This document shows, in pieces, positions 1 through 64,000 of a stretch of DNA of 64,000 nt. The DNA is taken from contig NZ_DS996841.1 in assembly GCF_000156655.1 (NCBI RefSeq), positions 358,821 to 422,820 of the forward strand, in the 5' to 3' direction. The DNA comes from Holdemanella biformis DSM 3989. GTDB taxonomy: Bacteria > Bacillota_I > Bacilli_A > Erysipelotrichales > Erysipelotrichaceae. Both the position numbers and the translations under genes were made by a program. How positions within the stretch are numbered: position 1 is the first letter of the stretch; each line of letters starts with the position of its first letter. Under the pieces are notes generated by a model that saw nothing but the letters and a program-made list of their open reading frames with translations, had not been told where the DNA came from and ran no database searches.

Positions 1-2
1 GC

Positions 3-995
3 GGACATTACATGCCAGATTTATCTTTACTTGAACCACTCAGTAAAGAATTAGATATCACATTAAATGAACTTTTAGCTGGAGAAGAGATCATTAAAGA
101 AGAAGCCATGGAGTATTCTGAACAAAACCTAATCCAAACAATTGATTATACAGACAAGAAAATCAAGAATGAACATAAGAAAATATCATTATTCATTATT
201 GGCATAGGTATTTTAATATCCCTTTGCGCATTTACTGTTTTCCCTTCTGAAAGCAGTTGGGGCAGTATCTATTCTATGATTGGATTGTTCTTATTTGTAG
301 TTGGAATATTTAGAGAATTAAAGATTGCTTCTCTACTCAAGAAAGGATTGATTTCAACAATTTTATTCATTTTACTTTTAAGTATCTTCTTTATTTTCGA
401 CTATGCCAGTGTAAGCCAATTTAAACAACCACCCATCTATCGACTGACTACAACTACTGTATTTAGTGATGATGGCAATAAAATGATTGAATACCAAAAT
501 CCATTCTATAATGTATTTCGCATCAATGCCGATACACCCAATGAATATTACTTAATTGACAACAAGAAACAATATACCATTGATACCGTTCCAACAAGTC
601 CTTTTAATGTAGATAAAAGTTCATTTGAACAACTAAAAAAATATAAAAGTAAATATATTGGAGACAACAGTAATACTTCCCATTTACTAAATGCCTTACC
701 CCTATCGGAATATGGCTATGTATTTGAAATTGATTCTGAAAACTACGGACTTACAATAAACTATAATTGTACAGATTGGTACAATAATGAAAACTTATAT
801 ATACATAAAGCTCTAGTGTACAATTCTGTATCTCTATTCAAATTGATTGATAATCTTGAATACATCACATTTAATTTTAGTGGAAGCAGCTATACAATGA
901 CACGAGAACATTGTCCACTCAACAAGAATATTGAACAAAAAATCAATGATAATGAGTTTGTATCCGATAGGATGAAATTATTTGAAACAAATTAA
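3..995 (+). CDS. HTH regulator with membrane domain, 5' end cut by window edge
   Basis: The reading frame is open to the first bases, so the gene starts outside the window. The first visible residues (MPDLSLLEPLSKEL, then ITLNELLAGEE) match the last helix and linker of XRE/Cro-type HTH regulators, where 'PDisLL.pLs..L.i.ElL.GE' is typical. Three hydrophobic segments follow at about residues 60-80, 87-103 and 115-132, then a ~190-residue extracytoplasmic domain I do not recognise. The plan is a cytoplasmic DNA-binding head, a membrane anchor and an outside sensor. No target is visible. The first in-frame ATG is at 12 but is probably internal. Confidence 0.6.
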   Translation, partial: GHYMPDLSLLEPLSKELDITLNELLAGEEIIKEEAMEYSEQNLIQTIDYTDKKIKNEHKKISLFIIGIGILISLCAFTVFPSESSWGSIYSMIGLFLFVVGIFRELKIASLLKKGLISTILFILLLSIFFIFDYASVSQFKQPPIYRLTTTTVFSDDGNKMIEYQNPFYNVFRINADTPNEYYLIDNKKQYTIDTVPTSPFNVDKSSFEQLKKYKSKYIGDNSNTSHLLNALPLSEYGYVFEIDSENYGLTINYNCTDWYNNENLYIHKALVYNSVSLFKLIDNLEYITFNFSGSSYTMTREHCPLNKNIEQKINDNEFVSDRMKLFETN

Positions 996-1018
996 AAAAA
1001 CGCAAACGCGTTTTTTTA
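995..1018. terminator. bidirectional terminator
   Basis: An A-run, the arms AAAACGC and GCGTTTT and a T-run lie between the convergent HTH gene and sulP, so the hairpin can stop transcription from both sides. Confidence 0.7.
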
Positions 1019-2662
1019 TTTATGAATAATTTCTTCAGCACGATCTAGTGCAGCACTGATACTTGGTTGGAAGTTAACTTTACCAACAAGCTCAATAAAA
1101 CCAGCCTTTTTCATGACTTTCATTGGTTGATCATTCACATGTGAGAACACAATCGTGATTCCTTTGGACTTGCAAACCTGAACTAAATCCTTTAATGCGT
1201 TTAGTGCCGTACTATCTAATGCAGGAACACTGCGCATACGAAGAACTAGGCATGTTGTAAAATCTTTGACGGCAATTTCTTCAATTACACTAGCTGCCCC
1301 AAAGAACAAGGGTCCTGAAATCTCATAAACACGAATCTGAAGTGGAAGCTTTTGAAGGTGTTCATCAACATCGGGTGTATCCTCATCTACATATGTCCAG
1401 CCATTAACTTTTGTTTCTTCACTCATACGTTTAATGAATAATAAACAAGCAAGTACCATTCCTACTTCAATGGCTACAACCAAATCAAAGATTACCGTTA
1501 GCACAAATGAAGTGACTAAAACAATAACATCACTCTTAGGCGCTGTTTTAACTAAGTTTAAAAACGTGCGCCATTGGCACATATTATAGGCAACAATAAA
1601 TAGAATCGCTGCAATGGTAGGCATTGGAATCATTCCGGCATATGGCATCAAAACAACTAATACAATGACCAATGTGATAGAGTGCACCATACCGGCAATT
1701 GGTGTTTTTCCTCCATTTTTAATATTGGCAGCCGTTCTTGCGATAGCACCTGTTGCAGGAATTCCTCCAAATAATGCGGATGCGATATTTCCTGCTCCTT
1801 GCGCAACAAGTTCCATATCCGAACGATGTTTACCATTGATCATGCCATCGGCAACAACACAAGAAAGTAATGATTCAATGGCAGCCAACACGGCTATGGT
1901 TAGTGCATTCGGTAATGCATTTTGAATCCTGTTTAATGATAAGCTTGGAAAATGTAAAGTAGGTAATGCATTACTGATTGTATAAAGATTTCCAATTGTA
2001 TTTACCTTTAAAGGCAAGAATTGAACCATCAAAATTCCTGCAATAACGGCTAAAAGTGAGCCTGGAATTCTTTTAAAGATATATGGAGCAATAATCAAGA
2101 TAGCTAAAGATACTCCACCTACTATGACGGCATCCATATTGATTGTAGAAAAATTGTTAATCACAGCTTCAAATTTTTCAACCGTCTCAATAGGCTTTAC
2201 TCCATTTGGATAGGTTAATCCAAAGAAATCTTTTAATTGTCCAATCACAATCGTAACGGCAATACCCGAAGTAAAACCTGTTGTAATGGTAAATGGAATA
2301 AACTTGATTAGACTTCCAAAATGACAAAGTCCCATCAAAATCAAAAAGATACCCGCAAGAATCGTGGCAACAATAAGTCCATCCATTCCATCATGGGCTA
2401 CAATTCCAGCAACAATCGTCGCAAATGCAGCGGTCGGTCCTGCAATTTGTACACTGCTTCCACCTAGTGCTGAAATGACAAAGCCAGCAACAATTGCAGT
2501 AAAGATTCCGGCTTCCGGTCCAACACCAGAAGCAAGTGCCAAGGCGATGGATAATGGTAATGCGATAATAGCGACAATAATTCCAGCTGTCACATCTTTG
2601 ACAAACTGAGACTTATCATAGCTTTTCAGCGATGAAAGTAACATCGGTTTTAGTGAATTCAT
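1016..2662 (-). CDS. SulP family anion (sulfate/bicarbonate-type) permease
   Basis: This 548-residue protein has the length and layout of SulP/SLC26 transporters. A short N-terminus is followed by about 10-12 hydrophobic segments up to about residue 400, with the family signature near the start (ALPLSIALALASGVGPEAG) and glycine-rich GGIPATGAIARTAANIKNG near residue 300. A C-terminal STAS domain (about 430-548, ALDSTALNALKDL) follows. It would import sulfate or another anion across the cytoplasmic membrane. The substrate cannot be read from sequence. It stands alone and converges on the HTH gene. Confidence 0.9.
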   Translation of the reverse strand: MNSLKPMLLSSLKSYDKSQFVKDVTAGIIVAIIALPLSIALALASGVGPEAGIFTAIVAGFVISALGGSSVQIAGPTAAFATIVAGIVAHDGMDGLIVATILAGIFLILMGLCHFGSLIKFIPFTITTGFTSGIAVTIVIGQLKDFFGLTYPNGVKPIETVEKFEAVINNFSTINMDAVIVGGVSLAILIIAPYIFKRIPGSLLAVIAGILMVQFLPLKVNTIGNLYTISNALPTLHFPSLSLNRIQNALPNALTIAVLAAIESLLSCVVADGMINGKHRSDMELVAQGAGNIASALFGGIPATGAIARTAANIKNGGKTPIAGMVHSITLVIVLVVLMPYAGMIPMPTIAAILFIVAYNMCQWRTFLNLVKTAPKSDVIVLVTSFVLTVIFDLVVAIEVGMVLACLLFIKRMSEETKVNGWTYVDEDTPDVDEHLQKLPLQIRVYEISGPLFFGAASVIEEIAVKDFTTCLVLRMRSVPALDSTALNALKDLVQVCKSKGITIVFSHVNDQPMKVMKKAGFIELVGKVNFQPSISAALDRAEEIIHK

Positions 2663-2788
2663 TTGTTAATATCCCTCTCTTTTTAAAAACCTTTAAAGTA
2701 TACCATAATTTAAGGATTTTTAAGGATATTTCTATAATACTATTTGATATACTGAATATATAACGATAATAAATCAGGAGAATAATCT

Positions 2789-3952
2789 ATGAACAAAAAG
2801 ACTAAAATTATAATTTTAATCTCACTATGCATTTTAATTGCCATTATAGGCATCTATTTCTTATTTCCAAAAGGAAGTAACACCCAAAACATCTATGTTC
2901 AAAAAGTATCTACAATCATTGGTTCTTCTAATACGGAAAACCGATATTCAGGTGTAGTAGAATCCTCAGAAACTGTAGATATCAATTCTGATGGAAATAA
3001 ATCCATTACTGAAATGTATGTTGAAGCTGGTCAAAAAGTAAGAAAAGGCGATAAATTATTTTCTTATGATACGACTGAAGCATCCAATTCCATCGCCCAA
3101 AAGAAATTGGATATTGAAGCACAGAACAATGAAATCGCTGCTCAAAATAATACAATTGAAGATTATAAGGCTGAGCTTAATAGGGGTGCAGATAAAGTTG
3201 AGATTCAAGCTCGAATCAACGATGCAAGTTATGCGATTCGCCAGGCTCAAAATACAATCAAGGCCACACAGACTGAAATTGATCAGTTGAACAAACAAAT
3301 CAAAAATTCGACTGTTCTTTCAACAATTGATGGAATTATTAAAGAAGTCAATAAAGATGGTGGAACGGATGAAAGTGGAAACAAAAAGCCATTGGTGTCG
3401 ATTACACAAACTTCAGATTTTAGAGTAAAAGGCTCTATTAGTGAAATGGGATCTATTTCTGAAGGAACAAATGTGATTGTAAGAAGTCGTATAAATGAAG
3501 ATCAAATTTATAAAGGTACAGTGACAAAAGTGGAAACAGAACCTCAATCCAATTCTAACAATAACGTTTATGGAAATGATTCAAATGAATCAGCATCCAA
3601 ATATCCTTTCTATGTCACTTTAGACAATAATAAAGGCTTAAAACTTGGACAACACGTCTATATTGAAGTGGATAATGGACAATCCACAAAGAAAAAAGGA
3701 ATTTGGTTAGATGCGAGTTTTATTGTTTCGGATGACAATGGAAATTCATATGTATGGGTTTCTGAAAAAGGTAAATTAACGAAAAGAAAAGTAGAACTTG
3801 GTAAAACGGATGAAGAAACATCTACCACAAAAATCAAGTCAGGACTAAGCGAGGATGACTATATCGCATGGGCTGATAATACATATAAGGAAGGTATGAA
3901 GACAACGACGGAATATCAAACGGAAACGGATGGTGATGCGAATGCTTCTTAA
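2789..3952 (+). CDS. membrane-fusion (HlyD/MacA-like) subunit of ABC exporter
   Basis: This 387-residue protein has one N-terminal membrane anchor (about residues 5-26), a biotinyl-lipoyl-like half motif (VEAGQKVRKGDKLFSYD), a coiled-coil hairpin (about 95-180, repeated Q/N/A helices) and beta-barrel C-terminal domains. This is the MacA/YknX plan. It is the first gene of a tight four-gene operon and overlaps the ATPase gene. It probably links the MacB-like permease to the cell-wall space for export of a peptide or drug. An AGGAG motif precedes the start. Confidence 0.85.
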   Translation: MNKKTKIIILISLCILIAIIGIYFLFPKGSNTQNIYVQKVSTIIGSSNTENRYSGVVESSETVDINSDGNKSITEMYVEAGQKVRKGDKLFSYDTTEASNSIAQKKLDIEAQNNEIAAQNNTIEDYKAELNRGADKVEIQARINDASYAIRQAQNTIKATQTEIDQLNKQIKNSTVLSTIDGIIKEVNKDGGTDESGNKKPLVSITQTSDFRVKGSISEMGSISEGTNVIVRSRINEDQIYKGTVTKVETEPQSNSNNNVYGNDSNESASKYPFYVTLDNNKGLKLGQHVYIEVDNGQSTKKKGIWLDASFIVSDDNGNSYVWVSEKGKLTKRKVELGKTDEETSTTKIKSGLSEDDYIAWADNTYKEGMKTTTEYQTETDGDANAS

Positions 3953-4628
3953 TCTTAAAAACATTTATAAAAATTATGGAAAAGAACCCTTGATTGTTCC
4001 TGTTTTAAAAGATATAAGTCTTGAAGTTATACAAGGCGATTATGTTGCGATTATGGGACCTAGCGGCTCAGGTAAAACAACACTTATGAATATCATTGGA
4101 TGTTTAGATCGAGCAAGTACGGGTACATATCTATTTGAAGATGAAGATATTTCTGAAATGAATGATGATGCATTAAGTGATTTAAGATTAAATAAAATTG
4201 GTTTTGTCTTTCAAAACTTCAATTTATTAAGTTCTGAAACCGCTCAAGAAAATGTAGCTTTACCCTTAATTTATGCAGGAATCCATAAAGAAGAAAGAAA
4301 CCATAGGGCGGATGTTGCCTTAAGTAAAGTTGGTTTACAAGATCGTACAACTTTTAAACCAAGCCAATTGTCCGGTGGACAAAAACAACGTGTTGCGATT
4401 GCCCGCGCCCTTATCAATCATCCTAGAATTCTACTTGCCGATGAGCCTACAGGAGCACTCGATCAGGCAAGTGGTAAACAAGTTATGGAATTGTTTAAAG
4501 CTTTAAACGATGAAGGTGTGACAATCATTATGATTACGCATGATGCCAGTGTGGCAAGTCATGCAAAAAAGATTCTTCATATCATTGATGGAGAAATCAT
4601 TGAAAATAAACAAGGAGGTGCAGCATGA
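3942..4628 (+). CDS. ABC transporter ATP-binding subunit (MacB/LolD type)
   Basis: The motifs are complete: Walker A GPSGSGKTT, Q-loop VFQNFNLL, signature LSGGQKQRVAIARAL, Walker B ILLADEPTGALD and switch MITHD. Its length of about 230 residues suits the LolD/MacB ATPase family, which drives mechanotransmission exporters. In-frame ATGs lie at 3930, 3936 and 3942. I chose 3942 because MLLNLKNIYKNYG fits family N-termini, but the choice is uncertain. The gene overlaps both neighbours, indicating translational coupling. Confidence 0.9.
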   Translation: MLLNLKNIYKNYGKEPLIVPVLKDISLEVIQGDYVAIMGPSGSGKTTLMNIIGCLDRASTGTYLFEDEDISEMNDDALSDLRLNKIGFVFQNFNLLSSETAQENVALPLIYAGIHKEERNHRADVALSKVGLQDRTTFKPSQLSGGQKQRVAIARALINHPRILLADEPTGALDQASGKQVMELFKALNDEGVTIIMITHDASVASHAKKILHIIDGEIIENKQGGAA

Positions 4629-6379
4629 AACCTTCTATAAAAAAAGGAATTATTATTACTTCTGTATGCGCATTTACCTTAGTTGGAATTAAGTTTTACT
4701 TAAGCTTGTCCAATACGATTGAGGTTCATTCTGTATCCAGCTTAAATACAGGCTATTGGGATAATCCATCCACTTCAACAGGTCTTGTATCCAATAGTGA
4801 TACACAATCGGTTTTATATGATTCTTCTAAAACAATCACACAAGTCTTTGTCAAAGAAGGGCAACAAGTAAGTGTAGGCGATCCATTGTTATCCTATGAT
4901 TTAACGACACTTCAAAGTGCAGTGGATACGAGTCAATTGGAAGTGGAAAAAGCACAAAATGCGATTACACTTGCCAATCATGAATTAAAGAAATTATTAA
5001 ATACAACGCCTGTTCCAGATGTAACGCCTGAGCCAGATGTACCAGATCCTACACCTGCACCGTTGCCTAGTGTTCCTACAAAAAATGGAAATGGCTTATA
5101 TCCATATATTCTTTCTTTATCCCAAGCCGAAAAGAATTTTACAGACTATAAGATCTATTATACAAATACAGAAAGTGACGCGCCTGAAAAAGGACCTAAA
5201 GAAGATGTGGATGCATGGAAAGAAGAAAGAGTTAAAAAAACACCGGATAATACATGTTGGTATTGGATCGAATATACATATACAGATGGTTCAAACAATG
5301 CGTATGATTCAAAGGATGTTGTTGAGTATTATAGTGACAAACAAAAGATTCCTTATGAAGACATTTCTACAGTTGGAACCAAAAAGAATCCCTATGTGTT
5401 CAAGTTAAGTGAAGGCCAGGGATTTGTGTATGGAAAACTATTTTTAGACAACAAGAATCTAAATTCTTATTTTCGATTTGATGTGTATACAAATGATGGT
5501 GAAATCAGTTCTTCATGGCTTGTTCGTTGTGACAAGTTTGCCACTAAACAATCTATGAATGAAGGCGATATGTATTCGGTGATTTCACATACGAAAGAAG
5601 AACAAAAGTATATAGAGACCGAACAAAATCAAAGTCCAGATAATACATCAGGTTATACAGAAATAGAACTTGCGAAAGCCATTCGTGATAAGAAACAAGC
5701 ATTAAAGACGTTAGATTTAGATTTAAGAAAGGCAAAGCTTTCATTAAATGAAAATAAAGCTTTATTAAATGACGGCATCGTTCGTGCAAAGCGCAGTGGT
5801 ATTGTGCGTAATATAAAAGATCTATCAAATCCTATTCAAGATGGCAGTGCCTTTTTAGAAGTGGCAACCGGCCAAGGAACTTATATTAAAGGAAACATTA
5901 GTGAATTGATGTTAAACCAAGTTAAAGTTGGTGATACCGTTTCAGCTTACTGTTGGACAAACGGAGAAACATTTGATGCCAAAATTCAAAGTGTAGATAC
6001 AGTTCCTTCTTCTAGCAGTAACTATAATGGTTCGGGAAATCCAAATGTAAGCTACTATGGTTTTGAAGCAATCGCCAAAGATGCCTCAAATATTGCGGTT
6101 GGTGAATATTTAGAATTAACTTTCCATTCAAATACAGATACAACGAGTTCGATTTGGCTTTCTAAGGCTTATGTCAAACAAGAAGGAAGTAAATACTATG
6201 TTCTTAAAGAAAATCACGGAAGATTGAAGAAGCAATATGTAACGGTTGGAAAGATTGTCTGGGGCGATACGATGGAAATCAAAGATGGACTTTCAGGTAC
6301 AGATTATATTGCGTTTGCGTATAGTAAAAACGCGAAAGAAGGCGTGAAGGCCCAAAAATCTTCGGAGGATGCATCATGA
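4625..6379 (+). CDS. second, enlarged membrane-fusion subunit
   Basis: This 584-residue MacA-like adaptor has an N-terminal anchor (about 8-27) and a lipoyl half motif (VKEGQQVSVGDPLLSYD). Its coiled coil is split by a proline-rich linker (TPVPDVTPEPDVPDP, about 132-160) and a ~190-residue inserted domain before the second helix resumes near residue 345. Barrel domains follow. It starts four bases before the ATPase stop. Two adaptors of different size in one operon is uncommon; the inserted domain may bind a substrate or partner in the wall. Confidence 0.8.
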   Translation: MKPSIKKGIIITSVCAFTLVGIKFYLSLSNTIEVHSVSSLNTGYWDNPSTSTGLVSNSDTQSVLYDSSKTITQVFVKEGQQVSVGDPLLSYDLTTLQSAVDTSQLEVEKAQNAITLANHELKKLLNTTPVPDVTPEPDVPDPTPAPLPSVPTKNGNGLYPYILSLSQAEKNFTDYKIYYTNTESDAPEKGPKEDVDAWKEERVKKTPDNTCWYWIEYTYTDGSNNAYDSKDVVEYYSDKQKIPYEDISTVGTKKNPYVFKLSEGQGFVYGKLFLDNKNLNSYFRFDVYTNDGEISSSWLVRCDKFATKQSMNEGDMYSVISHTKEEQKYIETEQNQSPDNTSGYTEIELAKAIRDKKQALKTLDLDLRKAKLSLNENKALLNDGIVRAKRSGIVRNIKDLSNPIQDGSAFLEVATGQGTYIKGNISELMLNQVKVGDTVSAYCWTNGETFDAKIQSVDTVPSSSSNYNGSGNPNVSYYGFEAIAKDASNIAVGEYLELTFHSNTDTTSSIWLSKAYVKQEGSKYYVLKENHGRLKKQYVTVGKIVWGDTMEIKDGLSGTDYIAFAYSKNAKEGVKAQKSSEDAS

Positions 6380-7620
6380 TTGAAAACATAAGATTATCCT
6401 TTCGAGGTATTTTTGCTCATAAAATGCGATCATTCCTTACAATGCTTGGAATCATTATTGGAATTGCCTCCATCATTGCGATTGTTTCTACAATTAAAGG
6501 AACAAATGATCAAATTGAAAAGAATCTAATTGGCTCCGGAAATAACACGGTAAAAATTTCGTTGTACCAAGAAGATTGGGAATACTCTTTTGATTCCGGT
6601 ATTCCAAATGGAGTTCCAACTGTGTCAAAATATACACTTGAATCCTTAAAAAACATTGATCACGTAGAAGGTGCCACCCTGTATCGTTCTAGACAAAGTA
6701 ATCAATCCATCTTTCGTAATAACACTTCTTTAGATGGTGGATATATCATGGGTGTGAATCAAGACTATTTCTCAATTGCTGGACTCACCATCAAACAAGG
6801 AAGAGGCATTACAGAAGATGACAACATGAAATTTAGACAAGTTGCCGTACTCGATGAGACAAGCGCAAGACTTCTATTCGGTGAAGATGATCCGATTGGT
6901 AAAACGATTGAAATTTCTTCAACACCATTCACCATTGTTGGTGTGTGTGCAGATAAAGAAACTTTTGAACCTATAATGGAAAGTATTGATGATTACCGTA
7001 CATATAATCAGTCTACGGGTTCTAAAGTCTATGTTCCAAGTGAATCTTGGCCAATCTTCTATCAGTTTGATGAACCACAAAACGCATTACTAAAGGTGGA
7101 TGCCACTTCTAATATGACTCGTGTAGGAAAAAAAGCAGCTCAAATCTTAAATACAAATGTTTCTTCTTCCAGTGTTCAATATAAAGCACAAGATTTATTA
7201 AAGCAGGCTAAAGATATTCAAAATCTTTCTAAATCCACAAATGCGATGTTGATTTGGATTGCCGGTATTTCCTTACTAGTCGGTGGTATTGGTGTTATGA
7301 ACATCATGCTTGTAACGGTAACCGAAAGAACGAAAGAAATTGGTCTTAAAAAAGCTATTGGTGCCAGAAAAAAAGCCATTCTATTCCAGTTCCTGACTGA
7401 AGCTGTAGTACTTACTTCGATTGGAGGTATTGTAGGTGTATTAACAGGTATTGGTTTAGCTAAATTAATATCAATATTCAATGGCACTCCTGTATCCATT
7501 AGTATTCCAGCCATGTTGTTATCCGTCTTATTCTCTATGGCAATCGGAATTATTTTTGGATTACTTCCTAGCTATAAGGCTGCAAATCTAGATCCAATTG
7601 AAGCTTTAAGACATGAATAA
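6376..7620 (+). CDS. MacB/FtsX-type ABC permease
   Basis: This 414-residue permease has an N-terminal membrane helix (MRSFLTMLGIIIGIASI), a MacB periplasmic-core domain (about 45-270) and three C-terminal helices. It also carries the FtsX signature stretch GVMNIMLVTVTERTKEIGL and ends with the typical ANLDPIEALRHE. It overlaps the adaptor gene by four bases and closes the operon. With the ATPase and two adaptors it should form a MacAB-like exporter. Confidence 0.92.
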   Translation: MIENIRLSFRGIFAHKMRSFLTMLGIIIGIASIIAIVSTIKGTNDQIEKNLIGSGNNTVKISLYQEDWEYSFDSGIPNGVPTVSKYTLESLKNIDHVEGATLYRSRQSNQSIFRNNTSLDGGYIMGVNQDYFSIAGLTIKQGRGITEDDNMKFRQVAVLDETSARLLFGEDDPIGKTIEISSTPFTIVGVCADKETFEPIMESIDDYRTYNQSTGSKVYVPSESWPIFYQFDEPQNALLKVDATSNMTRVGKKAAQILNTNVSSSSVQYKAQDLLKQAKDIQNLSKSTNAMLIWIAGISLLVGGIGVMNIMLVTVTERTKEIGLKKAIGARKKAILFQFLTEAVVLTSIGGIVGVLTGIGLAKLISIFNGTPVSISIPAMLLSVLFSMAIGIIFGLLPSYKAANLDPIEALRHE

Positions 7621-7650
7621 AAGCTGTAACTTATGTTGCAGTTTTTTTAT
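7621..7650 (+). terminator. terminator after exporter operon
   Basis: The stem CTGTAAC/GTTGCAG with a TTAT loop is followed by seven T residues directly after the permease stop. Confidence 0.7.
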
Positions 7651-8129
7651 TTGAATTCCATCACTGCATATGTATAATAAATGGTTCCACATTCTGTTTG
7701 GAATGTATATACATCATATTTTCCACTAAACCATCCTTCCGCAATCATTCTTTCATTAAGTTCAGCTTGTGCAACCGCATTCACTTCACCCCAAGATGTA
7801 TATCCACCATATGGAACGGTATCATCACATGCGGATACTTGTGGTTGTGGTTGTTCAACAACTGGTTCACTGCTTGGTGTATTATCAACAGGTTGTGTAT
7901 CATAAACAATCGTTTCACTTTCCGTTTGTGGTTGTGGTTGTTCTATATATTCTGTCACTTCATTATTTTCAGTTATTGTTGATAAGTTGTTATCTTCAAC
8001 TTTTTCATCCTGAACTTTTGGATTCTCATTGATGTCATTTACTTCATTTTCTGCAATATTATTACTAGCACATCCTACTAAAATCATTGCGAACATTAAT
8101 AATTTAATCATCAAGCTTTTATTTAACAT
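7647..8129 (-). CDS. small lipoprotein, acidic
   Basis: The chosen start (8129) gives a clean lipoprotein signal ending in LVGC. The longer frame from 8192 overlaps the upstream gene. After the cysteine there is a low-complexity D/E/N/Q/P-rich stalk of about 70 residues, then a compact domain with two cysteines (SACDDTVPYGGYTSWGEV, TECGTIYYTYAVMEF). I do not recognise the domain. It lies outside the membrane and is probably co-transcribed with the next lipoprotein. Confidence 0.6.
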   Translation of the reverse strand: MLNKSLMIKLLMFAMILVGCASNNIAENEVNDINENPKVQDEKVEDNNLSTITENNEVTEYIEQPQPQTESETIVYDTQPVDNTPSSEPVVEQPQPQVSACDDTVPYGGYTSWGEVNAVAQAELNERMIAEGWFSGKYDVYTFQTECGTIYYTYAVMEFK

Positions 8130-8139
8130 ATAGTAACAC

Positions 8140-8421
8140 CTACTTTCCTTCTTGTAACAACCCTTCAATTTGTTCATTAAAAGATTTAACAAATTCTCTA
8201 AAATATTCAGGATCTTTCATGGCATCCTTTTTAATGTCTGCCAGTTCCTTGTCTGAAATATCTAAATAATGATCTATCATCAACATTTCATCTTCTACCC
8301 ATTCGGCATATGTCGCATAATTTTCTTCTTTTATAGAGGATGGTTTTTCATAATTAATTTCTTTATTGGCACATCCTGTAAAGAAAAGTAACACAAACAT
8401 CAAACCTAATACTTTTTTCAT
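8140..8421 (-). CDS. small lipoprotein, helical
   Basis: This 93-residue protein has a textbook lipobox (LLFFTGC at residues 11-17). The mature part is short, charged and helical (EEWVEDEMLMIDHYLDIS region), with no family I can name. It lies 16 bases after the metalloprotease gene and 10 bases before the other lipoprotein, so the three are likely one transcript. Confidence 0.6.
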   Translation of the reverse strand: MKKVLGLMFVLLFFTGCANKEINYEKPSSIKEENYATYAEWVEDEMLMIDHYLDISDKELADIKKDAMKDPEYFREFVKSFNEQIEGLLQEGK

Positions 8422-8437
8422 TTACTATTCCTTCTTT

Positions 8438-9520
8438 CTAATACATTTGATAAATATGATTCATAAAATTATAAATATCCATATTGATCCACATCAATTC
8501 TTTTGGATTATTCACATACATAGCGCCTGCCTCCGCAAAAAATTCATCCGAACCAGAAGCCCCATACTCTCCTAAACAAGACGCGTAATTTTGATACAAA
8601 TATTGCCATTCTGAACTATCTGAAATGCCATGTACTACATATCCATTTCCAGAAGCATAATCGAATAGATGTGTTAGTTCATGAGTGACTGCACTTTTTT
8701 GATCTTTATATATATTTGGATCCATCTGCAAAGTAATGGAACCATCACAATAAGATGCATATGCGTACACTGTGCCTAGTTCATCTGAGTATGTCATTCC
8801 TCTAGATGTAACAATACTTTCAAAATTGGCTGGATCACAAATATGAATAATTTGACAATTATTTAATAAAAACTGCGGCTGCGTTCTAATATATTGATCC
8901 ACATACTTTTGTACATCGCCCACCTTTAGACTATTCCCTGGAATAATATGAATGGTTGGTAATCCTTCATAATATAAATATTCTTCTTCAACAATTTGGT
9001 TATAAGCCTCTTCTTGTTGTCTTAATATCTCATTATATTGTTCTTTAGCCAAAACATAATCCGAATAGGTTGGATTTAAAACAATCGTTAGAGCTAATAC
9101 AATAGCACTTAAGAAACCAAGCTTCGCAAATTTATTTGTCTTCACCTTCTTTTGATTCACATAATTTCTACATTCTAATCTTTGTTGGTACGTAAAATCA
9201 TTAAAATGAATTTCATACGCAACTCTTCTTTCCTCCTCATTCAATCCATCAATTCTTGCTGCTTCTTCATCACTTAATTGATTACGAATATATTCAAATC
9301 GATAGGAATCTAAATCATCCTCTTTGCGATAGAGCAAAACATAGACAAATAGTGCAATTAGAATGGCGACTGTAAAACACAGCTCAAAACTAAACGCATT
9401 GATCAATACTTGATCTAGTACACTTGGATTTGGCGTAACCAACATATCTTGATATCCATACATCAATGAAAATACAACCACAAATACAATCATCGAAAAC
9501 ATCATTTTATTTTTACTCAT
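8438..9520 (-). CDS. membrane-anchored HExxH zinc metalloprotease, copy A
   Basis: Hydrophobic segments lie at about residues 8-25, 45-64 and 135-150 (counting from the TTG at 9526), followed by an extracytoplasmic domain. That domain has the zinc motif HELTHLFDYA (HELTH at about 282-286) and a downstream DEFFAEAG that can supply the third ligand. YYEGLPTIHIIPGNS and RTQPQFLLNNC are shared with copy B at 13565-14593. The substrate is unknown. I chose ATG 9520 because an AAGGA motif sits ten bases upstream. Copy A lies on one side of the CARF-HEPN gene and copy B on the other. Confidence 0.7.
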   Translation of the reverse strand: MSKNKMMFSMIVFVVVFSLMYGYQDMLVTPNPSVLDQVLINAFSFELCFTVAILIALFVYVLLYRKEDDLDSYRFEYIRNQLSDEEAARIDGLNEEERRVAYEIHFNDFTYQQRLECRNYVNQKKVKTNKFAKLGFLSAIVLALTIVLNPTYSDYVLAKEQYNEILRQQEEAYNQIVEEEYLYYEGLPTIHIIPGNSLKVGDVQKYVDQYIRTQPQFLLNNCQIIHICDPANFESIVTSRGMTYSDELGTVYAYASYCDGSITLQMDPNIYKDQKSAVTHELTHLFDYASGNGYVVHGISDSSEWQYLYQNYASCLGEYGASGSDEFFAEAGAMYVNNPKELMWINMDIYNFMNHIYQMY

Positions 9521-9539
9521 AATCAATTTTTCCTTCTAC

Positions 9540-9707
9540 TTAACAATAATTTAAAAGTTCTTTCTTATAATCGAACTTACGCTTTCCCTTTCGCGTATAC
9601 TTCTTCTTATTCTTGTAAATATTTCCACCCTGAATACACGCATCCAAATGCATAAAATTAGGAATTCTTAATCCTCGTACTTCATATCTATAAACATGTT
9701 TTTTCAT
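9540..9707 (-). CDS. small basic protein, 55 residues
   Basis: A short frame with a strong GGAGG site about eight bases before the ATG. It encodes a very basic peptide (KKHVYRYEVRGLRIP, then KNKKKYTRKGKRK) that begins just upstream of metalloprotease copy A on the same strand. The basic stretch could bind nucleic acid, but no family is recognised. The initiation site and coding-like composition make it a probable gene. Confidence 0.5.
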   Translation of the reverse strand: MKKHVYRYEVRGLRIPNFMHLDACIQGGNIYKNKKKYTRKGKRKFDYKKELLNYC

Positions 9708-9867
9708 TTTCTTTTCCTCCTGTTTGTTTGCACTCTTACTATACTATCCATATTGTTCTTTCATAATGGTTTTAGTACATAATTACATGTACACTTTTTA
9801 AGCTTTATTAACCAATTAATCAAATTTATTCAAATTATTTTTAAACACTATTTATAGACCGTATACA

Positions 9868-9902
9868 AAAAAAAGATGATCATTTTTCAACAATCATCTT
9901 TC
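9868..9902 (-). terminator. terminator after CARF-HEPN gene
   Basis: On the minus strand the arms AAAGATGAT and ATCATCTTT flank an A-rich loop and run into eight T residues, a few bases after the stop of the 1189-residue gene. Confidence 0.85.
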
Positions 9903-9910
9903 CTTGGATA

Positions 9911-12900
9911 TTATTTTTTTAATAATACTTTCGCATCTCTCATCAATTTATCTAACACTTCGATATATAATTCAATCCATCTTTTTAAATCGTCTTTTGA
10001 CAACCTGATTGATTCTTCAGCATTAGCATGAGATACTTTATTTCTATACATCTTTAAACCTCTATGTATAAATAACAACTTATAAAACTCATTTACATAA
10101 TCACTATTATTTCTCAACGCCTTCACTAAAGGTATATTAGTTCTTAAATAATATTTATTATATTTAACACTATTATTCCTTCTATCAATATAACCTGTTT
10201 TAATCCCTTTTGAGCAGCTTTGATAAATTGAAAACTTACAACTTTCATAGTATTTCGTAGGACTCATACCATAATTTCTATGATCAAGTATTTCACGTAG
10301 AATTTCATTTTCTATCGCATGTTTACTTTTACCTTGTACAGCCAATTTTTCATCCATACCACAAAAAAATTCTGTATAACCATCAAAATATGACATTGAA
10401 TCCCGTTCTTCCATTTCGCGTTCCACTGTACCTTCTTTTACCACCCTAACCTGGCCATCGCATTCGAATTTAAACAGTGATAAATTAACCCAATCATCAA
10501 AAGCTTTTTTGAAATCATTTACTCTTTCCGGATAAGAGACAATTCCCTCATTAATAAGAGATTCTATCATTACACTTTCAATTAACGTTAGTGTCTGCTG
10601 CAACAAATCCTTGTCTAAGCACCATTTCAATTGTGCCGGTAGATAGTTCCTTTCTATTCCTAAAAGATCATATCGACTCTGTTCCCCATTTTTATTCTCA
10701 ATTTTATCAATATAAACAACATAATTGTTACTAATTAATTGTTTTACTATTCCAAAATTTTTTTCATATGAAACACAATTAACTTTATCAGCTAACTCTG
10801 AAAGTCTGTCTGAGAATAGTCCAGCTTGATTCAATGAAATACCATCTGAAAACATGTTGATTGCATCTACTAAAGCTTGATTTTTTTCATGCAATTCATT
10901 ATCGTTAGATTCTTTTTCCATTTCTTCTTCAACATATTTTATTAATCCATTTGAACGACCAAAAGACAAAAATTCTTGCATACCACCTACAAAATCGTAA
11001 ATATTTGAAGTTCTCTTTACAGATTTAATAGTTCCTATTGAATCTGGATATTCTATTGAATAAACATCTTTCAATTCAATATTATTAATATCCTTTATCA
11101 ACATCAAAATGGCATCTAGAACAGTTGCAGTTTCACGGAATCCACCATGAAGATCAACATATAAATTCACTTTATATTTTTTTGTTAATTGAACCAACTC
11201 TGTCGTAAAATTATATAATGCCATACTTACATCTGCATCATTTATTTCTTTTTCTACAGGAATATCAATTATATCTTCTTTATCGATAATTTTTGAACAT
11301 CGCTCCTGAAAATACTCAAAAGCTGTATATTCTTTATACTCATCTGAATAATATATACTCTTGTCATTACCATTCGTTAAATACGTTTTAGTATTTTTTG
11401 ATTTATACGTATTTAAAGCATATATATAATCTAACTTTTCATTATTTTTAGCCAATTCTTCAACCAACATTTTTGGAACTGGTTCTAACTGATATACATA
11501 CGAACCTTCTGCATTTCCTTGATTAAACAAATCTTTGATGGAATTATCTATCGCATACTTTGAAACTTGTTTTTCTCTTGAAATTATACTCATCGCCAAT
11601 AATAAAACATTCTTTTCATTTGGATTACTCTTAATATCTTTTACCAATTCCTGTAATTTATTCTCTTTTTCTTGTACCTTTAAAAAGTCTGGGTGCATTA
11701 TAGGATCTAATTTTTCTTCAACTTGTTTTTCAACTTCTTTGACATTGATGCTACCTGTTTTTGTCGTAACACGATTTCTTGAATCTACAATTTCTACTTT
11801 GTAGTTTAATTCACCACCATGCTCAGGTGGATCTGTAATAAACTCTTCACCAAAATAAGTCTTGCCTTCTAAACTAGTTTGAATGGATTTAATGGTTGCA
11901 CCACAAGATCCATTCACATGGATTTTGAATTTTAATCGATCTTTATTTGGTTCAAATTCATCTAATTTTGAACCATCTTCCTTCACAACTTCAACCAATT
12001 CAATAACTGATTTATAAGTTTCTGGAATAATAACACGAATATTTGAAGTAGTATCCGAGCCAATAAATTCTCCATTATAATATGTATCTAATCTAAAGGA
12101 TACCTTTCCTTCAGTTTGATTCGGTAAATCATTCGCAAAACTTAATGGAATTGTATATGCATGTTCAAAAGAATTTTTTCCACTATCAACAGAAGCAATC
12201 TTTTCATCTTTTCCATTCCAATTCACATAGATTTCATGCGAAAACTCATTTGATTGACTTTTACCTAAAATTGTGATGATTTCATTTATATCACATTCTT
12301 GTTTATCTACATTGATTTTTGAAGGTGCTTTTTCAATGAATTTAAATGATTCCAACTTATCCTTAATACAATCCAATTTTGTATTCACAATCCACACAAG
12401 ATCATTTTTTGAATTTGAAATGTTTTCCAACAAGCAATCTAAAGAAGCTTTTGAAGTTTCTTCTTCTAAATCCAAATCATCCAATCCTTTGACAACAATC
12501 AATCCATGTTGATTTTGAAGATTATCCATTTCAATCAATTTTCTAACATCGACTTCTTCAACAAACGTTGAATAAATGACATCATAATTTTGAGAATTTA
12601 AAAGTCTTGCGTAATCTCTCGCAAAATCTTTAACTAAAGAATCATTATTCGTTTCAATACATAAGTTATACGTATTTCTTGAAGCGTCATGCTCTTTATT
12701 GGTCTGGACAAGATTCAAAATTGTTTTAATACTTGTATACTTCGAATATTTATCTTCAATATCCTTTTGAACATCTTCGCTCAATTCTCTTTTCCAATAT
12801 ACTGGAATCGATTCAGGCGTCACATTTCCATCTTGATTTAGTTTCATTGATTGACGAATCAAACGTTTTATTATGCCTTCTACAAAAGCTTCTCCTTGTA

Positions 12901-13480
12901 AGTCTGCCCTATGATAAACGGTACGAATCCATTCTTCATAAGCTGGTAAAAAAGTCTTTTCATCATATGTTAACCCACTATTTTCCAAGGCATAGTCAGC
13001 TCCTGAAATAATTTCAGAAATTGAATATGGCTTCAATCGAATCACAAAATCAAAAGTATTAAAGAAATCATTTGAATATTGTTTGCGTAATACATCCCCG
13101 TGTTCTTTCGTTGTTAAAAAAATCGTAAAGATATGCGAATCCTTTAAATTTTGTTTTAACAATTCCCACTTGTCCTTATTGATTTCATTTTCTTCAATCG
13201 CATCAATCACAACACAATTTATAGTTTTCGTCATCAAATATTGTTTTAAAAATAAAGACAATGGTCTTCTTGCAGGATAAGAAATTAGATTCATCCCCTT
13301 CAAAAGTTCAATGACATTTTTAGAAAACTCCTCCAATTTCAACACATCATCCGATTCAATATATAAACTCATCTGATTTGTTCCACTATTTCTTAATAAA
13401 TTTTCAAGTTCGACGACTTGTTCATGAACTTCCGGATTCAACATGCCCTTAAATACTGAATCCACCATATTATTTTCCAT
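9911..13480 (-). CDS. giant CARF-HEPN effector with AAA-like and Ig-like N-terminal half
   Basis: This 1189-residue protein appears to be a Csx1/Csm6-class ancillary RNase of type III CRISPR. A CARF-like Rossmann domain spans about 615-835 and carries DLHGGFRE at 776-783, resembling the 'DxTHGxR' loop of Csx1-type CARF domains. A C-terminal HEPN domain has RNKVSH at 1146-1151 (the R-X4-H RNase motif). The first ~400 residues look like two degenerate AAA-type modules with no Walker A: VIDAIEEN and FDFVIRLKPYSISEI in the first, GLIVVKGLDDLDL in the second. Two beta-rich Ig-like segments (about 405-490 and 491-585) follow. It has its own promoter and terminator. Binding of cyclic oligoadenylate and RNA cleavage are inferred from the motifs. 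Confidence 0.75.
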   Translation of the reverse strand: MENNMVDSVFKGMLNPEVHEQVVELENLLRNSGTNQMSLYIESDDVLKLEEFSKNVIELLKGMNLISYPARRPLSLFLKQYLMTKTINCVVIDAIEENEINKDKWELLKQNLKDSHIFTIFLTTKEHGDVLRKQYSNDFFNTFDFVIRLKPYSISEIISGADYALENSGLTYDEKTFLPAYEEWIRTVYHRADLQGEAFVEGIIKRLIRQSMKLNQDGNVTPESIPVYWKRELSEDVQKDIEDKYSKYTSIKTILNLVQTNKEHDASRNTYNLCIETNNDSLVKDFARDYARLLNSQNYDVIYSTFVEEVDVRKLIEMDNLQNQHGLIVVKGLDDLDLEEETSKASLDCLLENISNSKNDLVWIVNTKLDCIKDKLESFKFIEKAPSKINVDKQECDINEIITILGKSQSNEFSHEIYVNWNGKDEKIASVDSGKNSFEHAYTIPLSFANDLPNQTEGKVSFRLDTYYNGEFIGSDTTSNIRVIIPETYKSVIELVEVVKEDGSKLDEFEPNKDRLKFKIHVNGSCGATIKSIQTSLEGKTYFGEEFITDPPEHGGELNYKVEIVDSRNRVTTKTGSINVKEVEKQVEEKLDPIMHPDFLKVQEKENKLQELVKDIKSNPNEKNVLLLAMSIISREKQVSKYAIDNSIKDLFNQGNAEGSYVYQLEPVPKMLVEELAKNNEKLDYIYALNTYKSKNTKTYLTNGNDKSIYYSDEYKEYTAFEYFQERCSKIIDKEDIIDIPVEKEINDADVSMALYNFTTELVQLTKKYKVNLYVDLHGGFRETATVLDAILMLIKDINNIELKDVYSIEYPDSIGTIKSVKRTSNIYDFVGGMQEFLSFGRSNGLIKYVEEEMEKESNDNELHEKNQALVDAINMFSDGISLNQAGLFSDRLSELADKVNCVSYEKNFGIVKQLISNNYVVYIDKIENKNGEQSRYDLLGIERNYLPAQLKWCLDKDLLQQTLTLIESVMIESLINEGIVSYPERVNDFKKAFDDWVNLSLFKFECDGQVRVVKEGTVEREMEERDSMSYFDGYTEFFCGMDEKLAVQGKSKHAIENEILREILDHRNYGMSPTKYYESCKFSIYQSCSKGIKTGYIDRRNNSVKYNKYYLRTNIPLVKALRNNSDYVNEFYKLLFIHRGLKMYRNKVSHANAEESIRLSKDDLKRWIELYIEVLDKLMRDAKVLLKK

Positions 13481-13509
13481 ACATATAAACTCCTTTGATA
13501 CTTAAGTTT

Positions 13510-13539
13510 ATTATAATCTTTCTATTCCAACAGAAACAA
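13510..13539 (-). promoter_or_regulatory. promoter of CARF-HEPN gene
   Basis: Minus strand: -35 TTGTTT (13534-13539), an 18-base spacer and a perfect -10 TATAAT (13510-13515), about 30 bases before the ATG, with an AAGGAG ribosome site between. The effector can therefore be made independently of the cas operon. Confidence 0.6.
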
Positions 13540-13564
13540 GATTATATTCAAAAATCTAACCATT

Positions 13565-14593
13565 TTAATATAATCCCATCCAATTATTCATATAAAAAAA
13601 CAACGATTCATTTTTAGCTTTTAACTTCTCTGGAAAATTCACATAGTAATCCCCGGCATCCGCAAAGAATTCAGCTGGATCATGCGAACTATATTCTCTA
13701 AACAACATTGGATTTTCATTAAAATAATTCATAAAATCCTGACGAACAGAAACTCCCATATACGATGTATATCCATTGGCCATAGAATAATCAAAAATAT
13801 GTGTCAATTCATGTGTAACTGTTTCCTGATCATAATCCGTTAAATTTAATGGAACAAATATATTCATATCATCACTGCTCGCAAAGGCATACGCATCATC
13901 ATCTAAAGACATATCATGTGTTTGTTTAAAATAATTCATATTATTTTCATCACAAAGATTAATCATAACACAACGATTCAATAAAACAGCTGGCTGACTA
14001 CGAATATACGTATCAATATATGTATTCACATCCCCTGTTTTAAATGTATTACCAGACACTACATTAATAGGTGGTAATCCCTCTAAATAAAGAACCTGAT
14101 CTTGAAAAGGCGCATTATAAGCAGCCTCTGCCTCTTTTGCACGTTGCTCTTCTAGTGCAAGTTGTTCATTATATAAAGTTAAACCTTCATCATACGCCAA
14201 CTTTACTGGTTGACTTACAAATATTGCACTTAAAACAATTCCAACAACCAAACAAAGCTTTAAAGGCTTCTTCATCCCCTTATGACTATCCACATAATCA
14301 AGCATCGATCTATATTCAACATTCGAAAGATCTTCCTCACTTTCAAATCCATTCTGATCTAAATATTCCTTTCTCAACTTTTGAATACACTTTTCTGACT
14401 TACCATAAGAAAACACTAAATATAACCCAACTGCCAATAAAGCCATAATAAAACCATACTTAGGATCCATTTGTGTTATGATGGCACGATCCATTAAACT
14501 CAAGTTATTTTCACCAACTAAAGAACCATAGTTTGTGATAAAACCATAAACTAATCCAAATAATGCACTTGAAACAATAATCTTTTTAATCAT
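13565..14593 (-). CDS. membrane-anchored HExxH zinc metalloprotease, copy B
   Basis: This is a paralogue of copy A with the same plan: hydrophobic segments at about 8-28, 48-66 and 115-132, a helical linker rich in E/A/Q, then a catalytic domain with HELTHIFDYS (HELTH at about 265-269) and PAEFFADAG for the third zinc ligand. LYLEGLPPINVVSGN and IRSQPAVLLNRC are shared with copy A. The frame can be read from GTG 14605, overlapping the NERD stop, but ATG 14593 sits better behind the AGGTGG site. It is coupled to the NERD gene. Confidence 0.7.
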   Translation of the reverse strand: MIKKIIVSSALFGLVYGFITNYGSLVGENNLSLMDRAIITQMDPKYGFIMALLAVGLYLVFSYGKSEKCIQKLRKEYLDQNGFESEEDLSNVEYRSMLDYVDSHKGMKKPLKLCLVVGIVLSAIFVSQPVKLAYDEGLTLYNEQLALEEQRAKEAEAAYNAPFQDQVLYLEGLPPINVVSGNTFKTGDVNTYIDTYIRSQPAVLLNRCVMINLCDENNMNYFKQTHDMSLDDDAYAFASSDDMNIFVPLNLTDYDQETVTHELTHIFDYSMANGYTSYMGVSVRQDFMNYFNENPMLFREYSSHDPAEFFADAGDYYVNFPEKLKAKNESLFFYMNNWMGLY

Positions 14594-14597
14594 ATTT

Positions 14598-15389
14598 CTA
14601 TCCACCTATCCCTTCTAACAATTCTGGACAATTCTTTTTATAAAACGCAAACAAATCATAAATTACCATATTCAAATCAATCCCATATGCCTTGATCACT
14701 CGACATAACTCAATAGGCTTCACTCGAACCTGATTCTTCTCCATCACAAACGAATTCAAATCTTCTAATCCATATAAAACATCATCTGCACCCACACTCA
14801 CATCACTAGCCGAAGGAAACACAACTAATCCATTAATAGGTACAGAAAGTTTTCTTTTCTTATTCATTCCAAACAAGATACGCTTCTGGTTTCGCATCTG
14901 CAAAATAGGATTACACATAGTTCTTTCAAATCCATTATTTTTATATTGTTTCCAAACACGATCACTACAATCCCCTTCAATTAAACCCTTATGATTCTTC
15001 ACTTCCACAACATACATTCCATAAGGACTCATCACTAAAGCATCTACCTCCGAACGATTCTCACCATAAGAAACAGGAACATTTGTCGCCACAACATATT
15101 CATTTGGCAATTGACGCAACATATCAAACACCCTATTTTCTCCACTTACTCCACTAGCCAAAATTCCAGCCTCATTCATCACATTTCCATGTTTATACAT
15201 TAAATACACTAAGCTCAACACACCAAAACCAATCACACAAAAAGACACTACAGAAAACGGAACCATCATCACACAAACAATCAAACCCAAAGTCAACAAA
15301 ATACCCATATTACGAACACTACGAGCCTCTTTCACTAAAACATCATATTTATCTTTATTTTCATTTCGATTATGAAATACATAAGCCAT
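14598..15389 (-). CDS. membrane protein with NERD nuclease-related domain
   Basis: Two hydrophobic segments (about 28-45 and 49-68) are followed by a NERD domain at about 80-190: GVSGENRVFDMLRQL, a central SEVDALVMSPYGMYVVEVKNHKG and PILQMRNQKRIL. The D and the ExK of that stretch are the PD-(D/E)xK-like residues that suggest nuclease ancestry. NERD proteins are mostly uncharacterised. It heads a two-gene unit with metalloprotease B, next to the end of array 1. A link to nucleic-acid defence is possible but unproven. Confidence 0.75.
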   Translation of the reverse strand: MAYVFHNRNENKDKYDVLVKEARSVRNMGILLTLGLIVCVMMVPFSVVSFCVIGFGVLSLVYLMYKHGNVMNEAGILASGVSGENRVFDMLRQLPNEYVVATNVPVSYGENRSEVDALVMSPYGMYVVEVKNHKGLIEGDCSDRVWKQYKNNGFERTMCNPILQMRNQKRILFGMNKKRKLSVPINGLVVFPSASDVSVGADDVLYGLEDLNSFVMEKNQVRVKPIELCRVIKAYGIDLNMVIYDLFAFYKKNCPELLEGIGG

Positions 15390-15464
15390 TACTTATCACT
15401 CCTTTACTACTATTACATGTAGAAAAAAAGCAATAAATTAACCAACAAATCTAAAAAGAACATA

Positions 15465-15492
15465 AAAAAAAGAATACTATTTCTAGTATTCA
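15465..15492 (-). terminator. terminator of CRISPR array 1 transcript
   Basis: Minus strand: GAATACTA, a GAAA loop, TAGTATTC and eight T residues, just beyond the last degenerate repeat. It supports transcription of the array from right to left. Confidence 0.85.
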
Positions 15493-15494
15493 AT

Positions 15495-16419
15495 AAATCA
15501 ATCCTTTACAAGTATCATATTTCCCTGGAAAACTATAGAGCTTGGCAGAATTAACTGCTGGTGTCGATCCTTTATAAGTATCATATTTCCCCAATAGAGG
15601 GCATGATTTTATCAGATTATCACATCCAAGTGTCGATCCTTTATAAGTATCATATTCCCCCCCTACAATTAAATCATAGATTCTATACTGTTCGAGTGTC
15701 GATCCTTTATAAGTATCATATTTCCCTGAACCACTTTCATGGATACGCCGCTAAGCGGTAAGAGGTGTCGATCCTTTATAAGTATCATATTTCCCATTGC
15801 TAAGTTTGGTTGTTATCATGGAGAATATATTTTTAAGTGTCGATCCTTTATAAGTATCATATTTCCCAGAACTTTGGGATACACAATATGATGCTTTAGT
15901 ACTTGTGTCGATCCTTTATAAGTATCATATTTCCCATACGAACGTATCCTAAAGGAAGGAGACTTTGTAGAGTGTCGATCCTTTATAAGTATCATATTTC
16001 CCATAGATTTTCATCGCATATACCGCCAGAAGGCGAAGAGAAAGTGTCGATCCTTTATAAGTATCATATTTCCCTAGGGTTCAAACCGAGAATCGTAGCT
16101 GTAGGTATTTGCAGGTGTCGATCCTTTATAAGTATCATATTTCCCTTTTTCTGTTTTTTATGATGCGATACGTGCCAATTAGTGTCGATCCTTTATAAGT
16201 ATCATATTTCCCATTACAAACATTAAAAGAGTTGTTTTTTCAAGGAGAAGCAGTGTCGATCCTTTATAAGTATCATATTTCCCATTTAGATTTAACAAAA
16301 TTAATGAAGGCTCTAGAGGGTGTCGATCCTTTATAAGTATCATATTTCCCTTGTTTGATTATGACCCTTGCTGTTCTGATTCTAACATGTGTCGATCCTT
16401 TATAAGTATCATATTTCCC
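15495..16419 (-). CRISPR. CRISPR array 1: 14 repeats, 13 spacers
   Basis: 31-base repeats begin at 15495 (decayed), 15561, 15630, 15696, 15765, 15837, 15905, 15972, 16044, 16115, 16182, 16253, 16320 and 16389. Plus-strand repeats start GTGTCGATCC and end CATATTTCCC; the copy at 15630 has a T-to-C change near its end. Spacers are about 35-41 bases. The decayed copy is at the left and the conserved leader at the right, so the array is read on the minus strand. The crRNA 5' tag would then end ATCGACAC. At position 26 (plus strand) the repeats have T where array 2 has G. Confidence 0.98.
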
Positions 16420-16565
16420 CTTACTAAATATAGCACATTTTGGGCTTTAGTTGATAAAAATATTGAAAAATGGCTGAATTTAGCCTATTTTTTTCGACCA
16501 CCTCGGTATTTTGTGGTGTTTTTGGTGCTCAAAATCCTTCAAAATAGGTCGATGGTCGAAAAACG
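16420..16565 (-). promoter_or_regulatory. leader of array 1
   Basis: This AT-rich leader shares long blocks with the leader of array 2, beginning TTACTAAATATAGCACATTT next to the first repeat. It contains an inverted repeat, TTTTCGACCA (16491-16500) and TGGTCGAAAA (16553-16562), and a minus-strand extended -10 (TGCTATATT, 16427-16435) placed to start transcription at the first repeat. Confidence 0.8.
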
Positions 16566-16576
16566 TAGACTTTTAG

Positions 16577-18244
16577 TTATTGGTTTACTGGTTTTAGAAT
16601 CATAAAGCCAAGTCTTTGTATTTCTATATTTGGATGGATTGTATCGTTATTGATAATATTGATAAATTCATTTTGCATTGGCAACATTGTATTAAGAGTA
16701 TACTCTTTTGTGTTGACTACGATATAGAGTGTTTCATTTTCATTAGCTCGTTTCATAATTAATAATTCATTATGATGGATCCATTCAATGCTTCCTTCAT
16801 TAGCTAATACTGGATGTTCTTTTCTGAGTTTTATTAATAATTGAGTCATATAATAAATGTCTTCATAAGACTCCTTTGGTTCTTGCCAATTTGTTGGTCT
16901 ACGATTATCTGGGTCTGAACCACCTTCCATATATCTTTCAGTACCATAATAAATGGATGGTGTTCCATAGAATGTTAGTAACAACAACAAGCATAGTTTC
17001 ACTTTATCTTTATCATTTTGACAAATGTTACGAATACGTGGTGTATCGTGTGAATCTAATAGTGGCATAGATGATTTTAGTTGTTTTAAAGTATAAGAAT
17101 GCATCAACTCATCTATACTACTTCTATATTTCCAAATATCATGATTTGGATCACACACAAACGCAAGTATAGCTCTAGAAACAGCGTAGTTTGTAACTCC
17201 ATCTAATGCATTATTACTAATCCATTCTGTCGCATTATGCCATATTTCTCCAACGATATATGTTTCTTCTTTATAGTTATGAATATAATTATTCAATCTT
17301 AGTAACATGCCATCACTAATTTCATTGGCAACATCGAGTCTCCATGCATCCACACCTAGTTCCATCCATTTCTTAACAACTTTATTAATAAAATAATCCG
17401 CTGTTTTAAAGTTTTCTGTTTCAAACTTTGGCATAGAACGAATCATCCCAAACATCTCATATCTTAAATGACCCTGTTTATCTTCTTCAATTTTAAACAT
17501 AGGCCAATACTCAGATTTTTTTCGTTTTTCTATAGCATCTTTAAACATTTCATTCTCATCACTACAATGCGTAAATGAAATATCCAACATAACCTTCATA
17601 CCCAAATCATGGGCTTTGTCACACAACTCTTTAAAATCTAATTCTGTTCCCAATTCAGGATCTACCTTCATATAATCAATCACATCATATTTATGATAAG
17701 AGTGTGCATAATAAATAGGATTTAAATACAAACCGTCAATACCAAGTTCTTTTAAATAATCCAATTTATCAATTACACCCCTCAAGTTTTTCTTGAATCG
17801 AGTAGGCATGATTTGATACCAAACTACATTTCCAACCCACTTAGGCTCCTTAAAAATATTAGACTCCGTAATATACGGAATGAAGAACATAGAAAGATCA
17901 TCATCACGATAATTCTTTGTGAATCCACTTTCACTAAACTGCAAACATTCATAGTCATCATAGATTTTAAAATAATACTTTAACCTATGAGATTCACAAG
18001 GAAGTACAACACTAAAATAATACGAATCAAATGTTTCTCCTGTACGCTTCATATCCACTACATAGTTTGGCCAAACTAAACCATTTGAACCTTCATATCG
18101 AATATATGGGTCATTATATACAACTTCAACCCTACGAATATCCTTCCCTGTTTTTAAACGAATACAAACATGACATTGATCAATCAAATCACAATCAATC
18201 TTTTTATAACGCCCATTAATATGAACAATTTCATTCGTTCTCAT
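16577..18244 (-). CDS. GH13 alpha-amylase/cyclomaltodextrinase-like enzyme in the cas operon
   Basis: This 555-residue protein has a CBM34-like N-terminal domain (about 1-120) and a GH13 barrel. The catalytic triad is visible: nucleophile D304 in DAWRLDVANE, acid/base E333 in YIVGEIWHN and D400 in LLDSHDTPR; the barrel motif VMLDISFTH also appears. The length and domain order fit neopullulanase or maltogenic amylase-type cytoplasmic enzymes acting on short maltodextrins. No signal peptide is seen. Its ATG is two bases after the stop of the small Rossmann-like gene, and it is the last gene before the array 1 leader. It therefore appears to be co-transcribed with cas genes, which is odd for a sugar enzyme. 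Confidence 0.85.
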   Translation of the reverse strand: MRTNEIVHINGRYKKIDCDLIDQCHVCIRLKTGKDIRRVEVVYNDPYIRYEGSNGLVWPNYVVDMKRTGETFDSYYFSVVLPCESHRLKYYFKIYDDYECLQFSESGFTKNYRDDDLSMFFIPYITESNIFKEPKWVGNVVWYQIMPTRFKKNLRGVIDKLDYLKELGIDGLYLNPIYYAHSYHKYDVIDYMKVDPELGTELDFKELCDKAHDLGMKVMLDISFTHCSDENEMFKDAIEKRKKSEYWPMFKIEEDKQGHLRYEMFGMIRSMPKFETENFKTADYFINKVVKKWMELGVDAWRLDVANEISDGMLLRLNNYIHNYKEETYIVGEIWHNATEWISNNALDGVTNYAVSRAILAFVCDPNHDIWKYRSSIDELMHSYTLKQLKSSMPLLDSHDTPRIRNICQNDKDKVKLCLLLLLTFYGTPSIYYGTERYMEGGSDPDNRRPTNWQEPKESYEDIYYMTQLLIKLRKEHPVLANEGSIEWIHHNELLIMKRANENETLYIVVNTKEYTLNTMLPMQNEFINIINNDTIHPNIEIQRLGFMILKPVNQ

Positions 18245-18246
18245 GT

Positions 18247-18606
18247 TTAATACTCCATAAATTTAATAAATTCAAATTCACTTTCACGACGCGTATTCTT
18301 GTTTTCATCCACAAACTCAATCGTTCTTCTCTCGCTTTGAGCTGCAACAACACGAATACCATGCTTCTTCAATAATACAATCATTCTATATGTAAAGATG
18401 AATTCTCCTTGTACCATCACAACCACATCTGAATATTTTTGAATCTTATTAAAATATTCTTCAACCAATTCATCCAATTCTTCACTAGAAATATGTGGAG
18501 AAACAGCCGGAAAAGGTATATCCACTATTTCTCCATATTGTCTAGCCGCTTCTTTTTGTGCTTCAGACCATCTTGTAGATGTATGATTCGATAAGTTAAT
18601 AAACAT
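18247..18606 (-). CDS. small Rossmann/CARF-like CRISPR-associated protein, copy 1
   Basis: This 119-residue protein is roughly half identical by eye to the gene at 27693-28052. Conserved blocks are MFxNxSNH, IVD(I/V)xFPA, the strong VMVQGEF(I/V)FTYR and GIRVV(A/S)AxSER. The predicted beta-alpha pattern is Rossmann-like, resembling the small CARF-type proteins of type III loci. A role binding or cleaving cyclic oligoadenylate is a guess. ATG 18606 was chosen over 18630 because AAAGGAG precedes it and it gives the same length as the paralogue. It follows the cas7-insertion gene. Confidence 0.65.
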   Translation of the reverse strand: MFINLSNHTSTRWSEAQKEAARQYGEIVDIPFPAVSPHISSEELDELVEEYFNKIQKYSDVVVMVQGEFIFTYRMIVLLKKHGIRVVAAQSERRTIEFVDENKNTRRESEFEFIKFMEY

Positions 18607-18617
18607 CTTAAGCTCCT

Positions 18618-20462
18618 TTAAAATTTCCAAACATTTTCGCCATTCTTTTTCTTAAAGTTTTTATTGTTATTGTAAGAATTACCACCATTTACAGCTTGTG
18701 GCAAAGAAATGTCATTCTCTAAAATTTTTGGTAATGCCCTATTAATTCGCATTTTTTCACGAGTATCCGGCATTCTTCTTCCACCATGATTATTTTGGAA
18801 CCATTCAAATCCTTTATCATGATCTGATGTTTTTGGATAACAAATTTCATATTGTTTAGGCACAGACTTTAATCCTGCAATCTTTTCAAATTCTTTCTTT
18901 ACAGAAGGACTTAGTCCAGCACTTTCATAAGTGACATTCGAATAATCATAAGAAGAAACATCATATTTTACCTTATCTTGATCAAATACAATTTTTCTTT
19001 CTTCTACACCACTTACACTACAAGTAACACTACCTAAACCTAATGGTTTTCCCATACCTAGTTTTAAGCCAAGACCATCTTTTCCTGTATTTAAAATATA
19101 AATCAATTGATTCAATTGTTTTTTAGAAATTCCATCAAAATACAACTCCCCATTAAATGTAATTCCTTCTTTAATCGGACGAATTGTTTTATTTAACTTT
19201 GTTCTTTTCACATTATTAAAACTTATAGATTCAGGATGATGATGCCAATAATATTTTCTACCTCTTAAACTACCATCATATAAATGAATCTTGCCCCTCT
19301 CAATATAGTAATCATATGTCCAGAAATCCGCATTTTTAGGTTTAACCAAGTAAAAATCAACATTCGAAATCTTAGGAGAACTCAAATTATCAATCGTTAC
19401 AAAATCCTTTACATAATAAGATTTATTTGAATCAAGTTTTTCAACATACATATCCGAAAAACGAATACGCGAACCCTTCGCATTATCTCCAATCTTTCCA
19501 AATAAATCACAGGCAGGGCACAATTCTTCTTCGCATGGTGTAAACACACCTGCATAATCCGATAAACTTCTACTTGAAACTTCTTTTGAGAATGTGGCTG
19601 GCGCAATACTTACAATATCATTCCCAACGACACTGTAATTAACTGGAAAATATGCTTCCTTATCGCCTTTAATAAACTTCTTAAAGCTGCTTAGATAACT
19701 CTTGTATGCATCTTCATCATTTGATTTAATTGAAGGCTGTTCAATATAAGAAGTCACGATTGCGTCCATCATATTTTTTACTGCAGCTGCTTCCATATTT
19801 TTCTTCACTACTTTGTTACTTGCTTTAAACGCATGGAAATGTTCTTTCCTTACACCAAGTCCCCATTTAATTACATAGCCACATGTATTATAAGCACCTT
19901 CATTTTTAGAAAATTTACGAATCATTCCACGACCATTTGAAGCTTCATGATTAGAAAAATAAATCTTATCTCCATCTTCAAACTTCTTCATCTCTTTTGG
20001 ATGCTTAGCACTTTCTCCAATTCGTATTGAAATTGCTTCTACTAATGATAAGCTGCCATCTTCTTGAATATGTAACAATCCAGGTTTAAATTTAGCACCA
20101 ATTCTTTTTACAGGATAATCATCATTTAAAACCCCCATACAAGAATCGGTTAATGTTTCATATACATTACGAACCAATCCACGCATTTCACTACCAGGAA
20201 CTACTGGTTCATAATATTTTCCACTTACGTTTTTTTCATTGGATAAATCTGTATACGAGAAAAAATCAAAAGACTTATGATCTGCTTCTTTACAGCCAAA
20301 CGCATTATCATTTGATGAATTAGGAATGAACAAAGGTGTTTTAGTTGTGATTGAATAATGAATCACGCCATAATGTTTATCCTCATCCAAATAGGCTTTT
20401 GCCTTTTTGTTTGGAAGAGAAATAAAGTTATATGGATTTACGAAACGATTACTATCTGCCAT
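18618..20462 (-). CDS. cas7: Cas7-type RAMP protein with insertion (TIGR03986-like), type III-D
   Basis: This 614-residue RAMP protein has an N-terminal Cas7 loop with VVPGSEMRGLVRNVYE (about 87-102), matching the 'PGSSlKG' element of Cas7 proteins. A long middle insertion includes CEEELCPACDLFGKIG, a possible zinc-binding cysteine cluster, and GSRIRFSDMYVE. The Gly-rich RAMP loop GLKLGMGKPLGLGSV lies towards the C-terminus. The tail is basic and asparagine-rich. It is the single large 'Cas7-insertion' backbone subunit expected in III-D2 complexes. Its ATG overlaps the csx19 stop by one base. Confidence 0.8.
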   Translation of the reverse strand: MADSNRFVNPYNFISLPNKKAKAYLDEDKHYGVIHYSITTKTPLFIPNSSNDNAFGCKEADHKSFDFFSYTDLSNEKNVSGKYYEPVVPGSEMRGLVRNVYETLTDSCMGVLNDDYPVKRIGAKFKPGLLHIQEDGSLSLVEAISIRIGESAKHPKEMKKFEDGDKIYFSNHEASNGRGMIRKFSKNEGAYNTCGYVIKWGLGVRKEHFHAFKASNKVVKKNMEAAAVKNMMDAIVTSYIEQPSIKSNDEDAYKSYLSSFKKFIKGDKEAYFPVNYSVVGNDIVSIAPATFSKEVSSRSLSDYAGVFTPCEEELCPACDLFGKIGDNAKGSRIRFSDMYVEKLDSNKSYYVKDFVTIDNLSSPKISNVDFYLVKPKNADFWTYDYYIERGKIHLYDGSLRGRKYYWHHHPESISFNNVKRTKLNKTIRPIKEGITFNGELYFDGISKKQLNQLIYILNTGKDGLGLKLGMGKPLGLGSVTCSVSGVEERKIVFDQDKVKYDVSSYDYSNVTYESAGLSPSVKKEFEKIAGLKSVPKQYEICYPKTSDHDKGFEWFQNNHGGRRMPDTREKMRINRALPKILENDISLPQAVNGGNSYNNNKNFKKKNGENVWKF

Positions 20463-20833
20463 TATGATTTCACCTCCTGTAAACGATAATTTGTGATTGT
20501 TAATAAATCTTCATCATTATATTGAATATAATTCACTACATTGACTCGATTTGATGAAGATGTTACTTCTTCATCTAAATTAGATTGAACATATGTTGAT
20601 TCCACATATACATCTTCATGTTCAATGGAATCATCAATCACACATTCAATTTCTTTTAATCTTGACTTGATATAACGATACTCTTTGTTCTCATCAAACA
20701 AATGCATTTCTAATAATTTATCTTCTAAATACGCATCCTTTGTCAATTGATCTTTTGTATATTCCTGAAATACCATTCGATCAATATATAAAGCGTACAT
20801 TATCCCTTTTTCAGGCGCTAAATTAATGTTCAT
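20462..20833 (-). CDS. csx19: Csx19-like small subunit (TIGR03984-like)
   Basis: This 123-residue acidic protein lies between two RAMP genes and overlaps both. The pattern LEDKLLEMHLFDENKEYRYI resembles the 'L.E.rLF....E.rlwR' core of the TIGR03984/Csx19 family, a marker of type III-D loci. It is shorter than most members. The name rests on a weak pattern plus gene order. A divergent Cas11-like small subunit is the alternative. Confidence 0.55.
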   Translation of the reverse strand: MNINLAPEKGIMYALYIDRMVFQEYTKDQLTKDAYLEDKLLEMHLFDENKEYRYIKSRLKEIECVIDDSIEHEDVYVESTYVQSNLDEEVTSSSNRVNVVNYIQYNDEDLLTITNYRLQEVKS

Positions 20834-22091
20834 AATCCATCTCCTTATATTTCACGATAGATGATGCAATGTAAGCATCCTCTTTATTTTCTTCACCATC
20901 AATTGTCAATGGTCCATTTGCTTCAAAAATACCTCTACCAATCGATGTCTGTCCCCCAACAGCTAAGAATCCATTCTGTAAATCTTTAACTGCCAATAAA
21001 AGAATTCCAATAATCCAATCCATATTTGGATTTTCTTTATTTATAGAAAGTTTTAATGTGAAAGTCCCATTCACATATGTCTTTTCCTTATATAAAGCTC
21101 CATTGCGAGCTGAATTTTCAAAACGAGAAATACCCGTTCTAGTCATCTCCAAAGCTTTTGCCCCTTCAATCACCATTTCATCCACAATAACACCTGAAAT
21201 ATGTGCATCTTTACCACTCACAAACCCAAACATTTCATCAATCATTTTATTTGGATATAAACCATAAGAACTATCCTTATCCAATTCCTTAATAATTTCT
21301 TTAATTCGATGACGCAAAGCACCCATGATACTTGTTCCTGGAATGACTGGACATCCATGATCTGTCATATGCTCAAAATCAGGAGCACCTTTTCTTACCG
21401 CATACTTACGAATAGAAATACCACCCTTTAAACGTAACGGAACTTCAATACTTACCATGTGACCTTTTGTTGAATAATCTAAATCATATGCTTTAACATT
21501 TTTCCAGAATGTTTCTTTGAAACAATCTTTATATTCTAAGAAATTATTCTTTGTGAATTCAAGCATCTTAATTTGGTCAATATCAATAATTCCATAACCT
21601 CTTGTTTTATTGCTTCCCAAACGAATCTCTTTTAAATGAATTCCATTAAAGATTTCATTTAATGCACCTACCAACAACTCTTCATTATCCTTTTCACGAA
21701 TCGTTAGTTCAATATAGAAATAGCCTTTTGAATTACCCTGAAGAACTTCAAAATCAAATTTAGCTCCTTCTTTTGTAATCTTGTTATCATCCAAAGCTAC
21801 ACTGTCTCGAATATCATTTTCTACCTTATTGAATTTCAAATCCGAAATGAATACTGGACTCATTTTACCATCTTCATCATTCGCAAAACCAAAGATGTCA
21901 TTTCCATTATTTTTAGATTGAACATACGCTCTAAATGCACCCGCAATTGAACTTCCTGAAATAAATGGTTTTCCATCATAATCACGAAGCACATCACTAT
22001 CTGTCATTCCTTCTTGTCCTGAAGAAACATTCACAGGAGAAACAAACAATAGTTCAACTCTATATACAATTCTTTTTATTACTGAATTCAT
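20823..22091 (-). CDS. cas7: double Cas7 RAMP fusion (Cas7-2x), type III-D2
   Basis: Two Cas7 domains are fused in 422 residues. Domain 1 (about 1-190) has MTDSDVLRDYDGKPF, FISGSSIAGAFR and the Gly loop LGSNKTRGYG. Domain 2 (about 205-395) has APDFEHMTDHGCPVIPGTS, MGALRHR, SARNGALY and VGGQTSIGRG. By alignment with the Csm3 loop holding its catalytic Asp, D31 of domain 1 and D238 of domain 2 are candidate target-RNA cleavage residues. The tandem Cas7 fusion is characteristic of III-D2/III-Dv. It ends 11 bases inside csx19 and starts three bases after the larger fusion gene. Confidence 0.85.
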   Translation of the reverse strand: MNSVIKRIVYRVELLFVSPVNVSSGQEGMTDSDVLRDYDGKPFISGSSIAGAFRAYVQSKNNGNDIFGFANDEDGKMSPVFISDLKFNKVENDIRDSVALDDNKITKEGAKFDFEVLQGNSKGYFYIELTIREKDNEELLVGALNEIFNGIHLKEIRLGSNKTRGYGIIDIDQIKMLEFTKNNFLEYKDCFKETFWKNVKAYDLDYSTKGHMVSIEVPLRLKGGISIRKYAVRKGAPDFEHMTDHGCPVIPGTSIMGALRHRIKEIIKELDKDSSYGLYPNKMIDEMFGFVSGKDAHISGVIVDEMVIEGAKALEMTRTGISRFENSARNGALYKEKTYVNGTFTLKLSINKENPNMDWIIGILLLAVKDLQNGFLAVGGQTSIGRGIFEANGPLTIDGEENKEDAYIASSIVKYKEMDYEH

Positions 22092-22094
22092 TTC

Positions 22095-24125
22095 CTATTC
22101 CCCCGCTTTCACTCTATACTTCAATTCACGAATATATGAAGAATACAACTTGTCAAACTTCTTAGTTTCACTCCAAGAAAGTTTAAAGTCAGCATATTCT
22201 TTCTCTTGAATTTCTTTTTCAATATCATCTAAAACATCCATTGGAAGTTTTTTCATCAAAGAAACACACTTATCTTTATTGGCACTTTCTAATTGTTCAA
22301 ATTCATGCAACATATCCTCATAATTTGACTTTGTTCTAAACAATAAACGCATCTTAGATAGAGCTGGATTTAATTGATCAGAACTCATATGATTATTCGC
22401 AACCACTTCACGAACTCTTTCATCCATGATTTCTTCAAATTCTTTTTCTAACAAAGAATTGATTACTGTCAAATCCACATTTGAATTCTTAATATTCTTA
22501 TGACCAAACGGTTTATATACACAAACACAATCCGTATCTTTTGTCTTTTCTAAAACAACTTCTCCAAAACCTTCAGAAACTCTTTCACCCACAAAATAAG
22601 AATGATTGTAGCTAGCCTTAAAACCAGTATCCGAATGAATTTTCATACAAGAAGATTTAGATAAGGCTGAAAAGATTTGTTTCTTTCTTCTCCAAGTCAC
22701 ATTAAATCCACCAATCGCATTATAAGATAAGAATGGACTTTCAATTTCAATATCATCCACGCCAAAATAGGCATTTAAATAATCCTTCAATACATTTACA
22801 TCGGCCACCAACATACCATTGTCGTTGTATAAAATCACGTCGGAAGCCAATAATAAATCCGCATCATGAATCAATGTCTCTTTATTTCTTGCATCTTCGA
22901 CAGAATCTAAAGTGAAATCAATCTGACCAAATTCACTGTTTCTACCATATCCCATACGAACTTGTCCAAGTTTTGAAACAGAATCCATAATTTGTTTGGC
23001 TGTTTCCCGATTTGCGTAAATAAAGCCTTTAAAAGTCTGTGCCTCACAAATACTAGCCAATTGATAGAATTGTCCTTCCCTACTTGTAGCACGACCAATC
23101 GACTTATCACTAGGACGTTGGTGATGGTATGAAATCTGTTTTTCAACCGACAACACTTCATTCTGATCTGACATATAATCAATATTCGCTGGTGTACGTT
23201 GCTCTTTATCATTATCATTCTTGAAATACATCATATCGACAATTTCCATTTTGCCATCCACATAAGACTGATTCTTGATTTTCTGTAAAGAATTTCTCCC
23301 TGGAAGTGAACGATTTCCATCCAATGAAACATAGGCATTGGAAACCACAATATCATTCATAACCTTTTGGTAGGCATCATTTCCCATACTTCGTGCAATC
23401 AAACCTAAAACCTTACTTCCCACAATATAGTCTTCTGTTTTAGCCTGATTCCCTTGAGCTGATTTACAAATCAATGGAGAATGTAAATGAATCGTATATG
23501 AAATCTTATTTTCATCCTTCAATTCATTTTCTTTAAATAAAACATGATCTACAGATGTAGCTAAACTATTTTCAACCTTGAGTTCAACCAAACCCAAACC
23601 ACGAGTTCTAGATACACCCATGTGTTTTACCATGGAAACTGCATTCTTGAATTCTTCAGCATAATCATTATTTTTTAAATCCACATCTGCATGGAAAATT
23701 AAACCTTTTTTCAAGACACGCAACGTTCTTAAACTATTCTCAATAGCCGTACCCGTATTTGTATCTACAGCGGTTTGTGTTCTTAAATATGTAAAAAGCG
23801 ATAATACTTTTTGTTGATTGACAAAATCAGCCTCTTCAAATTGATTCAATCCATTCACGATTTCCTCATAATCCTTTAATTTCGCATTTGAAATTGTGAA
23901 GGCTGAGGCATCGCTTCCTTCTTTTCCAAAAATCGCATTATAATGTGGCAACAAACCCATTTCATATAGTTCCAAAGCTGCTTCACGAATACATCCCTTA
24001 AGTCGCTTGGCAGGAATATATGGAAGTCCATAATCATCATAAACCACATCTGTATCTACGGTTGTATTGTATACTTCACCTGAGTAGCAACATAAATCAC
24101 TCAGTAATTTAATTGAAATTTCCAT
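22095..24125 (-). CDS. Cas7-Cas5(Csx10)-Cas11 fusion, type III-D2
   Basis: This 676-residue protein has three visible parts. Residues 1-190 form a Cas7 RAMP domain (VDTDVVYDDYGLPYIPAKRL with candidate catalytic D24, GVSRTRGLGLVEL loop). Residues 205-530 form a Csx10/Cas5-like RAMP (IVGSKVLGLIAR, RTPANIDYM, LGQVRMGYGRNSEFGQI). Residues about 550-676 are an all-helical, charged tail like Cas11. The order Cas7-Cas5-Cas11 matches the fused subunit of the III-Dv complex studied in Synechocystis. The tripartite reading is from motifs and length; an ordinary large Csx10 is the alternative. Confidence 0.75.
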   Translation of the reverse strand: MEISIKLLSDLCCYSGEVYNTTVDTDVVYDDYGLPYIPAKRLKGCIREAALELYEMGLLPHYNAIFGKEGSDASAFTISNAKLKDYEEIVNGLNQFEEADFVNQQKVLSLFTYLRTQTAVDTNTGTAIENSLRTLRVLKKGLIFHADVDLKNNDYAEEFKNAVSMVKHMGVSRTRGLGLVELKVENSLATSVDHVLFKENELKDENKISYTIHLHSPLICKSAQGNQAKTEDYIVGSKVLGLIARSMGNDAYQKVMNDIVVSNAYVSLDGNRSLPGRNSLQKIKNQSYVDGKMEIVDMMYFKNDNDKEQRTPANIDYMSDQNEVLSVEKQISYHHQRPSDKSIGRATSREGQFYQLASICEAQTFKGFIYANRETAKQIMDSVSKLGQVRMGYGRNSEFGQIDFTLDSVEDARNKETLIHDADLLLASDVILYNDNGMLVADVNVLKDYLNAYFGVDDIEIESPFLSYNAIGGFNVTWRRKKQIFSALSKSSCMKIHSDTGFKASYNHSYFVGERVSEGFGEVVLEKTKDTDCVCVYKPFGHKNIKNSNVDLTVINSLLEKEFEEIMDERVREVVANNHMSSDQLNPALSKMRLLFRTKSNYEDMLHEFEQLESANKDKCVSLMKKLPMDVLDDIEKEIQEKEYADFKLSWSETKKFDKLYSSYIRELKYRVKAGE

Positions 24126-24139
24126 AACCTTAACCCTTT

Positions 24140-25660
24140 CTATAATTGAAGATCCATCAATTCACACGCATCGTACCATACGTTTTTTTCTTCTTCTAAA
24201 CGATCAAATTCATTATGTTTACGACTCTTTAAGAAAGCCACTTCCTTTTTGATTTCATTATTACCCTGCGGAATCACATTACGAATTTCTTTACCCAAAC
24301 TTCTAGGAAAGTCCGGACTACATAATATACTCAATTTTTCTTCTAGATTTGAAACAGAATACTTTTCATTCTTCACATTCAAACCTTTATCATTTTCTAC
24401 ACTCACATAATAAGGACGCTGAATAAAAGATTCATTGTCTACTACATAATGTTTATCCCTATAATCATCTAGATTCGAAGCATTCACATTTGTACACAAT
24501 TGAAAATCAAAGAAGTTTCCTACAATCTGATCAATACCACTCATTGAACACTCCTTACTCTTTGCCCTTTTCTTTGCACTGTCACAACATGCTTCAGCCA
24601 CCATATATGCATCTGAGAATGGGAAGTGTGAATTAAAGAAGGCGATACCTGCACATGCGGTAAAAATTGGATTCTCATCTTCTTCTGTTTGAATAAAATC
24701 CGTTTTCTTTTCATTTAACTTTTCCAAGAAATATTTCACAGCCGGAATAGCTAACCTTGCATTACATACAAATGTAATATCATCACCAGCCACAACAATC
24801 TTTCTATATTTCATCGTATCCGTTTTAAATTTGTCTTGCTGACTATCCATCCAACTTGTCATTTCATCAAACGTATCTTTAAAAGTCTTATCAATACCAC
24901 TTGATAAACGGCGCATTTTTTGAATAGCTGACTTATAATCCTTTACATCACGCATTAAGTTCATAATACGCTTTCCTAATGAGTTACCATCAACGTGAAT
25001 CAAGGCAAGTGTACTATTATCACCCTTTTGTGTAACCATATTATCAAAGATTTTTTCTACATTCTTTTCATCAACAGAAGCACGCTTTAATAAAGATTCT
25101 GTACAATGATATTCCTTATCTGCCACACCCGTAATTGGCATGCCCGTAACTGTATCTGTTGCCGTAAATGAGAAAGCTCCAACAGGCTTTGAGATTGGCA
25201 TATGCGCTTTGATTCTACGCATTTCAATATTGATCTTTCGATAATCTTCTTTATAAGAATCCGTCTTTTCAATCACCGCAATTGCCACATTTAATGAATA
25301 TGTTTTCTCTAAAACATACTTGCCCAAATATTTATTTACAGCTGAACAAATGGAACCATTTCTAAACAAAACATAGGCATTTCCACCACCGACAAACATA
25401 ACCTGCATTAATACTTTAGAATCATTTTTAATAAACGCATCGGCAGTCGCTTCATTATGCCAATCCACTAAATACAAGTCTCTTTCTTCTGTTGACACAC
25501 GATTCTTTACATAACTCTTTAATCCATTGATGATAATATCATCCACTAACTTAGAAGCTCCGATAATTTCTTTTACCGCATTCGTTTTAAAAATATAGCT
25601 TTGAATCCCACGAATGTCATACATTGCCAAAACTTCTTTTCCTAATAATTCTTCTCTCAT
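24140..25660 (-). CDS. cas10: Cas10 large subunit without HD domain
   Basis: This 506-residue protein starts directly with the first palm domain (YDIRGIQSYIFKTN, GASKLVDD), so the N-terminal HD nuclease of many Cas10 proteins is absent, as usual in type III-D. The second palm has HVDGNSLG (222-229) and VAGDDITFV, where AGDD (291-294) replaces the common GGDD. It continues with ACAGIAFFNSHFPF and CCDSAKKRAK. The two metal-binding Asp residues of AGDD and D224 remain, so cyclic oligoadenylate synthesis is plausible. It overlaps the cas2 stop by four bases. Confidence 0.88.
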   Translation of the reverse strand: MREELLGKEVLAMYDIRGIQSYIFKTNAVKEIIGASKLVDDIIINGLKSYVKNRVSTEERDLYLVDWHNEATADAFIKNDSKVLMQVMFVGGGNAYVLFRNGSICSAVNKYLGKYVLEKTYSLNVAIAVIEKTDSYKEDYRKINIEMRRIKAHMPISKPVGAFSFTATDTVTGMPITGVADKEYHCTESLLKRASVDEKNVEKIFDNMVTQKGDNSTLALIHVDGNSLGKRIMNLMRDVKDYKSAIQKMRRLSSGIDKTFKDTFDEMTSWMDSQQDKFKTDTMKYRKIVVAGDDITFVCNARLAIPAVKYFLEKLNEKKTDFIQTEEDENPIFTACAGIAFFNSHFPFSDAYMVAEACCDSAKKRAKSKECSMSGIDQIVGNFFDFQLCTNVNASNLDDYRDKHYVVDNESFIQRPYYVSVENDKGLNVKNEKYSVSNLEEKLSILCSPDFPRSLGKEIRNVIPQGNNEIKKEVAFLKSRKHNEFDRLEEEKNVWYDACELMDLQL

Positions 25661-25932
25661 TGTGTTCTCCTCTCTTCAATTATGTTTAAATCCCTTGAAT
25701 CATTTCCCAATTTATCTTTATAAATCTGCTTGTTGTTGTAACAATAATAAAATTGAACACTATCCTCACTCAAAATAATCTTCTTTACCTTTTCCTGAAG
25801 TTCCTTCATTTGATGGGGTGTAAGCTCTCCTTCAAATACCGATTTCTGTACATGAAACAAGTATTGTCTTAATAGCTTTTTCAACTTGTCACAACGCTTC
25901 TCATTCACATCATATGTACATATCACATACAT
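25657..25932 (-). CDS. cas2: Cas2 adaptation endonuclease subunit
   Basis: This protein has about 91 residues from ATG 25932 (a longer TTG start at 25947 overlaps cas1 more). MYVICTYDVNEKRC carries the conserved first-strand Asp, and QKSVFEGELT and VQFYYCYNN match the Cas2 ferredoxin fold. It partners with Cas1 in spacer integration. The gene sits between cas1 and cas10. Confidence 0.92.
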   Translation of the reverse strand: MYVICTYDVNEKRCDKLKKLLRQYLFHVQKSVFEGELTPHQMKELQEKVKKIILSEDSVQFYYCYNNKQIYKDKLGNDSRDLNIIEERRTQ

Positions 25933-25940
25933 AATAAAAC

Positions 25941-26930
25941 CTACCAATTCATAAGAAACGGATTATATTCCGTACTCTTCTCTCTAATATAATTTGACAA
26001 TTCATGCACTTCTTTGGAAATCAATCTTTTATAAGAATAGTCAACTCCATGAATTTGTATTGTCTTATTTAATTGTTTATCAAATTCCTTCACAAAAAAT
26101 GAAGCTCCTTCTTTATTTAAATAACAACTTCCATCCACACCATATTCAAACATATCCTTACGTATTTGATTTTTTCGAATCAATCTAAAAATCAATCGAT
26201 CTACCAGAACTGGTTTTAATATATCTGCCAAATCATATTGTAAAGAATCCTTTGACTTACTCATACTATGAATAAAGCTTATAGAAGGTAATAAGCTGCT
26301 TCTATATAACACAGATAAATAGTGTGAATATAACAGTGCATATCCATAGCTCATCATCGCATTCATTGCATTCTTTGGTGGGCAAACCATTCTTTTTTCA
26401 AATACAAAATCCTGATTCCTTGTAATTTCATCGAAACCAGAATAATAAAATTGTTTCGCCATAGCCTCCAGTAGTAACAATTCACTAATTGATTCTTTAG
26501 ATTTGATTTTATCTATAATCTTTTCAATTTCATTTATCTCATTAGTTAAATTTCTACCCTTTTTCTGATAATACTTTAAAACAGAAAGACAATTATGCAG
26601 ATTGGCATATGTCATCTGTTTAGCGATATATAAACGTGTTTCTTCATTTTCATACGCATGTACCTGTTTTACTAAACAACTACCATCATAATGTTGTTTT
26701 GGAAGAAACTGACCAATATAGTTCGCATTATGTGTAAAGAAAAATATAGAAATACCATACGCATTCAATAATTCTAGAACTCTTTTATTCAATGTAATTT
26801 CAGAAAAACAAATAATTAAATCCACTTGCCTTATGGGAATAGGAATCGTTTCATCCTTAGTTACACAAGCTAAAGAGAAATCTTTTCTTTTTAGTGTTCC
26901 ACTCTTATATAGATAGATCGTTTTTTTCAT
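25941..26930 (-). CDS. cas1: Cas1 integrase
   Basis: The conserved metal ligands of Cas1 are visible (numbered from the upstream ATG at 26942): E159 in LLEAMAKQFY, H225 in FIHSMSKSKDS and D237/D240 in QYDLADILKP. Length of about 330 residues is normal. I prefer ATG 26930 (MKKTIYLYKSG) because GAGGTG sits a few bases upstream. The gene overlaps the cas6 end. It integrates new spacers at the leader-proximal repeats of the two arrays. Confidence 0.95.
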   Translation of the reverse strand: MKKTIYLYKSGTLKRKDFSLACVTKDETIPIPIRQVDLIICFSEITLNKRVLELLNAYGISIFFFTHNANYIGQFLPKQHYDGSCLVKQVHAYENEETRLYIAKQMTYANLHNCLSVLKYYQKKGRNLTNEINEIEKIIDKIKSKESISELLLLEAMAKQFYYSGFDEITRNQDFVFEKRMVCPPKNAMNAMMSYGYALLYSHYLSVLYRSSLLPSISFIHSMSKSKDSLQYDLADILKPVLVDRLIFRLIRKNQIRKDMFEYGVDGSCYLNKEGASFFVKEFDKQLNKTIQIHGVDYSYKRLISKEVHELSNYIREKSTEYNPFLMNW

Positions 26931-27642
26931 GGCACACCTCAATCATGCCAAAGCCACAAGAGCCCTTTGAAGAAATTCCTGAATTATAAATCAAATGTAG
27001 TAAATTTGGTGAAACCTCAATTTTCATCTTCAAATGATAAGCTTTGTAGAAACAATCCTTATACTTAACCATTCTTTCCTTTACATTCTTTACTTCTAGA
27101 ATTTCAAATACTTCCTGCTTATAATTCAAATCATACGCATACACTTTATTTAATAGATTCCGTCGTATCAATTGTTCAAACTCTTCTTGGATGGGAGAAT
27201 AATACGTTGTGAAATCATCTTGCGTAGAATACACACTAATCGGTGATAAAGTTTTGATCCAAACCTTTTCTACACCTTGTATACGATTTTCTTTAAGAAT
27301 ATGAATATCTTTGATCATGACCTTTTGATTCAACATAGTTAAATATTTGTGTGAAGAACAATATTCATAAATTCGTTCAATAAAATAATCATCCATGGCA
27401 CTCACATAGAAACTGAAATGATCTTTAAAAATCATAGATTTATTTTGAATTGTATAACTTCCAACTAAGTTACTAAAGACAAACATCTTATAGATTTTAT
27501 CATCTACTTGATAACCCACATCATGATAAAAAGCACCATCACTATCATAATTCAACATATTATAAATTGTTCCTTGAAGAATATGATTATAGCCAATGGG
27601 AATACTAAAATTCTCTTTGTATAAATCTATCTTTAACCTCAT
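26905..27642 (-). CDS. cas6: Cas6 crRNA-processing endoribonuclease
   Basis: This 245-residue RAMP-fold protein has the C-terminal Gly-rich loop SGISSKGSCGFGMIEV that identifies Cas6. It would cut pre-crRNA from both arrays within the repeat, leaving a tag ending ATCGACAC. It heads the cas operon behind a promoter at about 27669-27696 and overlaps cas1 by 26-38 bases. Confidence 0.9.
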   Translation of the reverse strand: MRLKIDLYKENFSIPIGYNHILQGTIYNMLNYDSDGAFYHDVGYQVDDKIYKMFVFSNLVGSYTIQNKSMIFKDHFSFYVSAMDDYFIERIYEYCSSHKYLTMLNQKVMIKDIHILKENRIQGVEKVWIKTLSPISVYSTQDDFTTYYSPIQEEFEQLIRRNLLNKVYAYDLNYKQEVFEILEVKNVKERMVKYKDCFYKAYHLKMKIEVSPNLLHLIYNSGISSKGSCGFGMIEVCHEKNDLSI

Positions 27643-27668
27643 ACTATAACCCTCTAAATACTGATTTA

Positions 27669-27696
27669 ATTATAACCCATGCCCTATGAAAATCAA
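27669..27696 (-). promoter_or_regulatory. promoter of cas6-cas operon
   Basis: Minus strand: -35 TTGATT (27691-27696), 16 bases, -10 TATAAT (27669-27674). It overlaps the stop codon of the upstream 119-residue gene and lies 27 bases before the cas6 ATG. Confidence 0.55.
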
Positions 27697-28052
27697 TAAT
27701 CCACAAAGTCAATAAACTCAAAAATACTATGCTTATGGATCACATTATTCTCATCCTTGAATTCCTGACACACACGCTCACTACGAGCTGAAACAACTCG
27801 AATACCACTAGCCTTCAGCTTACCTACTAACCTATATGTAAAGACAAACTCACCTTGGACCATCACAACATCCGGATAAAGACCCATAATTCTTTCATAA
27901 TACAATTCAACCAATTCATCATACTTATTACTATCATAATCCTTATGAATTGCAGGAAAAGCAACATCTACAATACTTCCATAACACAAAGCACACTCTT
28001 TTTGTTTATCTAACCACAATTCACTAGGATGATTTGAAACATTCACAAACAT
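27693..28052 (-). CDS. small Rossmann/CARF-like CRISPR-associated protein, copy 2
   Basis: This 119-residue protein is a paralogue of the gene at 18247-18606 with the same length and the same VMVQGEFVFTYR core and SER motif. The ATG is preceded by GGAGGGG. It lies between array 2 and the cas6 promoter, so the two copies stand at opposite ends of the cas block. The sequences have diverged to about half identity, suggesting an old duplication and separate roles. Function is not established. Confidence 0.65.
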   Translation of the reverse strand: MFVNVSNHPSELWLDKQKECALCYGSIVDVAFPAIHKDYDSNKYDELVELYYERIMGLYPDVVMVQGEFVFTYRLVGKLKASGIRVVSARSERVCQEFKDENNVIHKHSIFEFIDFVDY

Positions 28053-28116
28053 CTTATCCCCTCCTTCACTTCTTATATGTCAAACAATTCAAATTAATTA
28101 ACCTAAAACTAAATAA

Positions 28117-28143
28117 ATTAAAAAGAACATCCTCTGATGTCCT
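28117..28143 (-). terminator. probable terminator of array 2 transcript
   Basis: Minus strand: GGACATC, an AGAG loop, GATGTTC and five T residues, about 50 bases beyond the last repeat. Confidence 0.55.
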
Positions 28144-28194
28144 CTTCAACCAATCAAATAACAATAATTCAAAACAAAAGCATATTACACCAAA

Positions 28195-28841
28195 CACATA
28201 GTCCTTTATAAGTATCATAGTTCCCTGGTATTGCAAGGAACGTTTGGGCCTGGTGAATATCAGTGTCGATCCTTTATAAGTATCATAGTTCCCCGTGGTG
28301 ATGGCATTGGTTGCTGGTACATTAGGGCTAATGTGTCGATCCTTTATAAGTATCATAGTTCCCTTACTAGAAAACGGACATAATTTATGGAATTCTCCTA
28401 AGTGTCGATCCTTTATAAGTATCATAGTTCCCGAAAGAACTTTAGAAGAAATATTTGCCGCTAGAAGTGTGTCGATCCTTTATAAGTATCATAGTTCCCA
28501 AAACTCAGCAAGATGTATTTGAATACATCAAAAAAGTGTCGATCCTTTATAAGTATCATAGTTCCCTAACGGCTATTGGCAAGCTTTGGATATCAACGAA
28601 GATAGTGTCGATCCTTTATAAGTATCATAGTTCCCGTTTCGGGAATCCAAGAGGTATGTCTATCAGACATGATAGTGTCGATCCTTTATAAGTATCATAG
28701 TTCCCATAGTTTGAATACAAACAAAGTGGAAGGTGCTCAAGTGTCGATCCTTTATAAGTATCATAGTTCTCTTGTCAAACATTGCGGAGAGGCTCTTGAA
28801 AAATAGGAGCGTGTTGATCCTTTATAAGTATCATAGTTCTC
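28195..28841 (-). CRISPR. CRISPR array 2: 10 repeats, 9 spacers
   Basis: 31-base repeats begin at 28195 (5' part decayed), 28263, 28333, 28402, 28469, 28536, 28605, 28675, 28741 and 28811. Plus-strand copies start GTGTCGATCC and end CATAGTTCCC. The two leader-proximal copies end GTTCTC, and the outermost also begins GTGTTGATCC. Spacers are about 35-39 bases. The leader is at the right, so transcription is on the minus strand towards the cas operon. Confidence 0.98.
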
Positions 28842-28990
28842 TTACTAAATATAGCACATTTTGAGATTTTGTTTTAAAAAATGTTGGAAAAAAGCTGATT
28901 TTGGCATATATTTTTCGACCACCTCGCTTTTTTTGAGTATTTTTTGTGCAATTTTTACTTCAAAATAGGTCGATGGTCGAAAATTTTATT
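28842..28990 (-). promoter_or_regulatory. leader of array 2
   Basis: This leader is homologous to that of array 1 over about 140 bases. It starts with the same TTACTAAATATAGCACATTT block, holds the extended -10 TGCTATATT on the minus strand (28849-28857) and the same inverted repeat, TTTTCGACCA (28913-28922) and TGGTCGAAAA near 28974-28983. Confidence 0.8.
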
Positions 28991-29062
28991 AGATTGATTA
29001 AAAATATTAGATAAACTAAAGCAGGAAATGCCTACTTTAGTTGTTGATTTCATTTACTTTAT

Positions 29063-32000
29063 TTATTTCTCCTCCCTTCTTTTTTTGTGTAGGATGCCTA
29101 CAATTCCTAGGCCTGCTACCATGCTTGTTAACATGGATCCCATCACATTTGCATCAACGCCTGTATGTACATTACCTTTGTTGGTTGTAACTTCAGTTTC
29201 TTTGGTTGATTGTGAATTCAAGTAGTCATTTAATGCCTGCATAGCCTTATTGTAGTTGGCATCGGCATCTGCTTTTTCTTTCTTGGCATCTAGATACAAC
29301 TCGTATTTGGTTTGATAATTTGTCTTGGCGATTTCTAACAAACCATTGACTTCATTCAAGGCATCTACATTTTGTGCTAGACTTGTCATCTTTTCTTTCA
29401 TAGTTGCATCTTCTACTTTAGATAGGTCTACCTTACTTCCTTTTTCTTTTGTATCATTTAATAGATTCATTAGAGTCTGTTCTGGTAAAGCCTTATCTTT
29501 TGATTTTGTAAGACTATCATTTAATGTCACAATTTTATACTTCAATGTTTGAATATCCGCCTTTAGAGTTTTCTGCTTTTCTTGTAGCAATTGAATTTTC
29601 TTTGTTGTTTCACTCACTTCTTGTTTTATCACATTTAACTCTTCCACTGTATTCTTATAATCATCACTAGCTTGTTTTGCAGCATCATAATGATCGGATT
29701 TTTCATTGAATGCATCTTGTTTTTGTTTCAAAATAGATAGATACTTATCTGCACTTTCTTTTGCCTTAGATTTCACATCCAATGCCTTTTCATATTCATC
29801 TTTTAATGCATTCGCATTTTCTTTTTGCGTTTTAGCTAAAGCTTTCGCATCCTTAAGACTATCCTTAGCATCCTTTAAATCTTGGTTCGCCTGCGTTTTA
29901 TTCGCATCCCAATTATTTAAGCGATCACTAAGTGTATCAATCTTCTTTTGAATGGTTGATTGTTCATTCTGGATATTTGTGAGTGCATTTTCCTTATCCT
30001 TCTTTTCATTTGCCTTTGACTCCACATTCTTTTTAGCTTCCTTTAATTGAGATTCTTTTTCAGACTTTGCTTTCTCTTTTTGTTTTACTTCAGAAGACAA
30101 TTCTTTTACAGAATTCTTTAATTTAGAAACTTCATTTTGTTTCGCATCCACATTATCTGAAATTTCCTTTTTATCCGTTTTAGCCTGTGCTAATTGAGCC
30201 TGTAAATCCGATAATACAGATTTTTTTGAATTCAATTCAGACTCTGCTTGTTTTAATGCGGTATCATCTTTCGTATTTAAAGAAGCCGCATTCTTTACTG
30301 CATCCTGTAAAGTCTTGTGTTGAGAATCCACAGATTTCAAATTGTTGCAGTAGTCATTGAATGATTGCTCAAATTCAGAAACAGTCATTTGAACATCATC
30401 ATCTACACCCATTACCTCATCTAAGAATTCCTGGCAATGAGCCATAGAGAACTGACCATTGGTTCCAATCGCATAACCCGTTACAGTATATCGACCTTCT
30501 ACAATATTTTTATAGTGACCAATATCCGAGAAGTTATGGTTACCAGCTAAATATTCAGCCTTTTCTTCATCATACCACCCTCTATATGGACTTGCCGCAG
30601 TATTGGCATCTCCATATCCCCACGCAAGGTTTTCACCCGTTACATAGACCCCTGCATGTTCTATATTATATTTGGCATGATTGGCATTGACTTGAGCTAC
30701 TGCCATAAGCCATGCACTGACTTTTAATTCTGGTAAACCTTCTTGTTTACGAATTTCATTACATTCTTTCAAATATGCGATAGATGCCTGCATGTTTTTT
30801 AAACTTGTCGCATCATCAACTTGACCCAAATGTGTATAAGAAGCTAATTTACCTTCTGCAGAATTATCAACTTTAAACACATAATTCGCAAGATCTGAAC
30901 ATCCAATTGAATCAAAATATCCTTTACTTCCCTGATTTAAACGAGCAAGTTCTGCAGCATACTTTGTTTCAAAATCATTCAGATTCTTTTTAGCCTGATC
31001 AAGTGGACTTGAAATACTATTATAATCATTCAAAGCCTTATCATACTTCGATTGCGCCTTATCCACATCTGATTTAGCCGCATCTATCTTTGTATTTAAA
31101 CCCTTGATTTCTTCATTTTTCTTTTCCATTTGCGACTGAAGATTATTCACATCCTCTTGTACTTTAGCTAATGCATCTTGAGCTTGTGCTAGAGTAGCCT
31201 TTGTATTTTCTAAATCTTGACAAGAAGTATCATAAGCTTGTTGTGCCTTTTCTTGAATTGTCACGGCATCATTATAAACACTTGTGGCTGTATTTACGCT
31301 TTCTTGTGCCTTACTCAATCTATCTTTGGCAAGATTTAAATCCGTTTTTGCCTGCTCTAACTCGGCTTTGGTCGTATCCTCATTAAAAGAATCAACTAAA
31401 GCTTGTTTTTCCTCCACAATCTTTTGTTTCTCTGACACATCCGCTAATGCCGCATCCAAACTTTGATTTGCCTGATCTAAAGCTACCTTTTTATTGGCTG
31501 CATCAGAAGTTGCTTGCGACAATACAGTATTTGCATCATCCACATTTTTCTGTGCATCACTTACGGCTTTTTCAGCCCCATCTTTTTCTTGTGTTGCCTT
31601 CTCTAATTCTTTTGCCAAATCCCCCTCATCTTTAAAAGAATCGAGCTTTTTTTGAAGCTGTTCTAAAGTATCCTTTTTTGATGCTAATGTATTTTGTGCT
31701 TCTTCTAAATCTGCAGCTGCCTTTTGACTTGCACTGATTTTATCATCCAAATCCTTTTTGGCACCTTTGATCTGCCCTTCTAAATTTGTGATTTCATCTA
31801 ATAAAGGCTGCAACTTACTATTAATCGCATCATACATTGCTTGATAATCTTGTTGTACCAATTGACTCTTTTCATCTTGTTTAGACTCTAATATTTCTAC
31901 TTGCTTACTTGCAACACTTAATGCCCCTTTTGCACTATCTAAAGCCAATGTCTTTTCTTCCACATCTTTCTTTGAATCATTTAATTTAGATTCCAATTCA

Positions 32001-32158
32001 TCCTTTTGCGACATCTTCACATTCATGACACTCACATGTGTCATTTCATCATTTTCTTGTGCACATACACTCATAAGTGTTGTACTCATACCTTGTAAAG
32101 CTGTCATTCCTGCTAATGCACTTACTAAAATTTTTTCGTTTGTTTTTTTCATTTTCAA
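29063..32158 (-). CDS. surface coiled-coil protein with CAP domain, copy A
   Basis: This 1031-residue protein has a signal peptide (SALAGMTALQGMSTTLMSVCA), long A/K/E/Q heptad regions (about 50-410 and 620-960) and a CAP/SCP domain between them (about 455-590: LKECNEIRKQEGLPELKVS, GENLAWGYGDA, SDIGHYKNIVE). Near the C-terminus NVHTG is followed by a hydrophobic stretch (MGSMLTSMVAGLGIVGIL) and HKKRREEK, the plan of a sortase-anchored protein with a variant motif. It is probably a fibrous wall protein displaying a CAP domain. Its end lies about 70 bases from the array 2 leader. Confidence 0.8.
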   Translation of the reverse strand: MKMKKTNEKILVSALAGMTALQGMSTTLMSVCAQENDEMTHVSVMNVKMSQKDELESKLNDSKKDVEEKTLALDSAKGALSVASKQVEILESKQDEKSQLVQQDYQAMYDAINSKLQPLLDEITNLEGQIKGAKKDLDDKISASQKAAADLEEAQNTLASKKDTLEQLQKKLDSFKDEGDLAKELEKATQEKDGAEKAVSDAQKNVDDANTVLSQATSDAANKKVALDQANQSLDAALADVSEKQKIVEEKQALVDSFNEDTTKAELEQAKTDLNLAKDRLSKAQESVNTATSVYNDAVTIQEKAQQAYDTSCQDLENTKATLAQAQDALAKVQEDVNNLQSQMEKKNEEIKGLNTKIDAAKSDVDKAQSKYDKALNDYNSISSPLDQAKKNLNDFETKYAAELARLNQGSKGYFDSIGCSDLANYVFKVDNSAEGKLASYTHLGQVDDATSLKNMQASIAYLKECNEIRKQEGLPELKVSAWLMAVAQVNANHAKYNIEHAGVYVTGENLAWGYGDANTAASPYRGWYDEEKAEYLAGNHNFSDIGHYKNIVEGRYTVTGYAIGTNGQFSMAHCQEFLDEVMGVDDDVQMTVSEFEQSFNDYCNNLKSVDSQHKTLQDAVKNAASLNTKDDTALKQAESELNSKKSVLSDLQAQLAQAKTDKKEISDNVDAKQNEVSKLKNSVKELSSEVKQKEKAKSEKESQLKEAKKNVESKANEKKDKENALTNIQNEQSTIQKKIDTLSDRLNNWDANKTQANQDLKDAKDSLKDAKALAKTQKENANALKDEYEKALDVKSKAKESADKYLSILKQKQDAFNEKSDHYDAAKQASDDYKNTVEELNVIKQEVSETTKKIQLLQEKQKTLKADIQTLKYKIVTLNDSLTKSKDKALPEQTLMNLLNDTKEKGSKVDLSKVEDATMKEKMTSLAQNVDALNEVNGLLEIAKTNYQTKYELYLDAKKEKADADANYNKAMQALNDYLNSQSTKETEVTTNKGNVHTGVDANVMGSMLTSMVAGLGIVGILHKKRREEK

Positions 32159-32177
32159 ATTTCCTCCTATTTCTTTC

Positions 32178-32303
32178 CTATAAATTCATATTCCCATCGT
32201 ATAAACGATTTAATCTCTCTTCACTTTTCTCATCGACTAAAATCGAATCAATAAACATAATGGAAATCATACAACCAACTATCAACAAAAATACTTCAAA
32301 CAT
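32178..32303 (-). CDS. 41-residue membrane protein between the CAP genes
   Basis: A GAGGAGG site precedes an ATG encoding a one-helix protein (FEVFLLIVGCMISIMFIDS) with a charged tail (DEKSEERLNRLYDG). It resembles in plan the three small proteins at 35436-36260. The hydrophobic anchor plus short polar tail suggests a membrane partner of the CAP surface proteins. Confidence 0.5.
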   Translation of the reverse strand: MFEVFLLIVGCMISIMFIDSILVDEKSEERLNRLYDGNMNL

Positions 32304-32315
32304 TCTCTATCCTCC

Positions 32316-35300
32316 TCATTCTTCATCTTCTTTTCTTTTTTGATGTAAAACACCCACAACGCCTAAACCAGCCAACATTGCACTCATCATAGAACTCCAT
32401 GTATTTACATCTACTCCCGTATTTATATTTTCATTTGTACTTGTCACTGTTTCTGGCTTAGTTTCACCATTTAAATATTCATTTAAAGCCTTCATCGCAT
32501 CACTATTTTCATCCTTGGCATTCGACAAATCATTTTTCGCATCCAAATATAAATTGTATTTTTCTACATATACATTCTTAGCTTCATCTAAATCTTTTCG
32601 AATACCTTTTAAATCATCCACATCCATGGAAAGTTGAATCAATAAAGCTTTGACTTGATCATTTTCAACCATACTTAAATCAACCTGAGTACCCCTATCC
32701 ATAACATCATCCAACAAAGATTTCATTTGTTCATATGGCAACGCATTAGATTTTTGATTTGTCAAAGACACATTCAAATCTTCAATCTCCGATTGTAAAC
32801 CAAAAATCTTTTGATCAAGCTCTGCCTGCGCTTTCTTTAACACATCCACATGGCCTTCAATCTCGGTTAATTCTGTTTCCACAGATTCAAGTCTAGAACT
32901 ACTTTGATCATAATCTAAAACTGCATTTTGTACTTTTTCATACACACCATTCTTTTCATTAAATGAACTTTCAGCCTTTAATAAAGCAGCACTTGTAACA
33001 TCCGCTTTAGCTTGTGCATCTTCACAAACCTTCATCGCCTCATTGTATGCATCTGTTGCCTTCAATAAATTTTCTTTAGCATTGGATTCCATCTCTTTTG
33101 CGGCACGCAAATCCATTTCAGCAATACTCAACGCTTTCTTTGCCTTTTCCTTATTGATATCCCAATTATCAATATTGTCTTGTAAGCCATCTATTGTTGC
33201 CTGTAATGCATCCACCTGCTGTTTTGCTGTAGCCAATTTACTTTCTGCATCTTTCTTTGCATTTTCTTTTGCCAAAACATCTGCCTTTGCATTATCTAAA
33301 ACTTCACTCGCACTAGCCGCATCCAATTTCTTTCGATCAACATTTACCTTGGCATAATCCACATCCTCTTTGGCCTGATCCATTTCATTCTTTTTCGTTG
33401 TTGCGAAAACTACTAGACTATCTCTTTCACTATTTGTTTGATTCAATTGATTTTGAAGATTCAATAAATCATTCTTTTTAGTTGCCAACAAACTTTCTGC
33501 ATTCTTTAACGCTGTATCATCTTTTGTAGTAGTTCCACTTGCATTGTTTACAGCGTCTTTTAATGCTTTATGCTGAGCATCAACAGATTTTAAATTGTTG
33601 TAGTAGTTGTTGAAAGATGTTTCAAATTCATCTAAAGACAAGATAACATCTTTTGTGAATGAATTATGTTCTCCGAATTCCTGAGCATAGACACCATTCA
33701 CCTTTTGCAATGCAAAGCCAGTGATTGTATTCGCCGGATGTACGATATTCAAATAGTGTCCCACTTCAGAGAATTTGTGATTTCCAGCTTCATACTGTTT
33801 CTTTTCGTAGTCGTACCAGCCTCTAAACGGACTTGCTCCTGTTCCTGCTTCTCCATATCCCCATGCAAGGTTTTCACAGGTTCCATACGCTGAGGAATGA
33901 TTTCCTTCCACCTGTGCATAGTTTGCGTTGACCTGAGCAATTGCCATCATAAGCATACTTACACTCAACTCCGGCAATCCTTCTTTTTTACGAATTTCAT
34001 TAAACTCTCGTAAATAAGGAATAGAAGCTTTCACATTTTCCAGACTTGTTGCATCTCCAGCCTGTCCCATATGCGTATATCCTGCAACTTCACCTTGATA
34101 GCTGTCGTCGACTTTGAACACGCTTAGTACATCTTCCGAACAGCCAAGAGATTCAAAGTATCCCTTGCTTCCAGTTGTTAAACGACTCAATTCTGTAGCA
34201 TACTTAGATTCAAAGTCCACAAGGTTTTTTTTAGCCTGCTCTAAAGGACTGGAAGTGCTGTTGTACTCATTCAAAGCTTTGTCATAATCAGTCTGAGCTT
34301 TATCAACTTCACTTTGAGCATCTGCAATCTGTGTATTTAAAGCTAAGATTTCGTTATTCTTAGCTTCCATTTCTTTTTGATTCGCATCATATTCAGCTTG
34401 AATACTTTCTAACTTTTGATTCGCATTATTCAAATTAATTTGAGCTCCATTTACTTCTTCTTTAGCATTTTCATAATCCTTTTCGAATCTATTATATGTA
34501 CCTAAAGCATTATCATAATCAGCCTGTGCATTCATCATTTCTGAGAACTTATAGTCAACAAACGTTTTCGCATCATCCAAATTACCCTTTGCGATATCCA
34601 ATTCTGTTTTTGCGTCTTCTATACCATTTTCATCTTTAAATTGATCTACAATTGCCTGTTTTTCTTTGACGATTGCCTCTTTTTCAGCCATTGTATTCAC
34701 AGCCTCATTATAGACAAATGTTGCTTCTACAAGTGCATCGTCCGCAATTCCAATTTCACTATATGCATCCTGTAATTTTGCATTGGCTGCATCCGCATCT
34801 TGTTGAGCACTATTTAAATGAGTTAATACTGCATCTCTTTCTTCTTTAGCCCCCTCTAATTTCGATTTAAGATCCACAACATTTCCTAGTCCTGCCAATT
34901 TATTCTGTAATTCAATCAACTCTGTCTTTTTCAAGCCCAAATCTTTTTGAGCCTGATCCAACTCTTCACTAGCCTTTTGACTTACACTAATTTTTTCATC
35001 TAGATCCTTTTTAGCATCATTGATTTGTGATTCCAAGTCTGAAATCGTATCTAACATTGGCTGCAACTCATTCATAATCACATCGTAAGATACTTGATAG
35101 TCTTGTTGCACCAATCGATTCTTTTCATCTTGTTTAGACTCTAATATTTCCACCTGTTTCTTTGCGACACTAGCAGCACCTTTTGCACTATCTAAAGCGA
35201 GTGTCTTTTCATCCACATTCTTTTTAGAATCATTCAATTTAGATTCCAATTCATCCTTTTGCGACATCTTCACATTCATTACACTCTCATGTGTAGTTTC

Positions 35301-35411
35301 ATTATTTTCTTGTGCACATACACTCATAAGTGTTGTACTCATACCTTGTAAAGCTGTCATTCCTGCTAATGCACTTACTAAAATTTTTTCGTTTGTTTTC
35401 TTCATTTTCAA
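32316..35411 (-). CDS. surface coiled-coil protein with CAP domain, copy B
   Basis: This is the same length (1031) and plan as copy A, with a nearly identical signal peptide and first ~100 residues and diverged coiled coils. The CAP domain (about 460-590) shows FNEIRKKEGLPELSVS, CENLAWGYGEAG and SEVGHYLNIV. The end is NINTG, a hydrophobic stretch (WSSMMSAMLAGLGVVGVL) and HQKRKEDEE. The conserved N-(V/I)-x-T-G-V-D before the anchor suggests a sortase signal that departs from LPxTG. Tandem duplication is clear. Ligand and role are unknown. Confidence 0.8.
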   Translation of the reverse strand: MKMKKTNEKILVSALAGMTALQGMSTTLMSVCAQENNETTHESVMNVKMSQKDELESKLNDSKKNVDEKTLALDSAKGAASVAKKQVEILESKQDEKNRLVQQDYQVSYDVIMNELQPMLDTISDLESQINDAKKDLDEKISVSQKASEELDQAQKDLGLKKTELIELQNKLAGLGNVVDLKSKLEGAKEERDAVLTHLNSAQQDADAANAKLQDAYSEIGIADDALVEATFVYNEAVNTMAEKEAIVKEKQAIVDQFKDENGIEDAKTELDIAKGNLDDAKTFVDYKFSEMMNAQADYDNALGTYNRFEKDYENAKEEVNGAQINLNNANQKLESIQAEYDANQKEMEAKNNEILALNTQIADAQSEVDKAQTDYDKALNEYNSTSSPLEQAKKNLVDFESKYATELSRLTTGSKGYFESLGCSEDVLSVFKVDDSYQGEVAGYTHMGQAGDATSLENVKASIPYLREFNEIRKKEGLPELSVSMLMMAIAQVNANYAQVEGNHSSAYGTCENLAWGYGEAGTGASPFRGWYDYEKKQYEAGNHKFSEVGHYLNIVHPANTITGFALQKVNGVYAQEFGEHNSFTKDVILSLDEFETSFNNYYNNLKSVDAQHKALKDAVNNASGTTTKDDTALKNAESLLATKKNDLLNLQNQLNQTNSERDSLVVFATTKKNEMDQAKEDVDYAKVNVDRKKLDAASASEVLDNAKADVLAKENAKKDAESKLATAKQQVDALQATIDGLQDNIDNWDINKEKAKKALSIAEMDLRAAKEMESNAKENLLKATDAYNEAMKVCEDAQAKADVTSAALLKAESSFNEKNGVYEKVQNAVLDYDQSSSRLESVETELTEIEGHVDVLKKAQAELDQKIFGLQSEIEDLNVSLTNQKSNALPYEQMKSLLDDVMDRGTQVDLSMVENDQVKALLIQLSMDVDDLKGIRKDLDEAKNVYVEKYNLYLDAKNDLSNAKDENSDAMKALNEYLNGETKPETVTSTNENINTGVDVNTWSSMMSAMLAGLGVVGVLHQKRKEDEE

Positions 35412-35435
35412 ATTTCCTCCTAATTTTTACTTTTC

Positions 35436-35699
35436 TTAAAACATTCCACCAAAATCATTATTATTCCATGAATTACCCTGTGTCATATCATATCCACCCA
35501 TCTCAAAAGGTGTGACACTCTTTAAAGACTCTTCCGTAAAATGCCGATTCATTTCATCAAATTGCTGTTGCTGCACATTACGTTGGAATTGATTAAATTG
35601 ATCATCTTCACTAGATTGATATGAATACATTCCAGTAATACCACTAATCACATTTACAACTACACAAATCATCACAAATACTAAAAATAAACTAAACAT
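35436..35699 (-). CDS. 87-residue membrane-anchored protein, tandem copy 1
   Basis: One N-terminal helix (MFSLFLVFVMICVVVNVIS) is followed by a Q/N/F-rich polar part ending GNSWNNNDFGGMF. It is nearly identical to the next gene. The family is not recognised. The ribosome site is GGAGGAAG. It follows CAP gene B's promoter region on the same strand and may belong to the same surface system. Confidence 0.6.
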   Translation of the reverse strand: MFSLFLVFVMICVVVNVISGITGMYSYQSSEDDQFNQFQRNVQQQQFDEMNRHFTEESLKSVTPFEMGGYDMTQGNSWNNNDFGGMF

Positions 35700-35752
35700 A
35701 TTTTCTTCCTCCTATTTCTTTGTTCATTACTAATTGATGTCTTAACCCCTTT

Positions 35753-36016
35753 TTAAAACATTCCCCCAAAATCATTGTTGTTCCATGAATTACCCTGTGT
35801 CATATCATATCCACCCATCTCAAAAGGTGTGACACTTTTTAAAGACTCTTCCGTAAAATGCCGGTTCATTTCATCAAATTGCTGTTGCTGTACATCTTGC
35901 TGGAATCGATGAAATTGATCATCTTCACTAGATTGATATGAAGACATTCCAGTAATACTGCTAATCACATTTACAACTACACAAATCACCACAAATACTA
36001 AAAATAAACTAAACAT
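35753..36016 (-). CDS. 87-residue membrane-anchored protein, tandem copy 2
   Basis: It differs from copy 1 at only a handful of residues (for example SSY for YSY after the helix, QQDVQQQQF for QRNVQQQQF). The 5' flanks are also near-identical, so the whole gene with its ribosome site was duplicated recently. Confidence 0.6.
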   Translation of the reverse strand: MFSLFLVFVVICVVVNVISSITGMSSYQSSEDDQFHRFQQDVQQQQFDEMNRHFTEESLKSVTPFEMGGYDMTQGNSWNNNDFGGMF

Positions 36017-36092
36017 ATTTTCTTCCTCCTATTTCTTTGTTCATTACTAATTGTCTTAACTTCTTCTAAAATTAACCTCTTTTTTAAAACAT

Positions 36093-36260
36093 TTAACCAA
36101 ACCCGTTGTTCCAAAAATCATCCTGCTTCACCATCTCAAAAGACGTGATACCCTTTATAGTTTCTTCCATCCTTTCAACAAAACTATCACATCCAATAGA
36201 TTGATATGAAATTTCACCAAATCCATAAATCACCATAAATACTAAAAATAAACTAAACAT
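36093..36260 (-). CDS. shortened third copy of the small membrane protein
   Basis: It begins MFSLFLVFMVIYGFGEIS and ends DDFWNNGFG, keeping the helix and the aromatic/Asn tail but missing about 30 middle residues found in copies 1 and 2. ATG 36260 was chosen because it aligns with the other copies and follows GGAGGAAG. Confidence 0.55.
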   Translation of the reverse strand: MFSLFLVFMVIYGFGEISYQSIGCDSFVERMEETIKGITSFEMVKQDDFWNNGFG

Positions 36261-36561
36261 ATTTCTTCCTCCTGTTTCCTCGTTCATTACTAATTGTCTT
36301 AACTTTTAGAAAAATTAACTTATATCACATTAAATAAAACGACTGTTTGTTTTCATCATGGTCATCACATATATCCATCAACAAACTAAGCACTGACTTT
36401 TCTGTCCTTTCTTTGTACATTGTTAGTCTATCAGTAAATTATTCCGTATAATATTCCTTGTGATATTATTTTTATGAACACTTTTCTTGCTTATTTTTAA
36501 GCTTTAAATAATATAATTATTTATTTTTAAACACTTTATATTCCATTTAAAAAAATTAAAA

Positions 36562-36592
36562 TAAAAAAAACTCCCATTTTATAAATGAGAGT
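36562..36592 (-). terminator. terminator after SSB-like gene
   Basis: Minus strand: ACTCTCATTT, a short loop, AAATGGGAGT and a run of T residues, directly after the stop at 36604. The rest of 36288-36561 is AT-rich and shows nothing else I can name, apart from presumed promoter sequence for the small proteins. Confidence 0.75.
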
Positions 36593-36603
36593 CATTAAAT
36601 CTA

Positions 36604-37362
36604 TTAAGATTTTGATATATAATCCACATCCTGTCTAACACTTGTTGCAGTAACCTCATATTGAGGATATACAACATCATATTCAAACATTTCTTCACAA
36701 TACTTACACTTACAAGGAATCGTATATTTGATTATACGATCATAAATCGAGCCTTTCACAATCACACGATTGGATTGTTTCACTGTTTTACTAACATGTG
36801 TGGCAAGACCATTAAATGTATTCACATTTACCAAATTGAAACGTTCCGACCCCGCTAGCAACTCCTCAGTTACAATTTCCATAAGATGTTGTTGTGCTTG
36901 AATCGGACGATTATTTACAATCTGAAAACGATTATGCCCTTCCCTTTGTTGAATCGGATTATTTACAACACCAGTCAAAACCACCCTATTAACACCATCT
37001 GAATCCGATAAGTCAATTCCCTTCGTCACTTCAAAATCACGTAGAATAATATCTGTATTCTGGGCTTTTCGCATACGATAACCTTCCTTGCCACAATGTG
37101 GACATTTCACCAATTGTTTACGCTTATATTCCAAAGACACAAAATGTCCGAAACAAAATAGATAATCCCCTACTCCAATTGTATTCATTGCTCTTTCAAT
37201 TAATTCTTTATCAACAATTAAACATGTAACATGTTCAATCTTATCTATATCTTTGCGATTTATATCCAATCGGATTTCTAAAACATCACCATAAAACAAG
37301 CTATTCATACGCTTTGGCACTTCTGCAACAATTCCACCAATTTTACATTTATTTATACTCAT
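36604..37362 (-). CDS. SSB/OB-fold-like protein with zinc cysteines
   Basis: This 252-residue protein has two OB-like halves. Beta-rich segments such as NRVVLTGVVNNPIQ and NRVIVKGSIYDRII resemble SSB/PriB strands. Cysteine pairs KCPHCG (about 81-86) and CKCKYCEE (about 221-228) could form zinc ribbons. It is likely a single-stranded nucleic-acid-binding protein. It is a lone gene with its own terminator and I cannot name the family. Confidence 0.5.
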   Translation of the reverse strand: MSINKCKIGGIVAEVPKRMNSLFYGDVLEIRLDINRKDIDKIEHVTCLIVDKELIERAMNTIGVGDYLFCFGHFVSLEYKRKQLVKCPHCGKEGYRMRKAQNTDIILRDFEVTKGIDLSDSDGVNRVVLTGVVNNPIQQREGHNRFQIVNNRPIQAQQHLMEIVTEELLAGSERFNLVNVNTFNGLATHVSKTVKQSNRVIVKGSIYDRIIKYTIPCKCKYCEEMFEYDVVYPQYEVTATSVRQDVDYISKS

Positions 37363-37391
37363 TACCCTAACTCCTCATCACATTCATGTGT

Positions 37392-39314
37392 TTATTTACT
37401 CTTTTTTCTTATCTTCCCAATAATTCTACGAATCAATAAAATTAAAAGTACAATTAGTAAAATAATGACTAAAACGATTGCCACAATCATTGCACTAAAT
37501 TTATTTGGCTTTTTAATCAAGTCAATTATATTCTTACTATCATCCACAATCTTATGATCATGTGTTGAAGCATAATACTTTGAAACATTCGCAATACCAT
37601 CACCATCTGTATCATCAAAAGAGCGCATATATCTTGCAATCGCATCCCAAGCTTTTAGTTCTTTGCCATCTTCTTTAATGATATGATCCTCTAGATTTTC
37701 AATTGGATTTCCATCCTGATCTTTTGGTTCAAGTGACAAAAGTCCATATGACATTTTATTTACTGAACCAAGCATCTGACCTGTATATAGATCTGTCACA
37801 ACATGATACAATTGATCATCTTGAATCTCAATTCTTTGACCGTCTTTTGTCAGGTAACAATCTGTAACTTTATTTAAGATCATACGATTTGGATTGTAAG
37901 TAAAATTAAGTCCGCTACAATACAATCTTGCCGTTGTCATGAAATCTGAAACTGAAGCATCCACTTCGGCTGCAAGTTTTAATTCTTTACCCGTAAGATA
38001 AGTAGAAATCAAAGGATATCCAGCTATACCATCTTTTCCAATACCCAAAGAAAATGAATTATATACATCTTCTACGGTAATATCTCCTTTTGTATATGTA
38101 TCTCGTATAGTTCCACTTGGTACAACGGCTACATCGACTGAATCGACAGCATACGCAAATGAATCCGCAATAATTTGTCCAAGATTTGATTCTTCATGTT
38201 TTGAATACAATTCATCTAAACTATTAAATTCAATATCATTTTGTGCAAGAACGCAATCTCTTGTATAGCCAAAATCAGCAAGATAATTTGTATCCACTGT
38301 ATCCATTAATTCATCAATACGATTTTGTGTTTCTATATCTGGCTGTATATTTTCAGATACAGGAATTAGTTCATAAGAACTTAAATCCCAACGCCCCTTC
38401 GAATTCTGTTTCATTGAAAGAGAACCGATATTTTTTCCATATTCCCCACAAGATACGATATATGTATTTTCATGTTGAATCGGTTCTTTTAATTCTGAAT
38501 GCGTATGTCCACTGATGATTAAATCAATATCCTTTACATTCTTGGCAAGAAGTTCATCTTCCGATTTATTTTCATCTTCCCAAGTTCCACAGTGAGAAAC
38601 ACAAACAACCATATCCACTTTTTCTTTCTTCTTGATTTTTTCAACTGTATCTTTCATGGCTTCTACAGGATCTTTAAACAACAATTCACATGTTGGTGCA
38701 CATTCTAAAGAATCTTTTCCAAAAACACCCGTAACAGCTATCTTTGTATCCCCTTTTTGAATGACAACATAATCCTTTACTCCATACGTTTCAAATCCGG
38801 ACTGAATCTGTCTTTGACCTTTACTCAATCCAGCCTTTTTCATGCCATCCCAATCCACATTGCATACGACAAGTTCTGGTATTGTTTCACCCGAACTTTT
38901 GGCTGCCTTTAACATATTGGCCAAACCTTTTGAACGATAATCAAACTCATGATTTCCTAATGTTGTGACATCATATCCAAGATAGCCAAGCATTCTAAGT
39001 TCAGCTGCTTGCGTATCATATACTGTTTGTATCAACGTTCCCATTGAGAAATCCCCACCATCCAATATTAGTGTATTTGGATTCTCCTTCTTTTGTTCAT
39101 TAATCAATGTTTTAATTCGAGAAAAACCACCTACTTTTTGAAGTTCTCCATCTACATTTGTTGTGAAACTATCCAAATGAGAATGCGTATCATGTGTAAA
39201 CATGACATCCACCTCTTTTGTATCTGATTCAGCTTTTAATGGAGTAATTTGTGCAAGTGGCACTAGTAATGTCATCGCTAAAAAAAGCGACACGATTCGC
39301 TTCCTTATTATCAT
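37392..39314 (-). CDS. surface 5'-nucleotidase / metallophosphoesterase
   Basis: About 640 residues with a signal peptide (IVSLFLAMTLLVPLAQI). The calcineurin-like catalytic domain has FTHDTHSHLDS, GGDFSMGT, LGNHEFDYR and ISGHTHSEL. A 5'-nucleotidase C-terminal domain (NLGQIIADSFAYAV) follows, then a membrane helix and RRIIGKIRKKSK tail. It would hydrolyse nucleotides or related phosphoesters outside the cell. ATG 39314 is preferred over GTG 39323 because AGGAG lies eight bases before it. A promoter is expected in the 330-base gap upstream, which otherwise holds only the tRNA remnant. Confidence 0.85.
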   Translation of the reverse strand: MIIRKRIVSLFLAMTLLVPLAQITPLKAESDTKEVDVMFTHDTHSHLDSFTTNVDGELQKVGGFSRIKTLINEQKKENPNTLILDGGDFSMGTLIQTVYDTQAAELRMLGYLGYDVTTLGNHEFDYRSKGLANMLKAAKSSGETIPELVVCNVDWDGMKKAGLSKGQRQIQSGFETYGVKDYVVIQKGDTKIAVTGVFGKDSLECAPTCELLFKDPVEAMKDTVEKIKKKEKVDMVVCVSHCGTWEDENKSEDELLAKNVKDIDLIISGHTHSELKEPIQHENTYIVSCGEYGKNIGSLSMKQNSKGRWDLSSYELIPVSENIQPDIETQNRIDELMDTVDTNYLADFGYTRDCVLAQNDIEFNSLDELYSKHEESNLGQIIADSFAYAVDSVDVAVVPSGTIRDTYTKGDITVEDVYNSFSLGIGKDGIAGYPLISTYLTGKELKLAAEVDASVSDFMTTARLYCSGLNFTYNPNRMILNKVTDCYLTKDGQRIEIQDDQLYHVVTDLYTGQMLGSVNKMSYGLLSLEPKDQDGNPIENLEDHIIKEDGKELKAWDAIARYMRSFDDTDGDGIANVSKYYASTHDHKIVDDSKNIIDLIKKPNKFSAMIVAIVLVIILLIVLLILLIRRIIGKIRKKSK

Positions 39315-39465
39315 ATTATTCACTCCTCAATATGTGTTCACCTACTTTTTAGTATACGTGACCACACATAAAAAGTACATGTTTTTTATCAATTGTAAGC
39401 GGTTATAGTAAAAAAAGGATGCAAAAAAAACATAAAATGATTTCAGCGCTATTTTTAACTCTATA

Positions 39466-39511
39466 TGGTGTCCCTGATAAGATTTGAACTTACAACCTTT
39501 CGTTTAGGAAA
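39466..39511 (-). other. decayed 3' half of tRNA-Arg(CCU), old att scar
   Basis: On the minus strand it reads from TCCTAAACGAAAGG through a T-arm-like GTAAGTTCAAATCTTAT to CCA. It aligns with the fragment at 41032-41076 with about ten differences in 44 positions, and no 5' half is present. This is the signature left when an element integrates into a tRNA 3' end. Confidence 0.65.
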
Positions 39512-39655
39512 CCTATTCTGTAGGTACTGCTCCTCTCTTGTCTGTAGTCTCATCAGAAAAGGATTCGCAAGAAAAACATTATATATTGTACTATAGATAT
39601 AAATGGTAAATGCAATTATAATGAAAATATATAGCGAAAGCGTGGTGTATTACAT

Positions 39656-40690
39656 ATGAATGAAGTAAGCAACAAATTTCTAAATAAAGTTTCTTTATTA
39701 ATCGAAGAAGCCAAGAAAAATGTTAAGACTGCTGTGAATATTGCTATGGTCTATACATATTTTGAAATTGGACGAATGATTATTGAAGAAGAACAAAATG
39801 GCGATAATCGAGCAAAATATGGTAAATATATAATTTGAAACTTATCGTCTTTTTTGACTGAACATTATGGCAAGGGATATTCTGTTGACAACCTTAAATT
39901 AATAAGAAGATTTTATACAATCTATAAAACTGACTCAATTGGGAAAACAGTGTTTCCCCAATTCAAAAATTACCCTGTCACTATTACTGGCCGTAAGTTC
40001 TATTTAAGCTGGTCACATTATTTGAAACTAATGAGAATTTCAAATATTGAAGAAAGACATTTTTATGAAATTGAATCAGTAAAAAATGATTGGAGTTTAT
40101 CAGAATTAAAAAGACAATATGATTCTTCATTATATGAACGTCTATCTTTAAGTAAAAATAAAGATGAAGTGATGTTATTATCACAAAAAGGACAAATAAT
40201 CGAAAAGCCAGCAGATGCAATTAAAGATCCATATGTATTAGAGTTTTTACAATTGCCAGAATTACCTGTATATTCCGAAACTGAGTTAGAGAATAAGATT
40301 ATTGATCATTTACAACAATTCTTACTCGAACTTGGTAAAGGCTATACATTTGTAGGTAGACAAGTTAGACTAACATTTGACGAAGAACATTTCAAAGTCG
40401 ATTTAGTATTCTTCAACAGAATATTAAAATGTTTTGTATAAATTGATTTAAAAATTGGAGAATTAAAACATCAAGACATTGGACAAATGCAAATGTATGT
40501 GAATTACTATGATCGTAAAGTAAAACTTGACGATGAAAATAACACTATTGGAATCATTTTATGTAAAGATAAAAAACAATCTATTGTGGAAATGACTTTA
40601 CCTGAAAACAATAACCAAATATTTGCGAGTAAATACCAAACAGTATTACCAAGCAAAGAAGAATTACAACATCTTTTAAATGAAGAATAG
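39656..40690 (+). pseudogene. DUF1016 (YhcG-like) nuclease, broken by two stops
   Basis: One reading frame from 39656 to 40690 matches the DUF1016 family: an N-terminal wHTH part (AVNIAMVYTYFEIGRMI, AKYGKYI), LTEHYGKGYSVDNL, and a PD-(D/E)xK C-terminal domain (GKGYTFVGRQVRLTFD, FKVDLVFFNR, IDLKIGELK). It is interrupted in frame by TGA at 39836-39838 and TAA at 40439-40441 with no frameshift. YhcG-type proteins are often found near restriction or mobile loci. It lies between the two tRNA scars, consistent with cargo left from an earlier insertion. Confidence 0.85.
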
Positions 40691-40721
40691 AATTACAAAT
40701 CGGACTTGATGGAGGTATATT

Positions 40722-40853
40722 ATGAAAACAGCATTGGTTGGCTTCTTCTTTGGCTTTGGAATGAACGAAGCAATGACCAGAGCAATATTACTTTCAATGA
40801 TTACTGTTTTTGCTTGCACGATTAGTGCTATTGAAAAGAACAAGAAGGAATGA
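40722..40853 (+). CDS. 43-residue single-helix membrane peptide
   Basis: A GGAGG site at 40711-40715 precedes the ATG. The product is one hydrophobic helix (AILLSMITVFACTISAIE) with a lysine-rich end (KNKKE). No family is recognised. It sits between the DUF1016 remnant and the tRNA scar and may be a leftover of the older element. Confidence 0.4.
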   Translation: MKTALVGFFFGFGMNEAMTRAILLSMITVFACTISAIEKNKKE

Positions 40854-41031
40854 CAAATTCTAATTTATCTACAAGAATTCACACAAAGAAATTAACTTGG
40901 AACGAAAACATTTCCCACTCCTCACTTATCACAAAACAAAAAGAGATTTGAATGATGAATACACATCAGACAAATCTCTTTTATCATTCACAGGCCAAAA
41001 TTCATTAAAACCCTGTTAAATCCCTTAAAAT

Positions 41032-41076
41032 TGGCGTCCCAGATAGGAGTCGAACCTACGACCTTTCGCTTAGGAG
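41032..41076 (-). other. 3' half of tRNA-Arg(CCU): attachment-site copy
   Basis: Minus strand: anticodon CCT with loop and stem CTAAGCGAA, variable AGGTC, T arm GTAGGTTCGACTCCTAT and GGGACGCCA with encoded CCA. The sequence on the 5' side cannot form the anticodon or D stems, so only the 3' half is present. The integrase gene is about 440 bases away. The rest of 41077-41517 holds a hairpin and no gene I trust. Confidence 0.8.
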
Positions 41077-41454
41077 AGCTCCAACCTATTGTCACTCTCT
41101 GTCAATCTGAGGTAAGGTAAACCCAAGTGGGATACTATATAAAACTGTTTCCGATTCAATTCGAGTTATTCTGAATACCCCCTCTGTCAAGCTCTGTAAA
41201 GCTCTGAAAGTTAGCTGATTGTTTGCTCCAGCTAATAATTGGGGAATGCCTTGATATTACCATCGACATCTGTTATATGACCACCATGCTTCGTACGTTC
41301 GATCATGGTAAACAGTATTCAATTAAACTTCCTATCGAAAGCACAAGATATTTTCTTGTCTATAAATAATATAACGCATACGAGACGGTTTGTCCATGCG
41401 TTTTTGACTGGCAAATTTTATTCAGTAAAAATATCTGTAACCTTTTTTGTAACT

Positions 41455-41491
41455 GAATCTCCATCATTCCATCATCAAATGATGGAGATTC
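41455..41491. repeat. perfect 14-bp inverted repeat beyond integrase gene
   Basis: GAATCTCCATCATT and AATGATGGAGATTC are separated by nine bases, just past the integrase stop. No T-run follows on the minus strand, so a recombinase arm site or processed hairpin is as likely as a terminator. Confidence 0.6.
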
Positions 41492-41517
41492 CAATAGATA
41501 TTATGGAGATAGACTAA

Positions 41518-42909
41518 TTACTTCATCGTCTTCGCCAGTGAATTGAGCAATGCCCGCATCTCTGGATTTGCCAACACTTTTGCCAGAAGTTCCGGATCGA
41601 CTTCATCAGCAACAGTTGCATTATTATTTTCCTGCTGTACATGCATCTGTGGATCCAGATTCTTTTTCTCATAAAACGCTTCTTCAAAAAGCTCTGCATT
41701 TTTCCTTCGGTCATCATCCAGAATATGAGAGTACACATCCGTAACCATATTGACCTGAGCATGGCCGGAATCACCCTGTACCGCCTTGATGTCTCCACCA
41801 TTCAATTTCAGCTTATAAGTAACGCTGCTATGACGAAAACTGTGAAATACAACCGGTGGGAGATTATAGTCCTCGATCAGTTTTTTTAAAGGACCACGGA
41901 TTGCTCCATCTCCGAGAGGAAGACCAAAGGTACTTGCCATAACCAGGTTATAGTCCATATATTCATCACCAAGAATTTCTTTCATTTCATCTTGCTCAAC
42001 CTTCCAGTCTACCAACATATTAGCAACACTCTTCGGTAAGAATATTTTACGCACACTGCTTTCTGTCTTCGGTGTTTTCAGAATACGGACCGTAGAATTC
42101 TTCTTATGATTTGTCGGAAATACCAACAACACATCTTTTCCATCCAATGCATTTAAAGATTCTTTTCTTATACGCTGTGATTCTTTGTTGATGAAGACAT
42201 ATGCACGGTTTTCTTCAATTGCCTCAGGAGAAATATCTACACAATCCCAGGTAAGACCAAGCAGCTCACCAAGTCGCAGGGAACATGAGAAAGATAGATT
42301 AATTGCGAGCTTTAATCGTTCATCTTCACAGACACTGAGCGCATACATCAATGTATCCGCTGTCCAGATGTCTCTTTTTTGTGATTTATGTTTTGGTACA
42401 GTCGCATGGGTGCAAGGATTCTTCTCCATCAACTCCCATTTCACTGCCTGTTCAAAACAGTTTCTAAGCAGCTTATTAATATCCCTGACCGTACTGGAAG
42501 ATACAAATTCATTTCGACTGGTTTTATTCAATGGATTGATAACTGCACGTCTCTTCAAAAGACTCTGATAATATCTTTCGATGAAACGGGTATTGATCTC
42601 TGAGAGTTTCGTATCACCAATGATCGGAAGAATATAGTTATTGATAAGAGAGACATTTCCTTCATATGTAGAAAGCGCCCAGTTTTCTTTGCCATAAAGT
42701 GCAACATATTCTGTAATAAGCTCGTCCAGTGTTTTGCATTTACGGACGACAAATGATCCCATCTCTTTTTTATATTCAATTTCTTTTTTTCTTCTTTTAG
42801 CTTCGGCTTTTGTTTCATAGGTTTCCCATTTTTGTTTTCTCTCGCCTTTTTCATTCGTATAAGAATAGATTACATTGAATTTTCCGTTTCGTTCTCTTAT
42901 TGATGCCAT
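41518..42909 (-). CDS. int: tyrosine recombinase (integrase)
   Basis: About 463 residues from ATG 42909. It has an AP2-like arm-binding N-terminus (ASIRERNGKFNVIYSYTNEKG) and a core-binding SAM-like domain. The catalytic domain shows R in CSLRLGELLGL, HSFRHSS, SGHAQVNM and the nucleophile Tyr in DVYSHIL. It belongs with Tn916/ICE-type integrases. It would integrate at the tRNA-Arg 3' end represented by the nearby fragment. The upstream gene ends one base before its ATG. Confidence 0.92.
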   Translation of the reverse strand: MASIRERNGKFNVIYSYTNEKGERKQKWETYETKAEAKRRKKEIEYKKEMGSFVVRKCKTLDELITEYVALYGKENWALSTYEGNVSLINNYILPIIGDTKLSEINTRFIERYYQSLLKRRAVINPLNKTSRNEFVSSSTVRDINKLLRNCFEQAVKWELMEKNPCTHATVPKHKSQKRDIWTADTLMYALSVCEDERLKLAINLSFSCSLRLGELLGLTWDCVDISPEAIEENRAYVFINKESQRIRKESLNALDGKDVLLVFPTNHKKNSTVRILKTPKTESSVRKIFLPKSVANMLVDWKVEQDEMKEILGDEYMDYNLVMASTFGLPLGDGAIRGPLKKLIEDYNLPPVVFHSFRHSSVTYKLKLNGGDIKAVQGDSGHAQVNMVTDVYSHILDDDRRKNAELFEEAFYEKKNLDPQMHVQQENNNATVADEVDPELLAKVLANPEMRALLNSLAKTMK

Positions 42910-42910
42910 A

Positions 42911-43900
42911 TTATTGCATACTCCTTTCCAAATCTCTTTGCTCCATCCAGTCCTCAAATTCATCCCGACGGATCCTAACTCGACTGCCAACTTTTATTAC
43001 GGTGAACTTTCCTGTATCCGCCCACTTGTTGATCATGCTTCTGCTGACCTTTGCCAGATAGGAAGCTTCATCAAAAGTAAGATACTTTATATTTCCATTG
43101 CTTCCTCGTATTCCGGTCTGTGATAATTTCTTCCGCCGGAAATTAGCCAGGGCAATATTCTGTTCCTGTGCAAGTTCTTCATAATCATTCGATGGATCCA
43201 GCTTATACCGATCCTGACCTTCCAGGAATTTTTGAAAACTCTCTTTTGTGATCCTTTTCTTTTCTGCAATCACAATGAATTCAAAAAAATGACTATACTT
43301 TGGATTATCAAGAATTGTATATACTGCGCTTCTGGTTGTTCCAAGCAGCTGTGCCATCTCAGGCATCGTAATTGTTGCATCTTCCAGAAGAGCGTCTTTT
43401 TCTCTGTCTTCCTTTGTTCGATACCGGGACTGGCTTTTATACCAGTTCTGAAAAGATTCTTTTGGTATTCGTTTCCAGTAATCGACAATAACAGCTTCCA
43501 TTTGATTTTTCTTGAGTAAATCATAAACAAGATACTCATCAACACCCAACAGATCCGCAACTTCCTTAACGGAATAGGACCAGGATTTCAATTCTTTCCC
43601 CGGTTCTTCTCCGGTAACTTTATGGTATTTAATCTGATTGGCGTACCATTTTTCAAAGCTGGCAATATTGATTCGTATCTTTCCGGCAATCTCTTTAGAT
43701 TCAAAAACATTTTTATGCACCAGCCAGTATCGATCTGTCTTTTTTAATCCCAGCAGCTTTCCCATTTCCGGCACGGTCATCCAGGTTCTCTTTTGTGTCG
43801 GACGCCGTTTGTAAGGACTGTCTTCTGATATCTTTGAAATGATCTCTTCAACAGCGTCCATTTCCGGAACTTCTTTTTGTTTCATAATTGCTGTTGCCAT
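42911..43900 (-). CDS. protein with about four excisionase-like HTH units
   Basis: This 329-residue protein is made of repeated MerR/excisionase-like wHTH units, each with a short helix pair and a 'K.RI....F..W' wing: TVPEMGKLLG to FEKWYANQ, SVKEVADLLG to FQNWYKSQ, TMPEMAQLLG to FQKFLEGQ, and TFDEASYLAK to FEDWMEQR. It is coupled to the integrase, so a role in excision directionality or int control is likely. Confidence 0.75.
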   Translation of the reverse strand: MATAIMKQKEVPEMDAVEEIISKISEDSPYKRRPTQKRTWMTVPEMGKLLGLKKTDRYWLVHKNVFESKEIAGKIRINIASFEKWYANQIKYHKVTGEEPGKELKSWSYSVKEVADLLGVDEYLVYDLLKKNQMEAVIVDYWKRIPKESFQNWYKSQSRYRTKEDREKDALLEDATITMPEMAQLLGTTRSAVYTILDNPKYSHFFEFIVIAEKKRITKESFQKFLEGQDRYKLDPSNDYEELAQEQNIALANFRRKKLSQTGIRGSNGNIKYLTFDEASYLAKVSRSMINKWADTGKFTVIKVGSRVRIRRDEFEDWMEQRDLERSMQ

Positions 43901-44020
43901 TTATTCTTCACTTCCTGTCTTTTTTAGTGTTAGTGTTTTTTCTTATATCATATCTCAAATCCAGATAAAAATTTAGGATGTCGATTGCAGACAAAATCTG
44001 CCTGATCAACACCCTGTTTT

Positions 44021-44197
44021 TTATTGTTCCAAGTTATCGAGCCAGTCATCGAAACTCTTCTTAGAGATGCGATACTTTCCGCCATCCAACTGGATCCACC
44101 GGAATTCCTTTTTCTTTAAAAGGTTATAAATAGTAGGTCTGCTGACTCCTAAGATTTCCTGTAACTCTTGAACTGTATAACATCTTTTTTCTGACAT
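44021..44197 (-). CDS. xis: 58-residue excisionase-type HTH protein
   Basis: A short frame beginning MSEKRCYTVQELQEILGVS, then RPTIYNLLKKKEFRW, and ending with the usual wing GGKYRISKKSFDDWLDN. This is the standard helix-turn-helix_17/excisionase family. It lies next to the multi-HTH protein and integrase and probably controls excision. Confidence 0.8.
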   Translation of the reverse strand: MSEKRCYTVQELQEILGVSRPTIYNLLKKKEFRWIQLDGGKYRISKKSFDDWLDNLEQ

Positions 44198-44238
44198 TTC
44201 TTTATCCTCTTTTCTTTGAAATATGAAAGAAAAATTAT

Positions 44239-44280
44239 CCCTTCATATAACGAAACGCTCAGAGCATGTTTTACAGTGGT
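44239..44280. repeat. left inverted repeat of cargo block
   Basis: About 42 bases, imperfectly inverted with 48013-48056. The identical core is ATATAACGAAACGCTCAGAG, followed by a shared TGTTTTACAGTGG. The two copies enclose 44.3-48.0 kb. Confidence 0.85.
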
Positions 44281-44453
44281 CAAAAGCAAATTTTTTTACT
44301 TTTTTTCTTACGAGTTTTCTTTAATGCAACTCGTAACATTAGATTTTTACATTTTTCATGAAATTAAGTAAAGAAAAAGAGCATATGGAATTGAATCCAT
44401 ACACTCTATGATTACTGGAACTTTATTTCATTTTTAATTCAACAAACTTGAAT

Positions 44454-45188
44454 TTACCTTCTGCTCATATAAAATATATCAATAGCTTTACTTACAAACT
44501 CTGCTGTGCCAACTCCTCCAACATCATCAATATTTTCCGTAAGTTCTCCTCCACCGGCATACATTCTTCCAAGACCGCATAAAATCTTATCAGAACATGT
44601 ATAAAAATGATCTGTAATGTAATCCTGAAGTTTCCTTACCTGCAACTGCACCTGTTCATCTTCTGGATCCATTTCTTTCATTTGTCCGAATTCAACAAAT
44701 AATTGCATAAACTCATTTGCAACAGTAGCTTCATCGTCTTTCGTCCAGTTCTTTGTTTTCTCTTCAAACTCCTTATACTCAGAGGTTTGTCCCCATTGTT
44801 CTTTTGCTCGTTTAGAATACTCATCAATCTTTGTTGTATCAAATACTTTAAAATCCATATATTTCACTCCTATTCCTTTTATTCCTCGAGCGAAACTAAT
44901 AAGATTTTCAAGATGCTCTTTTTTCATAGTTAGCAATTCAATCTGCTGCTCTAATGCTTTGTTCCTGTCAAAGTTAGGGGCATCAATTATCTTTTTAATC
45001 TCCTTAAGCGGAAATTCCAATTCTTTAAACAGTAAAATTTGTTGCAGCCTTTCCAAGGATGTATCGTCATACAACCTATAACCTGACTCTGTATATTCAA
45101 TAGGTTTTAAGAGACCAATGGTATCATAATACTGCAGAGTGCGTATACTCACTCCTGTTAATTTACTTACCTCATTCACTGTCATCAT
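44454..45188 (-). CDS. MerR regulator with TipAS-type drug-binding domain
   Basis: The MerR N-terminus is clear (TVNEVSKLTGVSIRTLQYYD, IGLLKPIEYTESGYRLY), with a dimer helix and a C-terminal TipAS-like domain (about 130-245: QWGQTSEYKEF to HFYTCSDKILCGLGRMY). TipAS proteins bind thiopeptides and other drugs and activate nearby genes. ATG 45188 fits the GAGGAGG site better than ATG 45194. It may regulate the adjacent cassette genes on the same strand. Confidence 0.85.
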   Translation of the reverse strand: MMTVNEVSKLTGVSIRTLQYYDTIGLLKPIEYTESGYRLYDDTSLERLQQILLFKELEFPLKEIKKIIDAPNFDRNKALEQQIELLTMKKEHLENLISFARGIKGIGVKYMDFKVFDTTKIDEYSKRAKEQWGQTSEYKEFEEKTKNWTKDDEATVANEFMQLFVEFGQMKEMDPEDEQVQLQVRKLQDYITDHFYTCSDKILCGLGRMYAGGGELTENIDDVGGVGTAEFVSKAIDIFYMSRR

Positions 45189-45283
45189 TGTCATTTCCTC
45201 CTCTCGATAAACATATCGTAAACTATTACGTTGCGTAGGAGTCAATAGTTTTTCAAAGAAATTTTCAAAATTAACAGCTTGAT

Positions 45284-45316
45284 AAATCCCGATTTCTCAG
45301 TTTCAAAAACTGGAAT
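45284..45316 (-). repeat. cassette repeat, copy 1
   Basis: The minus-strand core GAAACTGAGAAATCGGGATT is preceded by CCAGTTTTT. It lies between the NTF2-like gene and the MerR gene. Confidence 0.8.
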
Positions 45317-45327
45317 TTATAGTCCTC

Positions 45328-45747
45328 TCAAAACCAATTTGCTTTTTCTTCTCGAAATACGGGAATATCACTATCTCGATATGGATTGTAATTATGAAGA
45401 TTGCAACCAAACTCTTTTAATGATTTTATTTTGTTATCCTGTGTCCATACAATTAAAGATATTCCGTCAAATTCTTCAACATTTCCATTATTCATTTTGC
45501 TTTTAAAATACCACTCCACGATTGTTTGATTGCCTTGATGAAAAAATTGCTTAATCTCCCAGACAAGAACACTTCCGCGTGTATTCCATTCGTCAAACCA
45601 GTGCTTTACCGTTTTGCGGTTTTCATATTTAGGACTCCAACTCTCAGTATATACAACATCATCTGTAAAAATATTGTCAATTCCTAAATCTGCTTTCTTA
45701 ATCCACATATCAAACCATAATCGGATAATTTTTTCTCTCTCGTTCAT
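45328..45747 (-). CDS. NTF2/SnoaL-like protein
   Basis: About 139 residues from ATG 45747 (GGAGG upstream). It has the cone-shaped NTF2 fold pattern: a long first helix (REKIIRLWFDMWIKKADLG), FTDDVVYTESWSPKY, VKHWFDEW, TIVEWYFKSKMN and FDGISLIVWTQDNKI. Members are small ligand-binding proteins or enzymes with varied roles. It forms one unit of the cassette row, with a repeat copy on each side. Confidence 0.75.
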   Translation of the reverse strand: MNEREKIIRLWFDMWIKKADLGIDNIFTDDVVYTESWSPKYENRKTVKHWFDEWNTRGSVLVWEIKQFFHQGNQTIVEWYFKSKMNNGNVEEFDGISLIVWTQDNKIKSLKEFGCNLHNYNPYRDSDIPVFREEKANWF

Positions 45748-45766
45748 AAAGTACCTCCATAACTTT

Positions 45767-45788
45767 CGATTTCTCAGTTTCAAAAACT
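45767..45788 (-). repeat. cassette repeat, copy 2 (diverged end)
   Basis: Minus strand: TTTTTGAAACTGAGAAATCG followed by AAAGT in place of GGATT. It lies between the methyltransferase-like stop and the NTF2-like start. Confidence 0.7.
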
Positions 45789-45793
45789 TAAAG

Positions 45794-46381
45794 TTATCTT
45801 TTTCTTCCTAAATATCTGCATACTTTTGATTTGTATTGCAGGTACTCATTTCCGAATGCTTCTATCAAAAAATCTTCCTCTACATTGACTATCTGCAAAT
45901 GAAAAAATACCACTGCAAAACCTGTGGCAAAGCAAAGGAACCAATTAAAGAACGAAAACAATATTCCTATATACATTAAATCAAAACCCAAAAATGCAGG
46001 ATTTCTGCTAATAGAATAGATGCCCGTTGTTACCAAACTGGTCTTTTCTTCTTTTTGCACACCTGCTCTCCAATTCTCCTTCATTTGTGTAACAGAAACA
46101 ATAAAAGCAAGTACACCGAACATTGTTATTACAACTCCTGTAAATTGCAACACAATATGTGCTGTTCCCGAATAAAACACAATACTGATAATTTGTATTA
46201 CAGGAAGCAAATATGTGATTATTTTAAGAGCCACTTCTATAAATTTGACAAATCCCTCTTTTCCTTTTCCTAATTGATCTGTCTTTATGCCTTGCTTTTT
46301 CTGACTAATCAGCTTTGCAAAATAGCAGATGTAGAACACTGCCATCAGTGAAATTGTAACAATTTTTATTATCATCATCAT
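45794..46381 (-). CDS. isoprenylcysteine carboxyl methyltransferase-like membrane protein
   Basis: About 195 residues with five hydrophobic segments and the ICMT/PEMT signature near the end: TGIYSISRNPAFLGF and VNVEEDFLIEAFGNEYLQYK. Bacterial members methylate unknown lipids or small molecules with S-adenosylmethionine. Three ATGs lie in a row at 46381-46373 behind GGGGGT. It is a cassette unit with repeats on both sides. Confidence 0.75.
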   Translation of the reverse strand: MMMIIKIVTISLMAVFYICYFAKLISQKKQGIKTDQLGKGKEGFVKFIEVALKIITYLLPVIQIISIVFYSGTAHIVLQFTGVVITMFGVLAFIVSVTQMKENWRAGVQKEEKTSLVTTGIYSISRNPAFLGFDLMYIGILFSFFNWFLCFATGFAVVFFHLQIVNVEEDFLIEAFGNEYLQYKSKVCRYLGRKR

Positions 46382-46390
46382 GTACCCCCA

Positions 46391-46402
46391 AATCCCGATT
46401 TT
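46391..46402 (-). repeat. cassette repeat, copy 3 (short)
   Basis: Minus strand: AAATCGGGATTT just before the methyltransferase-like gene. A hairpin ACTTCCC/GGGAAGT (46416-46436) lies between it and the preceding stop. Confidence 0.6.
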
Positions 46403-46438
46403 TCGTTCTCTGCGACTTCCCAATAAACGGGAAGTTGG

Positions 46439-46966
46439 TTACTTCTTGTAATTCATTTTCTTACTTAACACCCCAAACAAAGCCAATAAAAATATTCCAA
46501 TTCCAAGCAATACGCCAGCCACTTTCATTAATTCATTGTTTGTATACTCTGTATCCGGAAGAATCCCATACTTGTAATAAGAATAACTAACATGGTCTGT
46601 GGTATATGCAGCTATGGAATCTCCTACATTATATTCCGAATATACAAATCCCGGTACTTGCATTCGCTTGTGATAATCATTCACTTTTCCATTGTTGTAG
46701 TAGAAGAAATAATTCTGAGATATCGTATCAGCCGAAGCATCTTCAGCCCTTTTACCTGTAATCAAAATATCCTCCATATAGTAATCTTCTCCCAGTACCA
46801 TCTCTTCCATTTGTGTATTAAATGCTTTAGATGTCAAAAGTATATTTATCCAGACTGTAATGAAAGCTATACTTAAAATAATGAAACAAATCCAAAACAA
46901 AATTTTCTTTTGATTTCCAGTTAATATTTCTTTTGATTCTTTGTGCTCAACCAATTTATTACTCAT
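46439..46966 (-). CDS. two-helix membrane protein of unknown function
   Basis: 175 residues with hydrophobic helices near 27-48 and 146-165 and an extracytoplasmic beta-rich domain between them (MEDILITGKRAED, NYFFYYNNGKVNDYH). The plan is like DUF3592-type proteins, but the match is weak. Same strand and cassette row as its neighbours. Confidence 0.55.
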   Translation of the reverse strand: MSNKLVEHKESKEILTGNQKKILFWICFIILSIAFITVWINILLTSKAFNTQMEEMVLGEDYYMEDILITGKRAEDASADTISQNYFFYYNNGKVNDYHKRMQVPGFVYSEYNVGDSIAAYTTDHVSYSYYKYGILPDTEYTNNELMKVAGVLLGIGIFLLALFGVLSKKMNYKK

Positions 46967-47045
46967 TCCATAATACCTCTAAAGTACTTTTTCCTTCTTC
47001 CTTCCCTTCGTCCAAGAAGTGTATCTCACTCAAAGAACTCGGTCA

Positions 47046-47077
47046 ATCCCGATTTCTCAGTTTCAAAAAATGGCATT
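47046..47077 (-). repeat. cassette repeat, copy 4
   Basis: Minus strand: the core GAAACTGAGAAATCGGGATT preceded by ATGCCATTTTTT. It begins at the stop codon of the SdpI-like gene. Confidence 0.8.
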
Positions 47078-47454
47078 TATCGTCTTGTTCCATTCTTATC
47101 AAAATTCTTTTTTAATGCTATTTCTGTTGGGAGAATAGACCCAATTAAAGGAATAAGTTGAACACCACAGATAATTCCTCCTATACTCCCAACACAATCT
47201 TCATTTTTTCCAATCACTAAAAGCATGAATATTACTGTTATCGGCAACATAACCATTCCACAGACATACCAGACTTTACCACAATATTTATGAGCAAATT
47301 CCCATGTGTCTTTGTTCTTCATAGACATCGAAGTCCGATATCCAAATACTGAATTTATTTCCTTTGGAGCCTTTTTCATAAAATATCTTCCAAAACCAAT
47401 CATCGTAAATGGAAGAAGCAAATCCATAATCAACATAAAAATCCAAAACCCCAT
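47077..47454 (-). CDS. SdpI-like membrane protein
   Basis: 125 residues with three hydrophobic segments and the SdpI-family motif SVFGYRTSMSMKNKDTWEFAH. SdpI is the immunity protein against the SdpC killing factor in Bacillus, and many homologues are found alone in genomes. Here it could protect against a bacteriocin-like stress. GGAGG precedes the ATG. Confidence 0.8.
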   Translation of the reverse strand: MGFWIFMLIMDLLLPFTMIGFGRYFMKKAPKEINSVFGYRTSMSMKNKDTWEFAHKYCGKVWYVCGMVMLPITVIFMLLVIGKNEDCVGSIGGIICGVQLIPLIGSILPTEIALKKNFDKNGTRR

Positions 47455-47474
47455 TGTAAACCTCCTTTACTACA

Positions 47475-47484
47475 AATCCCGATT
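47475..47484 (-). repeat. cassette repeat, copy 5 (core only)
   Basis: Minus strand: AAATCGGGATTTG directly after the GNAT stop and before the SdpI ribosome site. Confidence 0.55.
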
Positions 47485-47485
47485 T

Positions 47486-47911
47486 CTATTTTCGTTTCCA
47501 TAGCATAGTGTACTCTTTTTCACCAGTAGCTTCATCCAAGCCTTCACATTGAATAATGAACGCTTCTCTTTGGTAAAAAGAAATTGCTCTGGCATTCTTC
47601 TGGTATACATTTAATCGTAAGCTAACTTTTTTATCCTTAACATAATCTAATAAAAACTTACCTATGCCACATGACTGTATTTCATCGGAGACAAAAATAC
47701 CTTCTATATATTCATCATTTAGTCCTACAAATCCTTGTATCATTTTATCTGCTTCAAACACATAAACTTCGTATTGTGACATCATTTCTTTTACTAATTC
47801 ATAATTACTTTTCCAGTATTGATTGGAAATAAAATAATGTGCTTTCAGATTTGTCTTTAACCATATGTCAGCAACTCTATCGATATCTCCGTTCAGCAAC
47901 TTTCTAATCAT
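47486..47911 (-). CDS. GNAT acetyltransferase
   Basis: About 141 residues: RKLLNGDIDRVADIWLKTN, QGFVGLNDEYIEGIFVSDE and the acetyl-CoA loop SCGIGKFLLDYVKDK, then YQKNARAISFYQREAF. This is a normal small GNAT of the RimI type. The substrate is unknown. ATG 47911 is chosen over TTG 47929 because GGAG precedes it. It is the rightmost unit of the cassette row. Confidence 0.85.
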   Translation of the reverse strand: MIRKLLNGDIDRVADIWLKTNLKAHYFISNQYWKSNYELVKEMMSQYEVYVFEADKMIQGFVGLNDEYIEGIFVSDEIQSCGIGKFLLDYVKDKKVSLRLNVYQKNARAISFYQREAFIIQCEGLDEATGEKEYTMLWKRK

Positions 47912-48012
47912 AACAAATTTTCTCCACAACTACATCCTTTATGCTTTTCTCTTTTTTTCATTCTATCACAAGCTCACCATTAATCATTATTTTTTTGATA
48001 TTTTTTCTTTTC

Positions 48013-48056
48013 CCCCACTGTAAAACAGCCTCTGAGCGTTTCGTTATATAGAGGGG
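48013..48056. repeat. right inverted repeat of cargo block
   Basis: Reverse complement of 44239-44280 with a few differences; the shared core on this strand is CTCTGAGCGTTTCGTTATAT. It stands between the GNAT gene and the mobilisation genes. Confidence 0.85.
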
Positions 48057-48129
48057 TACACATACAGAGCAAGATCCACCCATGTTTAACAGTATTGCCA
48101 TTTGGCATCCTGTTCTCCTATGGGATTTA

Positions 48130-48290
48130 TCTTGATGGGGATCTCCCCATACCCTCTCAATAACAGACGTTTCACTTGTCTGTTGGTTCCACCTAAAGGT
48201 GTTCACAGCACTATTTCTAATATCGGAAGGGACAGCCGATATTGAAATACGTGGATTCCCGGCGGGAGGAATAGTCTCAGCGAAAGGAGG
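48130..48290 (+). other. candidate oriT region upstream of mobC
   Basis: Between the right inverted repeat and mobC there is no credible gene but several small inverted repeats: GGGGATCTCCCC, ACAGAC/GTCTGT (48149-48183 region), and AATATCGG/CCGATATT near 48218-48244. Clustering of hairpins directly before mobC and a relaxase gene is typical of transfer origins. The nick site is not identified. Confidence 0.45.
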
Positions 48291-48293
48291 AGT

Positions 48294-48680
48294 ATGAGAA
48301 CAAAAAACAAAGATAAAGAACTGAATCACAGACATTTTATAGGATTACGTCTTACAGATGTCGAACTGGATTTATTAGACCAAGGCGCTGCTTGTTTATC
48401 TGTTAGCCGATCAGAATATCTGAGGAAACTTCTATTGGAAAAGCAAATCAATCACCAAATTGAAGTTGTTGCAGACATGAATGATCTCAGAAAACTGGTC
48501 AGTGAATATGGAAAAATCGGATCGAATCTCAATCAGATCGCCAAGCATTTTAACAGTGGTGGCAGTCAGTCTCGTGCTATAGAAAATGAAATCCATCAGT
48601 GCATCACGGACTTATTCCTATTGAGAAAAGAGGTACTGAAACTGGCAGGTGGTATGAATGGCAATCGTAAAACACATTAA
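48294..48680 (+). CDS. mobC: MobC-like relaxosome accessory protein
   Basis: 128 residues: an RHH-like N-terminus (IGLRLTDVELDLLDQGAA, SVSRSEYLRKLL) and the MobC motif EYGKIGSNLNQIAKHFNSGG. It should bind oriT and help the relaxase nick. AAAGGAGG precedes the ATG. Its end overlaps the relaxase start by 23 bases. Confidence 0.85.
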   Translation: MRTKNKDKELNHRHFIGLRLTDVELDLLDQGAACLSVSRSEYLRKLLLEKQINHQIEVVADMNDLRKLVSEYGKIGSNLNQIAKHFNSGGSQSRAIENEIHQCITDLFLLRKEVLKLAGGMNGNRKTH

Positions 48681-50211
48681 AAGCAGAAATGCAAATTACT
48701 CGGCTGCTATCAATTACCTTCTGTTTGAACATGATGAAAAAACCGGGAAAAAGATTGTAGATGAATCCGGACGAAGCATCCTGCGAAAAGAGTTTTATAT
48801 GGATGGGCTGAACTGTGATCCGATGTCTTTTGACAAGGAATGTGAACTGACAAATGCTCATTTTCACAAAAATAAGAAACGTGAAGATATCAAAAGTCAC
48901 CACTACATTATCAGCTACGATCCAGCCGATGTGACAGAGAATGGACTTACCGGAAAGAGAGCACAGTCAATCAGTTTGGAACTTGCAAAGCAGATGTTTC
49001 CCGGATATCAGGCACTGGTAGTTACTCACACCGATGGCCACAATGAATCCGGAAATATCCATACTCACATCGTTATCAACAGTGTGCGAAAGACTGCAGT
49101 GGAAAGGCAGCCATATATGGATAAACCACATGATGAAGCCGCCGGTTACAAGCATCGATCCACTGATAAATTCATGAACACTTTTAAGAAAACCGTCATG
49201 GATCGGTGCCAACAGGAAGGACTTCACCAAATAGATCTTCTTGCACCGGCTGAGAAAAAAATCACTCAGAAAGAGTATATGGCACAGAAACATGGCCAAC
49301 AAAACCTGGATGAGATCAACCAGAAAATCATCGAAGATGGTCTCAAACCAACATCCACCGTGTTCCTTACACAGAAAGAATATTTGCGAAATGCAATTGA
49401 TGAATGTGCTGCCACATCCAATAGTTTTGATGAATTCCAATCCAAACTTCTGGAACAATTTCAAATCTCTGTGATTGAGCATCGTGGCAGATACAGCTAT
49501 CTTCATCCTGATCGACAGAAGCGGATTACTGAACGTGTACTGGGAACACGATATGGAAAAGAATACCTGGAACAGACTTTCTTACGCAAAGATCCATTGA
49601 CCATTCTCTACGTCAGATCTCACCTGCGCCTGGTTGTAAATCTCCAGACAAATGTGAAAGCAATGCAGAGCCCGGCTTATGCTCATCGGGTAAAACTTTC
49701 TAACCTGCAGCAAATGGCAAATACCATTATCTATGTGCAGGAACATGGATTTGATACGCAGTCAGATCTGAAAAACACACTGCTTGCCTCAAAGCAGGAA
49801 CTAAAAGAAATGCAGACACAGGTTGCTCAGCATCGTTCCGATCTAAGGATCCTCAACAATCAGATCCGTTATACCGGACAGTACTATGCAAATAAGGAAG
49901 TTTATTCCCAGTTTTCAAAAGCAAAGTACAAAGGAAAGTACCGGAAAGAACATGAGAAGGAAATTCAGAAATATGAAGAAGCCAGAGATTGGCTGAGATC
50001 CTTTTATCAGGATGGAAAGATGACAAGCCTAAAAACCTTGACTTTACAAAAAGAAAAACTGCAACAGCAGATAGCTTCCGAAGAAGAAGCAATAAGCAGC
50101 TTGAAAGAAAAAATAAAAGATCTGGATACTGCCGATCAGAATATTGATTTCATTCTTCAGATGCAGATTCCGGAACCAGTAAGATCAAAAACCAAGGATC
50201 TCGAAAGATAA
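48658..50211 (+). CDS. MobA/VirD2-type relaxase
   Basis: 517 residues. The N-terminal relaxase domain has the early region MAIVKHIKSRNANYSAAINY and the metal-binding histidine motif GNIHTHIVINSV preceded by VTHTDGH. The C-terminal half is coiled-coil (about 360-505). It nicks oriT and leads the DNA strand into a recipient through a type IV channel. It is followed at once by the thymidylate genes on the same strand. Confidence 0.88.
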   Translation: MAIVKHIKSRNANYSAAINYLLFEHDEKTGKKIVDESGRSILRKEFYMDGLNCDPMSFDKECELTNAHFHKNKKREDIKSHHYIISYDPADVTENGLTGKRAQSISLELAKQMFPGYQALVVTHTDGHNESGNIHTHIVINSVRKTAVERQPYMDKPHDEAAGYKHRSTDKFMNTFKKTVMDRCQQEGLHQIDLLAPAEKKITQKEYMAQKHGQQNLDEINQKIIEDGLKPTSTVFLTQKEYLRNAIDECAATSNSFDEFQSKLLEQFQISVIEHRGRYSYLHPDRQKRITERVLGTRYGKEYLEQTFLRKDPLTILYVRSHLRLVVNLQTNVKAMQSPAYAHRVKLSNLQQMANTIIYVQEHGFDTQSDLKNTLLASKQELKEMQTQVAQHRSDLRILNNQIRYTGQYYANKEVYSQFSKAKYKGKYRKEHEKEIQKYEEARDWLRSFYQDGKMTSLKTLTLQKEKLQQQIASEEEAISSLKEKIKDLDTADQNIDFILQMQIPEPVRSKTKDLER

Positions 50212-50240
50212 CCATCACAAAACAAAGGAGGAACTATCAC

Positions 50241-50567
50241 ATGACACAAGAAGAATTTAATATTGTATTTGAACTTCAGATGAGAAAGTGTGCCGATATT
50301 CTGGCACATAAAAAGAAAGAATATACCGGTGACAATATTGACCGCCTCAGTGCATTCAAGATTGCTGCCGCCTTACAAAACTGCGATCCAAAAGCAGCAC
50401 TGGCCGGTATGATGTCGAAACATGTCGTATCCCTTTACGATATGTGTTATTCCACTCTGTTACATTTTGACATGGAACAGTGGGATGAAAAAATCACAGA
50501 CTGCATCAATTATCTGATCCTTTTAAAAGCTCTGGTAAAGGAGGAACAGGCCTATGGATCACATTGA
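50241..50567 (+). CDS. DUF1599-like (nucleotide-modification-associated) protein
   Basis: 108 residues, mostly helical. HKKKEYTGDNIDRLSAFKIAA and WDEKITDCINYLILLKALV resemble the 'KN.DYg.d....F...A' and 'D.iNYl.lL' elements of DUF1599 proteins common in phages and ICEs. It overlaps thyX by 14 bases, which supports a role in nucleotide supply or modification. Confidence 0.6.
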   Translation: MTQEEFNIVFELQMRKCADILAHKKKEYTGDNIDRLSAFKIAAALQNCDPKAALAGMMSKHVVSLYDMCYSTLLHFDMEQWDEKITDCINYLILLKALVKEEQAYGSH

Positions 50568-51333
50568 AACAGCTATCTTAAACTGCTATGGAATCCGGGA
50601 AGCAGAACAGAATATGGTCTTTGCTGCCAGACTCACACAACACGGTCATACGATCCAGAACATGGCAGATCTGATGGATCTTTACCGTCAATCCTACAGT
50701 CAGAAGACTGTAGAAAACATTGCAGGGCTTCCGCATCCAACCGTGCAGAAATTCATGGTCATTACCGTAGCTGTTGTTGGTGCAAGCAGACGCTTCCTGG
50801 CACAGATCACAAGACATCAGAACGAAGTAAAGTACATGAGTGCATCTCTGCAGTACAGCAATTATTCCGGTCATGCTGCATTTGCTATTCCATATGGAAT
50901 CATGAAAGCAGATAAAGAAATCCAGGATATTTACAAGAAAAGCTGTCAGTCAGATCTGGATCATTATGCAGAGCTTTGTGGCTTAGGCATTGATCATGAT
51001 TCAGCCGGATATGCCACACCTCAGGGACTTCGAAACGTACTGATCATCAGCGCGACACCTTACCAGTGGAAGCATATGATTGGCCAAAGAACCTGCCGAA
51101 GAAATACGGATGAAACAAGGATTGTGATGCTACAGATCTGGCAGAGATTGTACAAATTAAGCCCGATTCTTTTTGCACCGGATCTGACCGGTCCATTCTG
51201 TCAAAGAGGTAGCTGTATGGAAAAACAGATGTCCTGCCAGAATCCTATTTTGAAACTTTGGATGCCGTCAGATATTTTAAAAACTGATTATCCATTGCTC
51301 ATCAGGAAGGAGGTGAGTAGCCATAAAGATTAA
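50554..51333 (+). CDS. thyX: flavin-dependent thymidylate synthase-like protein
   Basis: 259 residues. ITRHQNEVKYMSASLQY (about 85-101) corresponds to the ThyX motif region RHR-X7-S with Q for the second R. The C-terminal RNVLIISATPYQWKHM and RTCRRNTDETRIVM match the conserved FAD/dUMP-binding helix and end. ThyX makes dTMP from dUMP with methylene-tetrahydrofolate and FADH2. The altered motif leaves some doubt about activity. It is coupled to its neighbours on both sides. Confidence 0.75.
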   Translation: MDHIETAILNCYGIREAEQNMVFAARLTQHGHTIQNMADLMDLYRQSYSQKTVENIAGLPHPTVQKFMVITVAVVGASRRFLAQITRHQNEVKYMSASLQYSNYSGHAAFAIPYGIMKADKEIQDIYKKSCQSDLDHYAELCGLGIDHDSAGYATPQGLRNVLIISATPYQWKHMIGQRTCRRNTDETRIVMLQIWQRLYKLSPILFAPDLTGPFCQRGSCMEKQMSCQNPILKLWMPSDILKTDYPLLIRKEVSSHKD

Positions 51334-51736
51334 ACTGATTGACTTTGGTCTGAAAGCAGATCATCATCCCTTCCGGCCACATGAAAATGATGCCGGTGCT
51401 GATGTATTCATGCCTTATGATTGCGTATTAAAACCAGGTGAGATTGCAAGAATTCCGCTTGGATTCGGTCTCATCATCCCGGATGGATTTGCCGGATATG
51501 TCTTTCCTCGAAGCAACATGGCAGCAAAAGGACTGGTATGCGAACTTCCACCGATTGACTCCGGTTACCGTGGTGAGATCCATGCCATTATCAGTAACGT
51601 GAGCACATCTTCTCAGACCATTCATAAAGACACACGCGTCGGTCAGCTGGTGATCACACCGGTCGTGATCGCAGACTTTGTCCTGGACCTCGGTGAAGAA
51701 CGAGGAACCGGGGCATTTGGAAGCACAGGAGAATAA
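51323..51736 (+). CDS. dut: dUTPase, apparently from an ATA start
   Basis: The trimeric dUTPase motifs are present: NDAGADVFMP (motif 1), PRSNMAAKGL (motif 2), GVIDSGYRG-like PPIDSGYRGEI (motif 3), RVGQLVI (motif 4) and GTGAFGSTG (motif 5). Conserved sequence KLIDFGLKADHHPF lies upstream of the first ATG (51410). The frame is closed by TGA at 51314, and no ATG, GTG or TTG occurs before motif 1. An AAGGAGGTGA site at 51307-51316 points to ATA at 51323. It makes dUMP, the substrate for ThyX next door. Confidence 0.8.
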   Translation: MKIKLIDFGLKADHHPFRPHENDAGADVFMPYDCVLKPGEIARIPLGFGLIIPDGFAGYVFPRSNMAAKGLVCELPPIDSGYRGEIHAIISNVSTSSQTIHKDTRVGQLVITPVVIADFVLDLGEERGTGAFGSTGE

Positions 51737-51740
51737 TAAT

Positions 51741-52019
51741 ATGATTACATTTGGAAGAAAATTAAAACACTTAAGACAAAAAAATCATCTCACCCAGAAA
51801 GAACTTGGGATGGCTGTTGGATTTCCCGACAGCTGTGCTGATGTCCGGATTGCTCAGTATGAAAGCGATGTCCGAACGCCAAAAGAGGATCTTATGAAAC
51901 TCTTCGCATCAACACTCGGTGTTCCGGTTGAACTCTTTACTGTACCGGTACTCTCAGAACCTAGGGAATATGAGGCGGCGGAGTATTGGAGGTATGAGTT
52001 AGGGGCGGAACTAGATTAA
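51741..52019 (+). CDS. XRE-family HTH regulator
   Basis: 92 residues from ATG 51741, four bases after the dut stop. The HTH is clear (FGRKLKHLRQKNHLTQKELG, RIAQYESDVRTPKEDL), with a short tail. It probably controls the mob/nucleotide operon or transfer. Confidence 0.8.
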   Translation: MITFGRKLKHLRQKNHLTQKELGMAVGFPDSCADVRIAQYESDVRTPKEDLMKLFASTLGVPVELFTVPVLSEPREYEAAEYWRYELGAELD

Positions 52020-52037
52020 TTGTCATAATACTGATAT

Positions 52038-52068
52038 GAGGCAACGGATTTTCCGCTGCCTCGCTTTT
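52038..52068 (+). terminator. terminator after the HTH gene
   Basis: GAGGCAACGGA and TCCGCTGCCTC form the stem with a TTT loop, followed by a T-rich run. It ends the plus-strand mob-thyX-dut-HTH operon. Confidence 0.8.
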
Positions 52069-52149
52069 ATCATTTTGAGGGTAATTGAAAATATCCTCCT
52101 GTGTTGAGCAATCCTCTTTTTCTGCGCTTTACCTGCATATCTATATATT

Positions 52150-52578
52150 TCATTTTATTTCTGTTCCATCGATAAAAAGCACATATTTATCCGGATTATG
52201 AACAATATCATAATCTTTTCCATATTCAATCGGTCTAAATTCTATCTGCATAATGGATTTTCCATTTTCGATATCTTCTTTCCAAGAATATACGGTCATA
52301 TCAAGGCTGGTTGCATATCCATGATCTGTAGAAAATTTTATTGAATGAAATGAATTCTCTTTGTACATTTTTAAAAGCAGTCTTGTAAATGCTTCTTTAT
52401 CAGAAATATTTTTTCTGTTAGCAACTACTGTAAGATTCTCATCTCTATTCATAGAAAAACTGCCAACTACATCTGGCTCACCTTCTTTATGCTTTAATAA
52501 GCTTTTCCCAATTATCATTCCAACAATAATCGAAAAAACGATAGCAACAAATACAAGTGTTATATTTTTTTTCTTCAT
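52150..52578 (-). CDS. membrane-anchored protein of unknown function
   Basis: 142 residues with an N-terminal anchor (ITLVFVAIVFSIIVGMIIG) and a small outside domain (TRLLLKMYKENSFHSIKFS, DIVHNPDKYVLFIDGTEI). No family is recognised. It is cargo between two HTH genes. Confidence 0.55.
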   Translation of the reverse strand: MKKKNITLVFVAIVFSIIVGMIIGKSLLKHKEGEPDVVGSFSMNRDENLTVVANRKNISDKEAFTRLLLKMYKENSFHSIKFSTDHGYATSLDMTVYSWKEDIENGKSIMQIEFRPIEYGKDYDIVHNPDKYVLFIDGTEIK

Positions 52579-52693
52579 TTTATCAAGTTCCTTAGAATTA
52601 TATATAAGTCTTTAGAACTACTATATCATATTTTCACGTTAAACCAAATAAAAAAGAAGAGCAATAAGCCCTTCCATCTTCTTATTCACGTAT

Positions 52694-53008
52694 TTATTCC
52701 ACCAATGCTCTCACTGCATTGATAATTCTCTGTTGCTTTTCTTTAGGTAGTTTCTCTATCATTTCAGATAATTCATTCGTAACGCCGCTAACCGAATGTG
52801 TCACAACATCAATCAATAGTGTATCTGCTGAAACATCTAATGCATTTGCAATCGCAATAAAAGTATCAAGTTTTGTTACTTTCAGTCCTCTCTCTATAAC
52901 ACTTACATGAGTTGGACTCAAGTTTACCAGTGCTGCCAATTCTTCTTGTGTAAGATTCTTAGCTTCCCTTGCAGCTTTTATTCTCTGACCAACCGCCTTT
53001 AAATCCAT
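52694..53008 (-). CDS. XRE-family HTH regulator
   Basis: 104 residues with a typical Cro/CI fold (VGQRIKAAREAKNLTQEELA, SPTHVSVIERGLKVTKLDT) and a short C-terminal oligomer region. It is a likely repressor of the element. Its gene runs opposite to the mob operon. Confidence 0.85.
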   Translation of the reverse strand: MDLKAVGQRIKAAREAKNLTQEELAALVNLSPTHVSVIERGLKVTKLDTFIAIANALDVSADTLLIDVVTHSVSGVTNELSEMIEKLPKEKQQRIINAVRALVE

Positions 53009-53120
53009 TGTGACACCTCCTTTAGAACGATAATTCGGTCTAAAACTAGTATAACGATTGATCTTTAAAACATACAGAATCTACAGATTGTTAACTTGTT
53101 CTTTAGAACTATTTTAAATT

Positions 53121-53155
53121 AAAAAGGCCCAAAAGGGCACTTTCCCTTTTGAGCC
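53121..53155 (-). terminator. terminator after the ICE accessory operon
   Basis: Minus strand: GGCTCAAAAGGG, a loop, CCCTTTTGGGCC and five T residues. A second hairpin, CCTCATG/CATGAGG with a T-run on the plus strand, lies at about 53195-53219. Confidence 0.75.
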
Positions 53156-53232
53156 TATACACTTTATCAACTAACGTATTTTGCTTTCATTTTTCCTCAT
53201 GGTCATGAGGCTTTTTTCTCTTAAATCGCATT

Positions 53233-53523
53233 CTATGAATCCTTTGATTGTTCTTTCTGTTCTTCAATAATTCGTTCGGTTGCTTTATGAATCCTATCCT
53301 TGGAATAGGGTGGTCTTAAATTCAATGATAACCGTCCCTTTCTGATCATATACGTTTCACTGCCATCTTCCGAAGCTCCTTTCAACCAGCAATCATCCGG
53401 ATACTTCTCAGCAAAGGATCTCAACCGTTTCTGCAAGCTCTGATTGAAGGTATACACATCATAGAATCCGTCATCTTCATTGGTCAGAATAATCGTTTCT
53501 TTTTCACACTTTAACCTTCGCAT
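53233..53523 (-). CDS. small conserved ICE protein
   Basis: 96 residues with YDVYTFNQSLQKRLRSFAEKY and RKGRLSLNLRPPYSKD, a pattern seen in short proteins of Clostridia conjugative elements ('...SRLSFRLTAPYSEE...'). The function is unknown. It starts four bases after the YodL-like gene. Confidence 0.55.
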   Translation of the reverse strand: MRRLKCEKETIILTNEDDGFYDVYTFNQSLQKRLRSFAEKYPDDCWLKGASEDGSETYMIRKGRLSLNLRPPYSKDRIHKATERIIEEQKEQSKDS

Positions 53524-53526
53524 ATT

Positions 53527-54411
53527 CTACCCCCGCTTTCTTTCCATTTCCTGATCCAGGTACTTTGGTATCGGCTTTCCGGACCGACGAGCAATAGCAA
53601 TCTGTTTCTGATGCAGTCGTTTAATCACGGATCTTCGTTTCTTAGGTTTGCCATCCTGTTGATTTCTGGGAGTCTGTTTGTTGCTGCGGGCATTAGAGAT
53701 CTTTTCTGGATTCTTCTTCTGATTATTTACCAGACCGTCCACCATATCATAATTGGCTTCGGTACCGGATTCTCTGCTTCGTTCATAAGTGCCGTTCTGG
53801 TAGAACTTCTGGTAATGTTCCAGACGGATTTTACCATCTTGTTTTAACTGTTCGACTGAATTTAGCGGTGCCTGCTGTTGAATGTAATTATGGATCTTTT
53901 GTTTTGTTTTTTCGTCGAATTTCTTACATTCTTCGACAACCATTTTTCCATAGGCATCCAGGATAACACCTTGAGCCTGATCCCGGTATACTTGATGCTC
54001 CATCAGATAAAACTGTTTCCCGTCGATGATGATGGTGTCTGTTGCAATCCAGTTCCCTTTTTTTCCGTCAATTTGATAATTCTCAGTCTTCATAGTGATC
54101 AGTGCGCCCGATGTATTGATACGAATGAATCCGGCCAGATACTGTGGATAGTTCTCATCTACATAGTAGCAGTTGATTTCTCCATCCCTGTTCAGTACAA
54201 GTACGTCACTGACTTCGCATTGCTTTTTCATTCGTTTCCAGATGTCAGCGACTTTTTCTTCTTCCTGCATTTCATGAATCGAGATTACTCGGTAATTTTC
54301 GACAGTAATCGACACATTCTGCTGTCTTGCTTCTTGATATGGCAGATGCCACAGTGCTTTTCCTGCTGTCTGCTGATCTACTCGGTAGACTGCAAATTGA
54401 TTAAGCTTCAT
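53527..54411 (-). CDS. YodL-domain ICE protein
   Basis: About 294 residues. The first 130 residues match the YodL-like region of ICE proteins: LNQFAVYRVDQQTAGKALW, ISIHEMQEEEKVADIW, DVLVLNRDGEINCYYVD. The C-terminus is very basic (KPKKRRSVIKRLHQKQ), suggesting nucleic-acid binding. ATG 54411 is preferred because GGAGG stands nine bases before it. It overlaps the TTRAP-like gene by 11 bases. Confidence 0.65.
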   Translation of the reverse strand: MKLNQFAVYRVDQQTAGKALWHLPYQEARQQNVSITVENYRVISIHEMQEEEKVADIWKRMKKQCEVSDVLVLNRDGEINCYYVDENYPQYLAGFIRINTSGALITMKTENYQIDGKKGNWIATDTIIIDGKQFYLMEHQVYRDQAQGVILDAYGKMVVEECKKFDEKTKQKIHNYIQQQAPLNSVEQLKQDGKIRLEHYQKFYQNGTYERSRESGTEANYDMVDGLVNNQKKNPEKISNARSNKQTPRNQQDGKPKKRRSVIKRLHQKQIAIARRSGKPIPKYLDQEMERKRG

Positions 54412-54661
54412 AGGCATCGTCCTCCAAGTTATTCAGATAATAATTCAGATCCAGAGAATAGTAGTATTTGTCTTCGATCTGCTGTAATTTTCCAACTGTA
54501 GAATTGATAATCTCAATTATTTCATCATTCTCAGGATCACTTTCTTCCTGTTCCAAAACTTCCAAAGCTTCTTTCAGTGTTTGGATTGTTTCTTCCTTTG
54601 TGTGCTGCTGGAAGATAGCAGTAATAGTCAGTTCATTTTCTTCCAGGTTTACATTTCTCAT
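54401..54661 (-). CDS. TTRAP-like transposon-transfer assisting protein
   Basis: 86 acidic residues, all helical (TITAIFQQHTKEETIQTL, EIIEIINSTVGKLQQIED), with the size and pattern of the TTRAP family found in Tn916/Tn1549-like transfer regions. It overlaps both neighbours by a few bases. Confidence 0.55.
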   Translation of the reverse strand: MRNVNLEENELTITAIFQQHTKEETIQTLKEALEVLEQEESDPENDEIIEIINSTVGKLQQIEDKYYYSLDLNYYLNNLEDDAYEA

Positions 54662-56679
54662 AGGCTCATTTCCCCCCTTTTCTTTTTCGGTATTGGTTTC
54701 ATCTGTATATTCAGCTCCTTCTCGTTTTTTTCTTCGCTTATATTTTTTTCGTTATCCACTTTCTTATTGGATTCCAGAGGATTTTCCACATTTGGATGTC
54801 TTTCTTCCAAGTACTTTTCCACACGACTGATTGCATTTTGCACATAAGAATTTTCTCTAAATCCAGGAATCGAATTCAAGAATTCTTTCTGTATTTTTCC
54901 TTCGATCATCAGACTCTGCATTCCTTCATAATCACTTCCGTCTTTCAGATCAAAGCCAACACATTTCAGTCCATGCATACGTTCTGATGGGATTTTCTCA
55001 TAAGCTTCCAAGGCTTCTGGTAATGTCAGGTCATAATGTACTTCACCCATTACAGGAAATTCAGCACATTCAGCCGCATAAAAGCTGATACATGTAAGAT
55101 CATTTTCATAATCCACATTTTCTATTTCCGGGACAATATCGAGTATTTTTTCTCTTTGTGCTGCAAAGTCTGGAAGTTCTGCAAATCCAAATCGATCCAC
55201 GTAATATGCCTGCATATCCCCACCACGGTTTGTAATAATAACATCACTGACCGACATAGAATGTGCTTTATAATCTGCCGGTGGATTATCGTTGAATACG
55301 GCATACAAATCATCCAGCTTTTCATTTCCATGTAATCTGCCAGAATAGACACATTTATAATTTGCTGCATCGATTGTAATGCCATCTTCTTTGACCATTG
55401 CCATATTCATAAATAAATGTTGTTTTCCCGGTGTGCCTTCATCCACATGGTAAATCGCATAGCGGTTACCATTACCTCTGAACATTTCTTCCTCTAGGGT
55501 ATAATCAAACTTAAATGGATACAAAGCCCGATCAACTCTTTCCGAAATATCCGTTCCTTCTGCAATCGTATCTTCCAGCCAATCTTTGATATCTCCCCAT
55601 GATTCAAACTGCAAATACCCGGCAATTTCATGTGTCCCATCCGGTGCCAGTACAATATGTCCCGGTTCGCTTTCCCGATAATCATAGCGGTATCCAGCTG
55701 CTTCCAGTGCATCTACCAGAATGCCGTATTTTTCATGTAATTCTGTTTTTTGTTTTTCTTCAAGAATGATTTCCAGTTCTTCTGTAAGCTGATCGATCAT
55801 TTCACCGGCTGTCTTGCGGATCACATCCATAGATGCTTTCATTTCCTTCATTTCCCGGCTGCTGCTCCAACCTGCAATATAAGGAAAACTATAATCCGAT
55901 GTATCCAAACCAAAGGAAGAACACACACAGTAAGCAACGGATTCTGCTTCAACTTCTTTTGTCAGACGGTCTTTTTCTACACCCAGGCTTTCCATGATTT
56001 CCTTGTCATGCAGTTTAGCATGGGCTGTTTCATGAATAGCAGTCTTTAAGGTCTGACTTTCACTGAGCCCTTTTTTGATCACGATTTCCTTATCTGCATT
56101 GTGATAATATCCATTGGCATTACCATCAATCTCATCGAATCGTATCGGTACAGGGGATATTTTCTGAATAGCCTGCATGAAAGAATCAAAATCCTGTACA
56201 GCCGCAGTCAATAATTCCGGTGCCAGTGTCTGGATCGGTTCCCCGGATGTCTGAGCAATATCAAAGACGGTAACTGCTTTAAAATGTGGAACCGTAACTT
56301 CCACCTGTTCCGTCTTTGGTTTTCCATCAGTTCCCATAACTGGACGCTGATTCTCATCCAGAACCTCTTTTTCCTTCATTTTCTTATAGGGTGCCGGTGC
56401 AATGATTGTAATTCCTTTTTCACCTTTCATAACCTGTCTACCCATGGACTGCCAGTTTTTGTAGCTGGTAACAAGTGTTGCATCCGGTCGCTGCATAGCG
56501 ATCAGCATTGTATTGTTAAAGGAATAATTGTGAAACTTTGCCATGGTTTTTAGAAATTCCTGATAGCGATTGCTTGTAAAAAGTTCTTCCACACCGGATT
56601 CCAGTGACTGCATAATGCTGTCCATATCTTTTCCCTGAACCGGCAGTGGAATAGTAGTAGTTTTATTTTGTTCTGCCAT
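54658..56679 (-). CDS. ArdC-like ssDNA-binding protein with zincin and YodL regions
   Basis: About 673 residues from ATG 56679 (AAAGGAG upstream). It has an ArdC N-terminal domain (FHNYSFNNTMLIAMQRPDAT, SYKNWQSMGRQVMKGEKGI), a zinc protease motif (TAIHETAHAKLHD, with E and A/E downstream) and a C-terminal region with MYAVFNDNPPADY-like and YodL-like pieces. ArdC of plasmid pSa protects incoming DNA and enters the recipient with it. The last residues are KKKRGEMSL, resembling the KKHDMEL and KKQDMEL tails of two other proteins here. Confidence 0.8.
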   Translation of the reverse strand: MAEQNKTTTIPLPVQGKDMDSIMQSLESGVEELFTSNRYQEFLKTMAKFHNYSFNNTMLIAMQRPDATLVTSYKNWQSMGRQVMKGEKGITIIAPAPYKKMKEKEVLDENQRPVMGTDGKPKTEQVEVTVPHFKAVTVFDIAQTSGEPIQTLAPELLTAAVQDFDSFMQAIQKISPVPIRFDEIDGNANGYYHNADKEIVIKKGLSESQTLKTAIHETAHAKLHDKEIMESLGVEKDRLTKEVEAESVAYCVCSSFGLDTSDYSFPYIAGWSSSREMKEMKASMDVIRKTAGEMIDQLTEELEIILEEKQKTELHEKYGILVDALEAAGYRYDYRESEPGHIVLAPDGTHEIAGYLQFESWGDIKDWLEDTIAEGTDISERVDRALYPFKFDYTLEEEMFRGNGNRYAIYHVDEGTPGKQHLFMNMAMVKEDGITIDAANYKCVYSGRLHGNEKLDDLYAVFNDNPPADYKAHSMSVSDVIITNRGGDMQAYYVDRFGFAELPDFAAQREKILDIVPEIENVDYENDLTCISFYAAECAEFPVMGEVHYDLTLPEALEAYEKIPSERMHGLKCVGFDLKDGSDYEGMQSLMIEGKIQKEFLNSIPGFRENSYVQNAISRVEKYLEERHPNVENPLESNKKVDNEKNISEEKNEKELNIQMKPIPKKKRGEMSL

Positions 56680-56760
56680 AATACTCCTTTCCAAAAACGC
56701 CCTACGACATTTCTTTATGCCGCAGGGTGTTTGCTCATTTAACGTTTTTCATGCTTGGTA

Positions 56761-57810
56761 TTAAAGTTCCATATCATGTTTCTTTGCTTTCGGTTTCTTA
56801 TCCGGCTGTTCTTTTCCGGCTTTCTCCGTTTTTGCAGCCTGTGCTTCTTTTTCTTTCTGACGTTCTGTGAATCTGTCAGCTTTTTCAAAGACATGATCCT
56901 TTGTATCAAAGTGATATACATCATTGGTAAGGCGTTCTGCGGGGGCTACCTGAGTGGCATTTACTTCTTTTACCATATCTCTTAACATTTCTGCATCCAC
57001 TTGCCCGTCATCTGGAAAGACCAGCATTTGATGGATGGATGATGGCAAAATGAAGAAATCATTTCCAAGAAGTTCCCCCATGTTATCCATGAATTCCGGA
57101 TAAAAGATCACACCGGCTCCATCAATTCTTTCTGTATTCGTAACAAAAAAGAATGTCGGCATCTCACTTGATTCCTGCAATGTTTCCTGCAGCATTTCAC
57201 GTTCATCCGGTGTCAGCATGAGAATATTTTTCTGATACATTTCATCTATCAATGCACCTATACTTGATACCTCCGGGATCATGACATGCGGTGAACTTTT
57301 CATCGCATCTTCATGAAGCTGTTCTGCCGAGATTCCATACTGTTCAAGCAGATCATTCTTGATAAACATGGAACTTAATCCATCCTGATCCTTGCCTACT
57401 GCCACATGATAGGTAATTGCGAGGTCTTCCTTCAGCTGATGCGGCGCATTTTCGAGGACTTCCTTATTTGCTTCGGCTGATGATACACGGATAAACAGCT
57501 TGTCCTTCACGTCTTCATAATTTAAAATGGATTTCAGATCAACCTGTATCGGTGCCTCAATGACTATATCTGCAATCTTTCTGCATACAGTTTCCATTGT
57601 TACGCCAGGCTGTGCTTTATATGCTTCATACAGCTGATTAAGATTGATCGTCGGGGTAAGCATCTCACCTTCTTTTCTCACCATCAATCCCGTATAGGCA
57701 CGGTTCAGTTTCTGACACTCCATCGTTGATACTTCTGCATTCTCATAATCCTTTGGTAAAAAGAGTCTGATATTGTCCTTTACTTCATTTACAAATTCAT
57801 TAAAATTCAT
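56761..57810 (-). CDS. DUF5688-type ICE protein
   Basis: 349 residues beginning MNFNEFVNEVKDNIRLFLP, with GLMVRKEGEMLTPTINLNQ, FIKNDLLEQYGIS and FILPSSIHQMLVFPDDG, typical of DUF5688. The function is unknown. It ends with a lysine-rich region and KKHDMEL. It lies between the topB remnant and the ArdC-like gene on the same strand. Confidence 0.75.
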   Translation of the reverse strand: MNFNEFVNEVKDNIRLFLPKDYENAEVSTMECQKLNRAYTGLMVRKEGEMLTPTINLNQLYEAYKAQPGVTMETVCRKIADIVIEAPIQVDLKSILNYEDVKDKLFIRVSSAEANKEVLENAPHQLKEDLAITYHVAVGKDQDGLSSMFIKNDLLEQYGISAEQLHEDAMKSSPHVMIPEVSSIGALIDEMYQKNILMLTPDEREMLQETLQESSEMPTFFFVTNTERIDGAGVIFYPEFMDNMGELLGNDFFILPSSIHQMLVFPDDGQVDAEMLRDMVKEVNATQVAPAERLTNDVYHFDTKDHVFEKADRFTERQKEKEAQAAKTEKAGKEQPDKKPKAKKHDMEL

Positions 57811-57838
57811 TTTTCGTTTCCTCCTCTAATCTGTTTTC

Positions 57839-58536
57839 TTATTTCTTTTTGCTTTTGTTTTTTGGTTTCTTTTGTGGGAAGGATAAAGAGAAATTCACCC
57901 TTCCGGTTTCATCTGCATCCATAAGAAGATCTGCCTCAAAGTACATATTCTTCTTTTTGGAATACAAGTCTTTTACATGCACACTTCCACTTTTCAGAAG
58001 TTCTGCAGCCATCTTCTTATCCATGGCTTTTTCCATGCTCTGCAGATAGCGATTCTCTTTCCAGAGAGCAAAGTGGCAATCGTGGTTGCTGCAATAGAAG
58101 TTGGTTTTGCTTTCGTATACCAGGCTGCCACATACCGGACAGGTTCCAATGCTTTCTCTGGTCTGAAATCTTCTGGTTTCTTCTTCTGAGATTGCATCAC
58201 ATCCATTCAGCATCATGGTGAGCATGTTTTTAATCCCGGTCATAAACTGTTCCGGTGCAATCTCTCCATACTCCATCAAGAGCAGCTGATTTTCCCATTC
58301 TGCAGTCATACTCGCAGATTTCAGGAAGTCTGGCAGAATCTCTACAAGAACTTTTCCATCGTCTGTCGGAAGGATCTGTTTGCCTTTTCGGGTGGCATAC
58401 TGAGAATAGATCAGTTTTTCGATGATACCGGCTCTTGTTGCCGGAGTTCCTAATCCTTTCTTTTCTGTATCTTCATCGAATTCCTTATTTCCAGCTGTTT
58501 CCATTGCCGCAAGGAGAGTATCTTCTGAAAGCTTTT
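57839..58536 (-). pseudogene. topB: DNA topoisomerase III (topB), only C-terminal part left
   Basis: The visible frame has KLSEDTLLAAMETAGN, GLGTPATRAGIIEKLIY and a zinc-ribbon-like CPVCG...C...C tail, all from the C-terminal third of ICE TopB (normally about 700 residues). Upstream of K-L-S-E the homology stops within a few bases and non-topB sequence begins. The break near 58536-58545 marks insertion of the neighbouring element. Confidence 0.85.
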
Positions 58537-58569
58537 GTCAAGGGGGTGCGTGGATATTTTTCATATTAT

Positions 58570-58767
58570 TTACGCAGATTCTCTCTCTGCTTCTGCCTGA
58601 ATAATGCGTTTCAATCTGTCCTCAGCAGTCAAACCGCTACTATGATCAAAAAACACTTTGACTTTATAATTTGTTTTGCCTTGCTTAATCACAAAAACTC
58701 CATCCGGTTTGTTTTTCTCCGAATGGTTATTTTGGGTGGGTAGTGTACTGTTCACAATATTTGTCAT
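58570..58767 (-). CDS. TnpW-like transposon protein
   Basis: 65 residues with GVFVIKQGKTNYKVKVFFDH and LTAEDRLKRIIQAEAE, matching short TnpW-type proteins of Tn4451-like and other large-serine-recombinase mobilisable elements. The ribosome site is AGGAGG. It is the first gene inside the break in topB. Confidence 0.7.
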   Translation of the reverse strand: MTNIVNSTLPTQNNHSEKNKPDGVFVIKQGKTNYKVKVFFDHSSGLTAEDRLKRIIQAEAERESA

Positions 58768-58968
58768 ACGATATTCCTCCTAATTAAATGAAAAAAGCCC
58801 GACAAGGAAAGGTCTGACAACGAAGTTCCGACAACGGACATCAAAAAACCTTTTTTCTTTATCGGGCGATACTATCTTTTTACTATTTCCTTTTTCTTTA
58901 TAATATTGGTTGTCATGGTTGTCAGAGAGGGAAAAGTGCCGCAATATCAAGGCTTTCGGGATTTTTGC

Positions 58969-59014
58969 CCGACAACCAGACCGACAACCGGCTCGACAAC
59001 CGAAGCGACAACGG
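58969..59014. repeat. iteron-like direct repeats around GGTTGTCG
   Basis: Minus strand: four tandem units of about 12 bases share GGTTGTCG or CGTTGTCG, directly after the virE stop; related GTTGTCG/GTTGTCAG motifs recur at 58810-58840 and 58915-58925. A frame across them (58780-59037) encodes a CR-repeat peptide that I reject as a gene. Confidence 0.65.
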
Positions 59015-59018
59015 GCTT

Positions 59019-60395
59019 TTATTTTTGCTTCAACCATTCTTCTGGAAGTCCTAACTGTTCCATTTCCTCTGTCGGGATTTCCTGAAAACCATCCATGCTG
59101 TTGTCAGGCTCGTTGTCGTTCCTGATACGCTCCCAGCCTTTTTGTCTGCGGTAAGGCTCTGGAAAATACCTAGGATTGCTGAACGCCCTCCAGCCTGTGA
59201 CAGCGTTATTCATAATGTCGTTGATCTCTCGCAGTTCCCATTGTTTCGGTTCGTCATAATCATGCCCCAGTGCTTCCTTATAAAGCTGTTTGGAACAGAC
59301 CATGCTGCCGGAATAGCGTTCCAAATAGTCTAAAATCTGTCCTGCCTTTGTGTCCTCCGGCATAAAGTCCTTTTGGTGGGCTTTCAGATAAGCGTTCATA
59401 GCCGGACTGAATCTCAGACGGAAATTGCCGCTTCTGTAAATCTCCATAGCTTCTGCCCACATCTGATTGATATACTCTCTGGAAGCCTGTTCATCTGCCA
59501 AAATATGAACCTCAGCCCTTTCAGGATAGACCATAACCGGAACGAAGCGGCGGTTGCCTGTTCTGTCAAGGGGAAGAAAGTCAAGGGTATTAGAAGAACC
59601 TCCAAACACACATTGTCGTTTTCTGTCTGCCGGATGTGTTTCATAGGGTATCTTATAGGTTTCCTTTTGGCGGCTCAGAAAGGACTTGATTTCTTCAATG
59701 CTCTTAGCGTTGGCGGTTGCAATCATTTCCGACATTTCAATAATCCAATGCCCCTGCATTTTGCGGTACACATTTTCATCATCCAGCTTTTTCAAGTCAT
59801 CAGAGAACCAATCATCATTGACCGCAAGCAAACGGAAGAAAGAGGACTTTCCAGCTCCCTGACCGCCCACAAGACAGAGCATAACCTCAAATTTGCACCC
59901 CGGCTTAAAGGCTCGTGAGATAGCACCCAACAGAAACAACTTCAATGCTTCATAGGTGTAATCATCTGTATCAGAACCGAGAAAACGGTGCAGACAGAAG
60001 CGTATGCGTTCCGTTCCGTCCCATTGCAGGGCATTGAGAAAATCACAGACAGGGTGGTAACGGTTTTCATTAGCAATAACCGCAACTGCGTCTATGATTT
60101 TCTTCTCTACGGTCAATCCATAGTTTTCTTCAAAATATAGGAGCAGATATTTCACATCCACATCCGTCAATGTCGGGCTGTCACGATACCAACCGAGGGG
60201 CTTCACAATGTCGATTCTTTCGGTCAGAAGATTTTTTCGGATAGCCCCTTTCAAAAGTGGATCATATTGCAGAACACGCTTATAATTTGCGGCAGTATTA
60301 TAAACCTTACCTTTCTCGCTCTGCTCTAAGCTGTTTCGGATTTCTTCTACTGTGCATGGTTCTGTCTGCTGACAGTTCTGCAATTCGCTGTTCAA
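59019..60395 (-). CDS. VirE-type P-loop helicase/primase-associated protein
   Basis: 458 residues, 'virulence-associated E' family. Walker A is CLVGGQGAGKSSFFRLLAV, Walker B-like HWIIEMSEM follows, then SFLSRQKETYKIPYE, FGGSSNTLDFLPLDRTGNRR. These phage- and plasmid-type ATPases act with a primase in replication. The start is TTG 60395 behind AAAGGAGGTG; it overlaps the primase gene by 89 bases. It probably initiates copying of the excised element. Confidence 0.85.
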   Translation of the reverse strand: MNSELQNCQQTEPCTVEEIRNSLEQSEKGKVYNTAANYKRVLQYDPLLKGAIRKNLLTERIDIVKPLGWYRDSPTLTDVDVKYLLLYFEENYGLTVEKKIIDAVAVIANENRYHPVCDFLNALQWDGTERIRFCLHRFLGSDTDDYTYEALKLFLLGAISRAFKPGCKFEVMLCLVGGQGAGKSSFFRLLAVNDDWFSDDLKKLDDENVYRKMQGHWIIEMSEMIATANAKSIEEIKSFLSRQKETYKIPYETHPADRKRQCVFGGSSNTLDFLPLDRTGNRRFVPVMVYPERAEVHILADEQASREYINQMWAEAMEIYRSGNFRLRFSPAMNAYLKAHQKDFMPEDTKAGQILDYLERYSGSMVCSKQLYKEALGHDYDEPKQWELREINDIMNNAVTGWRAFSNPRYFPEPYRRQKGWERIRNDNEPDNSMDGFQEIPTEEMEQLGLPEEWLKQK

Positions 60396-60945
60396 GTTTT
60401 AACACCTCCTTTCTCTGTTCTGCCACAAGTGCTTTTCGTTCCTCCAATGAACCATACAGAAGAATATCAAGCAGATATTCGATATAGTTCTTCTTATGCA
60501 GTGCTTCTGCAAACAGGGGATTCCATTCCTCATCCGGCTGTTTAGGAGCGTATTTCTTTTCCCATTCTCTAAGAAGATGAAAATAATCCGTCAGCACCTT
60601 GTAGCAATGATTTTCTCCTTTTTGATACTTCTGTTCCGGTGTCGGCTCACGAATACGAGGGCGGACACTGGGCTTTTGTCGGCTGTCATAGTTAAGACCA
60701 AAATCTTCAGCAAGTTTGACAGCAGCTTCCCTCAGCCCGATACCGAATAGCTTCGCTGTGAGATCAACAGCGTCTCCGGTTGCTCCGCAGCCAAAACAGT
60801 AATAGCGTTCATCCAGCTTCATACTGGGGGACTTATCTGAGTGAAACGGACAGCACGCCATACCTGTGCGACCCACTTTCAAGCCATAGGCTTCTGCGGC
60901 TTGTCGGGCAGTAACATTTTCTTTTACAACTTCAAATACATTCAT
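60307..60945 (-). CDS. CHC2 zinc-finger primase-like protein
   Basis: About 212 residues from ATG 60945 (MNVFEVVKENVTARQAAE). It has a DnaG-type CHC2 zinc motif CPFHSDKSPSMKLD with YCFGCGATGDAVDL. The C-terminal half is helical with no toprim domain, so it may supply only the template-recognition part and work with the VirE protein. Confidence 0.8.
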   Translation of the reverse strand: MNVFEVVKENVTARQAAEAYGLKVGRTGMACCPFHSDKSPSMKLDERYYCFGCGATGDAVDLTAKLFGIGLREAAVKLAEDFGLNYDSRQKPSVRPRIREPTPEQKYQKGENHCYKVLTDYFHLLREWEKKYAPKQPDEEWNPLFAEALHKKNYIEYLLDILLYGSLEERKALVAEQRKEVLKLEQRIAELSADRTMHSRRNPKQLRAERER

Positions 60946-60970
60946 GTGACTCCTTTCCTGAAACGAAAAA

Positions 60971-61096
60971 AGCACCTGTCATTTTCAAAACGAAAACAGC
61001 AAGTGCCTTAGAGTTCCATATTTAATTTTAGGTGCAAAAAAGCAGGAGACCTTTTCAGATTTCCTGCTTAGCAAAGCTGTGAAGATTTAATTGTGG
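60971..61096 (-). repeat. long direct repeat, copy 1
   Basis: About 126 bases, near-identical to 61705-61830. It contains two minus-strand hairpins with T-runs (GCACTTGCTG...GTGC and GCAGGAAATC...CTCCTGC) and, between them, ATGGAACTCTAA, which reads MEL-stop like the end of the relaxase gene. Confidence 0.8.
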
Positions 61097-61142
61097 TTGG
61101 GTTGCCAGTTATACAAACTGGAAATTTTCTTTTTAGAATGAA

Positions 61143-61613
61143 TTATTTAATTTCTACAATAGCACCATATTTCGTATGCGGAAGATATTGTACCTTTAAA
61201 TAAGTATTTTTATCAATATACCTTGAAAATACTGTGATTTCGATTTCATCATCTTTAACTTTATCATATAGAAAAATACTTCTTCTTTCAGAAGATATAT
61301 CTGCACCACCATGAGATTGTTCAGTTACATATCCTTCTGCATAACTATACTGTTTGTTTATGATGTAAGGCATATCTAAAACAAAATCTTTCAAATATAA
61401 GATTAAAAGAATAGCTACTATAACAAGAATGGTATTAGCCAATCGAAGAAATATTATATCATTTTTTCCAGTATATTCTTTTTTTATCGCTTCTTTATCA
61501 AAAAATATCGAATAGATAAGTTTTCTTTTTTTAATTAGATAGATAATGCAAGCAATTAACGCTATAACAAATAATGAAACTCTTATAAACAATCTAAATA
61601 TAGCAAAATCCAT
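61143..61613 (-). CDS. two-helix membrane protein, cargo
   Basis: 156 residues with hydrophobic helices at about 8-27 and 57-75 and an outside beta domain (EGYVTEQSHGGADISSERRS, VQYLPHTKYGAIVEI). The family is not recognised; it may be DUF3592-like. It sits between direct repeats 1 and 2, so it looks like an inserted cassette. Confidence 0.55.
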   Translation of the reverse strand: MDFAIFRLFIRVSLFVIALIACIIYLIKKRKLIYSIFFDKEAIKKEYTGKNDIIFLRLANTILVIVAILLILYLKDFVLDMPYIINKQYSYAEGYVTEQSHGGADISSERRSIFLYDKVKDDEIEITVFSRYIDKNTYLKVQYLPHTKYGAIVEIK

Positions 61614-61649
61614 AATATCATCCCCTTAAACTTCAAGTTTGTTGCTTAC

Positions 61650-61830
61650 ATTATACTTCATCAACCTAAAGAATGGAAGATTTTTTCTTGCCTCCCAAAG
61701 CAAAAGCACCTGTCATTTTCAAAACGAAGACAGCAAGTGTCTTAGAGTTCCACATTCTATTTTGAGTGCAAAAAAGCAGGAGAACTTTTCAGATTTCCTG
61801 CTTAGTAAAGCTGTGAAGATTTAATTGTAG
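61650..61830 (-). repeat. long direct repeat, copy 2 with left extension
   Basis: 61705-61830 repeats copy 1. The preceding 61650-61704 (TTATACTTCATCAACCTAAA start) recurs at 62472-62526. Confidence 0.8.
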
Positions 61831-61886
61831 TCAGTTTTTCTTATACCATCCGAAATTTATACTTTAATGTTCTCTCATAACAAAAA

Positions 61887-62396
61887 TCAATTTTGTCCTC
61901 CAACAAAAATACCGTTTGGGGGATTATCCCATATAAAATTATCCTCAGCCACTTCGCTCTCCAATGCAATTTCAATTTTATATATCCCCACATTTTGGGC
62001 ATTTTCATCATCCTCACTATACATATAAAAATTCATACAATACCTTTCCTTCTCTGTCAATATGAGATACATACCATCCAATTCCGTTTTCCTTTTACCA
62101 TAGTTGCTTTCACTTGATGATGCACAATCGCCCTCAAAACTTTGGATACTGCCCTCAATATAATCGAAAAAAGCAGAGATTTCAGTGTCTAAATTCTCAA
62201 TGTTCTTTTTGCTTTCTTCGGAAAATAGAGATTTGAGTTTCTCTGAATCCTGTTGCTTATATGCCTCAATAACTTGTTGACATATTTTATCCGTTTCATT
62301 TTGTTCAGAGCTAAACCAGTCATTGAAATACTTGTTAGAGCAGCCTGTTAAACCGAGTATCATAATCACACTGGAAAACAACAATACCTTTTTCAT
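61887..62396 (-). CDS. lipoprotein, DUF5104-like
   Basis: About 169 residues from ATG 62396 with lipobox LGLTGC. The mature part has CQQVIEAYKQQDSEKLKSLF, TEISAFFDYIEGS and YCMNFYMYSEDDENAQNVGI, the plan of DUF5104 proteins. It sits between direct repeats 2 and 3 and is likely cargo on the element surface side. Confidence 0.7.
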   Translation of the reverse strand: MKKVLLFSSVIMILGLTGCSNKYFNDWFSSEQNETDKICQQVIEAYKQQDSEKLKSLFSEESKKNIENLDTEISAFFDYIEGSIQSFEGDCASSSESNYGKRKTELDGMYLILTEKERYCMNFYMYSEDDENAQNVGIYKIEIALESEVAEDNFIWDNPPNGIFVGGQN

Positions 62397-62471
62397 ATAA
62401 TTACATCCTTTACTTGATAATTGCAAAATCACTTATTGGATTAAGGTCATTACAAAAAATTTCTTACTATC

Positions 62472-62582
62472 ATTATACTTCATCAACCTAAAGAATGGAA
62501 GATATTTTCCTGCTCCCTAAAGCAAAAGCACCTGTCATTTTCAAAACGAAAATAGCAAGTGCCTTAAAGTTCCATATCCTGT
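62472..62582 (-). repeat. long direct repeat, copy 3 (merges with relaxase end)
   Basis: It starts with the 55-base segment seen at 61650, then the AGCACCTGTC block, and runs into the true 3' end of the relaxase gene (ATGGAACTTTAA). Confidence 0.8.
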
Positions 62583-63796
62583 TTTTTGCTTTTCGCCGGA
62601 ATTGTCCGGCTGACTTCACGCTCTGCCATTTCCTTCTTCTTGCGGCTCAACTGCTCTATAATGGAACCTTTGGCTTTCTTCTTGATTTGCTCCGTTCCGG
62701 CTTTTTTGACCTCCGGCTTCATCAGCGTGGTTTGAATTTTCTGAATGGTTGATTTCATAGCGTTTGTGATTCTGGCAATCACTCCATCCAATCGTTTCAC
62801 TGCATACTCAACTTCTTTCTTTGAAGCCTTACGCTCAGGGGAGAGAACCCATGCCTTAGACTGCTCCACCAGCTTAATATCCTCCTTGTGCGTTTCCAGT
62901 TTTACAGTATCAGCAACGACCTCAACCGCCTTGTCATAGGCAATATCGGCAACCTCGTCCACCAAAGCTTCCACATCTTCAATCTTCATCGTGAGTTCTT
63001 CCAATTTTTGCTCCTGTGCTGCCAGTTGCTCCTTTTGCTTGAAAAGAATATAGTCCTGTTTTTCCAGATATGTACGACCACCATATTCCGGTTCTTCTTC
63101 CAGTTGTAAGCCATGCTTTTTCGCCACATCAAACAGCAGTACTCGGCAAGCTGAATCGAAAGTCATCTTGCGGTTGTTTTTTCTTCCGACTGGCTTCTCC
63201 GGTTCCGGCAGTTCAAACCCCAGTGCTTCCAAAGCCTTTTCCTGTTGTGGGGCAATCTCCCCATATTGATTTTCACAGTCGAACACATGACGCTCGTGAA
63301 TATGAGGGGTGCTTTCATCCAAGTGCAGCGCCCAATTCAGGATATGGACATGAGAGCCGAAACGCTCATTTACGATTTCCATAAATTCTGTGACGATCTC
63401 AATGAGCAATTCCGGTGGAACATGATTATCAAGCGTTCCAATCTGATAGACCGTTTCCTCTGGACAGGTCTTTTTGCTTTTGAGCAAATCTCCGGTTTCC
63501 TTATTTCTTTCAGGGTGTCGGTTCTTCACATTTCTTTCGTTCTGCCTGGTCACAAAATCACGATACCGCTGACGATAAAAAAGCTGTTCCACATCTTCAA
63601 AAGTGGCAGACAGCTCATTTTCCTTTTCGGGATTTTTGAAATTGCGGAAGCCATTGTAACAGTCCCAATAGAGATTTTGTTTGGCTCGTTCTTCGTCAAT
63701 GTGTTCGCTGTTGGCAATGTCAAAACTGCGGTCATTGTGCTTCGGATTATAAACGCCATTCTTTCCGGCTCGTCCATTGTGTCTTGTTAATTTCAC
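62564..63796 (-). CDS. MobA/MobL relaxase of the nested element
   Basis: About 410 residues from GTG 63796 with GGAGGAACTC upstream; the longer frame to 63985 runs through the oriT-like region. Motifs: VKLTRHNGRAGK, VYNPKHNDRSFD and the histidine triad region WALHLDESTPHIHERHVFD. A helical C-terminal half follows, ending AKSKKQDMEL. MOBQ-type relaxases of this kind mobilise small integrative elements using a helper ICE's channel. Confidence 0.85.
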   Translation of the reverse strand: MKLTRHNGRAGKNGVYNPKHNDRSFDIANSEHIDEERAKQNLYWDCYNGFRNFKNPEKENELSATFEDVEQLFYRQRYRDFVTRQNERNVKNRHPERNKETGDLLKSKKTCPEETVYQIGTLDNHVPPELLIEIVTEFMEIVNERFGSHVHILNWALHLDESTPHIHERHVFDCENQYGEIAPQQEKALEALGFELPEPEKPVGRKNNRKMTFDSACRVLLFDVAKKHGLQLEEEPEYGGRTYLEKQDYILFKQKEQLAAQEQKLEELTMKIEDVEALVDEVADIAYDKAVEVVADTVKLETHKEDIKLVEQSKAWVLSPERKASKKEVEYAVKRLDGVIARITNAMKSTIQKIQTTLMKPEVKKAGTEQIKKKAKGSIIEQLSRKKKEMAEREVSRTIPAKSKKQDMEL

Positions 63797-63883
63797 ATGA
63801 GTTCCTCCTTTTCTTTTTGATTTCCCCGACAGGGGAGAAGGGCAGCGAAGCTGATTCCTTGCGGCTTTCTGCGTCAAGTAATA

Positions 63884-63960
63884 CCCAGTACTAAGTGGCG
63901 AAACGCCACTTAACTGGGCAAGGCTGCCGCCCTTGACCTGCACAGGGATATTGCATTCCC
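63884..63960. other. candidate oriT of the nested element
   Basis: A strong hairpin is formed by TAAGTGGCG (63892-63900), AAA and CGCCACTTA (63904-63912), extended after a two-base bulge by CCCAGT (63884-63889) with ACTGGG (63913-63918). It lies about 90 bases before the relaxase start, where oriT is expected. The remaining bases to 64000 show no gene I can support. Confidence 0.55.
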
Positions 63961-64000
63961 TGTACCCATGCACAAAGGGTTGCACCCTCTGTACTCCCGC

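Follow-up and report, generated by a model that had tools for sequence, protein, structure and literature searches.

A Csx1-type CARF-HEPN effector in a type III-D CRISPR locus whose 622-residue front contains a phage-tail-related pair of Ig-like domains

What might a CRISPR-associated RNase do with 622 residues placed ahead of its sensor domain? The question is raised by a gene of Holdemanella biformis DSM 3989 that lies in a window of 64,000 nucleotides (the whole stretch of DNA that was analysed, from contig NZ_DS996841.1), and which a first-pass annotation had read as a CARF-HEPN effector of unusual length. The gene and its parts were delimited as follows.

9911–13480, minus strand: the whole fused gene, 1189 residues (single open frame, ribosome-binding site and coding statistics)
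12326–13480, minus strand: orphan alpha/beta segment, residues 1–385, with no recognised relative
11726–12325, minus strand: tandem Ig-like domains, residues 386–585 (DUF859 and PHROG 372 homology)
11615–11725, minus strand: charged linker, residues 586–622, between the end of the Ig match and the start of the CARF match, helical by eye
10976–11614, minus strand: CARF sensor domain, residues 623–835 (PADLOC match; AF2 model with Foldseek)
11135–11155, minus strand: CARF motif DLHGGFR, residues 776–782, read from the sequence, its GG..R conserved in relatives
9914–10975, minus strand: middle helical region and HEPN RNase domain, residues 836–1189 (Foldseek to Csx1/Csm6; alignment of relatives)
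10028–10045, minus strand: HEPN catalytic motif RNKVSH, with R1146, N1147 and H1151

The reading frame was found to begin with ATG and to remain open for 1189 codons in the list of open reading frames, with a Shine-Dalgarno-like AAAGGAG at 13490–13496, nine nucleotides 5' of the start codon. Codon statistics showed a single frame to be coding across the N1, N2, Ig, CARF and HEPN segments, the alternative frames and the reverse strand giving a strongly negative signal, and the chance of 622 open codons at the local composition was put at p ~1e-20. An assembly chimera, in which unrelated pieces had been joined in a metagenome-type genome, is suggested by the single occurrence of the architecture and by the draft state of the genome (44 contigs), but is hardly credible, given that both junctions are exactly in frame, that the coding statistics are uniform and the base composition similar in all segments, and that the gene stands on a contig of 708,572 bases. 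The open reading frame is genuine, with 1189 residues and intact CARF and HEPN motifs, which lie exactly where the first-pass annotation had placed them (DLHGGFR at 776–782 and RNKVSH at 1146–1151). Neither a transmembrane segment nor a signal peptide was predicted in the effector, which is thus taken to be cytosolic. On the 3' side of the gene, an A/T-rich hairpin followed by a T run was seen by eye at 9867–9900, between the effector gene and the second of two protease genes described below; it was not listed by a terminator scan, having too few G-C pairs, and an Rfam RNA search over 7000–30000 returned no match.

The back half of the protein was the part most readily assigned. The PADLOC CARF2-CARF_HEPN profile covers residues 623–987 with an E value of 5.7e-23, and 12 relatives were taken from other genomes for an alignment and a structural model. 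In these 12 sequences the HEPN residues R1146, N1147 and H1151 (R-N-x3-H, of the Rx4-6H type) are invariant, and the CARF GG..R is invariant or nearly so. The AF2 model of residues 621–1189 built from the 12 sequences reached a pLDDT of 61, with the highest values for the strands of the core and for the HEPN helices, and the CARF fold that had been expected for residues 615–835 was recovered in it. Foldseek against the PDB ranked Marinitoga Csx1-Crn2 first (E 2.8e-10), followed by Thermus thermophilus Csm6 and then Sulfolobus Csx1; the TM-scores to Csx1/Csm6 are modest, about 0.25–0.46, and hence fix the fold family of the core and not its detail. By every testable feature the effector appears to be a CARF-HEPN protein, as the annotation had held, of the Csx1 type, and the RNase core is well supported by both sequence and fold.

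The relatives are also considerably shorter. Their CARF-HEPN proteins measure roughly 450–700 residues (450–600 in the nearest ones) against 1189 here, those with a continuous frame start at the CARF domain or shortly before it, and nothing resembling residues 1–600 was found in any of the 12 relatives' loci. A scan of IMG/VR yielded no CARF relatives. The effector sits on a long branch of the CARF tree, which left the query unplaced, so that its ligand specificity could differ from that of its kin. A second, plain CARF-HEPN relative of 493 residues is encoded in the same genome about 100 kb away.

The surroundings of the gene are those of a type III-D CRISPR system, with the following features.

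18247–18630, minus strand: Csx20 ring nuclease, copy a (PADLOC Csx20, E 2.2e-34)
27693–28052, minus strand: Csx20 ring nuclease, copy b (PADLOC Csx20, E 5.1e-29)
24140–25660, minus strand: Cas10d without an HD domain and with an AGDD palm motif (PADLOC Cas10d, E 3.3e-113; motif compared with relatives)
18618–24125, minus strand: type III-D complex genes Csx10/Cas5, Cas7, Csx19 and Cas7 (PADLOC and NCBIfam)
25657–27642, minus strand: Cas2, Cas1 and Cas6 (profile matches)
15495–16437, no strand: CRISPR array 1, 14 repeats, between the cas operon and the effector gene
28195–28859, no strand: CRISPR array 2, 10 repeats

The operon in the window thus comprises Cas6, Cas1, Cas2, Cas10d, Csx10, Cas7, Csx19 and Cas7. 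Orthologous III-D operons, with Cas10d proteins 48–49% identical, are present in two of the relatives' loci (L054 and L055), where the genes run Csx20, CARF-HEPN, Cas6, Cas10d, Csx10, Cas7, Csx19 and Cas7; a CARF-HEPN protein is therefore the expected effector of this III-D system. In relatives the CARF-HEPN gene is inside the cas operon, whereas here it is placed past array 1. Type III genes accompany the homologues in at least nine of the 12 relatives' loci, and a tenth (L058) has Csx20. The palm motif of Cas10d reads AGDD instead of GGDD, the III-D relatives having AGDD, SGDD or AGDE; both acidic palm residues and the GDD are kept, and the HD domain is absent, as it is in the relatives. Csx20 is a ring nuclease specific for cA4 and occurs in strong association with Csx1 (PMC12409355), and the presence of its genes nearby makes cA4 the likely ligand. 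By analogy with its families, the effector is most likely a dimer that is activated by cA4 and thereby switched on as an RNase.

Two Csx20 genes within one type III-D locus (18247–18630 and 27693–28052) form an observation in their own right; more than one ring nuclease was recorded in only about 4% of the ring-nuclease-positive loci surveyed (PMC12409355). Elsewhere in the genome is another type III locus (L107, G000:C39:252000-271000), III-A-like, in which a Cas10 with HD and GGDD is accompanied by its own Csx20 and by the plain 493-residue CARF-HEPN protein mentioned above, and the two cOA systems may share effectors.

The front half proved to be of two kinds. Residues 386–585 matched the Pfam family DUF859 (siphovirus protein) at E 5e-15 and PHROG 372 (tail protein) at E 2.7e-23, and hhalign against a family profile built without the query gave 99.4% and E 9.5e-22 for the same residues. 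A tblastn search with this stretch retrieved 65 phage records, mostly of Streptococcus phages (best E 8e-9), labelled there as proteins of the tail or baseplate or as minor structural proteins; tail-type proteins from the family and the order to which the bacterium belongs contain the pair as well. The effector has both domains, arranged in order, and keeps the conserved motifs. Residues 386–585 are clearly an Ig-like pair homologous to siphovirus tail proteins; of the front proposed by the first-pass annotation, two AAA modules followed by two beta-sandwich segments, it is the beta-sandwich part that stood, now with a phage-tail identity. Identity to the nearest relatives found is 31% or less, from which the capture is judged to be old. 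Related heads of about 130 residues precede the Ig pair in 16 of 20 relatives, three query heads included, and residues 1–385 matched none of the heads of the phage relatives; the effector thus contains a tail domain and is not itself a tail protein. No further DUF859 copy was found in the same genome.

Residues 1–385 gave no match in Pfam, PHROGs, PADLOC or PDB sequences, nor in phages, plasmids, IMG/VR or genomes at the class and phylum levels. Convincing homologues of the front were likewise absent from 273 genomes of the family (queried with the full protein), 316 of the order (queried with residues 1–591), 395 of the class and 295 of the phylum, as well as from 50,697 phages, 72,556 plasmids and three IMG/VR scans; the best chance matches, to a DHH phosphoesterase-like protein, the ClpB lid and SbcD, were weak and mutually unrelated. 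Among everything searched, the 622-residue front is unique to one genome.

AF2 without an alignment gave residues 1–392 a pLDDT of 36, with a low-confidence order of helices and strands that is alpha/beta and loosely AAA+-like, and it is this order that favours the AAA modules lacking Walker A proposed in the first-pass annotation. No AAA family match was obtained for residues 1–400, however, and hhalign against FtsH, Lon and RuvB gave at most 2%, the same as shuffled sequences, the positive control with RuvB giving 96%; a degenerate AAA+ domain too diverged for detection from a single sequence is still conceivable. A P-loop is absent from the sequence, and no catalytic motif was recognisable in the front. 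Two further candidates, scoring at the level of shuffled sequence, were rejected at the sensitivity of these comparisons: a second CARF domain in residues 1–385, in a tandem-CARF, Can1-like arrangement (hhalign at most 1%, against 99.9% for the known CARF), and a NACHT-associated inactive REase (PF22722; the best Pfam lead, hmmscan E 0.041, not upheld by hhalign). Also rejected was an internal duplication of residues 30–160 and 260–392, the score of which was reached in 64 of 1000 shuffles and is not significant.

The same annotation had suggested that the AAA modules and the Ig-like segments could make the protein a signal-gated machine with a protein partner, perhaps the membrane proteases, the genes of which stand on both sides of the effector gene and on the same strand.

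13565–14605, minus strand: metalloprotease with three transmembrane segments, HELTH at residue 265; a neighbour, outside the system on present evidence
8438–9526, minus strand: paralogous metalloprotease with three transmembrane segments, HELTH at residue 282; likewise a neighbour outside the system on present evidence

From the K/R-rich second loop (topology by eye, from hydropathy), the catalytic domain of both is predicted to be extracytoplasmic, on the other side of the membrane from a cytosolic effector. Relatives of the proteases were detected in three other genomes of 145; neither of those with readable surroundings (L104 and L105) lies near CRISPR genes, and no such proteases were found near the 12 CARF relatives. 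The proteases were accordingly rejected as effector partners and look like unrelated neighbours, and a protease-coupled AAA machine is, on these grounds and those given above for residues 1–400, very unlikely.

The presence of so large a front calls for an explanation. The account put forward here, with moderate confidence, is that the protein is an ancillary Csx1-type RNase of the III-D system, most likely activated by cA4, bearing a non-catalytic arm for binding or scaffolding. On encountering phage RNA, the crRNA complex would prompt Cas10d to make cyclic oligoadenylate, most likely cA4, and the ligand would bind across the CARF dimer and switch on the HEPN RNase, with the two Csx20 ring nucleases removing the signal. 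The 622-residue front would be a cytosolic arm, non-catalytic and working by binding, that sets the assembly partners or the location of the RNase dimer, and the Ig pair, probably an old acquisition from the tail protein of a siphophage, may serve in it as a rigid adhesive spacer. Ig domains of phage tails are regarded as weakly adhesive modules (PMC10721106). The role of the arm is inferred, the front being explained most economically as a binding arm.

The main rival, considered unlikely, is that an ordinary cA4-activated Csx1 merely tolerates a neutral front left by an old, phage-derived recombination. In its favour, all 12 relatives do without the front, which is also absent from the other genomes of the order searched, and Ig domains are known mobile modules according to a passage of PMC10721106 that cites Fraser 2006. 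A neutral passenger accords poorly, however, with some 620 codons that are still open and host-like in usage and with an Ig pair that is at most 31% identical to its phage relatives and yet keeps the core motifs; together these suggest long retention under constraint.

Structural proteins of phages act as triggers for other defence proteins, and the direct fusion of a pair so clearly related to phage tail proteins to a toxic RNase invites the further thought that the Ig pair serves to bait or sense a partner from among the structural or assembly proteins of a phage, the HEPN domain staying off until both cOA and the partner are engaged. This is quite unlikely: cOA alone controls the known Csx1 enzymes, and with a similarity of 31% or less it is uncertain that the interface for the original partner has been kept. 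The strict form of the idea, in which the cOA alarm does not license the RNase unless the tail-derived Ig pair recognises a structural or assembly component of a phage at the same time, is a long shot; if true, a single molecule would combine RNA-guided immunity with immunity by protein recognition.

Set beside known systems, the preferred binding-arm effector resembles the Csx1 RNases of Marinitoga (Csx1-Crn2) and Sulfolobus islandicus in its CARF-to-HEPN order, motifs and predicted fold, a type III locus and a Csx20 partner also being common to both, and differs in the 622 extra residues before the CARF domain; known fusions of Csx1, such as Csx1-Crn2, carry a ring nuclease, whereas the effector here carries phage-tail domains. 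With the DUF859/PHROG 372 tail proteins, for example those of Streptococcus thermophilus and S. suis phages, it shares the tandem Ig pair, its order and its motifs, but lacks the head of about 130 residues and has a C-terminal CRISPR RNase in place of tail sequence. Large fusions are known among CARF families, namely kinase-AAA+-CARF-wHTH and RtcR (PMC4012209), in which a large module is likewise fused to CARF, upstream of it in the kinase family as here; those proteins, however, either combine an intact kinase with an AAA+ ATPase or are AAA+-HTH regulators, whereas the output here is HEPN and the front has no recognisable catalytic motif. In CARF2-CARF_HEPN_CSX20 (PADLOC PDLC01843), CARF-HEPN is again linked with Csx20, which is fused there at the C terminus and encoded here by two separate genes.

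It is in the output domain that known cOA effectors vary, and none was found to carry domains derived from virions or a large front that is non-catalytic. A literature search confined to papers outside subscription revealed no Ig or phage-tail domains in any CARF effector and, in agreement with the first-pass annotation, no described precedent for the domain order; the architecture of a 622-residue front on a Csx1-type effector is new. Should the arm direct or gate the RNase, the collateral RNases of type III systems, supposed to cut indiscriminately, would turn out to be open to aiming or double-locking, and hosts would be seen to put structural parts of phages to new use in immune effectors.

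Several further features of the region deserve mention. An alpha-amylase or cyclomaltodextrinase-like gene (16577–18244), matching the PADLOC GlgB-like family C3a214 at 7.7e-31, lies between the cas operon and array 1, and a NERD-domain membrane protein (14598–15389), which matches BREX PglW and MAD6 kinases in their NERD part and has no kinase, comes directly after the same array. Elsewhere in the genome, locus L106 (G000:C39:314000-328000) has, at 6622–12017, a third CRISPR array, the repeat of which is similar and is seen in translation as repeated VSILYKYHIF; small membrane proteins and another member of the HExxH metalloprotease family are encoded nearby. Tandem paralogues of 1031 residues each are encoded at 29063–32158 and 32316–35411, the product of the former having a CAP domain and long stretches that resemble coiled coils, and they are followed at 35433–36319 by apparently non-coding tandem repeats in units of 300 nucleotides with 94% identity and a partial third unit.

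Follow-up and report, generated by a model that had tools for sequence, protein, structure and literature searches.

The window (the whole 64,000-nucleotide stretch of DNA analysed here) is from a Bacillota chromosome and almost certainly encodes all parts of an RNA-targeting type III-D2 (III-Dv) CRISPR-Cas system, which would work through Cas6, a crRNA complex, three-site cleavage and cyclic oligoadenylate (cOA) signalling. The Synechocystis III-Dv complex cleaves target RNA at three sites, synthesizes cOA and activates Csx1 (PMC11026444), and three-site cutting and cOA production are expected here because the two complexes are homologous. In the proposed pathway, transcripts of the two arrays would be processed by Cas6, and the crRNA complex would contain one copy each of Cas10, Csx19, Cas7-Cas5-Cas11, Cas7-2x and Cas7-insertion. 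D24 of the fusion, together with D31 and D238 of Cas7-2x, would cleave a matching viral transcript at as many as three sites, while the AGDD palm of Cas10 would generate cOA. The cOA would activate a CARF-HEPN RNase of 1189 residues and would be removed by two Csx20 ring nucleases. The genes, their order and domains, the conserved catalytic residues, the arrays and the kinship of the system are documented here; assembly, cleavage, signalling and ring-nuclease activity we infer from studies of Synechocystis III-Dv (PMC11026444) and of Csx20 (PMC12409355).

An earlier note on this DNA had read a five-subunit effector between positions 25660 and 18618, and all five open reading frames are indeed present on the minus strand with the predicted limits and lengths and with profile matches far above chance (Table 1). 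The profiles came from PADLOC (PDLC models), Pfam and the TIGR/NF families. In gene direction, a leader and an array of 10 repeats are followed by csx20a, cas6, cas1, cas2 and cas10, and then by cas7-cas5-cas11, cas7-2x, csx19, cas7-insertion and csx20b. Past csx20b lie an alpha-amylase gene, a leader with the second array, and genes for a NERD-domain protein, a HEXXH membrane protein and the CARF-HEPN protein. Every gene of the system is on the minus strand, and profiles and repeats together bear out the proposed union of the effector with Cas1-Cas2-Cas6 and two arrays.

Table 1. Features of the III-D2 locus in gene direction (positions in the window)
Feature	Position	Strand	Description and basis
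Leader of 10-repeat array	28856..29000	-	resembles, by eye, the leader of the 14-repeat array
CRISPR array	28195..28855	-	10 repeats; repeat on - strand GGGAACTATGATACTTATAAAGGATCGACAC; degenerate trailer repeat at 28195
csx20 copy a	27693..28052	-	119 aa; PDLC01397 E 5.1e-29
cas6	26905..27642	-	245 aa; TIGR01877 E 2.9e-31; PF01881 E 1.2e-23
cas1, Cas1b-like	25941..26942	-	TIGR03641 E 1.4e-89; TIGR00287 E 4.8e-76
cas2	25657..25947	-	PF09827 E 2.2e-20
cas10	24140..25660	-	506 aa, III-D2 type; PADLOC Cas10d model PDLC02057 E 3.3e-113; best PDB match 8s9t_C
cas7-cas5-cas11 fusion	22095..24125	-	676 aa; PDLC02091; 8s9t_A; AlphaFold2 model and fold search
cas7-2x, double Cas7	20823..22091	-	422 aa; PDLC02111 E 5e-109; 8s9t_D E 3.8e-13
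csx19	20462..20833	-	123 aa; PDLC01117 E 5.6e-34
cas7-insertion	18618..20462	-	614 aa, TIGR03986 family, E 1.7e-113
csx20 copy b, predicted cA4 ring nuclease	18247..18630	-	127 aa; PDLC01397 E 2.2e-34
CRISPR array	15495..16433	-	14 repeats; repeat on - strand GGGAAATATGATACTTATAAAGGATCGACAC; degenerate trailer repeat at 15495
Probable cOA-activated effector	9911..13480	-	1189 aa; CARF2--CARF_HEPN (PADLOC) E 5.7e-23; PF05895 E 5e-15

The 31-nt repeat differs by one base between the two arrays; the spacers are 35-41 nt long, and the leader-side repeats are near-perfect in both. Because the far-end repeats are degenerate and the leader sides are alike, both arrays share the minus-strand orientation of the cas genes. 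The spacers matched none of 50,697 phage records, and four spacer cores used as exact patterns were not found in viral contigs. A second type III locus lies on the same contig about 122 kb away (G000:C39:255-259 kb), where RAMP genes accompany a Cas10 frame of 779 aa.

The 676-residue protein contains a Cas7 part (about 1-190), a Cas5/Csx10 part (about 206-525) and a helical Cas11-like part (553-674), and the PADLOC Cas5_IIId model PDLC02091 covers residues 1-672 (model positions 1-701 of 709) with E 1.9e-117. Its only sequence match in the whole PDB is the III-Dv Cas7-Cas5-Cas11 chain, 8s9t_A. An AlphaFold2 model built with 38 relatives has a mean pLDDT of 86.3 and a pTM of 0.78, with helices 553-674 forming a C-terminal bundle. 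In a Foldseek search with this model, the top four matches were chain A of 8s9t, 8s9u, 8s9v and 8s9x, all over the full chain (E about 1e-37 to 1e-40; TM 0.72-0.74 by query length, over about 800 alignment columns), while Cmr3-like and Csm3-like chains covered it only in part. The three-part reading of this protein proposed earlier is thus upheld by profile, sequence match and fold alike; the outcome that would have spoken against it, a best match to ordinary Csx10 with no Cas11-like C-terminus, did not appear.

The identity of the bundle deserves separate comment. Conceivably the helical C-terminus has no relation to Cas11, and the complex uses some other small subunit. When the bundle was searched alone against PDB folds, nothing significant emerged (best E 1.1, with no Cas11 among the matches listed), and compared directly by profile with the C-terminus of the Synechocystis protein, it matches very weakly. 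Foldseek handles small helical bundles poorly. Against such a reading, the whole-chain match to III-Dv includes Cas11, the bundle modelled alone folds as six helices with a pLDDT of 89.7, and hhalign links it with the C-terminal regions of split Cas5-Cas11 proteins from cyanobacteria, Chloroflexi and other groups (E 7e-8, probability 95%), so that an unrelated domain is very improbable. Since the bundle alone has no significant fold match, the Cas11 label rests on the whole-chain fold, the position, the profile of the split proteins and the III-Dv structure; on the modelled fold, the fusion C-terminus is a helical Cas11-like domain.

The remaining subunits complete the Synechocystis set. The 422-residue protein has two RAMP stretches, with the Cas7_IIId model PDLC02111 extending over residues 2-408, in keeping with the double Cas7 proposed earlier; its best PDB sequence match is the III-Dv chain in Table 1. 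The 614-residue protein matches a second Cas7_IIId model (PDLC02109, E 7e-128) in addition to TIGR03986, as expected for a Cas7 with an insertion, and the 123-residue protein is Csx19-like by its PADLOC model, with TIGR03984 (E 1.8e-6) under its cut-off. Profile searches with III-D2 subunits therefore gave matches on every subunit. In Synechocystis III-Dv, target RNA is cut by D26, D33 and D246 (PMC11026444). These residues align with D24 of the fusion and with D31 and D238 of Cas7-2x, respectively, and all three aspartates are invariant across all sequences in the aligned sets.

Cas10 finds its best PDB match by sequence in the Synechocystis III-Dv Cas10 (E 7.8e-24). No Pfam HD match was found on it, and the phmmer alignment begins by pairing its residue 9 with residue 18 of the HD-less Synechocystis Cas10; both results agree with the earlier reading of a Cas10 without HD. 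The protein keeps an HVDGN motif at 222-226 and a palm GDD, in the form AGDD at 291-294 rather than GGDD. Could the locus be broken or decaying, and no longer working? The AGDD palm, the short Csx19 and a same-genus sister genome (G213) without the fusion might all be taken that way. However, the palm variant is shared with relatives L016 and L023, the open reading frames are all intact with their catalytic residues kept, and two arrays are present with leader-side repeats in good order, so that decay is very improbable. A III-D1 system, with an ordinary unfused Csx10 and separate small-subunit genes misread as fused, is scarcely credible, even though the Cas5 part resembles Csx10 (TIGR02674, E 3e-12, 46 bits against a cut-off of 177), for a single 676-aa frame spans Cas7, Cas5 and the helical C-terminus, the same fusion occurs in 62 loci of the tree set, and the fold search returned III-Dv chains over the whole length.

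The closest structural counterpart of this III-D2 system is the III-Dv complex of Synechocystis PCC 6803 (PDB 8S9T/U/V/X; plasmid pSYSA), with which the locus shares five effector genes, their order and fusions, an HD-less Cas10 and the three cleavage aspartates. Profiles, PDB matches, fold and gene order thus agree with the subunit set that had been proposed. The subunits are only about 20-25% identical, however, and three are smaller here (676 versus 791 aa for the fusion, 614 versus 795 aa for Cas7-insertion, and 123 versus 186 aa for Csx19); the palm reads AGDD rather than GGDD, and two csx20 genes are present. The III-Dv type is also defined by single-copy subunits, a fixed 37-nt crRNA, a 6-nt spacing of target cuts and the making of cOA. 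Split III-D loci of Anabaena, Planktothrix, Tychonema and Pseudanabaena share Cas10, Cas7, a C-terminally extended Cas5, Cas7-2x and Cas7-insertion, with Csx19 annotated in Anabaena and Planktothrix, but they encode the first Cas7 on its own, as a protein of about 220-230 aa. Kinship with the III-E single-protein effector is also borne out, in that Cas7-insertion is closest in the PDB sequence search to III-E Cas7-11 (gRAMP; E 1.5e-18, compared with 7e-6 for 8s9t_E) and matches NF041225 (E 6e-37). Membership in type III-E is nevertheless ruled out by Cas10 and the separate subunits: III-E is a single polypeptide without Cas10 or Cas5, whereas the effector here consists of five proteins, Cas10 among them.

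The signalling side has features of its own. PDLC01397 matches both Csx20 copies beside the type III genes, with NF040559 under its cut-off, and the copies are identical at 63 of 119 residues. Csx20 degrades cA4, and more than one ring nuclease was found in only 10 of 242 RN-positive loci (PMC12409355); two ring-nuclease genes at one locus are unusual. The 1189-residue protein has about 380 uncharacterised N-terminal residues, an Ig-like DUF859 domain (387-490) and a CARF-HEPN region (about 620-1189) with the HEPN motif RNKVSH; it had no match among PDB sequences. From its position we infer that it belongs to the system. By analogy, it is likely the target of the cOA signal, and the Csx20 pair is likely its off-switch. 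Perhaps, although this is a tentative idea and rather unlikely, the locus is a signalling variant, with two diverged Csx20 genes bracketing the operon and an effector that adds the N-terminus and a phage-type Ig-like domain, such that the signal is tuned and the RNase recruited or gated.

The earlier note had suggested that a Bacillota example would be a useful divergent model; that such an example is unusual is not supported, since relatives are abundant in Bacillota. Searching genome contigs with an alignment of Cas10 gave at least 537 relatives, and the best 80 of these are mostly from Bacillota, including isolates of Roseburia inulinivorans, Fusicatenibacter saccharivorans, Robertmurraya, Virgibacillus, Paenibacillus terrae and Blautia parvula. 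Nearly all Bacillota loci among these 80 have the fusion where the gene is readable. In the 84-row Cas10 tree, the fused protein is found in 62 rows and the split form, counted outside the stripped-down clade described below, in 9. The window groups at 99% SH-aLRT with the Roseburia and Fusicatenibacter loci, which share its architecture. The Cas10 proteins of R. inulinivorans DSM 16841 (L023; 51%) and F. saccharivorans (L025) are the closest among the best 80, at 51-54% identity. These two loci share the fusion, a csx20 beside cas10, and cas6, but their layout around the core differs, and the arrays of L025 have a different repeat. Single-protein and alignment scans of viral contigs found no Cas10, and a literature search for type III-D with Lachnospiraceae found no paper.

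In the window's own order the fusion is seldom seen, with matches in 6 of 316 genomes, some of them confined to the Cas7 part. A Cas10 from the same family (G210) is only 32-33% identical and distant in the tree, which suggests that the III-D2 locus may have spread by horizontal transfer. An independent rise of the fusion in Synechocystis and in Bacillota was also considered. The quick tree needs several changes, yet a single origin that includes Synechocystis, whose branch is long and of unsure placement, was not rejected (AU p 0.45 with the fused rows held together), and convergence is therefore not claimed.

A separate observation concerns 10 of the best 80 loci, which form one stripped-down sister clade in the Cas10 tree (100% SH-aLRT). 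Their cassette runs MATE transporter, csx20, cas10, degenerate cas7/5/11 and csx19. Where the contig suffices, these loci encode Csx20, a Cas10 that retains its GDD, a Cas7-Cas5-Cas11 relative of 572-614 aa and Csx19, and Cas7-2x and Cas7-insertion are absent where the contig reaches far enough. In the alignment, the Cas7 part has lost the catalytic aspartate, the KRxKGxxRE stretch and the RTRGLG loop, and in L057 the fusion relative reads as two frames. A MATE-family gene lies upstream of csx20-cas10 in 9 of 9 loci with enough contig, in Bacillota and two Bacteroidota MAGs, with no csx20 seen between the MATE gene and cas10 in L076. Seven of these genomes were searched in full, and neither Cas7-2x nor any RAMP match turned up, while a Roseburia control matched; some have Cas1 elsewhere, and no CRISPR array was seen in L058 or L069. 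The genomes are mostly MAGs, in which absences could reflect missing contigs, but this is unlikely to explain RAMP genes absent from seven genomes. One possibility is that the cassette acts as a Cas10 signalling module independent of any guide RNA; a literature search for Cas10 in a cassette with MATE and Csx20 found no paper.

Because its architecture is widespread in gut Firmicutes, the locus illustrates a known system well but does not represent a new one. The fused III-D2 effector is not confined to cyanobacteria but is common in gut Bacillota, and culturable hosts such as Roseburia inulinivorans exist. Many sequences are thus available for studying the step from the multi-subunit III-D effectors to the single-protein III-E effector.

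One csx20 gene lies at either end of the cas operon, and the two are 53% identical; loci with more than one ring nuclease are rare (PMC12409355). The alpha-amylase family gene that starts 2 bases after csx20b and runs up to the second array's leader has no obvious link to CRISPR. Between that array and the CARF-HEPN gene stand genes for a NERD-domain protein and a membrane-anchored HEXXH protein.

The 380-aa N-terminus of the CARF-HEPN protein had no family match. The protein also contains an Ig-like domain, DUF859, of a kind known elsewhere from proteins of siphoviruses. A shorter relative in Fusicatenibacter (locus L025) has a short N-terminal stretch in common with the CARF-HEPN protein. 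The first of the tandem coiled-coil proteins matches the CAP-domain family, and the second, with a near-identical start region, looks like its paralogue. About 122 kb from the III-D2 locus, on the same contig, is a second type III locus.

Features and their positions (L, loci of Cas10 relatives; G000:C39, source-genome contig; others, window)
Feature	Position	Detail
csx20 genes	18247-18630; 27693-28052	
Alpha-amylase family gene	16577-18244	
NERD-domain protein; membrane-anchored protein	13565-15389	HEXXH metalloprotease motif in the latter
CARF-HEPN protein	9911-13480	1189 aa
Shorter relative	L025:7017-9428	803 aa
Two tandem secreted coiled-coil proteins	29063-35411	1031 aa
Second type III locus	G000:C39:255493-258964	779-aa Cas10 frame
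Cassette	L058:6379-11892	
Cassette	L069:8234-13729	
Cassette	L081:121-5558	
Cassette	L087:4756-10550	
Cassette, further loci	L065, L067, L068, L075, L076, L057	
TTTAACCTTAAC block before cas10	L087:6053-6211	
TTTAACCTTAAC block after cas10	L087:8173-8349	

Ten loci, from both Bacillota and Bacteroidota, carry, as far as their contigs reach, a conserved cassette in the order MATE transporter, csx20, cas10, a degenerate cas7/cas5/cas11 fusion and csx19. In L087, from a Bacteroidales MAG, blocks of a 12-nt repeat flank cas10. The cassette cas10 keeps its GDD intact, and the Cas7 part of the fusion has lost the catalytic Asp. No CRISPR array was seen in the flanks of the L058 and L069 cassettes, and all seven whole genomes of cassette carriers searched lacked Cas7-2x and gave no RAMP match. 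The cassette looks like a Cas10 signalling module that lacks a guide-RNA backbone.
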